From NCBI GenBank assembly GCA_022842165.1, contig JALHQC010000024.1:1-56685 (forward strand): 56,685 nucleotides of DNA, in the 5' to 3' direction. Within the stretch, counting starts at the first letter, position 1. Every line of letters begins with the position of its first letter. The notes beneath the pieces were generated by a model that was not told the DNA's origin, made no database searches, and saw only the letters and a program-made list of their open reading frames with translations. A program made the translations under genes and the position numbers. This DNA is from a bacterium. GTDB taxonomy: Bacteria; Pseudomonadota; Alphaproteobacteria; Rhizobiales; Aestuariivirgaceae. Positions 1 to 56,685 of this stretch are shown piece after piece.

Positions 1-87
1 TGGTGCGGGCGGCGGGTATCGAACCCGCACTTCCTTGAGGGAAAACGGATTTTAAGTCCGTTGCGTCTACCATTCCGCCACGCCCGC
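1..87 (-). tRNA. tRNA-Leu (anticodon TAA)
   Basis: Read on the minus strand, a complete long-variable-arm tRNA can be folded. The acceptor stem is GCGGGCG paired with CGCCCGC, followed by discriminator A and an encoded CCA (bases 1-3). The anticodon stem ACGGA/TCCGT encloses the loop CTTAAAA, giving anticodon TAA. The extra arm and the T-arm GGTTCGATACC are present. The 87-nt length and long variable arm fit a leucine tRNA. Confidence 0.97.
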
Positions 88-224
88 AGCCAGATGCGCT
101 GTCTACACGCCCGCGCGCTTCGCCACAATTGAAACGACACCGGCACGCTTGGCGGCAGCGGCCCAGGCACTCTTGCGCCCGGCCCTTGGACTGACATTCA
201 GATCTGGATAACCACTTGGAGGAT

Positions 225-309
225 TGGTGCGGCCAAGAGGACTCGAACCTCCACGATGTTACTCGCTACCACCTCAAGGTAGTGCGTCTACCAATTCCGC
301 CATGGCCGC
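225..309 (-). tRNA. tRNA-Leu (anticodon GAG)
   Basis: On the minus strand the acceptor stem is GCGGCCA paired with TGGCCGC, followed by discriminator A and an encoded CCA at bases 225-227. The anticodon stem CTACC/GGTAG encloses the loop TTGAGGT, giving anticodon GAG. A long variable arm and the T-loop GGTTCGAGTCC are visible. It is the second leucine isoacceptor in tandem; the 137 bp between the two tRNAs show no gene. Confidence 0.97.
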
Positions 310-503
310 ACGCCACTTGATTGGTGAGCGGTCTCTAACAGGCGTTTTCCCATTAATCAACCCCTTCACGAAGCCTGCCCCGGCGAGCCCCGTTGGTTAG
401 CGTTTGGTGACCGGAAAGCCCGGCATTTGGGGGCCCGCCTGAACCCCATCGCAAAGCCTCTGCGCTAGTGTGGCCAGCATAAGAAGAATGGATGGGGCGT
501 CAC

Positions 504-1148
504 ATGAAGATCAAGACCGCTGTGGGGGCGGCACTTCTGGGACTTCTGATCGGAGCTTCGGCGGCGCAGGCCACCGGAACCTCGGAGGAAGGCTCGGGCA
601 GGCCGAAACCGGACTATGCCAAGACATTCGGCAAGGCGCTTCCGCCCGTCGGATTCGTGAATTTCTGCGCGAGGAACCCGGCCGAATGCAAACCGGTCCG
701 GGGCAAGGCGACGAAGCTCGCTATGTCGCCCGAGCGCTGGAACCTGATCTACCAGGTCAACACCTTCGTGAACGGCAAGATCGCGCCGGTGAGCGACCAG
801 GACCTCTACGGCGAGCCGGAGTATTGGGCGATCCCGACCGACGCCGGAGACTGCGAAGACTATCTGCTGCTGAAGAAGCGCTATCTGGAAGGCCTGGGCT
901 TTTCCGCCTCGGCACTTTTGATCACGGTGGTGCTGGACGAAAAGAACGAGGGCCACGCGGTCCTCACGGTGACGACCGATGAAGGCGACTTCATCCTCGA
1001 CAACCGGAGGAACGAGATCCGCCGCTGGAGCGACCTCGACTACACCTGGCTGAAGCGCCAGTCGCCGAAGGACCCCCGCGCCTGGGTGGCCCTGTCGCGG
1101 GACAAGCCCACCGCCAACGGCATTGTAGCCGGCGGCACCGATAACTGA
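504..1148 (+). CDS. exported transglutaminase-like cysteine peptidase (BTLCP family)
   Basis: This is a 214-residue protein with a cleavable signal peptide (hydrophobic stretch about residues 5-21, ending near AQA). It matches the bacterial transglutaminase-like cysteine proteinase family, which is predicted to have a papain-like fold. A Cys-His-Asp triad can be placed: Cys117 in GDCEDY, His151 in EGHAVL and Asp166 in FILDNR. The family is often linked to cell-surface protein processing, but the substrate is unknown here. The start at 504 leaves a clean signal sequence; an in-frame ATG at 492 would add MGRH and cannot be excluded. It stands alone, with a strong hairpin terminator downstream. 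Confidence 0.85.
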   Translation: MKIKTAVGAALLGLLIGASAAQATGTSEEGSGRPKPDYAKTFGKALPPVGFVNFCARNPAECKPVRGKATKLAMSPERWNLIYQVNTFVNGKIAPVSDQDLYGEPEYWAIPTDAGDCEDYLLLKKRYLEGLGFSASALLITVVLDEKNEGHAVLTVTTDEGDFILDNRRNEIRRWSDLDYTWLKRQSPKDPRAWVALSRDKPTANGIVAGGTDN

Positions 1149-1248
1149 ATTCGCCGGGGCGGCCCCAAGCCAGCCCGGCACCGCAAAGTCGAGGAGAGTT
1201 AAGCCCGGTCGGCGTCCCCTCCCCATCCCCCACCAGACCGGGCTTCTA

Positions 1249-1290
1249 GGAGCCGGCACAGCCCCACCCTGTGCCGGCTCCGCCTATTTT
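1249..1290 (+). terminator. intrinsic terminator after the BTLCP gene
   Basis: A perfect 13-bp stem, GGAGCCGGCACAG paired with CTGTGCCGGCTCC, encloses a 7-nt loop at 1262-1268 and is followed by CCTATTTT. A second inverted repeat, AAGCCCGGTC (1201-1210) and GACCGGGCTT (1236-1245), lies just upstream and lacks a T tract. Together they probably end transcription from the 504-1148 gene. Confidence 0.7.
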
Positions 1291-1374
1291 GGAGCCTTCC
1301 CAGCACGCCCGCACTTGACCGTGCCGCCGCGATGGCGAAACTGGGGGCCTCATGCAACAATTGAAGATCACGTC

Positions 1375-1911
1375 ATGGACATCGGCACTTTCTGGTCGAT
1401 CATCGACCAGACCACCACCTTCGGCGATCAGGACGAGCAGCTCCATGCGCTCGATCAGCAGATCGAACGTCTGAGCCCCGAAGAGATCGAGGACTTCGAG
1501 CGTCACTTGCAGCAGGAGCTTGCCAAATCCCGCAGCTGGGATCTTTGGGGCGCCTACGCCGTCATCCACGGCGGCTCCGACGATGACGGATTCGAATACT
1601 TCCAGCGCTGGCTGATCTCGAAAGGCCGCGACGTGTATGAGTTCGTCCTCACCGATGCTGACGAGCTGGCCGACATCATCCCCGAAGGCGCCCAAGACTC
1701 CTGCGAGTTCGAGGAATTCAGCCTGGTGGCGGGAGACGTCTGGGCGAGGAAGACCGGGAAAGACCCAATGGAAAATCCCGAAACGCCCTTCGCACGCGCC
1801 TCCCGCGCACCCGCAAAGCTCGCCGGTACACCCGTGAAGGAAACCCCGGCCCATCTCGCCAAACGCTACCCGCGCCTGTGGGAACGCTTTGGCGAAGAAC
1901 CACTGGGTTAG
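1375..1911 (+). CDS. DUF4240 domain protein
   Basis: This is a 178-residue soluble acidic protein. The N-terminal two thirds match the DUF4240 pattern: MDIGTFWSIID at the start, an acidic helical segment with SPEEIEDFERHL, then WDLWGAYAVIHGG and WLISKGRDVYEFVL. The function of the family is unknown. The ATG at 1375 is chosen because it starts exactly at the conserved domain; the frame stays open further upstream from a TTG at 1315, but that extension has no family similarity. No operon partner is evident. Confidence 0.75.
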   Translation: MDIGTFWSIIDQTTTFGDQDEQLHALDQQIERLSPEEIEDFERHLQQELAKSRSWDLWGAYAVIHGGSDDDGFEYFQRWLISKGRDVYEFVLTDADELADIIPEGAQDSCEFEEFSLVAGDVWARKTGKDPMENPETPFARASRAPAKLAGTPVKETPAHLAKRYPRLWERFGEEPLG

Positions 1912-2048
1912 ATCCTGCCTCGCCACGATGCGCAAAACCCAGGCAGACCTGCTCAACACTAGCACAGCGATGTGATCCTGTCGGGCTTGTATGTTTGCGC
2001 AACTCCGCCAATACTTTCTACCGGGACAGATGGACACTGGGGTTGCGG

Positions 2049-3050
2049 ATGAGCAAGACAAAACCTCCAATTCCGCCGGAAATCGCCGCCAAGTGGCAGC
2101 GGATCGTCGATATTCTCGCGGATGTCATGACGGTTCCCGCAGCCCTCATTATGCGAGCGGCACCGCCGGAGCATCTTGTCCTGGTCACCAGCGCCGGAAT
2201 GGAAAACCCCTACGAAACCGGAATGGCCTTCACGCTCCACACCGGCCTCTATTGCGACGTCGTCATGGACGATCAGCGCGAACTGCTTGTCCGCAATGCC
2301 CATGCCGAGCCCGAGTGGTGCGCCAACCCGGACCTGAAACATGGCATGTCTTTCTATTTCGGCTCTCCACTGAATTGGCCAGACGGCGATATTTTCGGTA
2401 CGATCTGCGTTCTCGACACGCAGGCACAGAACAATGCGGAACGTTATCGCGGCCTTCTCCCTGAATTCGGCCGCGTGATCGACAGCGACCTGAAGCTGTT
2501 GGTCGAGATCGCCGAACGTGAGCATCTGGCTGCGGAACTCAAGAAGAGCAACGACGAACTGGAGCAGCGCGTCGCCGAACGAACTGGCGAATTGACGATT
2601 GCCATTGCCGAGCTTCGCGCGCGAGAGCTTGAAATACAGGAAGTGAACACCACCCTCCGCGTGCTTTTAAACCGGGTCGAAAAATCGCGCGGCGAGGCGG
2701 AGGAGCAAATCGTCCAGAATGTGAATGACCTCGTCATTCCCCTCGTCGAAAAGATCAGGGCCCAATCGCGCACGACGGAACTTCAGACGCATCTGTCACT
2801 CCTGGAGGCCAGCCTCCGCAAGATCGCCTCGTCTCTGTCAAGCCGCCTCGCAACCAAGTTTTCCGGCTTGACGGCAACGGAAACCGAAATTGCGATGCTG
2901 GTGATGCAGGGCATGAATACCAAGGAAATTGCCCGCTCTATTTCGCGCGCGACGAGCACGGTAGACTTTCACCGCAACAACATCCGCAAGAAGCTCGGCA
3001 TTGAGCAGCGCAGCCTGTCGCTCAGGAGCTTCCTGACATCACTTAACTGA
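2049..3050 (+). CDS. GAF-domain LuxR-type transcriptional regulator
   Basis: This is a 333-residue one-component regulator with three visible parts. A GAF sensor module (about 12-150) contains the typical segments TGLYCDVVMDD and FGSPLNWPDGDIFGTICVLD. A long coiled coil (about 155-205) includes ELEQRVAERTGEL. A C-terminal LuxR/FixJ-type helix-turn-helix (about 272-330) contains LTATETEIAMLVMQGMNTKEIA and STVDFHRNNIRKKLGI. No receiver domain is present, so the GAF ligand should be the signal. The start at 2049 (MSKTK) begins the conserved part. It lies directly upstream of, and co-oriented with, the metallo-beta-lactamase and PQQ dehydrogenase genes, and a palindrome at 3085-3096 may be its operator. 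Confidence 0.8.
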   Translation: MSKTKPPIPPEIAAKWQRIVDILADVMTVPAALIMRAAPPEHLVLVTSAGMENPYETGMAFTLHTGLYCDVVMDDQRELLVRNAHAEPEWCANPDLKHGMSFYFGSPLNWPDGDIFGTICVLDTQAQNNAERYRGLLPEFGRVIDSDLKLLVEIAEREHLAAELKKSNDELEQRVAERTGELTIAIAELRARELEIQEVNTTLRVLLNRVEKSRGEAEEQIVQNVNDLVIPLVEKIRAQSRTTELQTHLSLLEASLRKIASSLSSRLATKFSGLTATETEIAMLVMQGMNTKEIARSISRATSTVDFHRNNIRKKLGIEQRSLSLRSFLTSLN

Positions 3051-3084
3051 TATGGGCTTTTTCCCCAGATCGTTTAGAGGATAT

Positions 3085-3096
3085 TCCCATATGGGA
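3085..3096. promoter_or_regulatory. perfect 12-bp palindrome, candidate LuxR-type operator
   Basis: TCCCATATGGGA is a perfect palindrome in the 147-bp gap between the GAF-LuxR regulator and the metallo-beta-lactamase gene, 101 bp before that start codon. LuxR-family dimers commonly bind short dyads of this size. Assignment to the neighbouring regulator is inference. Confidence 0.4.
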
Positions 3097-3197
3097 CATA
3101 GGCCGATCGCTCCCTAGTATTCCCCTTATCCAACAAGTGCACGAAACGCGCCGAATATCCGGCGCCGACGTACCTGTGCTGGATGAGGAGAAAAGCC

Positions 3198-4181
3198 ATG
3201 GACAAGACCTCTCTGCCACCCCTTCTGTTCAACGGTGCGGATCAGCCTGAAAGCTCTTCGATTTCTCGGCGCAGCCTTTTTGTGGCCGCCGGTGCCGCGG
3301 GAATTTCAGCCGCCGCATCTGTCATGATGCCAGATAGGGCACAGGCCCAGTCAACCGATTGGACGCAACCCGGCAACAATAACCACGTGCTCGCGCTGCA
3401 GGAAACGAAGGATTTTGCCTCGGGGCCTGTGAAGTTCGAATACTTCGGCCACTGTGCGCTGAAAATCACCTCGCCCGGCGGCGCATCGATCCTTTTCGAC
3501 CCATGGCGCGATGATCCATCCGGCGCATGGGGCCTGTGGTTCCGGCAGAAATTTCCCGAGGCCGTGGTTGACATCACGATGTCCACCCACACGCATTTCG
3601 ATCACGATGCGATCGACCGGCCCGTGTCCACCATGGTGCTGGACCGCATGGCCGGACAGTTCGGTTTCGCGGACCTCAAGATCACGGGATTTGCCGACAA
3701 GCATGCCTGCCTGGCACCGGGCTGGTACAAATGGACGGATGCGCTGAAGGAATTCGGCGCCGAGGCCTGCCCGCCCAACAATGTGGGCCATATGGACATG
3801 GTGACGTATCTTGTCGAAACGGGCGGCGTCCGCACCCTGATCTGGGGCGATAACCGGCCCGACCCCGCACCGGGATTCTGGGAGTCTGTGGGCCGCGTCG
3901 ACGTGCTCACCCTTCCGGTCGATGGCTCGCAGCACATCCTCTCCTACGATCAGGGCAATGCCATCGTGGAAAAGCTGAAGCCGAAGATCGTCATTCCCAC
4001 CCACTACCTGAGCGAGACGACGACTTACACGCTTTCCACGCTTCAGCCGGCGGATGAATGGGTAAAGTCGCAAAAGAGCTTCAAGATGCTCGATTCACCC
4101 ACACTCACCCTCGCAGCAGCGGACATCGCAGGCAGGGACCGGGAGTTCAATTACTTCGGCTCCCATGCCCTGACGGCCTGA
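3198..4181 (+). CDS. Tat-exported metallo-beta-lactamase-fold hydrolase
   Basis: This 327-residue protein has an N-terminal Tat-type signal: the twin-arginine motif SRRSLF is followed by an alanine-rich hydrophobic stretch ending near RAQA. The mature part has the MBL-fold zinc signature THTHFDHDAID (His131, His133, Asp135, His136), a later GDNRPDP strand and a C-terminal PTHYL histidine. It resembles the UlaG-like group of MBL-fold hydrolases, but the substrate is not deducible. The start at 3198 is preceded by GAGGAG at ideal spacing; an ATG at 3183 would swallow that ribosome site. It sits between a GAF-LuxR regulator and a periplasmic sugar dehydrogenase, so a periplasmic role is likely. 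Confidence 0.8.
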   Translation: MDKTSLPPLLFNGADQPESSSISRRSLFVAAGAAGISAAASVMMPDRAQAQSTDWTQPGNNNHVLALQETKDFASGPVKFEYFGHCALKITSPGGASILFDPWRDDPSGAWGLWFRQKFPEAVVDITMSTHTHFDHDAIDRPVSTMVLDRMAGQFGFADLKITGFADKHACLAPGWYKWTDALKEFGAEACPPNNVGHMDMVTYLVETGGVRTLIWGDNRPDPAPGFWESVGRVDVLTLPVDGSQHILSYDQGNAIVEKLKPKIVIPTHYLSETTTYTLSTLQPADEWVKSQKSFKMLDSPTLTLAAADIAGRDREFNYFGSHALTA

Positions 4182-4200
4182 ACCAATCGACATCATGAGA

Positions 4201-4226
4201 CCCGGAGGTGCTGCGGCATCTCCGGG
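4201..4226 (+). terminator. stem-loop after the MBL gene (no T tract)
   Basis: CCCGGAGGTGC (4201-4211) pairs with GCATCTCCGGG (4216-4226), with one G-U pair, around a TGCG tetraloop. No T run follows, so it may attenuate or protect RNA rather than terminate. The rest of 4182-4406 shows no gene. Confidence 0.35.
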
Positions 4227-4406
4227 CTCAACCATGCGGCCTGCAAGGTTCCGCTTGGCATCGCCGCCGCCTTTCTCTCGCGCTCGGCGGGCGGCAGTCC
4301 GTCACTCCTGCGGATTAATTGCAACCATGGGTCAATTGCAAGGGAACCTGAGCGAGGGTTCCACCATTTGCAGGAAAATTCAGCCCATCGCGCAAGGAAT
4401 CCTGCA

Positions 4407-6242
4407 ATGCCGAGATCCAAGTTCCGCCTGCTGCTGACGACTGTTCTCGCCGCTCCATTCCTGGCCGAGATGGCGGCTGCGCAAACACCTGGAAAAGTCG
4501 GCAAGTATTCGGACACGACGATCACTGGCGCGGTGCTCGAGCCTGAAAAGCTGCAGGTCTCGGATGATGCGCAGCTCACCGGTCTCCTGAAGGTGCCAGA
4601 GGGGTTCAGGGTGGAAGTCTTCGCCCGCGACCTGGTGAACCCGCGCATCCTTGCAGTGTCGCCTGCCGGCCATCTCTATGCCAGCCGCCGCAGTGTCGGC
4701 GACATCGTTCTTCTGAAAGATGAAAACAGCGACGGCAAAGCCGATTCCACCGAGACCGTGGCAAGCCGTCCGGGCATGCATGGCATTGCCTTCGACGGCA
4801 ACCAGGTGTTTCTCGTCACCGTCAACGATGTCTACACCGCGGACGTGAGGGAGGATGGCACCTTCCGCGAACTCCGCCGCATCATCAACGATCTGCCTGA
4901 TGCCGGCCAGCATCCGAACCGCACCCTCGCCATTGGTCCGGACGGCATGCTCTACATCACCGTCGGCAGCACCTGCAACGCCTGCGCCGAATCGAACCCC
5001 GAAAACGCAACCATTCTGCGCGCCAGCAAGGATGGCAAGACCCGCAGCATCTTCGCCTCGGGCCTTCGCAACACGATCGGCTTCGGCTGGGAGCCGTCAA
5101 GCGGCGCCCTCTACGGCATGGACCACGGCATTGACTGGCTGGGCGACGAAGTCCAGATCGAGGAACTGAACCTGATCGAGAAGGGCAAGCAATATGGCTG
5201 GCCCTATGTCTATGGCATGAGCGAAATGAACCCCCAGGACAATCCGCCCGAGGGCATGACGCTTGAACAATGGGCCAAGCTTTCGGCCGAGCCGGAACTG
5301 GGTTACACCGCACACAGCGCGCCGATGCAGATGGCCTTTGCAACGGGTGGAAACTTTCCGGCGGAATATCAGGGAGACGCTTTCGTCGCCATGCGCGGCT
5401 CATGGAACCGACGGCCCCCCAGTGGCTACGAAGTGGTACGCATTGATTTCGAGAACGGCAAGCCTGTGAAGTTCGAGCGCTTTCTCGAGAATTTCCTGAT
5501 CCAGCAGGAAAACGGCAACTATGGCTATCTTGGCCGCCCCGTCGGTGTTGCCTTCGCTTCCAATGGCATGATGTTCGTCAGCGACGACAGCAACGGCATC
5601 ATCTACCGCATCTCGAATGCTGAGGAAGGCGAGCCGGGCGATGTCACCGCCTCCACGTCATCCGCTTCGCCTGCACCCAACGCCGTCGAAGAAGAGCCGC
5701 CTTCGAAGATTGCACTCGAACTCATAGAAGCGAAATCCGATCAGACGATTACCGTGCGGACAGCATTCGAGGCAGGCCAGGAAATTCCCCTGCAATTTGT
5801 AGCCGATGGCGACAATGCGTCTCCACGGCTCGAATTGTCGGGCATTCCAGAAGGCACGAAATCCATGGTGATAATCATGGATGATCCCGATGCCGCCAAG
5901 CCAAAACCCTTCACGCACTGGATCGTGTACGACATCCCCGCCGGAACAACCTCGCTGCGCGAAGGCCTGCCGACGGAGCCGATCCTGCAGGATCCGAAAG
6001 ACGTCAAGCAGGGCACCAACAGCATGGGCGCCACGGGCTATTTCGGCCCCAAGCCGCCGGTGGGCGATCCGCCCCACAACTATCACGTCCAGGTCTTCGC
6101 GCTCGATATCGAAACGCTCGGAATCGACCCCGGCGCCAAGCGCGATCAGGTACTCGAAGCCATGAAGGATCATGTTTTGGCCAAGGGCGAAATCGTCGGC
6201 ACGTTCCAGCGCGGCGAGAACGTCAACGCCCAACAGCAGTGA
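4407..6242 (+). CDS. exported PQQ-type sugar dehydrogenase fused to a PEBP (YbhB/YbcL) domain
   Basis: This 611-residue protein has a signal peptide (about 1-25, ending MAAAQ). Residues about 45-410 form a six-bladed beta-propeller of the soluble glucose/sorbosone dehydrogenase family: VPEGFRVEVFARDL, MHGIAFDG, NRTLAIGPDGMLYITVGS, SGLRNTIGFGWEP, GRPVGVAFASNGMMFVSDD. Such enzymes oxidise sugars with PQQ in the periplasm. After a proline/alanine/serine-rich linker, residues about 442-600 are a complete phosphatidylethanolamine-binding (Raf-kinase-inhibitor-like) domain with DDPDA, FTHWIVYDIPA, GYFGPKPP and GDPPHNYHVQ. The reading frame is continuous. ATG 4407 has AAGGA upstream; a TTG at 4368 is less likely. 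Electron acceptor and substrate are unknown. Confidence 0.85.
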   Translation: MPRSKFRLLLTTVLAAPFLAEMAAAQTPGKVGKYSDTTITGAVLEPEKLQVSDDAQLTGLLKVPEGFRVEVFARDLVNPRILAVSPAGHLYASRRSVGDIVLLKDENSDGKADSTETVASRPGMHGIAFDGNQVFLVTVNDVYTADVREDGTFRELRRIINDLPDAGQHPNRTLAIGPDGMLYITVGSTCNACAESNPENATILRASKDGKTRSIFASGLRNTIGFGWEPSSGALYGMDHGIDWLGDEVQIEELNLIEKGKQYGWPYVYGMSEMNPQDNPPEGMTLEQWAKLSAEPELGYTAHSAPMQMAFATGGNFPAEYQGDAFVAMRGSWNRRPPSGYEVVRIDFENGKPVKFERFLENFLIQQENGNYGYLGRPVGVAFASNGMMFVSDDSNGIIYRISNAEEGEPGDVTASTSSASPAPNAVEEEPPSKIALELIEAKSDQTITVRTAFEAGQEIPLQFVADGDNASPRLELSGIPEGTKSMVIIMDDPDAAKPKPFTHWIVYDIPAGTTSLREGLPTEPILQDPKDVKQGTNSMGATGYFGPKPPVGDPPHNYHVQVFALDIETLGIDPGAKRDQVLEAMKDHVLAKGEIVGTFQRGENVNAQQQ

Positions 6243-6257
6243 AGTAGGCCGGAAGGC

Positions 6258-7445
6258 CTATCCCTTGTTCTTGTAGTAAACGTCGAGGAACACGGCGAGC
6301 ATCAGGACGGCACCCTTGATCACCTGCTGCAGGTCGATGCCGACGCCGAGGATCGACATGCCGTTGTTCATGACGCCGATGATGAAGGCGCCGATGACGG
6401 CCCCGATGATCTTGCCGACGCCGCCAGTCACCGCCGCGCCGCCGATGAAGCAGGCGGCGATCACCTCAAGCTCGAAGCCGAGGCCCGCCTTGGGCGTCGC
6501 CACGTTGAGGCGCGCCGCGAAGATCAGCCCAGCGAGTGCCGCGAGCGTTCCCATGATCACGAAGATCATGAAGGTCATGCGCTCGGTGTTGATGCCGGAA
6601 AGCTTCGCCGCCTTCTCGTTGCCGCCCATCGCATAGACGCGGCGTCCGAACGTGGTGCGCGTGGTGATGAAGACGAACAGTGCGATCAGCGTGAACATCA
6701 CGATCAGCACGTTGGGCAGACCCTTGTAGCTGGCCATCAGGTAGGAGAAGCCGAGGAAGGCCACCGCGATCAGCAGGTTGCGGCCATAGAAGATCACGTC
6801 CGGCTCTTCCGCCAGGCCATGCTCTTGCTGGTTTCGCCGCTCCTTGAAATTGAAGAAGATGATCGCTGCGGTAACGGCGCTGCCGATGAGGATCGCCAGC
6901 CAGTTGAAACTGCTCGCCGTGAAGTCCGGCACGAAGCCCGAGCTCAGCAGCTGGAACTCCTTGGGGAACGGCCCGACGGAAGCACCGCCCAGCACGGTCA
7001 GCGCCAGCCCCTTGAACACCAGCATGCCGGCCAGCGTCACGATGAAGGCCGGTATCTTGTAATAGGCGACGAGATAGCCCTGTGCGCCGCCGATCACCGC
7101 TCCCAGCGCCAGGCAGGCGATGACGGCGAGGAACGGATCGAGCTTCCAGTTCACCATCATCACCGCCGCAACCGCGCCCACGAATCCCGAAACCGAGCCC
7201 ACCGACAGGTCGATATGGCCCGCCACGATGATCAGCAGCATGCCCAGCGCCATGATGACGATGTAGCTGTTCTGCAGGATCAGGTTCGTCATGTTGATGG
7301 GCTTGAACAGCGTTCCGCCGGTGGTGAACTGGAAGAACACCATGATCGCCAGCAGCGACAGCAGCAGCGCATAGTCGCGGATGTTCGCCTTGATGAAGCG
7401 CATCATGTCCGGCTTGGTTGCGGTCTGGACTGTGGTATCGGTCAT
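6258..7445 (-). CDS. mmsB: multiple-monosaccharide ABC transporter permease (GguB/MmsB-like)
   Basis: This 395-residue polytopic membrane protein has about ten hydrophobic segments and belongs to the ribose/xylose permease family. Typical stretches are GHIDLSVGSVSGFVGAVAAVMM, ACFIGGAAVTGGVGKIIGAVIGAFIIG and the C-terminal NNGMSILGVGIDLQQVIKGAVLMLAVFLDVY. A longer hydrophilic segment (KERRNQQEHGLAEEPDV) in the middle is characteristic of the GguB/MmsB and XylH group. It is the last gene of the chvE-ATPase-permease operon, starting 2 bp after the ATPase stop codon. It forms the inner-membrane channel for sugars delivered by the ChvE-like protein. Confidence 0.9.
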   Translation of the reverse strand: MTDTTVQTATKPDMMRFIKANIRDYALLLSLLAIMVFFQFTTGGTLFKPINMTNLILQNSYIVIMALGMLLIIVAGHIDLSVGSVSGFVGAVAAVMMVNWKLDPFLAVIACLALGAVIGGAQGYLVAYYKIPAFIVTLAGMLVFKGLALTVLGGASVGPFPKEFQLLSSGFVPDFTASSFNWLAILIGSAVTAAIIFFNFKERRNQQEHGLAEEPDVIFYGRNLLIAVAFLGFSYLMASYKGLPNVLIVMFTLIALFVFITTRTTFGRRVYAMGGNEKAAKLSGINTERMTFMIFVIMGTLAALAGLIFAARLNVATPKAGLGFELEVIAACFIGGAAVTGGVGKIIGAVIGAFIIGVMNNGMSILGVGIDLQQVIKGAVLMLAVFLDVYYKNKG

Positions 7446-7447
7446 CT

Positions 7448-8977
<1,530 letters not shown>

Positions 8978-9009
8978 CGTCTCCCCGCGATGAAATACTT
9001 TCCAATCTT

Positions 9010-9123
9010 GTCATTGCCGTCCCCGGACTTGATCCGGGGATCAGCCCGGCAACCCATTTTTCAGCAATCTCAACAGTTAGAGGATGCAGCAAAATGGGTC
9101 CCCGGGACAAGCCCGGGGATGAC
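9010..9123. repeat. GTCAT/ATGAC-bounded palindromic repeat, copy 1
   Basis: This 114-bp element lies in the gap between chvE and the transporter ATPase. It begins GTCAT and ends ATGAC. It contains three nested inverted repeats: TCCCCGG/CCGGGGA (9020-9040), ACCCATTTT/AAAATGGGT (9052-9060 with 9091-9099) and a terminal CCCCGGG...CCCGGGG hairpin. Related copies lie at 31034-31100 and 43247-43341. It is transcribed as part of the operon and could stabilise the upstream chvE message. Confidence 0.8.
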
Positions 9124-9143
9124 AGATGTTGTGGAGGCGGACC

Positions 9144-10217
9144 TTACTGCAGGTCTTCAGCCTTGATGTAGCCCGAGTCGACCAGCATCTTGGTGATGTC
9201 GTCCTTGCCGACCGAATGCGGCGTCAGCAGGTAGGACGGAACGACCTTCACTTCGTTGTTGTAGGTCTTGGTGTCGTTGATCTCGGGCTCCTTGCCCTGC
9301 ATCACGGCGTCCACCATCGTGGCCGTCACCTTGGCGAGTTCGCGCGTGTCCTTGAACACGGTCGAATACTGCTCGCCCGCCATCATGGCCTTGACGGACG
9401 GCACTTCGGCGTCCTGTCCGGTCACGATCGGCATTTCGGGTCCCGGTGCATAGCCAACGCCCTTGAGAGACGAGATGATGCCGCGCGACAGGCCATCGTA
9501 GGGAGCCAGAACGCCGTGCACCTTCTTGTCGGTGTAGTTGGCAGAGAGCAGGTTATCCATGCGGGCCTGCGCGACAGCGCCGTCCCAGCGCAGCGTGCCG
9601 ACCTTGTCCATGCCCATCTGGCCCGACACGATGGCGATGTCGCCCGAGTCGATCAGCGGCTGGATGACGCTCATCGCACCGTCATAGAAGTAGAACGCAT
9701 TGGTGTCGTCGGGCGAGCCGCCGAACAGTTCGACGTTCCACGGCTTCACAGAGGGGAAGCGCTCCTTCAACCCGTTGATCAGCGAGGTGCCCTGCAGCAC
9801 GCCCACGCCGAAATTGTCGAAGGTGGTGTAGTAGTCGACATTGCCCGTCTTGGTGATCAGGCGGTCATAGGCAAACACCTTGGCGCCGGCTTCATGGGCC
9901 TTGGCGAGAATGTCCGAAAGCGTCGAGCCGTCGATGGCCGCGATGATCAGAACCTTGGCGCCCTTGGTCACCATGTTCTCGATCTGGGCGAGCTGGTTCG
10001 GAATGTCGTCTTCGCCATACTGCAAATCGGTTTCATAGCCGAGTGCGGTGAATTCCTTCACCATCGACTCGCCGTCCGAGATCCAGCGGGTCGAGGACTT
10101 GGTGGGCATCGAGATGCCGACGAGGCCCTTGCTTTCCGCCATGGCCGGCGCAATGCCGGCGGCGAGCGCCACGGCAAGTCCGGTGGCCGAAGCGATCAGA
10201 TGTCTGCGATTGATCAC
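9144..10217 (-). CDS. chvE: periplasmic multiple-sugar-binding protein ChvE-like
   Basis: This 357-residue protein has a signal peptide ([11 protein letters not shown] followed by an alanine-rich core and AMA, cleavage near residue 27). The mature part is a type I periplasmic binding protein matching ChvE of rhizobia and agrobacteria: [77 protein letters not shown]. ChvE binds several aldoses and feeds the GguAB importer. The GTG at 10217 is chosen because GGGAGGA lies at good spacing and the signal peptide starts there. The frame stays open far upstream but would then run antisense through the regulator gene. Confidence 0.93.
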
Positions 10218-10317
10218 GGATGATCCTCCCTGAGAGTGATGGCCGAGCTTGGGTTGAATTGCTGCTCGTTGCCAATGGCGGATCATTAGAATAACACCAT
10301 GGGTCAGGCAACGGGAT

Positions 10318-10330
10318 TTTGTATGACAAA
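10318..10330. promoter_or_regulatory. TTTGTATGACAAA dyad, candidate GntR/FadR-family operator
   Basis: TTTGT-ATG-ACAAA is a perfect 5+3+5 dyad in the region between chvE and its divergent GntR-type regulator, 22 bp before the preferred regulator start at 10353. FadR-subfamily GntR regulators typically bind short dyads with this spacing. A plausible minus-strand promoter for chvE (TTGCCT, 17 bp, TAATGA) lies between the dyad and chvE. The site and its regulator are inference. Confidence 0.45.
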
Positions 10331-10352
10331 TAAGATTGCCAAAAGGGCGGGA

Positions 10353-11111
10353 ATGCAACAGACGCCGCGACAGCGCAGGAAGAAGCCGGTGCGCATGCTG
10401 CCGCGGCGGATGGGCAGCCGCATCCATGCGGAACTCGCCGCCGGCATTGGCACCCGCATCCTCGACGGCACCTACCCGCCCGGCACGCTGCTGCCGAACG
10501 AGGCCGAATGGGGCCAGATGTTCGGCGCGAGCCGCACCGCCGTGCGCGAGGCAATCAAGACGCTGAACGGCAAGGGCCTGCTCGTGTCGCGCCCCAAAGT
10601 CGGCAGCCGGGTCGAGCCGCGCGAACGCTGGAACCTTCTGGACCGCGACGTGATGGCCTGGCACTGCGCCGCCATGGACAAGAAGGCCTTTCTCCTCTCG
10701 CTGCAGGAAGTGCGCCGCATTCTCGAGCCGGGCGCCGCGCTGCTCGCCGCCAGCCGCCGCACGCCCGCGCAGCTGGCCGAACTTGAAGAAGCCCTCGAAG
10801 GCATGCGCAACGCCAGCACTGCCGAGGACATGGTCGCGCCCGACGTGCGCTTTCACCTCGCGCTGCTCGCCTGCGCCAACAACGAACTGCTTGCCCCCTT
10901 CGGCATCGTCATCGAGCAGGCGCTCGCCAACATGTTCGCCTTCACGTCGCGCCATAACACCAAGCCCGGCCAGGTCATTCCCATGCATGCCGATGTGGTG
11001 GAGGCCATCGCCGCGCAAGCCCCCGAGGCCGCCCGCCGCGCCATGACCGTGTTGCTCGACGATACCGACGACGTCATCATGAACCGCGCCGCGGCATCCG
11101 CGGATGCGTGA
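10353..11111 (+). CDS. GntR/FadR-family transcriptional regulator of the sugar operon
   Basis: This is a 252-residue regulator. The N-terminal winged helix-turn-helix spans about 18-85: [50 protein letters not shown]. An all-helical FCD ligand domain follows (about 95-245) with [12 protein letters not shown]-like residues, [17 protein letters not shown] and HADVVEAI. It is divergent from chvE, so it probably controls the importer in response to a sugar or sugar acid. In-frame ATGs at 10299 and 10323 are alternatives. I prefer 10353 because AGGG precedes it and because the operator-like dyad at 10318-10330 would otherwise lie in the coding region. Confidence 0.82.
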
Positions 11112-11147
11112 ATTGTAAAGCCGCGGGAACACGGCTAGTCTCGCCAC

Positions 11148-11771
11148 ATGAATGCCCCGACGACGGACCAGGCCGATCAGCGCCACTATATTCAGACCGT
11201 GATGCAGCGCACCGGCTGGACGCAGTCCGAACTCGCCCTCCGCGCCGGGCTCGATCCGTCGACCCTGTCGCGCTTCCTCACCGGAGACCGCGAAGGTCAT
11301 GCGCTCCGCGCCTCCACCATGAAGAAGATCGAAGCCGTCTCTGGCATCGGCTTTGGCATCGCGGCACCCGCTACCCCCGTGGCTGAAGGCTTCGCCGCGC
11401 CGGAGGCCGAGCCGATCCGCCTCGAGGCATCCTCCCCGCTCGATGCCGTCGTCGCCGCCCTCACCCGCGGCCGGAACAATGTCGATCCCTGGACGCTCCG
11501 CAGCCGGGCGCTCGAAGGTGCCGGCTATCGCCCGGGTGATATCCTGCTGGTCGCTCTCGATGAAACCCCGCTCGCCGGCGATGTCGTCTGCGCCCAGCTT
11601 TACGACTGGGCGAGCAATCGTGCTGAAACCGTCTTCCGCATCTTTCAGCCGCCCTATCTGGTCGCCGCCTCGCCCGATCCCGGCTTGATGCGTCCGCATG
11701 TGGTTGATGATGGCGCCGTCCAGATCAGGGGCGTGGTCATCAACACCATCCGCAACCGCCCGACGATCTGA
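11148..11771 (+). CDS. XRE regulator with a LexA/S24-like C-terminal domain lacking the catalytic dyad
   Basis: This is a 207-residue protein. Residues about 12-70 are a Cro/CI-type helix-turn-helix ([26 protein letters not shown]). After a proline/alanine linker, residues about 105-200 resemble the S24/LexA beta-fold: [32 protein letters not shown], then [14 protein letters not shown]. The serine normally found in the DSM motif before the PGD turn and the lysine normally before the RL/RI strand are not visible, so autocleavage is unlikely. A promoter-like dyad and a small open frame lie immediately downstream. Similar regulators can be phage-derived, but no phage genes are nearby. Confidence 0.7.
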
Positions 11772-11785
11772 ATATCACAAAATCA

Positions 11786-11802
11786 TTTGACAATGTGACA
11801 AA
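11786..11802 (+). promoter_or_regulatory. imperfect dyad containing a TTGACA -35 box
   Basis: TTTGACAATGTGACAAA is an imperfect palindrome (6 of 8 base pairs match) directly after the XRE regulator gene. It contains a consensus -35 hexamer TTGACA (11787-11792). A weak -10, CATTCT, lies 17 bp further. It precedes the small open frame at 11837 and may be its promoter and operator. Confidence 0.4.
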
Positions 11803-11836
11803 CTTGAAGCATTCTCCCGCCATCGCTGGAGGCATC

Positions 11837-12099
11837 ATGAAGCTTGTTTTCACCCGCAACGAAATCGCCGAAGCCCTCGCCAAGTCCCCTGCGGAATTTG
11901 ACCATCTGCGCCCCGCGCTGGAGGGATGGGCTTTCCAAAACCTGTGGAAGGGCTGGGCGATTGCTGGTCGATCATGGCCGTCATCCGCTGGGTAAACGGC
12001 GAAGGCTCCTCAATGATGGCGGCCCACCTGCTGGCGGATGAGGGGGATGAGGATGACGAGCCTTTCCTGGATCACCACCCGCTCGCCGGCAGCCATTGA
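11837..12099 (+). pseudogene. small gene of unknown function, apparently frameshifted
   Basis: A strong ribosome site (GGAGG, 5 bp spacing) precedes ATG 11837. The first frame encodes MKLVFTRNEIAEALAKSP and onward for 52 residues, ending at 11995. A second frame, open from about 11901 and ending with TGA at 12097, encodes an acidic tail with WSIMAVIRWVNGEG, MMAAHLLADEGDEDDEPF and HHPLAGSH. Joining the two by a one-base shift near the AAAA at about 11937-11940 gives one protein of roughly 87 residues. I do not recognise the family. It is either a real short 52-residue protein, a sequencing error, or a broken gene. Confidence 0.4.
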
Positions 12100-12109
12100 C
12101 CGCGAAATG

Positions 12110-12637
12110 TCAGACGCGGGCCAGCCCCTTGGCGAAGCGCTGCCAGTTCCGCACATAGCTTTCCGCCGATTTCGGCAGCTTCGACATGGCCTCGGCATTG
12201 AGTTCGCCGACGACCTTCCCCGGCGCACCCATCACCAGCGAATTGTCGGGGATTACCTTGCCCTCGGTGATCAGCGCATTGGCGCCGATCAGGCAATTGG
12301 CGCCGATCACCGCGCGGTTCAAGATCGTCGCCCCCATGCCGATCAGCGTGTTGTCGCCGATGGTGCAGCCATGCAGGATCGCCTTATGCCCGATCGTGCA
12401 ATTGGCGCCGATGGTCAGCGGCAGGCCGGGGTCGGTGTGCAGCACGCAGCCATCCTGCACGTTGGAATTCTCGCCCACCAGGATCAGCTCATTGTCGCCG
12501 CGCAGCACCGCGCCGAACCACACGCTGGCCATCCGCGCCAGCTTCACATTGCCGATCACGCAGGCACCGGGCGCGATCCAGTACGCGCCCTCCTCCGGCA
12601 GGTCGGGTGAGATGCCGTCGAGCGCATAGATCGTCAT
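12110..12637 (-). CDS. gamma-class carbonic anhydrase family protein
   Basis: This 175-residue left-handed beta-helix protein has repeated hexapeptides ([48 protein letters not shown]). The three zinc-ligand histidines of the gamma carbonic anhydrase-like group are present at His67 (VLHTDP), His84 (IGHKA) and His89 (ILHGC), as are RGDNE and GAPGKVV. Family members are trimeric and metal-binding; many (YrdA/PaaY-like) have no measured carbonic anhydrase activity. It is the last gene of a minus-strand group with the small membrane protein and DUF3126 genes. Confidence 0.9.
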
Positions 12638-12650
12638 GGAAGAAATCCTG

Positions 12651-12959
12651 TCAGGTGAAGCCGAAGAACGTCGTCAGGATAAACACCCCCTGAAGAAAGC
12701 TCCACACCAATCCGAACGAGATCACCAGCAGCGCGAACAGCGGATTGTGGCCCATGTCCGCCACCCCGCTCTTGACGATGCCGAGCGGCGCATAGGCAAC
12801 GAGCGCGATGGCCCGCAGCGGCGTCGTGGCACTATAGCGGGCCAGCATCCACAAGTGCGGGTGCTCGCCCGTCACCATCGCCCAGCCATTGCCTGCAAGT
12901 CCTGCCGCCGTCAGCCCGGTCAGCGCCGCCAGCAGCCAGATGAAATGCCAAAGCTCCAT
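12651..12959 (-). CDS. small integral membrane protein, unknown function
   Basis: This 102-residue hydrophobic protein has about three membrane segments: [18 protein letters not shown] near the N terminus, a middle one including [10 protein letters not shown], and [22 protein letters not shown] at the C terminus. I do not recognise a named family. ATG 12959 has GGGAG upstream; the frame is open further 5' but only through non-conserved sequence. It lies 13 bp upstream of the gamma carbonic anhydrase gene on the same strand. A near-consensus CtrA box (13047-13062) sits 88 bp before its start, suggesting cell-cycle control. Confidence 0.7.
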
Positions 12960-13046
12960 GTGCCATCTCCCGCGGCTGTGCCAAACGGGAACAGCCTGTT
13001 TACGAGATGGAAAGAAGCAAGTTCGGGGCCGTGGCGCCAGTTTATG

Positions 13047-13062
13047 GTTAAGCAATGGTTAA
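13047..13062 (-). promoter_or_regulatory. CtrA box (TTAA-N7-TTAAC)
   Basis: On the minus strand this reads TTAACCATTGCTTAAC, an exact match to the alphaproteobacterial CtrA consensus TTAA-N7-TTAAC. It lies in the 123-bp gap upstream of the small membrane protein gene starting at 12959. The consensus is established; regulation of this gene is inference. Confidence 0.6.
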
Positions 13063-13082
13063 CCGGCGCTCCTGCGGCGGCG

Positions 13083-13295
13083 CTAGTCCTCGAGATCGAA
13101 GTCGAGGATCGCCATCGAGAAATTATACGAGAGATCGCCGTCTTCCTCGTCCTTGAAGATGACGCCGATGAACTCCTCGCCGATATAGACCTCAGCCGAA
13201 TCGTCCTTCTGCGGCCGCTTGCGCACACTGATGGCGGCAAGCTCGAACTTCGTGCGCAGGAACTTCGTCAGCTTGGCAATTTCATCGGGTTTCAA
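13083..13295 (-). CDS. DUF3126 family protein
   Basis: This is a 70-residue acidic soluble protein matching DUF3126, a short family found almost only in Alphaproteobacteria. Characteristic stretches are KLTKFLRTKF, AEVYIGEEFIGVIFKDEEDGDLSYNFSMAILD and the acidic C terminus. The function is unknown. It lies 39 bp downstream of cysE on the same strand and is often found next to cysE in this group, so the two are probably co-transcribed. Confidence 0.9.
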   Translation of the reverse strand: MKPDEIAKLTKFLRTKFELAAISVRKRPQKDDSAEVYIGEEFIGVIFKDEEDGDLSYNFSMAILDFDLED

Positions 13296-13334
13296 GACGT
13301 CAACTCCTGTGGCGGTGGGCTTGCCCCTCTAGCC

Positions 13335-14162
13335 TCAATCCGAAGGGCCCGCAACCGGCTCCACATTGTGGTCCATGGCGCGCGCCGGCTCGGTGCAGCC
13401 GGCATAGCCGACGACCTTGGCCGGAACCCCCGCCACCGTCGTATTGGGCGGAACGTCATGCAGCACCACCGAGCAAGCCGCCACGCGCGAGCAGAAGCCG
13501 ATCTCGATATTGCCGAGGATTTTCGCACCCGCGCCCACCAGCACGCCGCGCCGGATCTTGGGGTGCCGGTCGCCCGCTTCCTTGCCGGTGCCGCCCAGCG
13601 TCACCCCCTGCATGATCGAGACATTGTCCTCGATCACCGTCGTCTCGCCGATCACGATGTCATGGCCATGGTCCACCATGATGCCCTTGCCGATCTGCGC
13701 ATTGGGATGAATATCGACGGAAGCGATGACCGAAGACCGGCTCTGCAGGTAATAGGCGAAATCCTTCCGCCCCAGATGCCACAGCCGGTGCGCCATCCGG
13801 TGCGTCTGGATCGACTGGTAGCCCTTGAAATAGAGCAGCGGGTCGATGTAGCGGTGGCAGGCCGGGTCGCGATCATAAGTGGCGATGATGTCGGCCCGCG
13901 CCGCATGGCCGATCTCGGGTTCCGCCTCAATGGCGTCGTTGAAGGCATGAACGATCAGGTCGGGCCCGATGTCGGCATTGCCCAGCCGTTGCGCCAGGCG
14001 GTGCGTCAGCGCCTCCTCGAAGCTGTCGTGGTTCAGGATCAGCGAGAATATGAAACCGCCAAGTGCCGGCTCGTGCCGGGCGATCGCCTCGGCCTCGTCG
14101 CGGATCCTGCTCCACACCGGATCGATCCGTTCCACCGCCTGGGTCTTGGTTGCCTGTCGCAT
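13335..14162 (-). CDS. cysE: serine O-acetyltransferase
   Basis: This 275-residue protein makes O-acetylserine from serine and acetyl-CoA, the committed step of cysteine synthesis. The N-terminal helical SATase domain (about 15-135) contains DPVWSRIRDEAEAIARHEP and YFKGYQSIQTHRMAHRLW. The C-terminal left-handed beta-helix contains DIHPNAQIGKGIMVDHGHDIVIGETTVI, with the catalytic histidine region DHGHD, and GGTGKEAGDRHPKI, then GAGAKILGNIEIG. Length is normal. It is the first gene of a minus-strand group with DUF3126. No feedback riboswitch is visible in the 131-bp upstream gap. Confidence 0.96.
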   Translation of the reverse strand: MRQATKTQAVERIDPVWSRIRDEAEAIARHEPALGGFIFSLILNHDSFEEALTHRLAQRLGNADIGPDLIVHAFNDAIEAEPEIGHAARADIIATYDRDPACHRYIDPLLYFKGYQSIQTHRMAHRLWHLGRKDFAYYLQSRSSVIASVDIHPNAQIGKGIMVDHGHDIVIGETTVIEDNVSIMQGVTLGGTGKEAGDRHPKIRRGVLVGAGAKILGNIEIGFCSRVAACSVVLHDVPPNTTVAGVPAKVVGYAGCTEPARAMDHNVEPVAGPSD

Positions 14163-14293
14163 CTGAACTCTCCTGCCTGTCTCGCGCCCGCCACGGCCGA
14201 AGCTGAAACCTGGGCGATGTTAGCCCAATTGCCGAGATATGGGTACTCCACCTCAGGATTGTGAAGCCACATTCATAACGCTATGGACATTTC

Positions 14294-15091
14294 ATGAATC
14301 TGATCGCCTCGCCCACCCCCCACATTCAGGCTTTCATTGACGGATCAACCGGTTGGCTCGTGCTCAACCGGCCCGAGCGCCGCAATGCGCTGATTGCTGC
14401 CATGTGGGCCGCAATCCCGCCATTGATGAAATCTCTTGATGACAGTCCTGATGTCAGGGTCATCGTCATCAGGGGCGGTGGCATGCAAGCCTTCGCGGCG
14501 GGTGCCGACATTTCGGAATTCGGCGCGGCGCGGAACGATGCCTCCGCCGCTGCCGCTTACGAACATCTGAACGGTCTGGCCTTCGCCGCCATCCGGGGCG
14601 CTTCGAAGCCGGTCATCGCCATGGTGCAGGGCTTCTGCATCGGCGGCGGCCTCGCCCTGGCGCTCGCCTGCGACCTGCGCGTGGCCGATGGCACGGCCCT
14701 CTTCGCACTCCCGCCAGCGCGGCTGGGCCTCGCCTATCCGCTGGATGGCCTCCGCGATCTCGTGGCAACCGTCGGCGCCGCTACCGCGAAGGACATGATC
14801 TTCACCGCCCGCCGCCTCGGCGCGGAGGAAGCCCTGCGCCTCGGCCTCATCAACCGCGTGTTCACTGACCTCGAAAGCGAAACAAAAGCCCTCTGCGCCG
14901 AAATCGCCGATGGCGCCTCCTTGACCATCACCCACGCCAAGCGCGCGATCGACCTGATCTCGGGCCGGCCGGACGACGTCAGCCACGCCGAGATCGCCGC
15001 CCTCGCCACCCGCTGCTTCAACAGCGCGGATTATCTCGAAGGCCGCACCGCCTTCGCGGAGAAACGGAAAGCTGTGTTTCGCGGCGCATAA
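14294..15091 (+). CDS. enoyl-CoA hydratase/isomerase family protein
   Basis: This is a 265-residue crotonase-fold protein. Both oxyanion-hole segments are visible, FAAGADISEFG (about 70-80) and VQGFCIGGGLALALACDLRVAD (about 110-131), followed by ARLGLAYPLDGLRDL. The usual catalytic glutamate positions differ from classical enoyl-CoA hydratases, so an isomerase or another crotonase activity is possible. It stands alone, transcribed away from cysE. The specific substrate cannot be assigned. Confidence 0.85.
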   Translation: MNLIASPTPHIQAFIDGSTGWLVLNRPERRNALIAAMWAAIPPLMKSLDDSPDVRVIVIRGGGMQAFAAGADISEFGAARNDASAAAAYEHLNGLAFAAIRGASKPVIAMVQGFCIGGGLALALACDLRVADGTALFALPPARLGLAYPLDGLRDLVATVGAATAKDMIFTARRLGAEEALRLGLINRVFTDLESETKALCAEIADGASLTITHAKRAIDLISGRPDDVSHAEIAALATRCFNSADYLEGRTAFAEKRKAVFRGA

Positions 15092-15100
15092 CCCGGGTCC

Positions 15101-15856
15101 TCACCCCAGGAACCGCACCACTGCTTGCCTGTAACCCCTGTCACCCACCGCATTCATGTGATTGCGGCCGGGCAGTTCAACGCCTTCCGCACCCGGAATC
15201 GCCGCCACCAGCGTCTGCACGTCGCCTGCAACATCGTCCTTCGTCCCCGCCACCACCAGCACCGGTACGGCGATCGACCGCAAATCCTCAACCGAAATCT
15301 TTTCGCGCGAGGAGCGAATGCAGGCGGCCAGCGCCTTGAGGTCGCTCTTCGTCTGCTCGGCAAACACCCGGAAGCTCCGCGCGCCCGCATCCGTCACGTC
15401 CTCGCGCGACGGCGCCTCGAGCCCCCGGGCAATCGCCTCGCCGCCGCCAACCCCGGTGATCATGCGCGATGCCAGCCCCGCGAACACCGCGCGCCGCACA
15501 CGTTCGGGATGCCGGATCGTCAGGAACGCCGCAACCCTGGCCCCCATCGAATAGCCCATCACATCGCATTGAGCGATGCCGAGGTGATCGAGCAGCCGCC
15601 GCGCATCCTCCGCCATTTCCGTCGCGGGGTAGAGGTCCGAGTCATAGAGCTTCTCGCTTTTCCCATGCCCGCGATTATCGATGGTGATCACCCTGCGGCC
15701 AGCCTCCACCAGCGTCTTCACCCAGCCGGTGTCCCACCAGTTCACGCGTCCCGTCGAGGCGAAGCCATGGATGAGCAGGATCGGCGCCCCCTCGCCCGCC
15801 ACCTCGTAGGCGATCTCCACACCGTCCGAATTGAATTTGTGCATGCCGCCGAACAT
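15101..15856 (-). CDS. alpha/beta hydrolase
   Basis: This 251-residue soluble protein has the alpha/beta-hydrolase fold: the oxyanion segment LLIHGFASTG (about 27-36), nucleophile elbow GYSMG (Ser103), a late aspartate in VVAGTKDD and a C-terminal histidine in PGRNHMNA. IDNRGHGKSEK follows strand 4 as usual. The substrate is unknown; the closest broad group is esterase/lactonase-like. It is convergent with the enoyl-CoA hydratase, ending 9 bp from it. ATG 15844 is an alternative start. Confidence 0.88.
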   Translation of the reverse strand: MFGGMHKFNSDGVEIAYEVAGEGAPILLIHGFASTGRVNWWDTGWVKTLVEAGRRVITIDNRGHGKSEKLYDSDLYPATEMAEDARRLLDHLGIAQCDVMGYSMGARVAAFLTIRHPERVRRAVFAGLASRMITGVGGGEAIARGLEAPSREDVTDAGARSFRVFAEQTKSDLKALAACIRSSREKISVEDLRSIAVPVLVVAGTKDDVAGDVQTLVAAIPGAEGVELPGRNHMNAVGDRGYRQAVVRFLG

Positions 15857-15892
15857 ATGCTAATCGGCCCTCGAAACAAGTGTTTGAGGGTC

Positions 15893-16141
15893 ATGATGGC
15901 AACCGGTGCAACACCGCATTTCCAGAATACGATGGGCCTGGCGTCGATCGAGATCGGCGCCCGCGAATTCATGTGCATCGGAGCGCTGCCGCCCTTCGAT
16001 CACCCCCACGTCTTTCTCGACATGGGCTCGGGCAACGAGCTGATCTGCCCCTATTGCTCGACGCTCTACAAGCACAACCCGAAGCTCGCTACCGAAGCCT
16101 CGATCCCGCCCCAGGCGGCCTGGCACGATTACGCTGCCTGA
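15893..16141 (+). CDS. zinc-finger (zf-CHCC) domain protein
   Basis: This is an 82-residue protein matching the short CHCC zinc-finger family (related to mitochondrial complex I subunit NDUFS6). The C-x9-H pattern is followed by CPYCSTLYKHNP: FMCIGALPPFDHPHVFLDMG and ELICPYCSTLY. In alphaproteobacteria the family is widespread and may act in respiratory complex I assembly, but this is not shown here. ATG 15893 and ATG 15896 are adjacent in frame; GAGGG lies just upstream. It is divergent from the hydrolase and overlaps the probable 5' end of the YcaQ-like gene region. Confidence 0.87.
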   Translation: MMATGATPHFQNTMGLASIEIGAREFMCIGALPPFDHPHVFLDMGSGNELICPYCSTLYKHNPKLATEASIPPQAAWHDYAA

Positions 16142-16232
16142 GGGCCTGACCATTGCCCAGGCCCGCCGCATTGCTCTCGCGGCGCAGGGCTTCACCCATC
16201 CGGATCGCTCGAAACGCATCACCTGGAGCGCG

Positions 16233-17336
16233 ATGGACCGCATGGTCCGCCGCCTGAACCTCCTCCAGATCGACAGCGTCAACGTCCTCGTCCGCTCGCA
16301 TTACCTGCCGCTCTATTCCCGCCTCGGCAACTATCCGCATGCAACACTGGACGAGCGCACCTTCGGCCAGAAGAAACGTGCCTTCTTCGAATGCTGGGCG
16401 CATGAGGCGAGCCTTCTGCCCCTCGAACTCCATCCCCTGATGCGCTGGCGCATGGCCCGCGCGCGGAACGGTAACGGCACCTATGGCTCGATGGACCGTT
16501 TCGGCACGGAAGAAAAAACCTACCTGAAGTCGGTGCTTGATTTCATCACCCGCAACGGCCCCATGGTAGCAAGCCAGGTTCCCGGCGGCGGCAAGGCCGA
16601 GGGTGGCTGGTGGGGCTGGTCGCGCGGCAAGATGGCGCTTGAAACCCTGTTCGACCAGGGCCTCGTCACCACCGCCACGCGCCAGGGCTTCGAGCGGCTT
16701 TACGACATTCCGGAGCGTGTCATTCCAGCGGCGGTCCTTGCCCTTCCGACGCCGTCCGAACGAGATGCCATCCGCAGGCTTCTCGAATTATCGGCAATCG
16801 CCCACGGCATCGGCACGGAGTTCGACCTTCGCGACTATTTCCGCCTGCCGGTCGCTGAAACCAAGATCGCACTTGCCGAACTGGTGGAGGATCAAACGCT
16901 CCTCCCCGTCGCCGTCGAGGGCTGGAAGCATCAGGCCTACCTGCACAAGGACGCAAGAATCCCGCGCAAGGCCGGCGGCACGGCGCTTCTCTCTCCCTTC
17001 GATCCCATCGTCTGGGAGCGGGCCCGCGCCGAACGCCTGTTTGATTTCCATTACCGCATCGAAATCTATACGCCCGCCGAAAAGCGCAAATTCGGCTACT
17101 ATGTACTGCCCTTCCTGCACGGCGACCGGATCGCCGGCCGCGTCTGCCTGAAGGCCGACAGGCAGTCAGGCGTGCTCCGCGCCAACGCCATCCACCACGA
17201 ACCCCACGCCAACCCGGCCGAAACCGCGCAGGCGCTCGCTGCCGAGCTTCACCTCATGAAGTCGTGGCTCGGTCTTGAAGGCCTCCAAGCGGGCAACCAG
17301 GGCAATCTCGCCCGCGCATTGAAAGCTGAATTGTGA
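16233..17336 (+). CDS. winged-helix DNA glycosylase-like protein (YcaQ family), start uncertain
   Basis: At least 367 residues match the YcaQ/AlkZ-like winged-helix family: LNLLQIDSVNVLVRSHYLPLYSRLGNY, FFECWAHEASLLPLELHPL, WWGWSRGKMALE, LLSPFDPIVWERARAERLFDFHYRIEIY and FLHGDRIAGRVCLKADR. Family members remove interstrand crosslinks or bulky lesions. ATG 16233 is the first standard start codon in this frame. However, the 29 codons upstream (16146-16232) encode a recognisable family N terminus, TIAQARRIALAAQGF, and the frame is open back to TGA 16041 with no ATG, GTG or TTG. A non-standard start (ATT 16152 or CTG 16146) or an error is likely. Confidence 0.85.
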   Translation: MDRMVRRLNLLQIDSVNVLVRSHYLPLYSRLGNYPHATLDERTFGQKKRAFFECWAHEASLLPLELHPLMRWRMARARNGNGTYGSMDRFGTEEKTYLKSVLDFITRNGPMVASQVPGGGKAEGGWWGWSRGKMALETLFDQGLVTTATRQGFERLYDIPERVIPAAVLALPTPSERDAIRRLLELSAIAHGIGTEFDLRDYFRLPVAETKIALAELVEDQTLLPVAVEGWKHQAYLHKDARIPRKAGGTALLSPFDPIVWERARAERLFDFHYRIEIYTPAEKRKFGYYVLPFLHGDRIAGRVCLKADRQSGVLRANAIHHEPHANPAETAQALAAELHLMKSWLGLEGLQAGNQGNLARALKAEL

Positions 17337-17866
17337 ACGACATCGAAACCGATCGCCTCATTCTTCGCCTCGTGCCGCTGGCGGGCCTTGCCGCCACCGC
17401 CGCGAAAGATGCGGAAACCACCCAGCGCCTGATCGGACTCAAACTTCCGGACGACTGGTTCGAGGAATCCTGGGTCTCCGAACTCCGCCTCAACCAGTGG
17501 AAGGACGATCCCGAATACGGCCCCTGGTCGATCCGCGCCATCGCGCTGAAATCGACCGGGCAGATCGTCGGAAACTTCAACTGCCACGACCGGCCGCGCC
17601 CCTTCCAGTTCCAGGATGAGACGGGCCTGGCGATCGAAATGGGCTACACGATCTTCGCCCCCTGGCGCCGGCAGGGCATCGCATTCGAGATGATCAATGC
17701 CTTTATGGCTCATGCCCGCCAGCACAATGTTCGCTGGGTGCTGCTGTCGATCTCCCCCGAAAACCAGCCCTCGCTCGCCTTCGCAAGAAAACTGGGAGCC
17801 GAAAAGATCGGCTCCCAGATCGACGAGAAGGACGGCCCGGAAGATATTTTCCTGATCGAACTCTAG
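17333..17866 (+). CDS. GNAT family N-acetyltransferase (RimJ/RimL type)
   Basis: This is a 177-residue acetyltransferase of the GNAT superfamily. TDRLILRLVPLAGL begins the fold, GQIVGNFNCHDRP forms the central strands, and FAPWRRQGIAFEMINAFMAHA is the acetyl-CoA-binding R/Q-x-x-G-x-A loop and helix. SPENQPSLAFARKLGAEKIG is the C-terminal part. The GTG start at 17333 overlaps the YcaQ stop codon by four bases, so translation is probably coupled. The acceptor substrate is unknown. Its 3' end carries a hairpin that serves the opposite strand. Confidence 0.87.
   Translation: MNDIETDRLILRLVPLAGLAATAAKDAETTQRLIGLKLPDDWFEESWVSELRLNQWKDDPEYGPWSIRAIALKSTGQIVGNFNCHDRPRPFQFQDETGLAIEMGYTIFAPWRRQGIAFEMINAFMAHARQHNVRWVLLSISPENQPSLAFARKLGAEKIGSQIDEKDGPEDIFLIEL
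17784..17818 (-). terminator. minus-strand intrinsic terminator embedded in the GNAT gene
   Basis: CTGGGAGCCG (17792-17801) and CGGCTCCCAG (17809-17818) form a perfect 10-bp stem with a 7-nt loop. On the minus strand the stem is followed by TTTTCTT. The aminotransferase gene on that strand stops at 17863, 45 bp before the stem, so this is most likely its terminator, lying within the last codons of the convergent GNAT gene. Confidence 0.65.
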
Positions 17867-19263
17867 ATCACACCCTCGGACTTCAACTCCGCCGAAACCT
17901 TGATGATGGCGTTCCGCAGCGTGTCCACCACGAAGTCGACCTCTTGTCTGGTGATCGTCAGCGGCGGCGACAGCACGTCGAGGTGACCGATGGGCCGCAC
18001 CAGCAATCCCTTCGTCTCGCACTCGCCCGAAATCCGCTTCGAGATATTGGCGGAATCGGGCAGCCGCTCGCGCGTCGCCTTGTCCTTCACATATTCGACG
18101 CACATCATCAGCCTGCGCCCGCGTACGTCGCCCACGATGGGGAGATCGCGCAACTCGCCAAGCCGCTTCTCCAGATAGTCGCCAACCCGCGCGGCATTGC
18201 CGCAAAGGTCCTCGCGCTCGATGATCTCGATGTTCTTCAGCGCCACCGCACAGGAAATCGGATGGCCCGAATAGGTATAGCCGTGGGTGAACCACACATC
18301 GGGATCGGGCGCCGAGATCACCTCATGCACCTCGTCCGAATAGATGACCGCCGATAGCGGGATATATCCGGAGGTGAGACCCTTCGCGCACAGGATCATG
18401 TCCGGAACGATCCCGAACTCGGCTTCCGACGCAAAGAAATGCCCCAGCCGCCCGAAGGCCGTGACGATTTCATCGGCGATGAACAGGATGCCATGCTTCG
18501 TGCAAAGCTCGCGCATGCGCGGCAGGTAGTTGGGTGGCGGCAGCGTAACGCCGCCCGAGGCCTGCGCCGGTTCGGCGATGAAGCAGGCGATCGTCTCCGC
18601 ACCCAGCTCCGCGATCTTGGCCTCGAACTCCTCAACCAGAAAATCGCTGAATGCCTCGAGGCTCATGCCTTCAGGGCGGCGATAAGGATAGGGTGCCGAG
18701 AGATGATGGACGAGATCGGGCACATAGTTGAAATGTTCCGACTGGTCGCCCTCGCGCATCCCCACCGTCATGCCGAGATAGGTCGATCCATGATAGGAAT
18801 TCTTTCTGGAGATCACATGCTTGCGCGATTTCTGCCCGCGCCGCGACTGGTAGAAATGCGCCAGCCGTATCGCGGTGTCGACCGCGCAGGAGCCCGACGT
18901 CGCATAGGCAACGTGATTGAGCGAGCCCGGTGCAAGTTCCGCAAGCTTCGCGGCCAGGCGCGAGGCCGGTGCATTGGTCACGTCGACGAAGGTTGAGGTA
19001 TAGCAAAGCTGCATCGCCTGTTCGGCCATCGTCTCGGCGATTTCCTTGCGGCCATAGCCGGCATTGACGCACCACATCCCGCCGATGCCATCGAAATAGC
19101 GGTTGCCCGAGGCATCCGTCACATAGCAGCCTTCGCCCTCCACGAGAACGAGCGAGCCATCCTTCTTGAAACTGTCGAAATGCGTATAGGGGTGAAGAAC
19201 GTGGTCATGGTCCTGCTGCCACAGTTCCTGCGCGTTGAAACGGTTGCCAACCTGCTGAAGCAC
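17863..19263 (-). CDS. class III pyridoxal-phosphate aminotransferase
   Basis: This 466-residue protein is a class III (omega) aminotransferase. Visible features are GNRYFDGIGGMWCVNAGYG, the cofactor-binding SGSCAVDTAIRLA, YHGST, the PLP aspartate in FIADEIVTAFGR (Asp264) and the Schiff-base lysine in LCAKGLTSGY (Lys294). These enzymes move the terminal amino group of diamines, beta-alanine, taurine or similar onto pyruvate or 2-oxoglutarate. The substrate is not fixed by sequence. The GTG start at 19263 has GGAGA upstream. A 26-bp dyad lies 20 bp before the start, and a terminator lies in the convergent gene. Confidence 0.9.
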   Translation of the reverse strand: MLQQVGNRFNAQELWQQDHDHVLHPYTHFDSFKKDGSLVLVEGEGCYVTDASGNRYFDGIGGMWCVNAGYGRKEIAETMAEQAMQLCYTSTFVDVTNAPASRLAAKLAELAPGSLNHVAYATSGSCAVDTAIRLAHFYQSRRGQKSRKHVISRKNSYHGSTYLGMTVGMREGDQSEHFNYVPDLVHHLSAPYPYRRPEGMSLEAFSDFLVEEFEAKIAELGAETIACFIAEPAQASGGVTLPPPNYLPRMRELCTKHGILFIADEIVTAFGRLGHFFASEAEFGIVPDMILCAKGLTSGYIPLSAVIYSDEVHEVISAPDPDVWFTHGYTYSGHPISCAVALKNIEIIEREDLCGNAARVGDYLEKRLGELRDLPIVGDVRGRRLMMCVEYVKDKATRERLPDSANISKRISGECETKGLLVRPIGHLDVLSPPLTITRQEVDFVVDTLRNAIIKVSAELKSEGVI

Positions 19264-19282
19264 GATGGAATCTCCTTCCTAC

Positions 19283-19308
19283 TGATATTGAATGCACATT
19301 CAATATCA
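19283..19308. promoter_or_regulatory. 26-bp perfect dyad, candidate TetR-type operator
   Basis: Two perfect 12-bp arms, TGATATTGAATG (19283-19294) and CATTCAATATCA (19297-19308), flank a 2-bp spacer in the 79-bp gap between two aminotransferase genes. The core TGAATG-N2-CATTCA is a common TetR-family operator form. Its position 20 bp before the aminotransferase start codon suits repression. No regulator gene is adjacent. Confidence 0.7.
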
Positions 19309-19342
19309 CGGTTCCCCGGAAAGCGCCACCCCCGGGCAAATG

Positions 19343-20632
19343 CTAAACCAGCAGTTCCCGCCGCTTCGTGATGAATGCTTCCACCGCGCCAACCAGCCGC
19401 TTGCAATCCGCATCGCTCACCACGAGCGACAGTGCCATGAACCCCCGCTCGGCAATGTAGACGCCCTGTTCGACAAGATCGAGAAACAGCAACTGCTTCA
19501 GCCGCTTGTCAGCATGCTCGACGTCATGCGGCGAGTTGATGTCGCCCGCCATCGGGTGAATGGTCAGCATCGAGCCCTGCCCCATCGCCTTCATCCGCAC
19601 CTGATAGCGCATGAACAGATCGTTCAGCGCATTGCGCAGCGCGTCGCCCCGCGCGTTCAGCGCAACACAGGCTTCGGGCGTATAGATTTCCGTCATCGCC
19701 ACGGTGCCGACACTCATGGTCAGCGTGTTGTTGTTGAAGGTGCCCGCATGCGGCAGCGCATTGGGATGCTCCGAGTTGAACAGGTCCATGATGTCGCGCT
19801 TGCCGCCAAAGGCGCCGAAGCTCATGCCGCCGCCCACATACTTGCCCAGCGTCTTGAGGTCGGGTTCAACTCCCATCTTCGCCGAAAGCCCGCCCGGATG
19901 CAGGCGGGACGTCATCACCTCGTCGAAAATCAGCACGATGCCCCGCTTCTGCGTTTCCTCCCGCAGCAACGCCAGAAATTCGGGCGTTGCCGCGATGCAG
20001 CCGCCGCCGCCCAGCATCGGCTCGAGGATCACGGCGGCCAGATCATCCGCATGCTGAGCGATCAGCGCCCGCGTTGCGTCCACATCGTTGAACTGCCCCA
20101 TCACGCAGTCGAACGGCGCGTTGACGGGCGAAGCCCCATGGCTGAAATACAGCGTGCCGCCGTGATAGCCACCCTCCATCGGCATGATCTTCTTCCGCCC
20201 CGTGAAGCAGCGCGCCGCGGCCAGCGCCATCATGTTGGCCTCGGTGCCGGAATTGGTGAAGCGCACCAGGTCGAGGTTGAAACGCCTGGTCACCACTTCC
20301 GCCAGGGCGATTTCCTTGCCATGATGGGCGCCAAGGTTCAGCCCCATCTCGAGTGCTTGGCCGGCGGCGGACAGTATCCGCGGGTGCGAATGGCCGTAGA
20401 TCCCGGCGGAATATTCCCCCAGCAGGTCGAGATAGCTGTGCCCGTCGACGTCCGTAATCGTCGCCCCCTCGGCCTTTTCGGCACGGATTGGGAATGGGGC
20501 CGTGAACAGCACGGTGCGCGTGTTGCCGCCCGGCATCACGGCCGTGGCCCTGTCGTGCAACGCGCGGGTCTTCGGCCGTTTCGCGGCAAACTCCGCCATG
20601 GCGCCGTTCAGGGCCTGATCAATCGCTGTCAT
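19343..20632 (-). CDS. class III aminotransferase, glutamate-1-semialdehyde aminomutase-like
   Basis: This is a 429-residue PLP enzyme most like the glutamate-1-semialdehyde aminomutase subgroup of class III. Features include RATAVMPGGNTRT, YLDLLGEYSAGIYGHSHP, TNSGTEANMMALAAAR, GGYHGGT, the PLP aspartate in LIFDEVMTSR and Lys264 in KTLGKYVGGGMSFGAFGG. True HemL usually has a stricter motif set, so a transaminase on another amino acid is likely. ATG 20632 is preferred (AGAGGA upstream); a TTG at 20656 is possible. It follows gpt by 28 bp on the same strand, suggesting one transcript. Confidence 0.88.
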   Translation of the reverse strand: MTAIDQALNGAMAEFAAKRPKTRALHDRATAVMPGGNTRTVLFTAPFPIRAEKAEGATITDVDGHSYLDLLGEYSAGIYGHSHPRILSAAGQALEMGLNLGAHHGKEIALAEVVTRRFNLDLVRFTNSGTEANMMALAAARCFTGRKKIMPMEGGYHGGTLYFSHGASPVNAPFDCVMGQFNDVDATRALIAQHADDLAAVILEPMLGGGGCIAATPEFLALLREETQKRGIVLIFDEVMTSRLHPGGLSAKMGVEPDLKTLGKYVGGGMSFGAFGGKRDIMDLFNSEHPNALPHAGTFNNNTLTMSVGTVAMTEIYTPEACVALNARGDALRNALNDLFMRYQVRMKAMGQGSMLTIHPMAGDINSPHDVEHADKRLKQLLFLDLVEQGVYIAERGFMALSLVVSDADCKRLVGAVEAFITKRRELLV

Positions 20633-20660
20633 GTCACGCAAATCCTCTGCAAGCACGTTT

Positions 20661-21158
20661 TCAGGCCGTGGCGCGGTCGCCGATCGGCGGCGTGAACTGC
20701 AATCCCATGTCCCAGGGCAGGTAGATCCACGTATCCTGGCTTACCTCGGTCACGAAGGTGTCGACCATCGGCCGTCCGGCGGGCTTGGCATAAACCGTGG
20801 CGAAATGCGCTCTTGGCAGCATCTCGCGCACCACCCGCGCCGTCGCCCCCGTATCCACGAGATCGTCGACGATCAGGACGCCTGCCCCGCCTTCGGTTCC
20901 TGCCACGGCCGGGCTGATCGTCTTCAGCACCTGCAATTCGCCCTGCCGGTCATAGTCGTAGGACGCAACGCACACCGATTCGATGACCCGGATGCCAAGT
21001 TCGCGGGCCACTACGGCCGCCGGCACCAGCCCGCCCCGGGTGATGGCCACCACCGCCCGGAACGGCCCCGCCCCGTTCAGCCGCCAGGCCAGCGCCCGCG
21101 CATCGCGGTGAAACTGGTCCCAGGATACCGGAAAACTCTTCTGCCACTTCTCGTCCAT
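20661..21158 (-). CDS. gpt: xanthine phosphoribosyltransferase
   Basis: This 165-residue type I phosphoribosyltransferase converts xanthine or guanine plus PRPP to XMP or GMP in purine salvage. The PRPP-binding loop is [21 protein letters not shown] (about 93-113). Other signature parts are [38 protein letters not shown], and the C-terminal [17 protein letters not shown]. Length and motifs fit Gpt. It is the first of three minus-strand genes, followed by two aminotransferases. Confidence 0.94.
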
Positions 21159-21292
21159 CGCGAGCCCTTCCCCACTTTTCCCTGTTATGCCTTCAGCGCC
21201 CTATCCACGCAATCCGGCATTAACCATCAACGCTGTATTCATGTTTCGACACGAGAGTCAGGTTTTGCCTGACAAGCTTTGGGAGTTCTGCC

Positions 21293-23629
21293 ATGGCCGC
21301 TGCGGCGGGAATCATTGCCGAGATGACGAAGGCCTTCGAGACGGCGAACGTCGAGATGTTCGCCATCAGCCTGCCGGATGCCAGGGTCGTTGCCGCAACC
21401 GGCGCCGTCATGCGGAAGTGGAACTGTACCCGGGAGGAACTCGTCGGCAAGCAGCTGGTGAAATTCGGCACCGGACCCCTGTCGGCCCGGCATCTGACGG
21501 AGGAGACCCCCCACGGCCAGGTGCAGAAGGTGGAAGTCACCTATGTTCCCCCGCTGGGCACCACGCGGTCGATCCGTTTCACCCCCCAGCACAGCATCGA
21601 CAATGGCCAGCAGGTTATGATGCTGATCGGCCAGCACGCCAGCCTCGAGGAGGCGGAAGACGCAATCCAGAACGAGCGCCGCCTCAGCCTCGCCCTCCGC
21701 TCGGGCGGCTATGCCGCCTGGGATCACGATTACCGCACCAACGAGTCCTACAATTCGCCCGAGCTTTACGATCTTCTGGGCTTCGAGCGCGGCAGCACCG
21801 ACCTGAACTTCAATTCCTTCAACGATCTCGTCCACCCCGATGACCGCGACAAGACGCTGGACGACCAGATCAAGACCGCGCCCTTCGGCTCCGACATGTT
21901 CCAGACCCGCTACCGCGTCAGAAGCGCGCACGGCAACTACGTCTGGCTCGAATCGATTGCCGGCGTGATCCGCAGCCCGGTCGACGGCAAGCCGGTCAAA
22001 TGCGTGGGCCTGTCACGGAATATCGGCGAGCAGATGGCCGCACTCGAGAAGATGCAGGCCTCCGAACGCATCCTCAAGCGTTCGCAGCGCGCCGCGCGGC
22101 TCGGCAGCTTCACGATCAATCTCGAGAATGGCCAGTCGCGCCTGTCGACCGAAATGATCGCCCTGATCGGCATGGAAGATGCGATCGTCCAGCCCAACCT
22201 GCCCGTCTTCGAGAAGATGATCGAACCCGCCGACCGCGAGAAGTTCCGCGAGGCGATCGAGATGGCGAAGCACGGGCAGAACAGCCCGGCCTTCGAAATT
22301 GGCTACAAGACGCTGGTCGAGGGCGAACTCAACTATTTCGAGGTGAAGATCGAGGCCGACCGCAACAGCCTTCTCCACGTCGACCAGATTTTCGGCACCT
22401 GCCAGTGCATCACCGAGCGCAAGCTTCTCGAACGCAAGTTCATGCAGGCTCAGAAGATGGAGGCCGTCGGCCAGTTGACGGGCGGCGTCGCGCATGACTT
22501 CAACAATCTGCTGATGGTGGTTCTCGGCAATCTTCAGCTTGTCGAACAGCTGGTGAAGGGCGACGAGCGCATCCTGAAGCGCATCAACGCGGCTTACGAA
22601 GCCGCCGAGCGCGGCTCCGAGCTTACCAAGCGCATGCTGGCCTTCTCGCGCCAGCAGACGCTGCAGAACCGTAACGTGGACGTGAACACCCTCCTCAACA
22701 AGATGCGCGGCATGCTCGAACATGCCGTGGGCGCCACGATCAATCTCGCAATGATCCCGGTCGAGGAAATCTGGCCGATCCGGGCCGACGCCACGATGCT
22801 CGAAACGGCAATCCTGAACCTCTGCATCAATGCCCGCGACGCCATGAAGCCGAAGGGCGGCGACCTGACGATCGAAACCTTCAACCGCACGCTTGACTCC
22901 GTCGCCGCCGACGATATGGAGGACGTGCCGCCGGGCGATTATGTGGAGATCGCCGTTACCGACACCGGCTGCGGCATCCCCCAGGAAAACATCGAGAAGG
23001 TCTTCCAGCCCTTCTTCACCACCAAGGCGCCGGAAGCCGGCTCCGGCCTCGGCCTTTCGATGATCTACGGCTTCGTCAAGCAGTCGGGCGGCCACATCAA
23101 GATCTATTCCGAGATCGGCCACGGCACGACGATGCGCATTTACCTGCCGCGGCTGAAAACCAGCGCCGACCAGGTGCCCGCCACCAGGGTGGAGCCCGCA
23201 TTGGACCAGCTTCAGGAAGCGGTGCAGGAACTGGCCGCAGCCCCCGCGCTGCCGGCAAAACGGACGACCGTGCTGGTCGTCGAAGACAACCCTTCGGTAC
23301 GCGACGTGGCCGCCGCCATGATCGAGGACATGGGCTACGACGTCATCATCGCATCGAGTGGTGCTGAAGGCCTGCAGGCGATCGAGGACCGGCCGGAGAT
23401 CAACCTTGTCCTGTCGGACGTCATCATGGCGGGCGGCATGAACGGGCCAGAAATGGCGCAGAAGGCCCTGTCGGTCAGGCCCGAGCTGAAAGTTCTCTTC
23501 ATGTCGGGCTACGCGCCGGGCTCGCTCCGCCAGATGCAGCAGGAACTGCCCAACGCCATCGATCTCGTGAACAAGCCCTTCACCCGCAACGACCTGACCG
23601 AAAAGGTCAAGCGCGCGCTGGCGGCGTGA
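21293..23629 (+). CDS. PAS-domain hybrid sensor histidine kinase
   Basis: This is a 778-residue soluble hybrid kinase with no membrane segment. The N terminus holds two or three PAS modules (about 15-110, 130-260 and 275-385); the second contains AAWDHDYRTNESYNSPELYDLLGF. HisKA carries His401 in GGVAHDFNNLLMVVLGNLQLVEQ. HATPase_c (about 505-620) has NLCINARDAM, DTGCGIPQ, FTTKAPEAGSGLGLSMIYGFVKQSGG. A C-terminal receiver (about 655-775) has VLVVEDNPSVRD and Asp709 in VLSDVIMAGGMNG. It probably senses an internal cue and passes phosphate to a separate partner. ATG 21293 has GGGAG upstream. No response regulator gene is adjacent. Confidence 0.93.
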   Translation: MAAAAGIIAEMTKAFETANVEMFAISLPDARVVAATGAVMRKWNCTREELVGKQLVKFGTGPLSARHLTEETPHGQVQKVEVTYVPPLGTTRSIRFTPQHSIDNGQQVMMLIGQHASLEEAEDAIQNERRLSLALRSGGYAAWDHDYRTNESYNSPELYDLLGFERGSTDLNFNSFNDLVHPDDRDKTLDDQIKTAPFGSDMFQTRYRVRSAHGNYVWLESIAGVIRSPVDGKPVKCVGLSRNIGEQMAALEKMQASERILKRSQRAARLGSFTINLENGQSRLSTEMIALIGMEDAIVQPNLPVFEKMIEPADREKFREAIEMAKHGQNSPAFEIGYKTLVEGELNYFEVKIEADRNSLLHVDQIFGTCQCITERKLLERKFMQAQKMEAVGQLTGGVAHDFNNLLMVVLGNLQLVEQLVKGDERILKRINAAYEAAERGSELTKRMLAFSRQQTLQNRNVDVNTLLNKMRGMLEHAVGATINLAMIPVEEIWPIRADATMLETAILNLCINARDAMKPKGGDLTIETFNRTLDSVAADDMEDVPPGDYVEIAVTDTGCGIPQENIEKVFQPFFTTKAPEAGSGLGLSMIYGFVKQSGGHIKIYSEIGHGTTMRIYLPRLKTSADQVPATRVEPALDQLQEAVQELAAAPALPAKRTTVLVVEDNPSVRDVAAAMIEDMGYDVIIASSGAEGLQAIEDRPEINLVLSDVIMAGGMNGPEMAQKALSVRPELKVLFMSGYAPGSLRQMQQELPNAIDLVNKPFTRNDLTEKVKRALAA

Positions 23630-23633
23630 CGAC

Positions 23634-24410
23634 TCAGCTCCAGCCGCGCGCCTTCCCCGCCTCGGTCAGGTCCTTCGCCATGGCGCGCACCGCAGCATAG
23701 GCCTGTTCGAGGGCCGCCTCATCGCGCGAGCGCAGCACGAGGTTGGTGGCAAAGCCATCGGCGGCCTGGAACGGATAAGACCCGATGACGACGCCCGGAT
23801 GCGCCTTCTGGATGTCGCCCAGGGGCTTTGCGGCGTCACCCTCGCCGCCCCGGAACTCGATCATGCGGGATTGCATGGGAACGCCCCTGGTCAGCCGCCG
23901 GGCCACGTCGTCCATCATGGCGTTCATGATCTTGGGCACGCCCGCCATCACGAACACATTGCCGATCTGGAACCCCGGCGCCTTCGAAACCGGATTGTCG
24001 ATGAGGCTGGCACCCACCGGCATGCGCGCCATGCGCATCCGCGCTTCGTTGGGCTCCCGCCCGATCTCCCTGAAATAGCCGAGCAGGATGTCGCTGGCCT
24101 GAGGGTCGTGTTGGATCGGCAGCCCGAAGGCCTTGGCGATGGCATCCGCCGTGATGTCGTCATGGGTGGGGCCAATGCCGCCTGTGGTGAAGACATAAGT
24201 ATATCGGTGCCGCAGCGCGTTGACGGCAGCCACGATATCGTCCTCGGAATCCGCAACCACACGCGCCTCCTTGAGGTCGATCCCCATGGCGGTGAGATAG
24301 TCGGCCAGGAACCCGAGGTTCTTGTCCTTGGTGCGGCCCGAAAGGATTTCATCGCCGATCAGCAGAACGGCGGCGGTGGGCTGGGCTAAGATGGACTGAA
24401 CGGCTGGCAT
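23634..24410 (-). CDS. MoCF-domain (CinA-like) molybdopterin-binding protein
   Basis: This 258-residue protein has the MoaB/MogA fold of competence/damage-inducible CinA N-terminal domains: AAVLLIGDEILSGRTKDKNLGFLADYL, ARVVADSEDDIVAAV, VFTTGGIGPTHDDITADAIAKAFG, then the CinA-family middle part KAPGFQIGNVFVMAGVPKIMNAMMDDV. The C-terminal deamidase domain of full-length CinA is absent. Such short forms occur widely in Alphaproteobacteria next to map. The biochemical role is unsettled (nucleotide pyrophosphatase activity is known for CinA relatives). ATG 24410 has AGGAA upstream. It ends 4 bp from the convergent histidine kinase. Confidence 0.88.
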   Translation of the reverse strand: MPAVQSILAQPTAAVLLIGDEILSGRTKDKNLGFLADYLTAMGIDLKEARVVADSEDDIVAAVNALRHRYTYVFTTGGIGPTHDDITADAIAKAFGLPIQHDPQASDILLGYFREIGREPNEARMRMARMPVGASLIDNPVSKAPGFQIGNVFVMAGVPKIMNAMMDDVARRLTRGVPMQSRMIEFRGGEGDAAKPLGDIQKAHPGVVIGSYPFQAADGFATNLVLRSRDEAALEQAYAAVRAMAKDLTEAGKARGWS

Positions 24411-24619
24411 GTCTGCAAGTTCCTGTTTACGCTTCCTGTGCCACCGCGTGGACAAGCTGTCAAAGCGGCACCTTAACCCTTGCGGGAGCCAACTCGGCTG
24501 ATTATGTGGGGCTATTGATAATCAAGCGGAAAGCAGCAGTTGAGGCTTCCCCCCATTTCTGTAATCTGGATTCGCAACGAATTCCTGCCGGCCGGGCGAA
24601 CCCGGTTCTGGACACAAGA

Positions 24620-25444
24620 ATGACATACGCCGCCGCAGAAGACGTAACATCTCCACGCTCGACCAAGATCAAGCTGCATGGCCCGGCTGATTTCGAAGCC
24701 ATGCGCAAGGCCGGCCGGCTCACCGCCGAAGCTCTGGATCTTATTGTTCCCCACGTGAAGCCTGGCGTAACAACTGACGAACTCGACCGGCTGGTGGTCG
24801 AATTCGCGCGCGATCACAAGGCCGTTCCCGCACCCCTCAACTATCGCGGTTATCCGAAGTCGATCTGCACCTCGATCAACCATGTGGTGTGTCACGGCAT
24901 CCCGAACGACAAGCCGCTGCGCGAGGGCGATATCGTCAATATCGACGTGACCCTCATTGTCGACGGCTGGCACGGCGATTCCAGCCGCATGTATAATGTC
25001 GGCGAAGTGAACCGAAAGGCCGAGCGCTTAGTTGAAGTTACATATGAGTGTCTGATGCGAGGTATCAGGATGGTTAAACCTGGCGCCCACCTTGGCGATA
25101 TCGGCTACGCGATCCAGACCTTTGCCGAGGCGGAGCGCTGCTCGGTCGTGCGCGATTTCTGCGGCCACGGGCTGGGCCGCGTATTCCACGACCACCCCAA
25201 CGTGCTGCATTATGGCCGCATGGGCGAAGGCGTGGAACTCAAAGCCGGCATGTTCTTCACCATCGAACCGATGATCAACCTTGGCCGTCCGCATGTGAAG
25301 ATTCTGGGCGATGGCTGGACGGCGGTGACGCGCGACCGTTCGCTCTCCGCCCAGTTCGAGCATACCGTGGGCGTCACCGAATCGGGCGTCGAAATTTTCA
25401 CGCTGTCGCCCAAGGGCTATCATCATCCGCCCTATCAGGCATGA
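24620..25444 (+). CDS. map: methionine aminopeptidase, type I
   Basis: This 274-residue essential enzyme removes the initiator methionine from new proteins. The pita-bread fold ligands are visible: VDGWHGDSSRMY (first aspartate), the DFCGHGLGRVFHDHPNVLHYG histidine region, TIEPMINLG and FEHTVGVTESG (glutamates), and the substrate histidine in NHVVCHGIP. Length is typical. ATG 24620 starts the normal family N terminus; an in-frame GTG at 24506 would add 38 unconserved residues. The next gene, radC, starts 3 bp after its stop codon, so the two are co-transcribed. Confidence 0.95.
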   Translation: MTYAAAEDVTSPRSTKIKLHGPADFEAMRKAGRLTAEALDLIVPHVKPGVTTDELDRLVVEFARDHKAVPAPLNYRGYPKSICTSINHVVCHGIPNDKPLREGDIVNIDVTLIVDGWHGDSSRMYNVGEVNRKAERLVEVTYECLMRGIRMVKPGAHLGDIGYAIQTFAEAERCSVVRDFCGHGLGRVFHDHPNVLHYGRMGEGVELKAGMFFTIEPMINLGRPHVKILGDGWTAVTRDRSLSAQFEHTVGVTESGVEIFTLSPKGYHHPPYQA

Positions 25445-25447
25445 CCG

Positions 25448-26158
25448 ATGACAGGCTTTGATGATGCCGGAGGCAAGACGCCGCAGCCGCACTTTCTTGG
25501 CCACCGGGAACGGCTGAAGGAACGCTTCACCAATGGCGGCGCGGATGCGATGCCCGACTATGAACTGCTCGAGATGGTGCTGTTCCGCGCCATCCGGCGG
25601 GGCGACACGAAGCCGCTGGCGAAACAGCTTCTGGCGCGGTTCGGTACTTTCGCCGAAGTTCTCAGCGCCGAGCCGGATCGGCTCATGGAAGTGCGTGGCG
25701 TGGGCGAGGCTGTCGTCACCGAGCTGAAGGTCGTGCACGCTGCCGCCATGCGTTTGATGCGCGGCCAGGTCATCAACCGCCCGGTGCTGAACACCTGGAA
25801 CGCCATTCTCGAATATATCCGCGCGGCCATGGCCTTCAACGAGATCGAGCAGTTCCGCATCCTGTTCCTCGACAAGAAGAACCAGTTGATCGCTGATGAA
25901 GTGCAGCAGCAGGGCACCGTCGATCATACCCCCGTCTACCCGCGGGAAGTGGTGAAGCGGGCACTCGAACTGGCGGCTTCTGCAATCGTTCTCGTCCACA
26001 ATCACCCCTCGGGCGATCCGACGCCCTCCATGGCCGATATCGACATGACGAAGAAGATCGTCGATGGCGGCCAGCGGTTGGGCGTGATGGTGCACGACCA
26101 TGTGATCGTCGGCCGCAAGGGCCACTTCAGCTTCAGGTCGAACGGGCTGCTATCATAG
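25448..26158 (+). CDS. radC: RadC family JAB/MPN-domain protein
   Basis: This is a 236-residue protein. The N-terminal helix-hairpin-helix region contains [33 protein letters not shown]. The C-terminal JAMM metalloprotease-like domain has the metal motif [16 protein letters not shown] and the upstream glutamate region [12 protein letters not shown]. RadC was named for a repair phenotype later assigned elsewhere; the real function of the family is not established. It forms an operon with map. Its last 26 bases overlap the 3' end of the convergent MoCF-cytidylyltransferase gene. Confidence 0.92.
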
Positions 26159-27746
26159 CCGCCAGCGCCTCCGGCGTGTCGGCGTCCGTCAGCACCGCGT
26201 CATCCGGCATCTCGACCTCGACCACTTCATCCGCATACTGATCGAGTAGGCCGCGCGCGCCCTTGTCGCCGCTCAGTGCCTTCAGCGCCTCGAAATGCTG
26301 CCGCCCCCAAAGCACCGGGTTGCCGCGCTGGCCCTTGCGCACCGGCACGATGATCGAGCGGTGCTCGGCGGGATTGAACGCCGCGATCAGCCGGGAAATC
26401 GCCGGCGCATCGACGAGCGGCATGTCGCCCAGCGCGATCACCGCGGCATCGATGTCATCGGGCAGCGCCGCGATGCCCTTTTTCAGCGAGGTCGAAAGGC
26501 CTTCCGCGAACTCCGCATTGTGCACGGCGGCAACGTTCAATCCGTCGAGCGCCGCCATCATCTGCTCCGCATCCCGCCCGGTCACGATGATCACTGCATC
26601 GGCAGCGGGCAACACCGCCTTCACCGTCGCCGCGATCATCGGCTGACCGTGAAGTTCGGCCAGCAGCTTGTTCGATCCCATGCGCGAGGATTGTCCCGCC
26701 GCCAGAACGATCGCCGCCACGCGCGGCGCCCGCTGCACCTTGGGCTTTCCCTCGCGCGGCGCCGGCCTGGTGGGAATTTCGGCCAGAAGCCCCCCCGCCC
26801 CCATGTCCATGATGTCCTGCGCCGTCACGGCCACCCCCGCCATCACCCGCGCCAGCACCCAGTCGAAGCCGTTGAGCTTCGGCGACCGCGCGCAGGACGG
26901 AACCCCGATCACCGGCGTTCCACCGATCGCCCCGAACATCATCAGGTTGCCGGGGTCGACAGGCATGCCGAGATGGATGACCTCGCCCCCCGCCTTCACC
27001 ACGGCGGACGGGATGACATCGCCCCGGTCGACGATGGCGGATGCCCCGAACACGAGGATCGGGTCGAGCTTCGCTGCCCGCATGTCGGCAATGGCGGCCG
27101 TCACCTCCGCGATGCGGTGATCGGCAACGCGCACCGCAGCCACCGTGCCCCCCAGCGCGCCGATGCGCTCACGGATCGAGTCTTCCGACTTCGCGATGAT
27201 CGAAGCCTTCGTCTGCGGCAGCCTCGTGATGACGAGCCCCGCCCGCTTGCCCTTGAAATCCTCGACCTTGATCAGCGGTATGCCGCCGATGATCGCCAGC
27301 GCCCTGTCCAGCACCTCGCGCGGCACCGCAAAGGGGATGACCTTGACAGTCGCTACCATCTCGCGCGGCTCGACGATGGCGAAGGGCGCGACGGTCGCAA
27401 GCGTCAGGCTCTCATGCAGCCGGTTCAGCGCCCGCACGCGTTCGATGTCGACGATTGCAAGGCCGTGGACGGACGCATGCAGATTGGCGCGGCCCGTGAA
27501 GGGCGCCTGCGCGGTGGTGCCCTCGGCCCCGGTGATGCGGGCAATGGCCGCCGCGGCCTGGTCCTCCGGCACATCCTCAGCCGAAAGCTTCGCGGCAAAT
27601 ACCTGGCTGATGTCCGATGAAACCAGCACCGCGATATCATCGGCGGAAAGCCTGCGTCCCTTCTTGAACATGCCGGCCGAATGCTTCACCGAATGCGCAA
27701 GGATCGCGCCCTCGGCCTCCGCCACGGACAATTCGCCGAAGATCAT
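26133..27746 (-). CDS. MoCF / molybdopterin nucleotidyltransferase (MocA-like) fusion protein
   Basis: This 537-residue two-part protein likely serves cofactor assembly for the molybdenum hydroxylase encoded upstream. Residues about 1-330 are a MoeA/MogA-type molybdopterin-binding region ([66 protein letters not shown]). Residues about 345-535 are a MobA/MocA-type NTP transferase with the nucleotide motif [17 protein letters not shown], then [11 protein letters not shown] and [14 protein letters not shown]. MocA makes the cytosine dinucleotide form of the cofactor used by this enzyme family. It is the last gene of the operon, 2 bp after the XdhC-type gene. Confidence 0.88.
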
Positions 27747-27748
27747 GT

Positions 27749-28417
27749 TCAGTCTCCGAGCCGCAGCGCGCGCGTCATCTCGGCCATGATCGAGACGGCG
27801 ATCTCCGGTGCGCCTTTCGCCCCGATGTTGATGCCGATGGGCCCATGGATGCGCGCGATCTGTTCGTCCGAGAAGCCGTGATCCCTCAGCCGTTGCGCGC
27901 GCGCGGCTTGTGTCTTCTTCGAGCCCAGCGCGCCGATGTAGAAGATATCAGACTTCAGCGCGGCATTGAGCGCGGGGTCGTCGATCTTCGGGTCATGCGT
28001 CAGCGCAATCATCGCGGTGCGCGGGTCGAGCCCGATCTGCGGCAGGATCTCGTCCGGCCATTCGGCATGAAGCGCGATGCCAGGAAACCGCGCGCCCGTT
28101 GCAAAGGCTCCGCGCGGGTCGATCACCGTCACATCATAGCCAAGCTGCTGCGCCATGGGGATGACGCTCTGCGCAATGTGAACGGCCCCGATGATCACGA
28201 GCCGCAGCGGCGGATTGTGGATGTTGATGAACTTCCCGTCATGACTGCCCGATTGGTCAAAGCGAAAGGCCTCGTCGAGTTTCTCCGCCAACGGATCATT
28301 CCCCGCCTGCGCCCGCGGCACCAGTCGCTGCTCGCCGGTCGCAAGATCGGTGATGAGCGCCACCGCCTGCCGGTTGGCCCGCGCCGCCAGAAGCTGTACG
28401 AGCAGGTCTCGCTTCAA
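27749..28417 (-). CDS. XdhC family protein, C-terminal Rossmann part
   Basis: This 222-residue protein corresponds to the C-terminal half of XdhC/CoxI proteins, which receive, modify and insert the molybdenum cofactor into xanthine-oxidase family enzymes. A Rossmann segment LRLVIIGAVHIAQSVIPMAQQLGYDVTVIDPR is followed by FIGALGSKKT-like FYIGALGSKKTQAARAQRL and the C-terminal HGPIGINIGAKGAPEIAVSIMAEM. I place the start at TTG 28417, which overlaps the previous gene's TGA by four bases (TTGA) and begins at KRDLLVQLL. A longer frame reaches 28474 but would lie inside the upstream gene. The half-protein pair is a known arrangement. Confidence 0.85.
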   Translation of the reverse strand: MKRDLLVQLLAARANRQAVALITDLATGEQRLVPRAQAGNDPLAEKLDEAFRFDQSGSHDGKFINIHNPPLRLVIIGAVHIAQSVIPMAQQLGYDVTVIDPRGAFATGARFPGIALHAEWPDEILPQIGLDPRTAMIALTHDPKIDDPALNAALKSDIFYIGALGSKKTQAARAQRLRDHGFSDEQIARIHGPIGINIGAKGAPEIAVSIMAEMTRALRLGD

Positions 28418-28737
28418 TTCACTGGCTCCACATAGACGCCGATCTTCCCGCCACAGGCCAATCCCACCTTCCACGCGGTCTCATCCGCCACGCCAAACTG
28501 CAGAAGCTTTGGTTTGCCGCTGCCGATGATGTCGAGCGCCTCCGTCACCACGGCACCTTCCACACAGCCACCCGAAACCGAGCCGATGAAATTGCCATCG
28601 GCATCGATCACCAGTTGGCTGCCGATGGGCTGCGGCGCGGAACCCCATGTCTCGACCACCGTGGCAATCGCCACCTTGCGGCCCTCTGCCAGCCAGTCGG
28701 CGGCCTGTTGCAAAATCGTGTGATCGGATGCGGCCAT
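28414..28737 (-). CDS. XdhC family protein, N-terminal (CoxI) part
   Basis: This 107-residue protein matches the N-terminal domain of XdhC/CoxI: ILQQAADWLAEGRKVAIATVVETWGSAPQPIGSQLVIDADGNFIGSVSGGCVEGAVV and the C-terminal GLACGGKIGVYVEPV. The conserved Cys in SGGCVEG and CGG are present. It works with the next gene, which encodes the Rossmann half, in molybdenum cofactor sulfuration and insertion. Its stop overlaps the start of that gene by four bases. Confidence 0.9.
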   Translation of the reverse strand: MAASDHTILQQAADWLAEGRKVAIATVVETWGSAPQPIGSQLVIDADGNFIGSVSGGCVEGAVVTEALDIIGSGKPKLLQFGVADETAWKVGLACGGKIGVYVEPVN

Positions 28738-28749
28738 GATGGCCTCCTC

Positions 28750-30069
28750 TTAAAGCCCCTCCACCTTGTGGGGAGGGGTTGGGGTGGGGGGTGGCGGGCG
28801 GAGGAATGGGCCGGCACCATCCGGGTCACGCCGCATCCACTTGCGCGGATCATGCTCCGGCGACGGCGGCCCTGCAAGCGCGGCTGCCAGATCGCGGAGC
28901 GAGTCGAGCGAGTGAACCGGCCTGAACTCGTCGACATGCGGCATCATCGCGCGGATGCCGCCGGCCAGCGCCTTGAAACCATCGTAGCGCAGCAGTGGGT
29001 TGAGCCAGATCACCCGCTTGGTCTGCCGATGCAGGCGCTCCATTTCGTGTTCGAGTGTCGTCGTGTCCTCGCGGTCAAGCCCGTCCGTCATCAGCAGCAC
29101 ATGCGCACCTTGAGTCAGCACCCGCCGCGCCCACTTGTAATTGAACTCCTTCAGCGACGTGCCGATGCGCGTGCCGCCCGACCAGTCCTTCACCGCGCCA
29201 GAGACTTTTGCCATCGCCTCGTCGATGTCGCGTCGCTTCAACTCGCGCGTGATGTTGGTGAGCCTCGTCCCGAACAGGAACACCGTCACCCGGTCGCGGT
29301 CATTCGTCAGCGCGTGGAGGAAATGCAGGAACATGCGGGAATAGTTCGAGCAGGAACCAGAGATATCGCACAGCACCACCAGCGGCGGCTCATGCCATTG
29401 CTTCTCCCGCCGTTCGAGATCGATGAAGTGGCCCCCGGCCCTCAGTGAACCCTTCAGCGTGCGCCGCATGTCAATGGCGGGACCTTTCATCGAACGCTGA
29501 TAGCGCCTTGTCATCACCTCGGTGCGATTGAGCCGCAACCGCGCGATGGCCGCCTTCGCCTGCGCCTGCTCGGCCACCGTCATCTGCTCGAAATCCTTGG
29601 TGCGGAACACTTCCTCCGCCGAAGCCGTCATCGTGGCATCGACCTCGATGTCATCTTTCTTTTGCCGCTGCTGACTGGGGGCTTCGTGCTTGTCGAACAT
29701 CGCCTCCGCCAGCCGCCGGAAACCGGCCTGCTTCGCCTTCTCGCCCGCATCCCGCGTGATCGAATGAAAGAACAGCTGCATCAGCTGTTCCAGCATCTTC
29801 GGCTTCTTCCAGAACACATGGAACGCCTGGTCGAACACCTCGCGCTGGTCGCGGCGCTTCACGAACACCGCGTGCAGCGTCCAGTAGAAATCATCGCGTG
29901 TCCGAAGCGAGCCGGACATCGCCGCATCCAGCGCATCGATCACCGCGCCCGGCCCCACTGGAATCCCCGCCTCCCGCAGCACACGGCCGAAATGCATGAT
30001 GTTGTCGGCCAGCTTGCCCGATAGGGGCGGCTGGTTCTGGTTGGCGGGGGATGAGAACGGGCTCTGCAT
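28750..30069 (-). CDS. coxE: VWA-domain protein CoxE-like
   Basis: This is a 439-residue soluble protein of the CoxE-like VWA family. The von Willebrand A domain contains the metal-ion site LCDISGSCSNYSRMFLHFLHAL (about 235-255) and later HVLLMTDGLDRED. The N-terminal helical region includes PGAVIDALDA. In the CO dehydrogenase system CoxD (AAA) and CoxE are needed to build the CuSMo active site; in form II clusters the exact role is less clear. The last ~15 residues are proline-rich (PPPTPTPPHKVEGL) and come from a palindromic repeat at 28756-28778, so the C terminus is not conserved. It lies 6 bp after the AAA ATPase gene. Confidence 0.9.
   Translation of the reverse strand: MQSPFSSPANQNQPPLSGKLADNIMHFGRVLREAGIPVGPGAVIDALDAAMSGSLRTRDDFYWTLHAVFVKRRDQREVFDQAFHVFWKKPKMLEQLMQLFFHSITRDAGEKAKQAGFRRLAEAMFDKHEAPSQQRQKKDDIEVDATMTASAEEVFRTKDFEQMTVAEQAQAKAAIARLRLNRTEVMTRRYQRSMKGPAIDMRRTLKGSLRAGGHFIDLERREKQWHEPPLVVLCDISGSCSNYSRMFLHFLHALTNDRDRVTVFLFGTRLTNITRELKRRDIDEAMAKVSGAVKDWSGGTRIGTSLKEFNYKWARRVLTQGAHVLLMTDGLDREDTTTLEHEMERLHRQTKRVIWLNPLLRYDGFKALAGGIRAMMPHVDEFRPVHSLDSLRDLAAALAGPPSPEHDPRKWMRRDPDGAGPFLRPPPPTPTPPHKVEGL
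28756..28778. repeat. short GC palindrome forming the 3' end of coxE
   Basis: CCCCTCCAC (28756-28764) and GTGGGGAGGGG (28768-28778) form a hairpin with a 2-nt bulge. It is followed by a G-rich tract up to about 28800. The CCTTGTGGGGAGGG type of sequence is common as an intergenic repeat in rhizobia. Here it is read in frame as the last residues of the VWA protein. Confidence 0.55.
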
Positions 30070-30075
30070 CGGACC

Positions 30076-30999
30076 TTATGTATGAGACGACGCGCGGATT
30101 TCATCCCTGATCTGGTCGAGGATGCGCTTCGCCTCGGTGCCCTGCATGCGTGAAATGTCGTCCTGATACTTCAGCAGCACGCCCAGCGTGTCGTTCACCG
30201 TCTGCGGGTCCAGCGTCAGCGAATCGAGTTCGTGCAGCGCCGTCACCCAGTCGAGCGTCTCGGCCACGCCCGGCGCCTTGTAGAGGTCGATCCCCCGCAG
30301 CGACTGCACGAACAGCACCACTTCCCTGGCGAGTTCGGCGGAAGCCTGCGGCCGCCGCGCCTTGACGATCTCAAGCTCGCGCCGGGCATCGGGATAACCC
30401 ACCCAATGATAGAGGCAGCGCCGCTTCAGCGCGTCATGCACCTCGCGCGTCCGGTTCGAGGTGATGATGACGATGGGCGGCTCTTCCGCCCTGATAGTGC
30501 CGAGTTCGGGAATCGTCACCTGATAGTCGGACAGCACCTCCAGCAGGAACGCCTCGAAGGCCTCATCGGTGCGGTCAAGTTCGTCGATCAGCAGCACGGG
30601 CGCCATGCCCTTTGGGGCTTCCAGCGCCTGCAACAGCGCCCGCTTGATCAGGAACCGCTCCGCGAAAATATCCTGCCCCAGCCGCTCCCGGTCGAGTTCG
30701 CCGGAAGCCTCCGCCAGCCGGATCTCAATCATCTGGGCGGAATAGTTCCATTCGTAAACCGCCGAGTTGACGTCGAGCCCCTCATAGCACTGGAGTCGGA
30801 TGAGCTTCCGCCCCAGCACATCGGCCAGCACCTTGGCGATCTCGGTCTTCCCCACCCCCGCCTCGCCCTCGAGGAACAAGGGCCGCCCCATCTTGAGCGA
30901 CAGGAACACCACCGTCGCCAGGTCGCGCCCCGCGATATAGCCGGTGGAGCGCAGCAGCGAGACGGTGTCGTCAATCGTTTGAGGCAATGTATTCTGCAT
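30076..30999 (-). CDS. coxD: MoxR-type AAA ATPase CoxD-like
   Basis: This is a 307-residue MoxR-family AAA+ ATPase. Walker A is FLEGEAGVGKTEIAKVLADVLG (about 43-64), Walker B is VLLIDELDRTDEAFEAFLLEVL, sensor 1 is PPIVIITSNRTREVHDALKRRC, followed by YHWVGYPDARRELEIVKAR. MoxR AAA proteins act with VWA partners as metal or cofactor insertion chaperones; the CoxE-like partner is encoded 6 bp downstream. ATG 30999 is preferred over a TTG at 31023. It is separated from the FAD subunit gene by 180 bp containing a palindromic repeat. Confidence 0.92.
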   Translation of the reverse strand: MQNTLPQTIDDTVSLLRSTGYIAGRDLATVVFLSLKMGRPLFLEGEAGVGKTEIAKVLADVLGRKLIRLQCYEGLDVNSAVYEWNYSAQMIEIRLAEASGELDRERLGQDIFAERFLIKRALLQALEAPKGMAPVLLIDELDRTDEAFEAFLLEVLSDYQVTIPELGTIRAEEPPIVIITSNRTREVHDALKRRCLYHWVGYPDARRELEIVKARRPQASAELAREVVLFVQSLRGIDLYKAPGVAETLDWVTALHELDSLTLDPQTVNDTLGVLLKYQDDISRMQGTEAKRILDQIRDEIRASSHT

Positions 31000-31033
31000 T
31001 CGCTTTATCCCGTCATTCCTCAACTCTCACCTC

Positions 31034-31100
31034 GTCACCCCGGCGAAGGCCGGGGCCCAGCTTGTCTGTTCAGCGGGGTCCCCGCCTTCGCGGGGATGAC
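31034..31100. repeat. GTCAT/ATGAC-bounded palindromic repeat, copy 2
   Basis: This 67-bp element is in the gap between the FAD subunit gene and the AAA ATPase gene. It opens with GTCACCCCGG, contains CCCCGG/CCGGGG and CCCCGC/GCGGGG hairpins, and ends ATGAC. It is shorter than the copies at 9010 and 43247 because the central ACCCAT/ATGGGT part is missing. Confidence 0.75.
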
Positions 31101-31179
31101 GGACACACCATAACGTCTCCGCAAACAATGAACCCGCGAGATTGCGCCCGCGGGTTCATAGACTTGCGAACGTTGAAGC

Positions 31180-31974
31180 CTACTTCGCCGCTTCCACGGC
31201 CCGCTTCGCCATGACCGTGATCAAATGCGCGCGATATTCGGCAGAAGCATGCATGTCGCTGTTGAGGCCCTTGGACTTAACCGCGATGCCGTCGAGCGAG
31301 GAGCCCGCGAACTTCCTTGACAATGCCGCTTCCATGTCGGCGACACGGAACACGCCGGGGCCCGCCCCCGTCACCGCCACCCGCGCCGAGCCATCGGCCC
31401 CTTGCGCCACGAACACGCCGACCATCGCATAAAGCGAGGCCGGGTTCGGGAACTTGGCATAGCCCGACTTCTTGACGAGCGGGAATTCCACCGCCGTCAC
31501 GATCTCGGTATCCTTGAGAGCCGTCGAGAACATGCCGGTGAAGAACTTGTCGGCGGCAAGCTTCCGGTCCGTCGTATGGATGGTCGCACCCAGCGCCAGG
31601 CAGGCGGAAGGATAATCCGCCGCCGGATCATTGTTGGAAACCGAACCGCCGATCGTGCCCTTGTGGCGCACATGCGGATCGCCGATGCCGCCGGCCAGCG
31701 CCGCCAGTCCGGGGATCGCCTTCTTCAGTTCCTTGCTGGCCGCCACCTCGGCATGCGTGGTGCCGGCCTGGATCACCACCGACTTGGCGCCGATCTTGAT
31801 GCCGGTATTCTTGAGCCCGCCGAGATCGATGATGTCGGTCGGTGATGCAAGCCCCTGCTTCAGCGTCGGGATCAGCGTATGGCCGCCGGCCATGAACTTG
31901 CCGTCCTTGGCCTTTTTCATGGCCTTCACGGCATCCGCCACCTTGGCGGGACGAACGTAATTGAAGTTTTCCAT
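31180..31974 (-). CDS. coxM: molybdenum hydroxylase FAD subunit (CoxM-like)
   Basis: This is the 264-residue medium subunit of a xanthine-oxidase family enzyme. The FAD-binding motifs of the family are visible: MAGGHTLIPTLKQGL (about 28-42) and TIGGSVSNNDPAADYPS (about 106-122), with GIGDPHVRHKG just before. The C-terminal CODH_FAD_C-like region includes ARVAVTGAGPGVFRVADMEAAL. It passes electrons from the iron-sulfur subunit to the acceptor. It follows the large subunit gene by 21 bp. Confidence 0.93.
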   Translation of the reverse strand: MENFNYVRPAKVADAVKAMKKAKDGKFMAGGHTLIPTLKQGLASPTDIIDLGGLKNTGIKIGAKSVVIQAGTTHAEVAASKELKKAIPGLAALAGGIGDPHVRHKGTIGGSVSNNDPAADYPSACLALGATIHTTDRKLAADKFFTGMFSTALKDTEIVTAVEFPLVKKSGYAKFPNPASLYAMVGVFVAQGADGSARVAVTGAGPGVFRVADMEAALSRKFAGSSLDGIAVKSKGLNSDMHASAEYRAHLITVMAKRAVEAAK

Positions 31975-31995
31975 TTGTTCAGTCCTCCCCGAGCC

Positions 31996-34368
31996 TTACT
32001 CGGCAGCCTTCTTCATGGGTTGCAGCATCTTCCAGACGACATGCGGCGTCGCCGGCATCGGCACGTCGCGAACGTCGAGCGCATCCGTCACCGCGTTCAT
32101 CACCGCCGCCGGAGAGGCGATGGCGCCCGCCTCGCCGCAGCCCTTCATGCCGAGCGGATTGCTCGGGCACGGCGTGCAGGTGAAGGCGAGGTTGAAGTTC
32201 GGAACATTCGCCGCGCGCGGCATCTGGTAATCCATGTAGGAGCCGGTCAGAAGCTGGCCCGACTGCTTGTCATAGACGCAGCCCTCGGCAAGCGCCTGGC
32301 CGATCCCCTGAACGATGCCGCCATGCACCTGACCCTCGACGATCATCGGGTTGATGATGTTGCCGAAGTCATCGACCGCCGTGTAGTTGACGACGTCCGT
32401 CACACCGGTGTCCGTGTCGATCTCCACTTCGCAGATGTGGACGCCGGCCGGGAACACGAAGTTCGACGGATCGTGGAACGCCGCCTCCTTCAGGCCCGGC
32501 TCGATCTCGGCTGAGTTGAACTTGTGCGCCACGTAAGCAGACAAGGCCACTTCGCCGAACGCCATCTTCTTGTCGGTGCCTTTGACCGTGAAGGTGCCGT
32601 TCTTGAACTCGACGTCATCGGCGGAGGCTTCCATCACCGCGGCTGCAACGCGCTTCGCCTTGGCCTCGATCTTGTCGAGCGCCTTGGAAATCGCCGTCAT
32701 GCCGACAGCACCCGAGCGCGAGCCATAGGTACCCATGCCGAACTGCACCTTGTCGGTGTCGCCATGAACGATCGCAACATTGTTGATGTCGATGCCAAGC
32801 CGGTCGGAGACGAGCTGTGCAAACGTCGTCTCATGGCCCTGGCCGTGGCTGTGCGAACCGGTCAGCACTTCCACTGTGCCGACCGGGTTCACGCGAACCT
32901 CCGCCGACTCCCAAAGGCCAACGCCCGCACCGAGAGAACCGATGGCCGCCGATGGCGCAATGCCGCAGGCTTCGATGTAGGCCGAGTAGCCCAGGCCCCG
33001 CAGCTTGCCGGACCTGGCGGCGGCCGACTTGCGGTCGGCAAAGCCCTTCACGTCGGCAATCTCGAGTGCCTTGTCGAGGGCTGCCGCATAGTCGCCCGCG
33101 TCGTAGCACATGATCACGGGCGTCTGGTGCGGGAACTGCGTCACGAAGTTCATCCGGCGGAATTCGGCCGGGTCCATCTTCAATTCGCGCGCCGCCGTCT
33201 CGACGATGCGCTCCACCACATAGGTCGCTTCCGGACGGCCGGCACCGCGATAGGCATCGACCGGTGCGGTGTTGGTGTAGATCGCATCCACTTCCGCATA
33301 GATGTTCGGGATATTGTACTGGCCCGACAGCAGCGTCGCGTAAAGATAGGTCGGCACGCAGGAGGCGAATGTCGAGAGGTACGCCCCCATCGCCGCCTTG
33401 GTGTGAACCTTGAGGCCGGTGATCCTGCCATTGGAGTCGGTCGCAAGCTCGGCATGGGTCACGTGGTCACGGCCATGCGCATCGGCCAGGAAGCTTTCCG
33501 AGCGTTCCGCCGTCCACTTGATGGGCCGGCCACCGATATGCTTCGAGGCCCAGACGCAGGCCACTTCTTCGGCATAGATGAAGATCTTGGAGCCGAAGCC
33601 GCCGCCCACGTCGGGTGCGATCACGCGGAGCTTGTGCTCCGGCGCCAGGCCATGGAAGGCGGAGATGACGAGCCGCGCCACATGCGGGTTCTGGCTCGTC
33701 GTATAGAGCGTGTAGCTCTCGCTGCCCGTGTCATAGGAGCCGATTGCCGCGCGTGGCTCCATCGCATTGGGAATAAGCCGGTTGTTGACGAGGTCGATCT
33801 TGGTCACATGCGCAGCGTTCCTGAAGGCGGCGTCGGTCGCCCCTTCATCGCCGATCGACCAGTTGAACACCCGGTTGTCGGGCGCAACATCATGGATCGC
33901 GGCCTTGGCGCCCATGGCATCCGCCACATCGACGACATGCGGCAGCGCCACATAGCCGACGCTCACCGCAGCCGCAGCGGCCTTCGCCTGTTCGCGCGTC
34001 TCGGCAACGACAAGCGCCACATGATCACCCACATAACGCACCTTGCCCTGCGCCAGCACCGGGTGCGGGCCAGCCTTCATGGGCGAGCCGTCCTTCGAGT
34101 GGATCATCCAGCCGCAGATCAGGCCGCCCAGCTTGTCGTTCGCGATGTCATCGCCCGTGAAGATGCCAACGACGCCCGGCATCTTCTTCGCCTTGGCGGT
34201 GTTGATCGACTTGATGGTAGCGTGCGCATGGGGGCTGCGCACGAAATAGGCATAGGTCTGCTTCGGCAGGTTGATGTCGTCGGTGTAGTTGCCTTTGCCG
34301 GTGATGAAGCGATGATCTTCCTTGCGCCTGACGCGGGCGCCGATGCCGGTTCCGGTTGAATTGTCCAT
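31996..34368 (-). CDS. coxL: molybdenum hydroxylase large subunit, form II CO dehydrogenase-like (CoxL)
   Basis: This is a 790-residue catalytic subunit. [23 protein letters not shown] opens the protein; later parts include [28 protein letters not shown], the active-site loop AYRGAGR (372-378), [20 protein letters not shown], and near the C terminus KGCGEAGAI with the catalytic glutamate. AYRGAGR marks form II; genuine CO dehydrogenase (form I) has AYxCSFR with the copper-binding cysteine. So this is an aerobic molybdenum hydroxylase whose substrate need not be CO. It carries the molybdopterin cytosine dinucleotide cofactor and acts in the cytoplasm with the small and FAD subunits. Confidence 0.93.
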
Positions 34369-34381
34369 GGAGCGTTCCCCC

Positions 34382-34846
<465 letters not shown>

Positions 34847-35104
34847 TGATGGTCCTCCCAATTGGCCTCCCGCGTGTTCCGGTGCAAGTTTCGCCGCACT
34901 GAGAAGCGGAGTTCGCGCCGGTTGGGGAAATTCTGTGTTCGCCAGTGCGCATACTCATCCGGCATTTCGCAACCGTCAAGTGCGGCCAGGGTCTCACGCC
35001 CAAGAAAAAGTCGCGCCTTCTCATCATGTTGCAGCGCACACGCGAAACCGTTTCATTGCATCCTACGTAGTTGCCTGATTATGTCTCACTTCAGGGAGGT
35101 TTGA

Positions 35105-35530
35105 ATGCGCCACATCCTCGCCGTGCTTGCCGCCATCGTCATGTCGATCACGGTTTCGAATGCCCAGGCCTTGAGCGAGTCAGACAAGTCGCAATTCGAG
35201 AGCACCATCTCCGGCCAGATCGAGGCGTTCCGCGCCGATGATGGCGCCAGGGCCTACAGCTACGCCGCCCCGATGATCCGCCAGATCTTCCCCACGCCCG
35301 AAACCTTCATGGGCATGGTGAGGAACGGCTATCCGCAGGTCTACCGTCCGCAGTCCTTCACCTTCGGCAAGGCTGAGTTCAGCGCCTCTGGCAGGCCGAC
35401 CCAACGCGTGTCGATCGTCGGGCCGGATGGCATCAATTACGAGGCGATCTACACCATGGAGCAGCAGCCCGACGGGACATGGCAGATCAACGGCTGCGCC
35501 ATCGTCCGCGCGCCAGACGTGAGCGCCTGA
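35105..35530 (+). CDS. exported DUF4864 protein
   Basis: This is a 141-residue protein with a signal peptide (about 1-22, ending NAQA). The mature part matches DUF4864: ISGQIEAFRADDGARAYSYAAPMIRQIFPTPETFMGMVRNGYPQVYRPQSFTFG, with the C-terminal DGTWQINGCAIVRAP. The function is unknown; the fold may be NTF2-like. ATG 35105 has GGGAGG upstream. It ends 2 bp from the convergent decarboxylase gene. Confidence 0.83.
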   Translation: MRHILAVLAAIVMSITVSNAQALSESDKSQFESTISGQIEAFRADDGARAYSYAAPMIRQIFPTPETFMGMVRNGYPQVYRPQSFTFGKAEFSASGRPTQRVSIVGPDGINYEAIYTMEQQPDGTWQINGCAIVRAPDVSA

Positions 35531-35532
35531 CG

Positions 35533-36975
35533 TCACGCCCCGTTGAGCGCCTTCCGGTAGCACGCGATGATCGCCGCGGCGCTGCGCTCGCCATCATCCT
35601 CGGTGGTCTCCCCGCCGCTGACGGAAAACCGCATGACAAGCCTGCCCCGCCATCTGGCGCTGCCCACGTAACAGGTGCCTTCCTTCTGCACCATCGCGAT
35701 GGTGTCGGCGGTAATCTGGTCGCCCCGTTCGGGCGGCTCGTCCGCGCCGAAGCGCGCGATCGCCTGGTTCAGCACCACGTCATTCCCGATCCGCACGCCC
35801 GCCTCGCGCGCAAGAATTTCCGCCACCCGCGCTGCCACCCGGCAGTTGCGTTCGACCATTTCGGCAATGCCGCTTTCGCCAAGCGTCTTGATGATGGCCC
35901 ATACCGCAAATCCCCGCGCCCGGCGCGACAGTTCGGGAACATAATGCGAAGGATCGCGCTCGCCCTCTGCGGTCAGCGGCAGGTAGCTTGCGGCAACGGT
36001 CATGGCACGCCGATGCGCCACCTCGTCCCTGACGATGGCAAAGCCGCTGTCATAGGGCGCCTGCAGCCACTTGTGTCCGTCTGTCGCCCAGGAGTCGGCC
36101 AGCGCAACGCCGCTGCACAGCGCCCGTCTGGCCGGCGCCGCCGCTGCCCACAGGCCGAAGGCGCCATCGACATGCACCCACGCGCCCTTCGCTTTCGCGA
36201 GGGGAATGATCTCGGCAAACGGGTCAAAGCCGCCCGTGTTGATCTGCCCCGCCTGCAGGATGACGATGCACGGCCCGCTGACGCCTGCAAGCGCCGTCGC
36301 GAATGCGGCTGGAATGATGCGGCCCTGGTCATCGGTTGCAACGCGCGTCACGCGGTCATGCCCAAGCCCCAGGAACTGCAGGGCCGAGAACACCGTGGCA
36401 TGAGCGTCATCGCCGATCACCACCGTAACTGGCGGCGCGCCGAACAGGCCCTGCGCATCCGCGTCCCATCCGGCCTGCCGCAGCACCTCGCCCCGCGCGG
36501 CGGCAAGGCATGTGAAGTTGGCCACCGTCGCACCCGTCACGAAGCCGATCGATGATTGGCGCGGCAGTCCGAGAAGCTGCAGCAGCCATTCGGCGGCGAT
36601 CGTCTCGACTGCCGCGGCAGCGGGCGCCGCAATGTGGTTACCCGCATTCTGGCCCCATGCGCTCGTCAGCCAGTCGGCGGCAACGCCTGCCGGATGCGAG
36701 CTGCCGATGACCCATGCGAAAAACCGCCTGCCTGCTGAAAACTGCAGGCCCGGCTCCGCCTTGGTCACCAGCTCGTCGATCACGCCGTGCGCGTCCCCGC
36801 CATGTGCGGGCAGCGGCTCCCTGAATATCTGCACCATGTCGCCATGGGTTTTCCTCGCATGCTGCGGCAGCGAGTCGAGGCGCTTGCGAAAGCTCGCCGC
36901 ATGCGCCGCGGCGGCGGCGAGAACGGTCTCGGCGGTTGTCTTGATCACTGCGCGGGCCTCCGGTCGTAAAGCCAT
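35533..36975 (-). CDS. pyridoxal-dependent amino acid decarboxylase (AADC family)
   Basis: This 480-residue protein belongs to the group II PLP decarboxylase family (aromatic-L-amino-acid, glutamate, histidine decarboxylases). Conserved parts are GDAHGVIDELV, GRRFFAWVIGSSHPAGVAADWL, GFVTGATVANFTCLAAAR, VIGDDAHATVFSALQFLGLG, WVHVDGAFGLWAAA and the PLP lysine in DSWATDGHKWLQAPYDSGF. The substrate is not fixed by these motifs. It lies 60 bp downstream of the membrane-spermidine synthase fusion on the same strand, so an amine-related role is plausible. ATG 36975 is preferred; a GTG at 37002 is possible. Confidence 0.87.
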   Translation of the reverse strand: MALRPEARAVIKTTAETVLAAAAAHAASFRKRLDSLPQHARKTHGDMVQIFREPLPAHGGDAHGVIDELVTKAEPGLQFSAGRRFFAWVIGSSHPAGVAADWLTSAWGQNAGNHIAAPAAAAVETIAAEWLLQLLGLPRQSSIGFVTGATVANFTCLAAARGEVLRQAGWDADAQGLFGAPPVTVVIGDDAHATVFSALQFLGLGHDRVTRVATDDQGRIIPAAFATALAGVSGPCIVILQAGQINTGGFDPFAEIIPLAKAKGAWVHVDGAFGLWAAAAPARRALCSGVALADSWATDGHKWLQAPYDSGFAIVRDEVAHRRAMTVAASYLPLTAEGERDPSHYVPELSRRARGFAVWAIIKTLGESGIAEMVERNCRVAARVAEILAREAGVRIGNDVVLNQAIARFGADEPPERGDQITADTIAMVQKEGTCYVGSARWRGRLVMRFSVSGGETTEDDGERSAAAIIACYRKALNGA

Positions 36976-37035
36976 CTCGCCCGGCAGTCTAGCAGATGGC
37001 ACGCGCCCCGCGCATCCCCATCACGCCCGGCCGCG

Positions 37036-39315
37036 CTACCTGTCGAAGGGATTCTGCCCGGAATACATCCGCCAGATGGCACCGATCACATTCGAGTAGT
37101 CATCGGTCCATGGCGTCGTCGCCTCATCCGCCGTGGCACGGTGCCAGGCTTCGTCGGTGGCGAGCCCACGCACCGCCATGGGCGACTTCCCGATGATGGC
37201 GAGATGCGGTCTCAGGTCGAGCTTCGAGGGGTCCGGGTTCCAGTACTTGAGGTCGAGCGCATTGTACCACGCCTTGAGCCCGCGCGCCCGCGCCGCGCCC
37301 TCGATGACGCTGGCAAGCTCCATGAAGCGGTTCGAAATGTGGAAGACCACCACCCCATCAGGCTTCAGCTTGGAAAGATACATGTCGAGTGCCTCGACCG
37401 TCATCAGATGCGCCGGCACCGAGTCCGACGAGAAGGCATCGAGCACGATCAGGTCAAAGCTCTCGGGCGCGGCCTGCTGCAGGCGCAGGCGCCCGTCGCC
37501 CATCACGATGGGAGGCTCATTCCCGCAGTCGCGCAGATAGGTGAAATACTCCGGGTCCTGCGCGATCCGCACCACCTCGGGGTCGATCTCGTAGAAAGCC
37601 CAGGTCTCGCCCGGCAGCGCATGGCAAGCCATGGCCCCGGTGCCCAGCCCGATGATGGCGACCCTCTCAAGCCGGCTGCCGCCGTCGCGAAGGTGGCGGA
37701 TCAGCGAGCCGAACGGACCGTTGGAATAGTAATACGACTGCGGCTCGGGATTGGTGGTGATCCTGAGGCCATTCTCGTCCTTCCGCAATTGCGAGCCGTG
37801 CTTCGTCGTCCCATGCGCCAGCAAATGATAGCGCCCGTCGAGCGCGGGGTAGACCGAGAGCACGCCATAGAAGCTGCGCGACTGTGCAATGGGGGCGGGA
37901 ATCTTGCTCACCGTGCCATAGATCATCATCACGGAAACCAGCACCACCCCCTGCGCCAGCGGCTCGCGGCTCAGGATCAGCAGCAGCGCCAGCGACACCA
38001 GCAGCCAGGAAATGAGAATGGTGTTCTTCGCCTCTGCCCCGGCATCGCCGGTCAGCCACACGATGCCCAGCGCCACCGGCAGCATGGCAAGCGCCAGCAG
38101 CAGCCGCCGCGTAACCAGCGCGCCGGTCTCCCGCACCAGCCCCACCGCCACGAAGGCAGCGATCATCAGCAGCGGATACTCGAGCACGCTGTCGAAGATG
38201 TTGGGTGCCGCAAGGCTCGCGAACATGCCGCCCAGCACACCGCCGAGCGACATCAGGAAAAAGAATTCCGTCAGCTTTCCGGCAGCAGGCCGGAAGCGCA
38301 CGAGTTCGCCGTGGCACGCCATCATCAGCGTGAAGACGACCAGCAGGTGCAGCGGCACCAGCCACAGCTGCGTGGCGGGCGACAGTACGAACAGGCACAA
38401 GGGTGCGATGACGACGCCGAGCCTGTCGATCACGAAGCCATGCCCGATCCACGGCTTCGTCTGGAAGGTGATGACGAAGGTGAGGAGATAGATCGCCAGC
38501 GGCACGACCCACATGAACGGTGCCGAGACGAGATCGGTCGCAATATGCGCCGTCGTGCCGACCAGCAGTCCCGAGGGCACGAAGGACAGCATCACCCAGA
38601 CAAGACGCTGAACCCATGTCACCTTCGCAGCCGGCGCTTCGGCGCTGGCAGCACCCGCTGTAGCGTTGAGCGCTACGGCGGCAAGAAATCCGCACGACCC
38701 CACCATGACGACAAGCAGGATATAGGCGGCACTCCACAGATGCGTCTGCGGCAGCAGGCCGAGGAATGGCTCCACCGCCAGCGGATAGGCCAGCAGCGCC
38801 GCAAAGCTTCCGGCATTGCTGGCGCCATAGAGAAAGTAAGGATCATGCGACTGCGCGTGGCCCGAGCGCGAGAACCACGACTGCAGCAGCGGCGCATTGG
38901 CGGAAATCGCGAAGAACGGCAGACCGACGGAGGCTGCGAACAGCCCCATGAGCCAGAACGCCTCGCCCTGTTCCGGCGGAATCTCCCATCCCGCCGAAAT
39001 GCTGATCGGCAGGCTGATGACGGCACTCGCCATCACCAGCACATGGATGATGACGCCGGTACGCAGGCTGAAGGCCTTCACCAGGATATGGGCATAGCCA
39101 TAGCCCAGCAGCAGCACGCCCTGGAAGAACACCAGCGCCAGCGACCAGACGGCCGCCGTGCCGCCAAGCCGCGGCAGCGCCATCTTGGCGAACATCGGCT
39201 GGATGAGGAACATGAGCAGCGCGCTGGAAAACAGCGTAGCGCCGAAGACCGCGATGGCGACCTCTGGCCGCACCATCGGCAATTCGCTTCTCTTCGTGAC
39301 TTCCACGGAGGACAT
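37036..39315 (-). CDS. fused multi-spanning membrane protein / spermidine synthase-like protein
   Basis: This is a 759-residue two-part protein. Residues about 15-480 hold roughly twelve or more membrane segments (for example SSALLMFLIQPMFAKMALPRLGG, FFFLMSLGGVLGGMFASLAAP). The soluble C-terminal part (about 500-755) is a spermidine-synthase-like methyltransferase fold: RVAIIGLGTGAMACHALPGETWAFYEIDPEVVRIA, IVMGDGRLRLQQ, DLIVLDAFSSDSVPAHLMTVEALDMYLSKLKPDGVVVFHISNRF. Fusions of this kind are widespread, with substrate unknown. ATG 39315 is preferred. A CtrA box lies 59 bp upstream of the start. Confidence 0.9.
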   Translation of the reverse strand: MSSVEVTKRSELPMVRPEVAIAVFGATLFSSALLMFLIQPMFAKMALPRLGGTAAVWSLALVFFQGVLLLGYGYAHILVKAFSLRTGVIIHVLVMASAVISLPISISAGWEIPPEQGEAFWLMGLFAASVGLPFFAISANAPLLQSWFSRSGHAQSHDPYFLYGASNAGSFAALLAYPLAVEPFLGLLPQTHLWSAAYILLVVMVGSCGFLAAVALNATAGAASAEAPAAKVTWVQRLVWVMLSFVPSGLLVGTTAHIATDLVSAPFMWVVPLAIYLLTFVITFQTKPWIGHGFVIDRLGVVIAPLCLFVLSPATQLWLVPLHLLVVFTLMMACHGELVRFRPAAGKLTEFFFLMSLGGVLGGMFASLAAPNIFDSVLEYPLLMIAAFVAVGLVRETGALVTRRLLLALAMLPVALGIVWLTGDAGAEAKNTILISWLLVSLALLLILSREPLAQGVVLVSVMMIYGTVSKIPAPIAQSRSFYGVLSVYPALDGRYHLLAHGTTKHGSQLRKDENGLRITTNPEPQSYYYSNGPFGSLIRHLRDGGSRLERVAIIGLGTGAMACHALPGETWAFYEIDPEVVRIAQDPEYFTYLRDCGNEPPIVMGDGRLRLQQAAPESFDLIVLDAFSSDSVPAHLMTVEALDMYLSKLKPDGVVVFHISNRFMELASVIEGAARARGLKAWYNALDLKYWNPDPSKLDLRPHLAIIGKSPMAVRGLATDEAWHRATADEATTPWTDDYSNVIGAIWRMYSGQNPFDR

Positions 39316-39373
39316 CAGGCACCCGGACGCAATTGAACGCTGCTCACACACCAGCACCTTGGCTGAACACCCT

Positions 39374-39389
39374 TTAAGTGGCCGTTAAC
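39374..39389. promoter_or_regulatory. CtrA box (TTAA-N7-TTAAC)
   Basis: TTAAGTGGCCGTTAAC matches the CtrA consensus exactly, in the 142-bp region between the divergent membrane-spermidine synthase and DUF2585 genes. It could act on either. Consensus is established; function here is inference. Confidence 0.5.
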
Positions 39390-39457
39390 GCCGTCATCCG
39401 AAAACCCTTGGGGGCAGAGGCCGCAATGTCGCGCGCTGGCTTGGGAACACGAAAGCG

Positions 39458-40039
39458 ATGGCGGCACTTTCCGCGCCACGGACCTCCACCGCACGCGGCA
39501 TCGCTCTTGCTGCGGCCATGATCGGCGCCACCCTCGTCATTCTGTGGGCCATGGGGCGCGTCCCCATCTGCACCTGCGGCAGCGTGAAGCTGTGGTTCGG
39601 CCCGGCGGCGAGCGATGAAACCTCCCAGCACTTCAGTGACTGGTACACGCTGAGCCATGTGATCCACGGCTTCCTGTTCTATGCCGCGGCTTACGCCTTC
39701 TTCCGCCATTGGAGCTTCGGATCGCGCCTCGCAGCCGCAACGCTCGTCGAGAGCACGTGGGAAATCCTCGAGAACACCAGCTTCATCATCAACCGCTACC
39801 GCGAACAGACGGTCTCGCTCGACTATTTCGGCGACAGCATCCTGAATTCCTTCAGCGACATTCTGGCCATGCTGCTCGGCTTCCTGCTTGCATCCCGGCT
39901 CCCCGTTTGGGCCAGCATCGCCATCTGCCTGTTCTTCGAATTGCTGGCGGCGGTCATGATCCGCGACAATCTCACGCTCAACATCATCATGCTGCTATGG
40001 CCGATGGAGTTCATCAAGAACTGGCAGATGGGTGTGTAA
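39458..40039 (+). CDS. DUF2585 (UPF0314) membrane protein
   Basis: This is a 193-residue integral membrane protein with about four membrane segments. It matches the UPF0314/DUF2585 family of Alphaproteobacteria: RVPICTCGSVKLWFG, SQHFSDWYTLSHVIHGFLFY, LVESTWEILENTSFIINRYRE, DYFGDSILNSFSDILAMLLGFLLASRLPV, and the C-terminal IRDNLTLNIIMLLWPMEFIKNWQ. The function is unknown; the two cysteines in CTC and the histidine pair in SHVIH are conserved features. It is divergent from the membrane-spermidine synthase gene. Confidence 0.92.
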   Translation: MAALSAPRTSTARGIALAAAMIGATLVILWAMGRVPICTCGSVKLWFGPAASDETSQHFSDWYTLSHVIHGFLFYAAAYAFFRHWSFGSRLAAATLVESTWEILENTSFIINRYREQTVSLDYFGDSILNSFSDILAMLLGFLLASRLPVWASIAICLFFELLAAVMIRDNLTLNIIMLLWPMEFIKNWQMGV

Positions 40040-40063
40040 GTGATTGACGATTAACTCAAAAAG

Positions 40064-40291
40064 CTACCTCCCATATCTGGGGTGCGCCGGCTCGATCAGG
40101 AAGTACGCCCACAGCGAAACATATTTCTCGCCGTAGACCAGCACCTTGCAGATATCGCCGGATACCGAGGTAACGGGTCCTTCCCGCCCATCGGGAATCA
40201 TCACCTGCTGGCCCACCTGGCACCAGTTTTCCGGCCCCGGCGGCACATTCGGCAGGGTCAGGAGCATCAATGTCGCAAGCGCCGCCGTCAT
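40064..40291 (-). CDS. small membrane-anchored protein, unknown function
   Basis: This is a 75-residue protein with an N-terminal hydrophobic anchor (TAALATLMLLTLP) and a compact C-terminal part (CQVGQQVMIPDGREGPVTSVSGDICKVLVYGEKYVSLWAYFLIEP) that looks like a small beta barrel. I do not recognise a named family. The start is unclear: ATG 40291 gives a signal-anchor-like N terminus, while TTG 40327 would add 12 residues. It begins 33 bp after the end of the CdhR-like gene on the same strand. Confidence 0.55.
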   Translation of the reverse strand: MTAALATLMLLTLPNVPPGPENWCQVGQQVMIPDGREGPVTSVSGDICKVLVYGEKYVSLWAYFLIEPAHPRYGR

Positions 40292-40323
40292 GAGCGCGAT
40301 TGAAGCCAAGTCCGTTGCAATAA

Positions 40324-41262
40324 TCAAGTAGCCCGCAGCGCCGACGGCGGCTTCCCGTAACGCGCGCGGAAGCTGCGCGAGAACAGCGGCAGCGAGGAAA
40401 ACCCGCAAGCCACCGCAATCTCGCGGATGCTCATGCCTGAATAGGTGATGAGGCGCTCCGCCTTCTCCAGCCGCAGCTTCAGGTAAAAGCCCATCGGCCG
40501 CTCCTTCAGCACATCATGGAACAGCCGTTCCATCTGCCGCACCGAAATTCCCCCCACCTGCGCCAGTCCCGCCGCATCGAGCGGGTCTTCTCCCTGCTCT
40601 TCCATCGCCGTGATGATCTTCAACAGCCGCGCATCCGTGGTGCCATAGCGCGCCGCCGTCGGAAGCCTCGCCTGCGTTGGTGCCTCCATCGAACGGAAGT
40701 GGACGAGCTGGTCCGCCACCATCACCGCCAGCGGCCGTCCCAGCAGCCGCCCGATCCAGTCGAGCATCATGTCGATCGCCGCCGCACCGCCTGCACAGGT
40801 CATGCGGTCACGGTCCGTCACATAGAGTGACTGCTCCGCCAGCACCTTCGGATAGCTCTCGCGAAATCCCGGCAGGCTTTCCCAATGGCAGGTGGCGCGA
40901 TAGTCGTCGAGCACGCCTGCCTCCGCCAGCAGGAACGGCCCGGTATCGATCGCCGCCATCAGCACCCGCCGCCGCGCCAGCGCCTTGATCGCCGCAAGCA
41001 TCGGCCGGGTGATGCCCTTTTCGGGCGCATAGCTGGCGGAGATCACCGCCATGTCCGGCGTGCCGACATCTGAAAGCGTGCCAGACACTGAAACCGGAAT
41101 GTCGTTCGAGGCCGCCACCGGCTGCCCATCCGCCGATACGAAGCGCCACGAGAAGGTCGGCCCCGCGAAGCGGTTGGCGACCCGCAAGGGCTCGAGCGCC
41201 CCATACAGCGCGATCATCGAGAACTTCGGCACCAGCAGGAACACGACATCGTAACGCGCCAT
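40324..41262 (-). CDS. cdhR: GlxA family AraC-type regulator, CdhR-like
   Basis: This is a 312-residue regulator. The N-terminal DJ-1/PfpI-like domain (about 1-185) contains YDVVFLLVPKFSMIALYGALEPLRVANRFAG, AAIDTGPFLLAEAGVLDDYRATCHWE and the family-specific TCAGGAAAIDMMLDWIGRLLG. The C-terminal AraC double helix-turn-helix (about 215-310) has VGGISVRQMERLFHDVLKERPMGFYLKLRLEKAERLI and IAVACGFSSLPLFSRSFRARYGKPPSALR. Pseudomonas CdhR, of the same family, activates carnitine catabolism. Here the gene is divergent from BKACE and carnitine dehydrogenase genes with an 87-bp shared promoter region, strongly suggesting the same role. Confidence 0.85.
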   Translation of the reverse strand: MARYDVVFLLVPKFSMIALYGALEPLRVANRFAGPTFSWRFVSADGQPVAASNDIPVSVSGTLSDVGTPDMAVISASYAPEKGITRPMLAAIKALARRRVLMAAIDTGPFLLAEAGVLDDYRATCHWESLPGFRESYPKVLAEQSLYVTDRDRMTCAGGAAAIDMMLDWIGRLLGRPLAVMVADQLVHFRSMEAPTQARLPTAARYGTTDARLLKIITAMEEQGEDPLDAAGLAQVGGISVRQMERLFHDVLKERPMGFYLKLRLEKAERLITYSGMSIREIAVACGFSSLPLFSRSFRARYGKPPSALRAT

Positions 41263-41349
41263 GGCGATAAAAGAAAAGCCTGTGGCGAAAAAAGTCAAAT
41301 GCTCATTCTGCGCACGGCCTAGTCTCCGCTCCACCATCAGGAGGATTCC

Positions 41350-42243
41350 ATGCAGCCCAAAGTCATCATCACCTGCGCCGTCACCGGCGCGGGCGACACC
41401 GTCGGCAAGCACCCGGCCATTCCGGTAACGCCCGAGCAAATCGCCAATTCGGCCTTGGAAGCCGCCAGCGCCGGCGCCACGGTGGTGCATTGCCATGTGC
41501 GCAACCCCGAAACCGGCAAGGGTGCGAGAAGCGTCGATCTTTACCGCGAGGTGATGGAACGCATCCGCGCGAAAAACACCGAAGTCATCATCAACCTCAC
41601 CGCCGGCATGGGCGGCGATGTCGAGGTGGGTGCCGGCGAAAACCCCATGCACTGGGGCCAGGGCACCGATTTGGTCGGCCCGCAGGAACGCCTCATCCAC
41701 ATCAAGGAACTGAAGCCCGAAATCTGCACGCTGGATTGCGGAACGCTGAATTTCGGCGACGGCCATACCATCGTCATCCAGACGCCCGCCCAGCTCCGCG
41801 AACAGGCGAAGCTCATCATGTCCTACGGCGTGAAGCCCGAGATGGAGATTTTCGATAGCGGTAATCTCTGGTTCGCCAAGCAGCTCCACATGGAAGGCCT
41901 GATCCAGGATCCTCCCCTGTTCCAGCTCTGCCTCGGCATCCCGTGGGGTGCGCCCTATGACAGCGAAACCATGGCCTATCAGAAGGCGCAGCTTCCGCCT
42001 GGCGCCATCTGGGCCGCCTTCGGCATCGGCCGCAACGAATTTCCCGCCGTGGCGCAGGCCGTGCTGCTGGGCGGCCATGTGCGTGTGGGCCTCGAAGACA
42101 ACCTCTACCTCGAGCGCGGCGTCTACGCGTCCAACGGCACGCTGGTCGAAAAGGCGGTCAAGATCATCGAGCTTCTGGGCACCAGGGTCGCCTCGCCGGA
42201 CGAAGGCCGCCAAATCCTGAAGCTCGCGCCGAGGAAGAAGTAA
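41350..42243 (+). CDS. cdhC: beta-keto acid cleavage enzyme (3-dehydrocarnitine cleavage, CdhC-like)
   Basis: This 297-residue TIM-barrel zinc enzyme of the BKACE (DUF849) family cleaves a beta-keto acid with acetyl-CoA. Zinc-ligand segment [43 protein letters not shown] and the C-terminal [21 protein letters not shown] are typical. In carnitine degradation the enzyme converts 3-dehydrocarnitine and acetyl-CoA to acetoacetate and betainyl-CoA. The placement next to carnitine dehydrogenase and a CdhR-like regulator supports this specificity. AGGAGG precedes the start, and the next gene starts 1 bp after the stop. Confidence 0.9.
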
Positions 42244-42244
42244 C

Positions 42245-43243
42245 ATGGCCCGCACCATCAAGACCGTCGGCATCGCCGGAACCGGCCTCATCGGCGCCGG
42301 CTGGGCCGCCCGCCTCCTCTTCCGCGGCTACAACGTCATCGCCTTCGACGTTTCGCCCGCCGCCGAAGACAAGCTGAAAGCCCAGATCAAGACCGCCTGG
42401 CCCTCTCTCGAAGCCCTCCTCGGCAAGCCGGTGAAGAAAGGCAAGCTCACGTTCACCACCGACTTGAAGGAGATGGCCTCCAAGGCTGACTTCATCCATG
42501 AAGCAGCGCCCGAGCGCGAAGACCTCAAGATCAAGCTCTTCCGCGATATCGACGCCGCAGCTGCACCTGACGTGATCATCGCCTCCTCCTCCTCCGGCTT
42601 CCTGCCCACCAACCTGCAGAGCCAATGCCAGCACCCCGAACGCGTCATCATTGGCCATCCTTTCAACCCGGTCTATCTCTTGCCGCTGGTCGAGATCGTG
42701 CCGGGCGAGAAGACAGCCCCTGAATCGCTCGACCGCGCCACGGAATATTTCGAGGCCATCGGCATGCAGGTGCTGAGGCTGAAGCGCGAGATCATGGGCT
42801 ACGTCTGCGACCGCCTGCAGGAAGCCCTCTGGCGCGAGGCGCTCCACATCCTCAACAAGGATATTGCGACCACCGGCGATATCGACGACTCGATCGTCTA
42901 TTCGGCGGGCATGCGCTGGGCCTTCATGGGCTCCTTCCTCACCTATCACGTGGCCGGCGGCCCCGGCGGCATGAAGGACTTCATCAAGCAGTTCGACCCG
43001 ACGCTGGAACTCGACTGGACAGACCTCAAATTCCCGAAATGGAATGCCGAACTCGAGAAGCGCCTCGTCGAAGGCTGCGAGGCGCAAGCCCAGGGCCGCA
43101 AGGTCTCCGAGATCGAAGCCAAGCGCAACGCCATCCTCGTCGACATGATGAAGCTCTTCAAGAAGCACAAGATCGGCGCCGGGTTGGTGCTTGAACGCGA
43201 GCTGAAGGCAAGGAAGAAGAAGCCCGCAAAAACCAAATCCTGA
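42245..43243 (+). CDS. cdhA: L-carnitine 3-dehydrogenase
   Basis: This 332-residue NAD-dependent enzyme of the 3-hydroxyacyl-CoA dehydrogenase fold oxidises L-carnitine to 3-dehydrocarnitine. The N-terminal Rossmann motif is VGIAGTGLIGAGWAARLL. Features shared with known carnitine dehydrogenases rather than generic 3HCDH are ADFIHEAAPEREDLK, SSSSGFLPT, GHPFNPVYLLPLVEIVPGE, EALWREALHILN, TTGDIDDSI, GMRWAFMGSFLTYHVAGG and DWTDLK. The C terminus is lysine-rich (KARKKKPAKTKS). No separate thioesterase domain, as found in some fused forms, is present. Translation is probably coupled to the BKACE gene. Confidence 0.9.
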   Translation: MARTIKTVGIAGTGLIGAGWAARLLFRGYNVIAFDVSPAAEDKLKAQIKTAWPSLEALLGKPVKKGKLTFTTDLKEMASKADFIHEAAPEREDLKIKLFRDIDAAAAPDVIIASSSSGFLPTNLQSQCQHPERVIIGHPFNPVYLLPLVEIVPGEKTAPESLDRATEYFEAIGMQVLRLKREIMGYVCDRLQEALWREALHILNKDIATTGDIDDSIVYSAGMRWAFMGSFLTYHVAGGPGGMKDFIKQFDPTLELDWTDLKFPKWNAELEKRLVEGCEAQAQGRKVSEIEAKRNAILVDMMKLFKKHKIGAGLVLERELKARKKKPAKTKS

Positions 43244-43246
43244 TCT

Positions 43247-43341
43247 GTCATCACCGGGCTTGTCCCGGTGACCCATTGTGCAGCATTCTCAAAAATCGAA
43301 TTTTAAGCACGATGGGTCCCCGCAATGAATGCGGGGATGAC
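43247..43341. repeat. GTCAT/ATGAC-bounded palindromic repeat, copy 3
   Basis: This 95-bp element lies between cdhA and the first SDR gene. It starts GTCAT 4 bp after the cdhA stop. It contains TCACCGGG/CCCGGTGA (43251-43271), ACCCAT/ATGGGT (43271-43276 with 43312-43317) and CCCCGC/GCGGGG hairpins, ending ATGAC. Same layout as the 9010-9123 copy. Confidence 0.8.
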
Positions 43342-43363
43342 AATCGATAACGGGGAGCACCAC

Positions 43364-44134
43364 ATGCCAGCACAACGCGTCATGATCACCGCCGCAGCAG
43401 ACGGCATAGGCAAAGCCATCGCCCGCGCTTTCGCGGCGGAAGGCGCCACTGTCCACATCTGCGACGTCAACGAAACAGCCCTTGCCAAATTCCGCGATGA
43501 ATTCCCGGATATCGCGGCGAGCAAGGTCGACGTCCGCAACGAAGGCCAGATCAACGCCTGGTTCGACGACGCGCTTGACGACATGGACGGCCTCGACGTG
43601 CTGGTGAACAACGCCGGCATCAAGGGCCCGACGTCCCCTGTCGAAGGCATCGAACTCGCCGACTGGAAGGAATGCATCGAGATTTGCCTCGATTCCTACT
43701 TCCTCTGCGCCAAGCGCGCTGTGGCGGTGATGAAGGACCAGAAGTCCGGCACCATCATCAACCTGTCGTCGAATGCCGGCCAGCACGGCTTCGGCAACCG
43801 CACACCCTATGCCGCCGCGAAGTGGGGCGTCATCGGCCTCACCAAGTCGCTGGCGATCGAGATGGGCCGCTTCAACGGCCGCTGCAACGCCATCTGCCCC
43901 GGCTCGGTCAAGGGCGACCGCATCAATCGCGTCATCCAGGGCGAGGCCGACGTGCGCGGCGTGCCCTTCGACGTGGTGGCAAAGGAGATTGTCTCCAACC
44001 AGTCGCTCGAACGCCTGACCGAACCCGATGAAGTGGCGGCGCTGGCCGTCTTCCTCAGCAGCCCCGCCGCCTTCATGATCAACGGGCAGGACATCGCCAT
44101 CGACGGCCATGTCGAAACCTTCCACATCAAGTGA
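43364..44134 (+). CDS. SDR family oxidoreductase in the carnitine cluster
   Basis: This 256-residue short-chain dehydrogenase has the coenzyme loop ITAAADGIGKAIARAFAAEG, NNAGIKGPTSP, a catalytic serine region INLSSNAGQHGFGNRTP and YAAAKWGVIGLTKSLAIEM (Tyr and Lys). GSVKGDRINRV follows. The specific substrate is unknown. Within the cluster it could act on a carnitine stereoisomer or on another hydroxy/keto intermediate; this is speculation. ATG 43364 has GGGGAG upstream. It ends 8 bp before the acyl-CoA dehydrogenase gene. Confidence 0.85.
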   Translation: MPAQRVMITAAADGIGKAIARAFAAEGATVHICDVNETALAKFRDEFPDIAASKVDVRNEGQINAWFDDALDDMDGLDVLVNNAGIKGPTSPVEGIELADWKECIEICLDSYFLCAKRAVAVMKDQKSGTIINLSSNAGQHGFGNRTPYAAAKWGVIGLTKSLAIEMGRFNGRCNAICPGSVKGDRINRVIQGEADVRGVPFDVVAKEIVSNQSLERLTEPDEVAALAVFLSSPAAFMINGQDIAIDGHVETFHIK

Positions 44135-44142
44135 GCTGAGTA

Positions 44143-45306
44143 ATGGATTTCCTTCTCACCGAAGAACAGCAGATGATCGTGAAGACGACGAAGGATTTCG
44201 TCGCCAACGAACTCTATCCGCACGAGGCCGAGGTCGAGGAAACGGGCGTTCTCCGCCACGACCTCCGCGACCAGATCAAGGCCAGGGCCATCGAAGCCGG
44301 ACTCTACGCCGCCAACATGCCGGCCGAAGTGGGTGGTGCTGGCCTCGATACGCTCACATGGGTCTTGTACGAAAAAGAACTCGGCCGCGCCAACTACGCG
44401 CTGCACTGGACCTGCGTTGCGCGCCCCTCCAACATCCTCATGGCCTGCGAAGGCGAGCAGCGCGAGAAGTACCTGTTCCCGGCGGTACGCGGCGAGAAAT
44501 CCGATTGCCTCGCGATGACCGAACCCGGCGTCGGCTCGGATGTGCGCGGCATGAAGACCTTTGCAAAACAGGATGGCGACGACTTCATCATCAACGGCAC
44601 CAAGCACTTCATCAGCCACGCCGATGAAGCAAGCTTCGTCATCCTCTTCGCGGCAACGGGCGAGGAGGAAACTCCTCGCGGCAAGAAGAAGCTCATCACG
44701 GCCTTCCTCATCGACATGGGAACGCCGGGCTACACCGTCCGCCCCGGCTACAGGAACGTCTCGCATCGCGGCTACAACAATTGCATCCTCGAATTCAACG
44801 ATTGCCGTGTGCACAAGAGCCAGGTGCTGGGCGAAATTCACAAGGGCTTCGAAGTCGCGAACGACTGGCTGGGTGCTACAAGGCTTCAGGTCGCCGCCAC
44901 CTGCATCGGCCGCGCCGAACGCGCTCTCGATCATGCCAAGCAATATGCGGTGGACCGCCACCAGTTCGGCCAGCAGATCGGCAAGTTCCAGGGCGTCAGC
45001 TTCAAGCTTGCCGACATGGCGATGGAGTTGAAGGCCGCCGAGCTTCTGACACTCGAAGCCGCATGGAAGTTCGACAACAAGACCGTCACCGACATGGACA
45101 TGGCGATGGCGAAGCTCAAAGCCACCGAGATGCTGGCCTTCGTGGCGGACGAGGCGATCCAGATCCACGGCGGCATGGGCCTGATGAGCGACCTGCCACT
45201 GGAGCGCATCTGGCGCGATGCAAGGGTGGAGCGCATCTGGGAAGGCACATCCGAAATCCAGCGCCACATCATCAGCCGCGCGCTGCTGAGACCGCTGGGT
45301 GGTTAA
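44143..45306 (+). CDS. acyl-CoA dehydrogenase, probable gamma-butyrobetainyl-CoA/crotonobetainyl-CoA dehydrogenase
   Basis: This is a 387-residue FAD flavoprotein with all three acyl-CoA dehydrogenase domains. N-terminal helices start DFLLTEEQQMIVKTTKDFV. The middle barrel has CLAMTEPGVGSDVRGMKT and HFISHADEASFVILFAATG. The C-terminal helices contain AERALDHAKQYAVDRHQFGQQIGKFQGVSFKLADM, ADEAIQIHGGMGLMSDLPLERIWRDARVERIWEGTSEIQRHIISR. Context next to a CoA ligase and a CaiD-like hydratase suggests it desaturates gamma-butyrobetainyl-CoA to crotonobetainyl-CoA. Electrons would go to ETF, which is not encoded here. Confidence 0.9.
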   Translation: MDFLLTEEQQMIVKTTKDFVANELYPHEAEVEETGVLRHDLRDQIKARAIEAGLYAANMPAEVGGAGLDTLTWVLYEKELGRANYALHWTCVARPSNILMACEGEQREKYLFPAVRGEKSDCLAMTEPGVGSDVRGMKTFAKQDGDDFIINGTKHFISHADEASFVILFAATGEEETPRGKKKLITAFLIDMGTPGYTVRPGYRNVSHRGYNNCILEFNDCRVHKSQVLGEIHKGFEVANDWLGATRLQVAATCIGRAERALDHAKQYAVDRHQFGQQIGKFQGVSFKLADMAMELKAAELLTLEAAWKFDNKTVTDMDMAMAKLKATEMLAFVADEAIQIHGGMGLMSDLPLERIWRDARVERIWEGTSEIQRHIISRALLRPLGG

Positions 45307-45309
45307 CTC

Positions 45310-45408
45310 CCTTCTCCCCTTGCGGGAGAAGGTGGCGCGAAGCGCCGGATGAGGGGTCCCCTCACCCGTCATGCTTCGCATGACACCCTCTCCCGCGAGG
45401 GGAGAGGG
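45310..45408. repeat. composite palindromic repeat with CCTTCTCCC/GGGAGAAGG arms
   Basis: This roughly 99-bp element between the acyl-CoA dehydrogenase and CoA ligase genes contains four hairpins in a row: CCTTCTCCC/GGGAGAAGG (45310-45332), GGCGC/GCGCC, TGAGGGG/CCCCTCA and GTCATGC/GCATGAC, closed by CCCTCTCCC/GGGGAGAGGG. The A/G-rich 3' edge (GGAAGGAAAAG) supplies the ribosome site of the ligase gene. Related sequence recurs at 47478-47600. Confidence 0.75.
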
Positions 45409-45418
45409 AAGGAAAAGA

Positions 45419-47464
45419 ATGAGAATGACCAAGCCAATCACCCGCCTCCTCAACCCCACCTCCATCGCCTTCATTGGCGGCAATGAATGTGCCGTCGCCA
45501 TCCGGCGCACGCAGGAACTGGGCTTCACGGGCAAAATCTGGGCCGTGCATCCGAAGCGCGAGGAACTCGCCGGCATCCCCACGCTGAAGTCGGTGGACGA
45601 AATCGACGGCCCCATCGATGCTGCCTTCGTCGCGGTGAAGCGCGAGCCTACCATCGAGATCGTCCGTGCACTGAAGGCCAAGGGCTGCGGCGGTGCCGTC
45701 ATCTATGCGGCGGGCTTCGCCGAGACCGGCAACAGCGACCTGCAGGATGAACTCCTCAAGGCCGCCAACGGCATGCCACTGATGGGACCAAACTGCTACG
45801 GCTTCGTCAACACCCTCTCGCGCGCCGCACTCTGGCCCGATGAAACCGGCCTCGAGCCGGTGGAGCGTGGCGTGGCACTCGTCACGCAGTCCGGCAACAT
45901 CGCCTGCAACTTCACCATGATGATGCGCGGGCTTCCCGTCGCCGCCGTATTCTCCATCGGCAATCAGGTCGATGTCGGCATGCACGACATGGTCGAGGCC
46001 CTCTCAGGCGATCCGCGCATCTCGGCCATCGGCCTCCACGTCGAGGGCCTCCCCGATGTCGCAGGCTTCGCCCGCGCCGCGCTGCTGGCACGCCAGCGCA
46101 AGGTGCCCATCGTGGTGCTGAAGACCGGCCGCTCCGAACAGGGCGCCAAGGTGGCGATGAGCCACACGTCCTCCCTCGCCGGTGCCGACACGCTCTATGA
46201 CGCCCTCTTCGAGCGTTACGGCGTGGCGCGCATGAAATCCGTCTCCGCCTTCGCTGAAACGCTGAAGTTTCTGCACAACGGCGGCCCCATCGCGGGTTCG
46301 ACGCTCGTCTCGATGAGCTGTTCCGGCGGCGAAGCGGCCCTCGTCGCCGACATGGCGCTGGAGAGACAAGTCAGCTTCCCGCCCTTCAACGACGAGACAC
46401 GCCCACGCGTCGCGGCAACGCTGAACGAATATGTCGCCATCGACAATCCGCTCGACTATCACACCTTCATCTGGAACCAGCCGGAGAAGTTGAAGGCCAC
46501 CTTCACCGAAGTGCTGAAAGGCGGCTTCGACGTGGCGATGGTGATCCTCGATACGCCCACCCACCCCAAGATGAAGCCCGATGCCTGGGCCGTCACCGCC
46601 CGCGCGCTGGCTCACGCATCAGAAGCAACCGGCGCCCGCGCCGCGGTCGTCGCCACACTCTCGGAAGGCATGCCGCTTCCCCTCGCCGCCGAATTGTCCG
46701 CTCAACGCGTAGCCCCGATGATGGGCCTCGACGATGCGTTGACCGCCTTCGAAGCCGCCGCCTTCATCGGCCGCAACTGGGCGCGGTCCGATGCGCCGCC
46801 AGAAATGCTGCTGCCATCCGTCAGGGGATCCGGCGAAAGGATTTTGAGCGAGTACGACGCGAAGCAATTGCTGAAGTCACATGGCCTGTCGGTTCCGGAC
46901 GGCATCGTCTGCAAGGCCGCCGATGCTGTGGCTGCTGCGGAAAAGCTTGGGTTTCCCGTCACGCTGAAAACCTCCTCCACCGCCATCGCCCACAAGACCG
47001 AGGCAGGCGGCGTGGCGCTGAACCTCAAGACGGCAGCGGAAGTCGAAGCCGCCGCCGCCCGCATGTCAAAGCTCGCGCCCGATGTTTTGGTCGAGCGCAT
47101 GGTCATGGGTGCCATCGCCGAACTCATCATCGGCCTCAAGTCCGATCCGCAGTTCGGCACGGCCCTCGTCGTCGGCGCCGGCGGCATCCTCACCGAACTG
47201 CTGAAGGATGCGGTGACGCTGATCCTCCCCACCTCGCGCGCCGAGATCGAGCGCGCACTGAAGACGCTGAAAGTCTGGAAACTCGTCGAAGGCTTCCGCG
47301 GCAAATCCGGCGATCAGGCAGCGGTCATCGCCGCCATCGAGGCGGTCGCCGCCTTCGCCGAAGCCCAGCGCGGCCTGATCGAGGAACTCGACGTCAACCC
47401 CCTGCTCGTACTCCCCAATGGCGCCATCGCCGTCGATGCCCTGATCAGGATGCGACAGGAATGA
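45419..47464 (+). CDS. ADP-forming acyl-CoA ligase (acetate-CoA ligase family), fused subunits
   Basis: This is a 681-residue protein of the ADP-forming acyl-CoA synthetase superfamily. The N-terminal CoA-binding domain starts LLNPTSIAFIGGNECAVA. The succinyl-CoA-synthetase-like part has GPNCYGFVN, VTQSGNIACNF and the phospho-histidine segment KVAMSHTSSLAG. The C-terminal ATP-grasp domain (about 460-680) has LSEYDAKQLLKSHGLSVPDG, VTLKTSSTAIAHKTEAGGVALNL and VGAGGILTELLKDA. In this cluster it probably activates gamma-butyrobetaine, crotonobetaine or carnitine with CoA. ATG 45419 is preferred; ATG 45425 also fits. Confidence 0.88.
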   Translation: MRMTKPITRLLNPTSIAFIGGNECAVAIRRTQELGFTGKIWAVHPKREELAGIPTLKSVDEIDGPIDAAFVAVKREPTIEIVRALKAKGCGGAVIYAAGFAETGNSDLQDELLKAANGMPLMGPNCYGFVNTLSRAALWPDETGLEPVERGVALVTQSGNIACNFTMMMRGLPVAAVFSIGNQVDVGMHDMVEALSGDPRISAIGLHVEGLPDVAGFARAALLARQRKVPIVVLKTGRSEQGAKVAMSHTSSLAGADTLYDALFERYGVARMKSVSAFAETLKFLHNGGPIAGSTLVSMSCSGGEAALVADMALERQVSFPPFNDETRPRVAATLNEYVAIDNPLDYHTFIWNQPEKLKATFTEVLKGGFDVAMVILDTPTHPKMKPDAWAVTARALAHASEATGARAAVVATLSEGMPLPLAAELSAQRVAPMMGLDDALTAFEAAAFIGRNWARSDAPPEMLLPSVRGSGERILSEYDAKQLLKSHGLSVPDGIVCKAADAVAAAEKLGFPVTLKTSSTAIAHKTEAGGVALNLKTAAEVEAAAARMSKLAPDVLVERMVMGAIAELIIGLKSDPQFGTALVVGAGGILTELLKDAVTLILPTSRAEIERALKTLKVWKLVEGFRGKSGDQAAVIAAIEAVAAFAEAQRGLIEELDVNPLLVLPNGAIAVDALIRMRQE

Positions 47465-47477
47465 CTACGCCGCACCA

Positions 47478-47600
47478 GCCCTCATCCCCCTGTCGGGACC
47501 TTCTCCCATGGCAAGAGCCACGGGAGAAGGCGGCAGACCGATGGGCCTTCTCCCGTGCCGTGAGGCATGGGAGAAGGTGGCCGCCAGGCCGGATGAGGGC
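47478..47600. repeat. 123-bp palindromic repeat with 10-bp terminal inverted repeats
   Basis: The element begins GCCCTCATCC (47478-47487) and ends GGATGAGGGC (47591-47600), a perfect terminal inverted repeat. Inside are two copies of CCTTCTCCC...GGGAGAAGG hairpins. It lies in the 184-bp gap between the CoA ligase and the CaiD-like gene and shares arms with the 45310-45408 element. It resembles a miniature non-coding mobile element. Confidence 0.75.
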
Positions 47601-47648
47601 ACTTTCAACACGATTAGCCGCCGATCATCAGCCTACGGAGCTTCCGTC

Positions 47649-48431
47649 ATGACCACCCCAATCCACACCACCCGCCGCGGGCGCGTCCTCGAAGTCAGGA
47701 TCGAGCGCGGCAAGGCCAACGCGATCGATGCCGCGACCTCGCGCATCATGGGCAACATCTTCGCGAGCTTCCGCGATGACCCCGAACTCCGTGTCGCCAT
47801 CCTCACCGGCACCGGCGAAAAATTCTTCTGCCCCGGCTGGGACCTGAAGGCCGCAGCCGAAGGCGAGGCACCGGACTCGGATTATGGTGTCGGCGGCTTC
47901 GGCGGCTTGCAGGAATTGCCCAACCTCAACAAGCCCGTCATCTGCGCGGTGAACGGCCTCGCCTTCGGCGGCGGCTTCGAGATCATGATCTCCTGCGACA
48001 TCATCATCGCCGCCGAGCACGCCACCTTCGCGCTGCCCGAAATCAATTCCGGCACGGTGGCCGATGCCGCGTCCATCAAGCTCCCCCGCCGCATCCCCTA
48101 TCACGTGGCGATGGAAATGCTCTTCACCGGCCGCCGCATCGATACCACGGAAGCGAAACACTGGGGCCTCATCAACGAGGTCGTTCCGGCGGGCAAGTTG
48201 ATGGACCGCGCCCGCGAAGTGGCGGACCAGCTGGCCGATGGCCCGCCCCTCGTTTTCGCCGCCATCAAGGAAATCACGCGGGACACGGCACACCTCCCCG
48301 TTCAGCAGGCCTTCGACATGGTGACGAAGCGCAAGCTGAAGACCGTCGACATCCTCTATTCCAGCGAGGATCAGCTTGAAGGCGCCAGGGCCTTCGCCGA
48401 AAAACGCAAGCCCCAATGGAAGGGACGCTGA
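47649..48431 (+). CDS. caiD: carnitinyl-CoA dehydratase (CaiD-like)
   Basis: This 260-residue crotonase-fold hydratase interconverts crotonobetainyl-CoA and L-carnitinyl-CoA. Beyond the general motifs (VNGLAFGGGFEIMISCDIIIA, ALPEINSGTVADAASIKLPRRI), it shares CaiD-specific stretches: GWDLKAAAEGEAPDSDYG, GGFGGL, and the C terminus LEGARAFAEKRKPQWKGR, which matches E. coli CaiD in position and length (about 260 residues). ATG 47649 has GGAG upstream. The frame is open further 5' but only through the palindromic repeat. It overlaps nothing; the next SDR starts 4 bp later. Confidence 0.9.
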   Translation: MTTPIHTTRRGRVLEVRIERGKANAIDAATSRIMGNIFASFRDDPELRVAILTGTGEKFFCPGWDLKAAAEGEAPDSDYGVGGFGGLQELPNLNKPVICAVNGLAFGGGFEIMISCDIIIAAEHATFALPEINSGTVADAASIKLPRRIPYHVAMEMLFTGRRIDTTEAKHWGLINEVVPAGKLMDRAREVADQLADGPPLVFAAIKEITRDTAHLPVQQAFDMVTKRKLKTVDILYSSEDQLEGARAFAEKRKPQWKGR

Positions 48432-48435
48432 CACC

Positions 48436-49206
48436 GTGACCCTCGACTTCGCCGGAAAGCGCATTCTCGTCACCGGCGGCACACGCGGCATCGGCCGGGC
48501 GACGGTCGAAGCCTTCCTTGCCGCAGGTGCCCGCGTGGCGGTCAACGGCAGCACCGTTCAATCTACCGAGAAAGCCATCGCCACGCTTGGGCTCGAGGCC
48601 ATCGGCGTGCCGGGCGACGTTTCAGGCGCCGATGCCTGCAAGCTCATCGTCGAAACGGCGGCCACCGAATTGGGAGGTCTCGATATTCTGGTGAACTGCG
48701 CCGGTGTGGCCCATGGCGGCCCCGTGGAGGAAATGACCGAGGCGCTCTGGGACCAGACGCTCGACATCAACCTCAAGGGCACCTTCTTCTGCATCCAGGC
48801 GGCCCTGCCCCATCTTCGTGCCTCGCAAGGCAACATCGTCAACCTGGCCTCCGATGCCGGGCTCATCGGAGAGGCCGGCCTTGCTGTCTATTGCGCCTCG
48901 AAGGGCGGCGTCGTGAACCTCACCCGCGCACTGGCGCTGGAGCTTGCACCCGAGATCCGCGTCAACTGCGTTTGCCCGGGCTACGTCGATACCGACATGG
49001 TCCGCCGCGATGTGATTGACGCTTCAACCGATCCGAAGGCAACCGAACAGGCGCTCGCCAATGCGGCCCCTCTGAATCGCATCGCCACGCCGGCGGAAAT
49101 CGCCACAGCGATTCTCTATCTCGCCTCGCCGCATGCCCTCTTCATGACGGGCGCAGCCCTGCAGATCGACGGCGGAACGACCGCCGGGCACCCAAAGCGG
49201 GATTGA
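48436..49206 (+). CDS. SDR family oxidoreductase
   Basis: This is a 256-residue short-chain dehydrogenase. It has ILVTGGTRGIGRATVEAFLAAGA (coenzyme loop), NCAGVAHGGPVEEM, INLKGTFFCIQAALPHL, the catalytic serine in VNLASDAG, and YCASKGGVVNLTRALALEL (Tyr/Lys), then CVCPGYVDTDM. The GTG start at 48436 follows the CaiD-like stop by 4 bp. It is the last gene of the presumed carnitine operon; the substrate is unknown. A strong hairpin begins 11 bp after the stop, but its T tract serves the opposite strand. Confidence 0.85.
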   Translation: MTLDFAGKRILVTGGTRGIGRATVEAFLAAGARVAVNGSTVQSTEKAIATLGLEAIGVPGDVSGADACKLIVETAATELGGLDILVNCAGVAHGGPVEEMTEALWDQTLDINLKGTFFCIQAALPHLRASQGNIVNLASDAGLIGEAGLAVYCASKGGVVNLTRALALELAPEIRVNCVCPGYVDTDMVRRDVIDASTDPKATEQALANAAPLNRIATPAEIATAILYLASPHALFMTGAALQIDGGTTAGHPKRD

Positions 49207-49208
49207 GC

Positions 49209-49240
49209 AAAAAATCGGCCCCGGCTGTTACACCGGGGCC
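49209..49240 (-). terminator. intrinsic terminator on the minus strand
   Basis: GGCCCCGG (49217-49224) and CCGGGGCC (49233-49240) form a perfect 8-bp GC stem with an 8-nt loop. On the minus strand the stem is followed by six T residues (49214-49209). It lies 17 bp after the stop of the small minus-strand gene at 49257. The hairpin alone may also affect the plus-strand operon, which ends at 49206. Confidence 0.75.
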
Positions 49241-49256
49241 AAGGCAGAGAGGACGT

Positions 49257-49448
49257 TCAGCCGACGAGCCAATGGCGGCTCGACTGGCGGATCTGGTTCT
49301 GCTCGTGGTCCAGCATGGCCAGCGCGGCGTTATCCTCGCCACGCGAGGCAAAATGCCGGGCGGCGGCACGGGCGGCGGTTTCGAGGCTGGTCCACAGGTT
49401 CAGGCTGGGGGTTGCAGTGGCAATCTGGCGGGTCATGATTTTCAACAT
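49257..49448 (-). CDS. small protein of unknown function with its own terminator
   Basis: This is an open frame of up to 63 residues (MTRQIATATPSLNLWTSLETAARAAARHFASRGEDNAALAM and onward, ending SRHWLVG). It is rich in alanine and arginine and has no membrane segment. ATG 49436 is an alternative start. I do not recognise the family. Support for being real comes from a classic intrinsic terminator just after the stop and from an AT-rich gap between it and the divergent LysR gene. It could be a small protein or the coding part of a regulatory RNA. Confidence 0.55.
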   Translation of the reverse strand: MLKIMTRQIATATPSLNLWTSLETAARAAARHFASRGEDNAALAMLDHEQNQIRQSSRHWLVG

Positions 49449-49548
49449 CTGTTAATAATTCTACGATGGCGAGAAGATAAACCCTCGTGTATCAAGGCAC
49501 AAACGACGAGTTCTATATTAATCATCAAATAGATTTTGAAGATCGCCC

Positions 49549-50469
49549 ATGTTGCGCCACATTCCCGGCCTGCAGTCCCTCAAGGCCTTTGATGCCGCCG
49601 CCCGCCACCTGAGCTTCACAAAAGCCGCGCAGGAATTGAACGTCACGCCGGCCGCCGTCAGCCACCAGATCAAGGAACTGGAGGAAGCAACCGGCGTCTC
49701 CCTGTTCCAGCGCACCAGCCGCCACATGCAGCTGACGCGCCATGGCGAACTCCTCCGCCCCGCCGTGGCCGATGCGCTGGAAGGCCTGACGCGCGCCCTG
49801 CAGCGCATCCGCCAGTCGGAAAACCCCACCCAGGTGCGCGTCACGGCATCGCCCTCGATTGCCGCGAAATGGCTGGTGCCCCGCATCGACCGTTTCCTCG
49901 ATTCGGTGCCGGGTGCCGATGTGCGGATCGATGTCTCCTCCTCGGTCCTCGATTTCGATCGCGACGACGTCGACGTGGCGATCCGCTTCGGCGATGGCAA
50001 CTACCCCGGCCTCGAAGTCGACAAGCTCTTCCACGATGTGCTGTTCCCGGTCTGCAGCCCCGCCGTGCTTACTCGCCGCAAGCCCATCCGCGAGCCGCGC
50101 GACCTGCTGCAGCACACGCTGATCCATCTCGAATACGAGGCCCAGGGCGCTGTCTGGCCCAACTGGCGCATGTGGATGCTGGCCGCGGGCGTCAAGGACT
50201 TCAACGACACCCGCGGCCTCCACTTCAGCCAGACCTCGCTGGCGATCCAGGCGGCGATCGACGGCCATGGCGTGGCGCTGGGCGATTCGACCCTGGTGGG
50301 AGACGATCTGGCCAGCGGCCGCCTGGTGAAACCCTTCGAACTCTCGCTCCGAAGCCCGGCGCAATTCGCCTATCACCTGATCACCAGGCGCGACACCTCC
50401 GGCCGCCCGATGACCAGGGCTTTCCGCAACTGGATCCTCGCGGAAGCGTTGACGACAGCGGGTGGCTAA
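49549..50469 (+). CDS. LysR-type transcriptional regulator, GcvA-like
   Basis: This is a 306-residue LysR regulator. The N-terminal helix-turn-helix is LQSLKAFDAAARHLSFTKAAQELNVTPAAVSHQIKELEEATGVSLFQRTSR (about 8-58). The effector domain includes VTASPSIAAKWLVPRIDRFL, DVDVAIRFGDGNYPGLEVDKLF and the C-terminal LAIQAAIDGHGVALGDSTLVGDDL, the pattern of the GcvA subgroup. No glycine-cleavage genes are near, so the target may be the divergent small gene or a distant locus. Confidence 0.9.
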   Translation: MLRHIPGLQSLKAFDAAARHLSFTKAAQELNVTPAAVSHQIKELEEATGVSLFQRTSRHMQLTRHGELLRPAVADALEGLTRALQRIRQSENPTQVRVTASPSIAAKWLVPRIDRFLDSVPGADVRIDVSSSVLDFDRDDVDVAIRFGDGNYPGLEVDKLFHDVLFPVCSPAVLTRRKPIREPRDLLQHTLIHLEYEAQGAVWPNWRMWMLAAGVKDFNDTRGLHFSQTSLAIQAAIDGHGVALGDSTLVGDDLASGRLVKPFELSLRSPAQFAYHLITRRDTSGRPMTRAFRNWILAEALTTAGG

Positions 50470-50692
50470 GGCTGCATCATGTGTTGCCGGGAATTGTGCG
50501 GCCATGATCGCCAGGCTTGGCTGTCAGCATCTCTGGACCTGTCATCGAGCCAAAAAATGGGTTGGTACTAACTCCACACAAACTTACACATTTGCGTGAG
50601 GCGGTCATCACAATGAGTTCGTTTGCCAGTGATCGTCGCAACCACCACCCTTGCCCCGTCGCGAAACATCGCGACCAGAGGGAGAAAACACC

Positions 50693-50947
50693 ATGAAGAT
50701 CACCACCGTATCGGGCGCCGCGCTGGCCGCCGCCGCCTTCACCATAGCCATCGGCGCCACCGCCATGGTGCAGCCAGCGTCTGCCGCCGGCAAAGTAATG
50801 TGTTTCGGAGTCAACGCCTGCAAGGGCCAGGCCGCCTGCAAAACCGCCAGCAACGCTTGCAAGGGCCAGGCCGCCTGCAAGGGTCAGGGCTGGATCCATA
50901 CCTCCGCCGAACAATGCAAGGCTTGGGGCGGCAAGGTTCAGGGCTAA
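50693..50947 (+). CDS. BufA2-like bufferin (copper-binding RiPP precursor), no modification partners nearby
   Basis: This is an 84-residue precursor with a signal peptide (about 1-31, ending SAA) followed by a cysteine-rich region: CFGVNACKG, ACKTASNACKG, ACKGQGW, QCKAWGG. The six cysteines (37, 43, 49, 56, 62, 75) and the repeated CKG pattern match the BufA2 type of periplasmic bufferin. Bufferins are modified on cysteines by an MNIO enzyme (BufB) with a BufC partner and bind copper. No bufB or bufC gene is next to it, so it is an orphan. ATG 50693 has GGGAG upstream. The 223-bp gap after the LysR gene shows no other gene. Confidence 0.82.
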   Translation: MKITTVSGAALAAAAFTIAIGATAMVQPASAAGKVMCFGVNACKGQAACKTASNACKGQAACKGQGWIHTSAEQCKAWGGKVQG

Positions 50948-50955
50948 GGCGACTA

Positions 50956-50988
50956 ATCCTTCTCCGCGCAGAACGCGTGGAGAAGGAT
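50956..50988. terminator. 14-bp hairpin between convergent genes
   Basis: Bases 50956-50969 pair with 50975-50988 (one G-U) around a 5-nt loop; the outer arm is ATCCTTCTCC/GGAGAAGGAT. It fills the gap between the bufferin gene and the convergent SDR gene and has no long T tract on either side. It probably limits read-through in both directions. Confidence 0.5.
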
Positions 50989-51780
50989 CTACTCCGGCGC
51001 CAGTGCGGGATGCGCGTCGAACACCCCAACCGGCATTTGCTCATAATCGATGATCGCGCCCGTCATCATCTGCGCTGAAGGCGAGACGAGATAGGACATC
51101 AGCCCCGCCACGTCATCCGGCACGATCATGCGTCCGGCCGGCATGCGGCGGCCGATCTCCTCGGCCCAATTCTCCGGCAACCCATGAAAGCCCGTCTGCA
51201 GCGCCTGCTCGCCTTCCGAATGCACCCAGCCCAAATTGATCGCGAAGGCGCGGATGCCGTCGCGCTTCACCGCATTCGCCACCGATTTCGTCAGTGTACA
51301 GAGCGCCGCCTTTGAAGCCGAATAGGTCGAAAGATTGGGCGGCCCCCCATGCGCCAGCATGGAAGATACATTGATGATGGTGCCCGCCTTGCGTTCCCGC
51401 ATCACCTTCACCGCCTCCTGCATCATGAACAGCGGCGCCCGCACATTGACACCGAAGATCCGCTCATAGGCCTCTGGCGTCGTATCCTCGATGCCGCAAC
51501 GCTCGGTGCTGCCTGCCGCATTGACGAGAACGTCGAGCCGCCCGAATGCTGAAACCGTGGCCGCCACCGCGCGTGCGGCAAGCTCCAGGTCAAGCAGGTC
51601 ACCGTCCAGCGTTTCAACCCGGCCCACCGCCGCCAGCTTCGCCGCAGCCTCCTTCAGCCTCGCGCCATTGCGGTCCAGCAGCATCACGCCGCCGAAGCCT
51701 TCCGACAGGAACCGCTTAGCCGCTGCAAAGCCCATGCCCTGCGCCCCGCCCGTGATCAGTGCAATCCTGCCGTCAGCCAT
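50989..51780 (-). CDS. SDR family oxidoreductase
   Basis: This is a 263-residue short-chain dehydrogenase. It has IALITGGAQGMGFAAAKRFLSEG (coenzyme loop), VNAAGSTERCG, VNVRAPLFMMQEAVKVM, the serine in INVSSMLAHGG, YSASKAALCTLTKSVANAV (Tyr/Lys) and INLGWVHSEGE. ATG 51780 has GGGAGA upstream. The substrate is unknown. It stands downstream of an SRPBCC gene on the same strand, separated by 76 bp, so co-transcription is possible. Confidence 0.85.
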   Translation of the reverse strand: MADGRIALITGGAQGMGFAAAKRFLSEGFGGVMLLDRNGARLKEAAAKLAAVGRVETLDGDLLDLELAARAVAATVSAFGRLDVLVNAAGSTERCGIEDTTPEAYERIFGVNVRAPLFMMQEAVKVMRERKAGTIINVSSMLAHGGPPNLSTYSASKAALCTLTKSVANAVKRDGIRAFAINLGWVHSEGEQALQTGFHGLPENWAEEIGRRMPAGRMIVPDDVAGLMSYLVSPSAQMMTGAIIDYEQMPVGVFDAHPALAPE

Positions 51781-51856
51781 CTGCGTTCTCCCATGTTCCG
51801 GAAGTTCTATTGCCAAGGCCCGCGCGCTCCAAGCCCCGCTGCCATGCCAAAAGCAA

Positions 51857-52402
51857 TCAGCCGCCCTGTGCGTCGCGCTCGACAAGCATCTTGAGATTGG
51901 CGAGGCCCTTCTCGTAGTCCGGGCCGATCCAGCGGTCGAACATCAGGCTCATCCAGCGCTCGAGCACGCCATCATTTTCCGAGCGGAACCCCCAGGTGAC
52001 GATTGTCCCCACGGTGGCGGGCTCCAGCGTCAGCGTCGCCGTCGCCTGTCCCATCTCGCCGAAATCGAGTTCCGTCACCACCTTTTCGTTCGGCACCGCC
52101 TCGGTCACGGTCTGCGAACCCGATCCCACATCAGGCTTGTTCGATGTCCACGACATCTTCTGCCCCACGCCCTGCTCCGGCCCCTCGAAACTGTACTCAG
52201 CGGCAGGGTCGAGCCCGGCCCACGGCGACCATTCGTTGAAGCGCCTCAGGCTCCCCGCAACTGCATAGACCTTGTCCGGAGGCGCCGCGATCGTCACCGA
52301 ACGTTCCACCACCGTCACCGGCGAAATCAGGTAGGCCCCGCCCACGAAGCCGACGATCACGGTCACGAGAAGATAGACGATGCCCTTGATGATGGCGTTC
52401 AT
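51857..52402 (-). CDS. membrane-anchored SRPBCC (polyketide cyclase-like) protein
   Basis: This is a 181-residue protein. An N-terminal membrane anchor (about 5-27, IIKGIVYLLVTVIVGFVGGAYLI) precedes a SRPBCC/START-like ligand-binding domain: VERSVTIAAPPDKVYAVAGSLRRFNEWSPWAGLDP, KMSWTSNKPDVGSGSQTV, VVTELDFGEMGQATATLTLEP, GTIVTWGFRSEN. No enzymatic role can be assigned. ATG 52402 has AAGGGAG upstream; an open frame to 52456 adds unconserved residues. Confidence 0.82.
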   Translation of the reverse strand: MNAIIKGIVYLLVTVIVGFVGGAYLISPVTVVERSVTIAAPPDKVYAVAGSLRRFNEWSPWAGLDPAAEYSFEGPEQGVGQKMSWTSNKPDVGSGSQTVTEAVPNEKVVTELDFGEMGQATATLTLEPATVGTIVTWGFRSENDGVLERWMSLMFDRWIGPDYEKGLANLKMLVERDAQGG

Positions 52403-52481
52403 GGCGGCCGCTCCCTTGCCAGAACCGCCATTTAGCGGGGTTTCAGGGCCGATCACAATGATGTCATGTTCTCGGGTAACC

Positions 52482-52495
52482 TATGGTTAACCATA
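52482..52495. promoter_or_regulatory. TATGGTTAACCATA palindrome overlapping a near-CtrA box
   Basis: This is a perfect 14-bp palindrome 37 bp before the L,D-transpeptidase start. On the minus strand the adjoining bases read TTAACCATAGGTTACC, close to the CtrA form TTAA-N7-TTAAC with one mismatch. Its position suits control of the transpeptidase gene. Confidence 0.4.
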
Positions 52496-52532
52496 AGCCG
52501 GCGACTTTGCGGCATCAATCGGGGAGAACGGA

Positions 52533-53141
52533 ATGACAAATTTCTCACGGCGCAGTTTTCTCGGCCTTGCGGCGGGCCTCATGGCCGCCCCGGCCAGCAG
52601 CGCATTTGCACTCGAATCCTCCGATGATCCCTACGCGCTGCCGGCGCTCAACCTCAAGAACACCCCGCCCGAGTTCCGCCGCACGGTAGTGAACTACAAG
52701 ACCAAGCAATATCCCGGCACCATCATCATCGACACTTCCGCCCGCCATCTCTTCATCGTGCTCGAAGGCGGCAAGGCGATTCGCTACGGCATCGCGGTCG
52801 GCCGCGACGGTTTCCGCTGGGGCGGCATGGCGGACGTGGGCCGCAAGGTCATGTGGCCGAAGTGGACTCCCCCCAAGGAAATGGTCGAGCGCAAGCCCGA
52901 GCTTGCCAAATGGAAAACCGGCATGCCCGGCGGCCCGGAAAATCCCTTGGGTGCCCGTGCGCTTTACCTGTTCCGCGACGGGCGCGACACGCTCTACCGT
53001 ATCCACGGCACCAACGAGCCGGCCTCGATCGGCAAGGCGGCATCGTCCGGCTGCATCCGCATGTTCAATCAGGACGTGGTGGAACTCTACCGCCGAACCC
53101 CCGTCGGCTCGCGCGTTCTGGTCTATTCCGAAGGCTTGTAG
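52533..53141 (+). CDS. Tat-exported L,D-transpeptidase (YkuD domain)
   Basis: This is a 202-residue protein with a twin-arginine signal (SRRSFLGLAAGLMAAP, ending AFA). The YkuD catalytic domain spans about 60-200: GTIIIDTSARHLFIVLEGGKAIRYGIAVGRDGF, RIHGTNEPASIG with His158, and AASSGCIRMFNQDVVELYRRTPVGSRVLVY with the nucleophile Cys174. It forms 3-3 crosslinks in peptidoglycan or attaches proteins to it. A palindrome resembling a CtrA site lies just upstream. Confidence 0.92.
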   Translation: MTNFSRRSFLGLAAGLMAAPASSAFALESSDDPYALPALNLKNTPPEFRRTVVNYKTKQYPGTIIIDTSARHLFIVLEGGKAIRYGIAVGRDGFRWGGMADVGRKVMWPKWTPPKEMVERKPELAKWKTGMPGGPENPLGARALYLFRDGRDTLYRIHGTNEPASIGKAASSGCIRMFNQDVVELYRRTPVGSRVLVYSEGL

Positions 53142-53197
53142 CTCCCCTGCGTGAGGCCGGGCTTGTGTCGCGCCGCTGATCGCGCGAAACTTAGCCG

Positions 53198-54505
53198 ATG
53201 AACTCATCCATTTTCGCCCGCGACTTCAAGCCCCGCCCCTTCTGGTGGGATGCTTACGAACCGAAGCCCCTGCCCGAGATCGCGCTGCCAAGGTCCGTGC
53301 GCGTGGCGATCGTCGGCGCGGGCTATGCCGGCCTCAATGCCGCTCTCGAACTCAATCGCGAGGGCATCGGCTGCATCGTGCTCGACGCGAACGAGCCGGG
53401 CTTTGGCGGGTCGTCGCGCAATGGCGGAATGGTGTCGGGCGGCGTCAACGTCGGCAAGCGCTACATGGCAAAGGCCATGGAGGAAGACGAAGCCGCCCCC
53501 TACATGACCGATGCCGCCGATGCCTTCGCGCATATCGAGGACATCATCGCCCGCGAGAAGATCGACTGCGGCTGGACACGCGCCGGCTATTTCCTCGGCG
53601 CCTGGTGCAAGAGCCATTATGAAGGCATGGCGAAGAAGATCGATATCCTCAACAAATACGCGAAGTCCGAGGCCTATATCGTGCCGCCCGAAAGGCAGCG
53701 CGAGGAGATCGGCTCGGACTATTATCGCGGCGGCATGGTGGTGGGCCGCGCCGGGCACCTGCACCCCGCCCTCTTTTTCAAGGGCCTGCTCGACCTCTGC
53801 CAGAAACGCGGCATCGCCATCGCCTCGAAAACGCCGGTCACGAAACTGACCGAGGACGGCACCGGCTGGAAGGTTGAAACCCCGCGCGGCACGATCCACG
53901 CGGGCGACGTCATCATCGCCACCAACGGCTATACCGGAGACGTGACGCCGGATCTGAAGCGCCGCGTGGTTCCTGTCGGTTCCTACATCATTGCTACCGA
54001 GGAATTGCCGCCAGACCTTGCCGCCACCATCAGCCCCAGGAACCGCTCCTTCGCCGATACCCGCCGCGTCCTCACCTATTACCGCATGTCGCCGGACGGC
54101 AAGCGGCTGATCTTCGGTGGCCGCGCCAAGTTCGGCCACACCGATCCCGTCGAAACCGCCCCCATCCTCCACGGCTTCATGCTCGACCGTTTCCCGCAAC
54201 TGAAGGGCACGAAAATCACCCATGCCTGGACCGGCAACGTCGCCTTCACGCTGGACGAGATGCCCCACATGGGCAAGTTCAGGAACATGCACTACGCGCT
54301 GGGCTGCAACGGCTCCGGCATCGCCATGATGAGCTATCTGGGTCATCAAACCGCGCGCAAGATCGCCGGCAAGGTGAACCGCACCTGCGCCTTCGACCGT
54401 CCGGAATTCCCCGATCACCCGATGTACAACGGCTCCACCTGGTTCCTGCCATGGATCGGCCGCTACTTCCGCACCAGGGACTGGATCGACCGGCGCTTCG
54501 GATGA
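53198..54505 (+). CDS. FAD-dependent oxidoreductase (PuuB/DAO-like)
   Basis: This 435-residue flavoprotein is most like gamma-glutamylputrescine oxidoreductase. It opens FWWDAYEPKPLPEIALPRSVRVAIVGAGYAGLNAALELNREG (FAD dinucleotide loop at about 38-55), then GFGGSSRNGGMVSGG, GHLHPALFFKGLLDLC, VIIATNGYTGDVTPDLKRRVVPVGSYIIATEEL, and the C-terminal HAWTGNVAFTLDEMPHMG and GCNGSGIAMMSYLGHQTARKI. It oxidises an amine. The next GNAT gene overlaps its stop (ATGA), so the two are co-translated. Other puu genes are not nearby. Confidence 0.9.
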   Translation: MNSSIFARDFKPRPFWWDAYEPKPLPEIALPRSVRVAIVGAGYAGLNAALELNREGIGCIVLDANEPGFGGSSRNGGMVSGGVNVGKRYMAKAMEEDEAAPYMTDAADAFAHIEDIIAREKIDCGWTRAGYFLGAWCKSHYEGMAKKIDILNKYAKSEAYIVPPERQREEIGSDYYRGGMVVGRAGHLHPALFFKGLLDLCQKRGIAIASKTPVTKLTEDGTGWKVETPRGTIHAGDVIIATNGYTGDVTPDLKRRVVPVGSYIIATEELPPDLAATISPRNRSFADTRRVLTYYRMSPDGKRLIFGGRAKFGHTDPVETAPILHGFMLDRFPQLKGTKITHAWTGNVAFTLDEMPHMGKFRNMHYALGCNGSGIAMMSYLGHQTARKIAGKVNRTCAFDRPEFPDHPMYNGSTWFLPWIGRYFRTRDWIDRRFG

Positions 54506-55032
54506 TCTTCTTCTCGTCCGCCCGTCTGATCGCAAGGCGCTACGGTCCGCGCGATCTTGCAGCCTTCGTGGCCATGCGGAACGATCCCGAAGTGTCGCGC
54601 TACCAGTCGTGGGACGGCTACACCGAGGACCAGGGCCGCGCCTTCCTGCAGGCGCTCGCCGCCATGAACCCCGGCGACCCCGGCTTCTTCCAGTTCGCGC
54701 TCGAACTGCGCGAGACCGGCGAATATGTGGGCGACTGTGGCATCGATGTCTCAGCCGCCGACAGGCGCCTCGCCGAGATCGGCTTTACATTCCGGCGTGG
54801 CATGTGGAACCGCGGGTTTGGCACCGAAGCCGTCACCGCGCTCACCTCCTACGGTTTCGAAACCCTTGCGCTTCACCGCATCCATGCTTCCGTCGATCCG
54901 CGCAACGTCGGATCATGCCGGGTGCTGGAGAAGTGCGGCTACACCAGGGAAGCCCATTTCCGCCAAAGCCTGTGGGACAAGGGCGCCTGGGCCGATGACC
55001 TGATTTACGCCCGTCTGCGGTCCGATCCCTGA
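54502..55032 (+). CDS. GNAT family N-acetyltransferase (RimJ/RimL type)
   Basis: This is a 176-residue GNAT acetyltransferase: [73 protein letters not shown] (acetyl-CoA loop) and [48 protein letters not shown] 54502 overlaps the oxidoreductase TGA by four bases, so translation is coupled. The acceptor may be an amine related to the upstream oxidase, but this is inference. Confidence 0.9.
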
Positions 55033-55090
55033 GCTCTTTTCGCAGGGCTTTCATCCCGCTTTCAAGGCAGCGCATTTATTCTTCCGTCTC

Positions 55091-55104
55091 TTGATTTCGA
55101 TCAA
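55091..55104 (+). promoter_or_regulatory. FNR/NNR-type box upstream of nirK
   Basis: TTGATTTCGATCAA is a perfect TTGAT-N4-ATCAA dyad, the binding site of FNR/CRP-family oxygen or nitric-oxide sensing activators (FNR, FixK, NnrR, DNR). It lies 61 bp before the nirK start. A TATGAT -10-like hexamer at 55130-55135 is placed for class II activation (site centre about 41 bp before transcription start). Confidence 0.85.
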
Positions 55105-55165
55105 AGAACCGCGGCCCGTAAGTTGTATTTATGATGCAACATTTAGGTCAACAGGAGACAAGAAC

Positions 55166-56341
55166 ATGACCACCATCCTCACCGGCAAGCCGCAGGCCGA
55201 AAGCCGCCGCGCCTTTCTCCGCACCACCGGCTTGGCCTCGATCGCGACACTCGCGGCAACGAGCATCGCAAAAGCCGCGGGCGAAGAGGAAGCCCCCGTC
55301 ATGCAGGTCAACAAGGCCACCCAGGCCGAAATCGCCAGGCTCCCGCGCATCCGCCAGAAGCTGGTCGATCCGCCCTTCATGCCCGAGCATGAGCAGGCGG
55401 TGGACGGCAAGCCCCGCGTCATCGAGATCGATATGCCGATCATCGAGAAGAAGGTGCAGATCGACGATGAAGGCACCGAGATCTGGGCCTTGACCTTCAA
55501 CGGCTCGGTGCCCGGCCCGATGATCGTCGCGCACGAGGGCGACTATGTCGAGATCACGCTGAAGAACCTCGCCAGCAATGCCATGGAACACAACATCGAT
55601 TTCCATTCGGCCACGGGTGCATTGGGCGGCGGCGCGTTGACCAAGGTGCTGCCGGGCGAGCAGACCACTCTGCGCTGGAAGGCCACCAAGTCGGGCGTCT
55701 TCGTCTATCACTGCGCCCCGGGCGACATCATGATCCCCTACCACGTCTGCCACGGCATGAGCGGTGCCGTCATGGTGCTCCCGCGCGACGGGTTGAAGGA
55801 CGCCCATGGAAAGCCCTTCAGGTATGACCGCGCCTACTTCATCGGCGAGCAGGACTATTACATCCCGCGCGACGAAGACGGCAACTTCAAGAAGTATGAA
55901 ACCGCCGGCGAAGACCTGACCGACTCGCTCGACGCAATGCGCACGCTCATTCCCACGCATGAAGTCTTCAACGGCCGCAAGGGCGCGCTGACGGGCGATC
56001 ATGCCCTGACCGCCAAGGTCGGCGAAACCGTGCTCTTCATCCACGCTCAGGCCACCCGCGACACGCGCCCCCACCTGATCGGCGGCCACGGCGACCTGGT
56101 GTGGGAAGCTGGTTCCTTCAACGACAAGCCCGAGACCAACCTCGAAACCTGGTTCATCCGCGGCGGCTCGGCGGGCGCCATGACCTACACTTTCCTGCAG
56201 CCCGGCGTTTACGCCTATGTGAACCATAACCTCATCGAGGCGGTCATGCTGGGCGCCACCGCGCACATCGTGGTCGAGGGCGAATGGGACGACGACCTGA
56301 TGACCCAGGTCGCCAAGCCCGGCCCCATCCAGGACACGTAA
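55166..56341 (+). CDS. nirK: copper-containing nitrite reductase
   Basis: This 391-residue periplasmic enzyme reduces nitrite to nitric oxide in denitrification. The signal is twin-arginine type ([11 protein letters not shown]). The catalytic aspartate and copper-ligand segment is [10 protein letters not shown] (His142, Asp145, His147). The type 1 copper/type 2 copper bridge is HC at 182-183, with His193 and Met198 ([17 protein letters not shown]). [13 protein letters not shown] carries later ligands. The extra residue between HCAP and the next His is of the Rhodobacter type (class II NirK). Canonical PWHVxSGM is here PYHVCHGM, an uncommon variant. ATG 55166 has AGGAGA upstream. nirV follows after 12 bp. 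Confidence 0.93.
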
Positions 56342-56353
56342 GAGGAAAAACCG

Positions 56354-56685
56354 ATGCTGACGCTGGCAGTATTGAAGTCAGTGGCAATGGCGGCGGGGCT
56401 CTCGGGCCTCGCCGCATTCGGGCTTCTGCAATGGGACGGAGCGGAAGCCCCGGCCTTTTCCATGCGCAAGCTGGCAATGCCGGATGGTGCGGAACTTCTC
56501 GTCGCAACCCATGAGGTCACCCGCGCGCAATGGCAGGCCTGCGTCAGGGCCGGCGCCTGCGAAAATATCCCGCACGGCCGCGACACGAAGCACGACATGC
56601 CGATGACCGGCGTCAACCACCTCGATGCCGAAGCCTTCGTCGCCTGGATCGGCAAAACCTCCGGCCTCGCCTACCGCCTGCCGAG
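56354..56685 (+). CDS. nirV: NirV-like formylglycine-generating-enzyme-family protein (partial, cut by window end)
   Basis: The first 110 codons are in the window; the 3' end is missing. An N-terminal hydrophobic signal or anchor (LKSVAMAAGLSGLAAFGLL) precedes the SUMF1/FGE-sulfatase fold start: HEVTRAQWQACVRAGACENIPHG, PMTGVNHLDAEAFVAWIGKTSGLAYRLP. The nirK-nirV pair is common in denitrifying Alphaproteobacteria; the role of NirV is not well defined, perhaps in NirK maturation. AGAGGAAAA lies upstream of ATG 56354. Confidence 0.88.
   Translation, partial: MLTLAVLKSVAMAAGLSGLAAFGLLQWDGAEAPAFSMRKLAMPDGAELLVATHEVTRAQWQACVRAGACENIPHGRDTKHDMPMTGVNHLDAEAFVAWIGKTSGLAYRLP

Follow-up and report, generated by a model that had tools for sequence, protein, structure and literature searches.

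A probable operon for using gamma-butyrobetaine, crotonobetaine and carnitine as growth substrates, in or near Aestuariivirga, in a clade that has lost the thioesterase domain of its carnitine dehydrogenase

What would a compact cluster of eight genes degrade in the window, the whole stretch of 56,685 nucleotides analysed here (contig JALHQC010000024.1 of assembly GCA_022842165.1), and how would its products be released from CoA? An earlier note on this DNA had listed the eight genes in a particular order, and this order is borne out by the open frames and family matches: within positions 40324..49206 lie an AraC/GlxA-type regulator on the reverse strand, BKACE, a carnitine-dehydrogenase-like 3HCDH protein, an SDR, an acyl-CoA dehydrogenase, a ligase, a CaiD-like hydratase and a second SDR (Table 1). 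The genome is placed in or near Aestuariivirga. The start sites of cdhR, sdr1, the ligase, the hydratase and sdr2 were re-placed by alignment with relatives; the 655-aa ORF of cdhR is an in-frame overrun across the opposite strand of BKACE, and the corrected protein has 312 aa. Conserved blocks run through the six aligned sequences of the cdhR–BKACE intergenic region, and a ribosome site of the AGGAGG type precedes BKACE.

Table 1. Features of the cluster, with positions in the window and the basis of each assignment
Feature	Position	Strand	Basis or remark
cdhR-like AraC/GlxA-type regulator	40324..41262	-	312 aa; HTH_18 + DJ-1_PfpI; start from relatives' alignment
Divergent intergenic region, 87 bp	41263..41349	.	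6-sequence alignment; presumed operator/promoter
BKACE (CdhC-like)	41350..42243	+	PF05853, 326.7 bits; activity inferred
CdhA-like L-carnitine dehydrogenase, 332 aa, without C-terminal thioesterase domain	42245..43243	+	NCBIfam, domain scan, fused relatives
SDR 1	43364..44134	+	SDR families; recurrent accessory gene of the cluster
Acyl-CoA dehydrogenase, proposed gamma-butyrobetainyl-CoA dehydrogenase	44143..45306	+	Domains, linkage, WEG glutamate
ADP-forming acyl-CoA ligase, proposed gamma-butyrobetaine (and crotonobetaine) CoA ligase	45425..47464	+	Domains, DddX likeness
Palindrome in the ligase–hydratase intergenic gap, arms of 34 nt	47498..47578	.	Sequence
CaiD-like crotonobetainyl-CoA hydratase	47649..48431	+	NCBIfam best model; conserved E111, E131
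SDR 2	48436..49206 (start about 48436)	+	SDR families

Among the matches listed for the cluster proteins, no NCBIfam equivalog cut-off was reached. The top models were GbdR for the regulator (264.7 bits versus a cut-off of 480), L-carnitine dehydrogenase for CdhA (358.3 bits versus 414) and crotonobetainyl-CoA hydratase for the hydratase (342.5 bits, with a cut-off of 500 and a runner-up model at 231.3), and both SDRs clear only broad subfamily cut-offs. The substrate names used here are therefore proposals, every substrate and every reaction of the cluster being assigned by homology. The residues that we take to be catalytic are all retained, namely the HxH motif of BKACE (kept, together with GLED, across 89 rows), E111 and E131 of the hydratase (conserved at 95% or more across 105 rows), the WEG glutamate of the acyl-CoA dehydrogenase and H250 of the ligase. 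The acyl-CoA dehydrogenase reaches 286.4 bits with an acryloyl-CoA reductase model but 191.2 bits with the CaiA model, so that its substrate cannot be read from its family.

The ligase, in which CoA-binding, Succ_CoA_lig and ATP-grasp_5 domains are fused, has DddX (7cm9) as its closest solved structure, both by sequence and by fold. DddX is described as an ATP- and CoA-dependent lyase of DMSP, an onium acid, and the two enzymes are further alike in the phosphohistidine and in the CoA ligation of an onium acid, described for DddX (PMC8163506) and proposed for the window ligase. The phosphohistidine, H250, is invariant in the sets A1 (14 rows) and A2 (24 rows), and the conserved aromatic residues Y348, W353 and W391 lie, in the alignment, near the position of the sulfonium in DddX; these two features make an onium acid a likelier substrate of the ligase than plain short-chain acids. 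In contrast to DddX, the onium-site aromatics are shifted. The position of the catalytic base E432 is occupied by a lysine, and a lyase step would thus not be expected of the window ligase. For BcoAB of Sinorhizobium meliloti, use as an enzyme that joins gamma-butyrobetaine to CoA in the presence of ATP is described (PMC8364193).

The distribution of the cluster was followed in stretches picked for holding the ligase or CdhA, with genes labelled by BLAST thresholds: 80 ligase-drawn genome loci (the genome_contigs stretches) and 36 order stretches, 116 in all, which are counted apart because the two sets overlap (L067 and L144, for example, are the same contig). Carnitine dehydrogenase occurs in 57 of the 80 ligase loci, BKACE in 55, the acyl-CoA dehydrogenase in 78 and the hydratase in 76; in the other 23 loci the fetched stretch shows no carnitine dehydrogenase, and some of these, not all, are on short contigs. 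The gene order is repeated in distant genomes, and the cluster is thus not a product of chance. On plasmid p1 of Rhizobium sp. NZLR1 the core set is present with no SDR and is followed by ABC transporter genes, its members being annotated as a GlxA family regulator, a 3-keto-5-aminohexanoate cleavage protein, carnitine 3-dehydrogenase, an acyl-CoA dehydrogenase, an acetate--CoA ligase family protein and carnitinyl-CoA dehydratase. The earlier note had taken the activating front end as an addition to CdhA and CdhC; as a new or unusual combination this has to be given up, since the same set is common in the surveyed genomes, in many rhizobia and in other Proteobacteria. An operon of this type marks probable users of gamma-butyrobetaine and carnitine, nitrogen-rich solutes that are usable by soil and marine bacteria.

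The cluster is very probably an operon of the S. meliloti kind, with which the cell would grow on gamma-butyrobetaine, crotonobetaine and carnitine. CdhR would sense a pathway substrate; the ADP-forming ligase would convert gamma-butyrobetaine, ATP and CoA to gamma-butyrobetainyl-CoA, from which the acyl-CoA dehydrogenase would form crotonobetainyl-CoA and the CaiD-like hydratase L-carnitinyl-CoA. A thioesterase would then free L-carnitine, CdhA would oxidize it to dehydrocarnitine, BKACE would convert dehydrocarnitine and acetyl-CoA to betainyl-CoA and acetoacetate, and a thioesterase would release glycine betaine from betainyl-CoA. The succession of ligation, desaturation, hydration, CdhA and BKACE had already been put forward in the earlier note, and it is well supported by linkage, by the families and by the S. 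meliloti precedent, with its substrates and reactions still predicted ones. A cluster for carnitine and crotonobetaine only, or for another onium or 4-substituted butyrate instead of gamma-butyrobetaine, would be compatible with sequences that do not give substrate specificity and with the loose assignment of the acyl-CoA dehydrogenase; however, a path from crotonobetaine alone needs no acyl-CoA dehydrogenase, the very gene found with the ligase in 78/80 loci, and gamma-butyrobetaine has its precedent in S. meliloti, which makes this reading very unlikely.

Of the two SDRs, SDR 2 occurs at 300 bits or more only in L067/L144 and L139 among the 116 stretches and is in the cluster only in close relatives. 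Aestuariivirga litoralis KCTC 52945 (L147) has an identical arrangement but lacks SDR 2. SDR 1 is found, in varying positions, in 19 of 36 stretches of the order set and in 18 of 80 of the genome_contigs set, and keeps its Tyr/Lys and the Asp after beta-2; it is proposed to be a D-carnitine dehydrogenase, which would yield the same dehydrocarnitine from D-carnitine. It might instead be a 3-hydroxybutyrate dehydrogenase that clears the acetoacetate formed as a co-product by BKACE, and several such dehydrogenases rank behind 5unl, its best PDB match. This second function is nevertheless somewhat doubtful: SDR 1 stays below the cut-offs for 3-hydroxybutyrate dehydrogenase (204.7 of 258 and 193.8 of 307), it is missing from many clusters expected to make the same acetoacetate, and at the NNAGxQ position, presumably the carboxylate site of 3-hydroxybutyrate dehydrogenases, 19 of 38 rows, the window included, have NNAGIK and eight have NNAGIA.

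The two release steps are where the window departs from many of its relatives. No 4HBT or 4HBT_2 domain was found by the domain scan in the 332-aa CdhA of the window, and a thioesterase is fused to carnitine dehydrogenase in 20 of the 34 order loci with the gene and in 21 of the 57 genome_contigs loci. In the tree, one clade including the window lost the fused domain once (25/25 full sequences, support 100/99); 26 rows were labelled thioesterase-less, and L238, which ends at a contig edge and whose genome (G315) has the domain on another contig, was set aside. The missing fusion is not peculiar to this clade, as CdhA is unfused in 36 of the 57 genome_contigs loci, other lineages among them; nine of the 36 stretches also hold a separate thioesterase, and 27 show none. 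Among the genus genomes surveyed for cdhA, G303, G208, G314 and G309 were each flagged for one stop within the match, which in G208 is the gene's own. The earlier note was right that the window holds neither a thioesterase gene nor a transporter gene; what it missed is this context of a domain fused in relatives and lost in the window clade.

No replacement thioesterase was found within the operons of the window clade in seven order and eight genome_contigs stretches (three contigs shared), and about 4 kb round cdhA was covered in the remaining genus genomes. Where the fusion is missing in Mesorhizobium and Aminobacter, the cluster has an alpha/beta hydrolase after the hydratase (12 related ORFs, of which both of the two tested match Abhydrolase_3), and no Aestuariivirga locus belongs to this 12-ORF group. 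No BCCT carrier was found in the window genome (4/14 control genomes match) and no cdhB thioesterase or caiX binding protein in the operon, genome-wide matches to PF13279, thioesterase domains and OpuAC being on other contigs only; these include a 4HBT_2 thioesterase unlinked to the cluster (G000:C6) and, as transport candidates, three OpuAC-type binding proteins, one choline type.

Since the fused domain was lost in the window clade, both release steps are assigned outside the operon, most simply to this unlinked 4HBT_2 thioesterase, or to a reversal of the ligase. Of the 37 genus genomes, 36 have a generalist thioesterase of the unlinked type, as do 12 of 14 order genomes tested (G009 and G018 match only through the fused domain). 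Its gain as compensation is not supported, because it co-occurs with the fused domain in the genus genomes G228, G300, G301, G307 and G315 and because at five of the six loci looked at it adjoins the same neighbour, by eye a candidate FAD-linked oxidase.

ADP-forming ligases are reversible, and if the ligase also took carnitinyl-CoA and betainyl-CoA it could run in reverse and regain ATP with no dedicated thioesterase, the loss of the domain having made a wasteful path ATP-neutral or ATP-yielding. Consistent with this are the single loss maintained in 25/25 sequences, the window-clade stretches with no such thioesterase, the 27/36 unfused loci with none in the stretch, and the unlinked 4HBT_2 protein, which is not tied to the pathway and is found, at the threshold used, in all seven genus genomes without cdhA. 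Use of hydroxylated or C2 substrates by the ligase would, however, have to be assumed; with the generalist in 36/37 genomes and a thioesterase nearby in 9/36 unfused loci, it is simpler to suppose that hydrolysis takes place outside CdhA, and reversal in general is rather unlikely. That a reversed ligase frees carnitine and glycine betaine with recovery of ATP specifically in the Aestuariivirga clade without the fusion, and perhaps in other such lineages, is likewise judged unlikely; if true, one reversible enzyme would stand in for the ligase and two hydrolytic steps. The clean loss of one domain from an operon otherwise kept is a simple natural experiment on the release of carnitinyl-CoA and betainyl-CoA, and on whether the thioester energy is wasted or recovered.

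Among known systems, the caiTABCDE operon of Escherichia coli, named in PMC5806209 and PMC2131755, resembles the cluster in its CaiD-like hydratase, acyl-CoA dehydrogenase and CoA-ester chemistry. It differs in that no CaiB- or CaiC-type gene is present among the ten proteins scanned for the window cluster, a CaiT (BCCT) type carrier was not found in the window genome, and the window cluster would run toward breakdown. CdhA of Pseudomonas aeruginosa is a stand-alone protein, like that of the window. The P. aeruginosa operon is described as caiX-cdhCAB-hocS with a divergent cdhR (PMC5806209), and the window likewise has a divergent AraC-family regulator and cdhC adjoining cdhA; the operon as described there is without ligase, acyl-CoA dehydrogenase and hydratase (PMC5806209). 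The window, for its part, is without caiX, cdhB and hocS.

The gamma-butyrobetaine-to-glycine-betaine pathway was reportedly worked out in S. meliloti, whose set is said to comprise carnitine dehydrogenase, BKACE, acyl-CoA dehydrogenase, ligase and hydratase, with the carnitine dehydrogenase reportedly fused to a thioesterase domain. The window, like this reported set, has the five core enzymes in one cluster, with the same proposed route to glycine betaine, and because of this match the pathway is one already known. Two activities are ascribed to SM2011_c01638, the oxidation of carnitine and the conversion of betainyl-CoA into glycine betaine (PMC12482172, citing Bazire et al. 2019, J Bacteriol 201:e00772-18). 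Unlike the S. meliloti cluster, that of the window has a CdhA without the thioesterase domain and adds SDR 1 and SDR 2.

All eight genes that the earlier note had placed in the carnitine cluster (a CdhR-like regulator on the minus strand, then BKACE, CdhA, SDR 1, acyl-CoA dehydrogenase, ligase, CaiD-like hydratase and SDR 2) were found in that order in open reading frames of the window, and the families assigned to them were supported by family-model matches. Since no window protein reached an NCBIfam equivalog cut-off among the matches listed, the gene names denote best matches only. The conserved motifs of BKACE, CdhA, hydratase, acyl-CoA dehydrogenase and ligase, which we take to be catalytic, were kept in the alignments of BKACE (89 rows), CdhA (92 rows), the hydratase (105 rows) and the ligase phosphohistidine (112 rows); in the acyl-CoA dehydrogenase, the window has Glu as the acid of the IWEG motif, and over 113 rows this position is Glu in 67, Asp (IWDG) in 43 and a gap in three. 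The genome comprises 4.30 Mb in 117 contigs, of which the window is C24, and is 99.27% complete. Among the matches listed, ligases at 83 to 87% identity came from Aestuariivirga genomes and from bins filed merely as Pseudomonadota or Alphaproteobacteria. Aestuariivirga litoralis KCTC 52945 (stretch L147) carries the same cluster without SDR 2, a gene that in the stretches surveyed is confined to close relatives. Further features in and around such clusters are collected in the table; in other Aestuariivirga genomes, the neighbourhood of the hydratase, LysR or third SDR gene includes a metallophosphoesterase gene (L070 and L073 by Pfam, L247 and L248 by eye).

Coordinates of individual features (G000, the window's genome; L, stretches fetched around ligase or CdhA matches)
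Feature	Location	Remarks
Palindromic repeat, 34-nt arms	window 47498-47578	within the operon, separating ligase from hydratase
GcvA-like LysR gene and third SDR (opposite strand)	window 49549-51885	adjoin the cluster in several Aestuariivirga genomes
MobA-like transferase, CoxE-type VWA protein, AAA ATPase, large molybdopterin-binding hydroxylase subunit	window 26136-34368 (-)	in this order, intervening genes aside; resembles a cluster of the form II CO-dehydrogenase type
Unlinked 4HBT_2 protein	G000:C6:59249-59689	34% identity to the fused domain
Related genes between BKACE and CdhA, Mesorhizobium	L198:6063-6692, L202:6121-6750, L213:1507-2136, L216:6035-6664	L202, the one of the four tested, is an HD-domain protein
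PhzF-like gene between CdhA and SDR 1; creatininase-like gene past hydratase	L074:10262-11095 and 4766-5506	sampled genome G186

Of 297 genomes sampled from the order, 53 carry the ligase (E 1e-150 or better) and 83 a CdhA relative (1e-60 or better, paralogues counted in). The ligase is present in 31 of the 36 order stretches fetched around matches, together with CdhA in 29, BKACE in 28, acyl-CoA dehydrogenase in 31, hydratase in 26 and a CdhR-like regulator in 25. When GTDB species genomes were scanned with the ligase alignment, at least 591 stretches matched, 589 of them confirmed relatives; the best 80, a set overlapping the first, contain CdhA (57), BKACE (55), acyl-CoA dehydrogenase (78), hydratase (76) and a CdhR-like regulator (50), with titles that include Rhizobium, Mesorhizobium, Shinella, Phyllobacterium, Marinobacter and gammaproteobacterial bins. 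Neither CdhA nor BKACE was found in the Marinobacter stretches among these 80. In many of the Mesorhizobium clusters an alpha/beta hydrolase lies past the hydratase. The ligase also occurs (E 1e-100) in 156 plasmid records, 130 of them from Rhizobium, and the one record inspected carries the core gene set followed by ABC transporter genes.

The closest solved relative of the ligase is the ATP-dependent DMSP lyase DddX, both in sequence (E 9.5e-75) and in fold (TM 0.87, normalised by query length; model mean pLDDT 89.4). According to PMC8163506, the phosphohistidine of DddX is probably His292, and a docked model supported by mutants has Trp391 and Phe435 binding the sulfonium through cation-pi contacts. 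In the hand-counted HMMER alignment, DddX Trp391 falls on ligase H349, within the motif NPLDYHTFIW (344-353), and Phe435 on A390, adjoining ligase W391, so that the exact aromatic positions differ between the two enzymes. Ligase Y348, W353 and W391 show no variation in two sets of 14 and 24 relatives and reach at least 95% conservation in a third of 112 rows (the sets overlap); the motif position reads NPVDIVGD in the 4-hydroxybutyrate ligase and NPLDLRDD in PatZ. On this alignment, the conserved aromatics, and a Lys at the position of the DddX lyase base Glu432, favour a quaternary-ammonium acid as the putative substrate and a plain ligase reaction.

The CdhA frame also carries a 4HBT-type thioesterase domain in 20 of the 34 order stretches with CdhA and in 21 of the 57 CdhA-bearing stretches among the best 80 from GTDB (in L071 it was seen by Pfam). 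The window CdhA consists of the dehydrogenase part and a lysine-rich tail, and ends there. Unfused CdhA is not rare, as the other 36 of these 57 loci show; in nine of them the stretch holds a thioesterase of its own, apart from CdhA. CdhA was found at E 1e-110 in 30 of 37 genus genomes. In a tree of 37 CdhA domains, the thioesterase domain is kept in four genus members (G228, G300, G301 and G307), G247, Aestuariivirga sp. YIM B02566, L146 and the outgroup rows. Because all 25 full domain-less sequences form one clade (support 100/99), the domain was lost once in the Aestuariivirga CdhA family, with no regain in the sample. The odd contig L146 stands under the name of an actinobacterium, Candidatus Planktophila lacus, and carries a cluster whose CdhA groups within the Aestuariivirga family; this assignment is probably a binning error.

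The search elsewhere in the genome for the thioesterase missing from the window yielded the unlinked 4HBT_2 protein on C6. It is the candidate that would most simply account for both release steps (carnitinyl-CoA to L-carnitine and betainyl-CoA to glycine betaine), though plainly not one dedicated to them; the fused domain has matches in 36 of 37 genus genomes, CdhA-less ones included. Alternatively, a putative reversal of the ligase would perform these steps instead of the 4HBT_2 protein. No BCCT carrier was found genome-wide; three OpuAC-type binding proteins are encoded, on C9, C56 and C39. That on C9 passes the choline-binding-protein cut-off, and that on C56 neighbours a ProV-type ATPase and a choline-type permease. 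The best models for two proteins beside the C56 set are GcvT, sarcosine oxidase and trimethylamine N-oxide demethylase, all below cut-off, a pattern as would be expected for dimethylglycine/sarcosine-type enzymes. These genes make it plausible that the organism may use glycine betaine.

SDR 1 is present in 19 of the 36 order stretches and 18 of the best 80 from GTDB, in many order stretches between CdhA and acyl-CoA dehydrogenase, in L178 and L194 between BKACE and CdhA, and in some gammaproteobacterial loci on the opposite strand. It was not found in the Rhizobium- and Mesorhizobium-type stretches surveyed, nor in G104 (L075), and is thus an optional input or side step. FabG/3-hydroxybutyrate-type enzymes act on the spatial arrangement matching D-carnitine, and CdhA takes L-carnitine; on this stereochemical ground, D-carnitine oxidation would fit SDR 1.

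In Sinorhizobium meliloti, gamma-butyrobetaine is reportedly converted to glycine betaine in seven steps by five enzymes (Bazire et al. 2019). Statements in two further papers agree with this pathway: SM2011_c01638 is assigned both carnitine oxidation and conversion of betainyl-CoA to glycine betaine (PMC12482172), and S. meliloti BcoAB serves, with ATP and CoA supplied, as a gamma-butyrobetaine:CoA ligase (PMC8364193). A 2007 review (PMC2131755) describes a strain used in industry, closely related to Rhizobium meliloti, which makes L-carnitine from gamma-butyrobetaine along a route analogous to the breakdown of fatty acids; the review also lists a D-carnitine dehydrogenase. For Pseudomonas aeruginosa, PMC5806209 gives the order caiX-cdhCAB-hocS with cdhR divergent. 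The operon type is already known, and the window holds a new member of it; what this case adds is that the fused thioesterase was lost once in the Aestuariivirga CdhA family and that the ligase bears a signature of aromatic residues.
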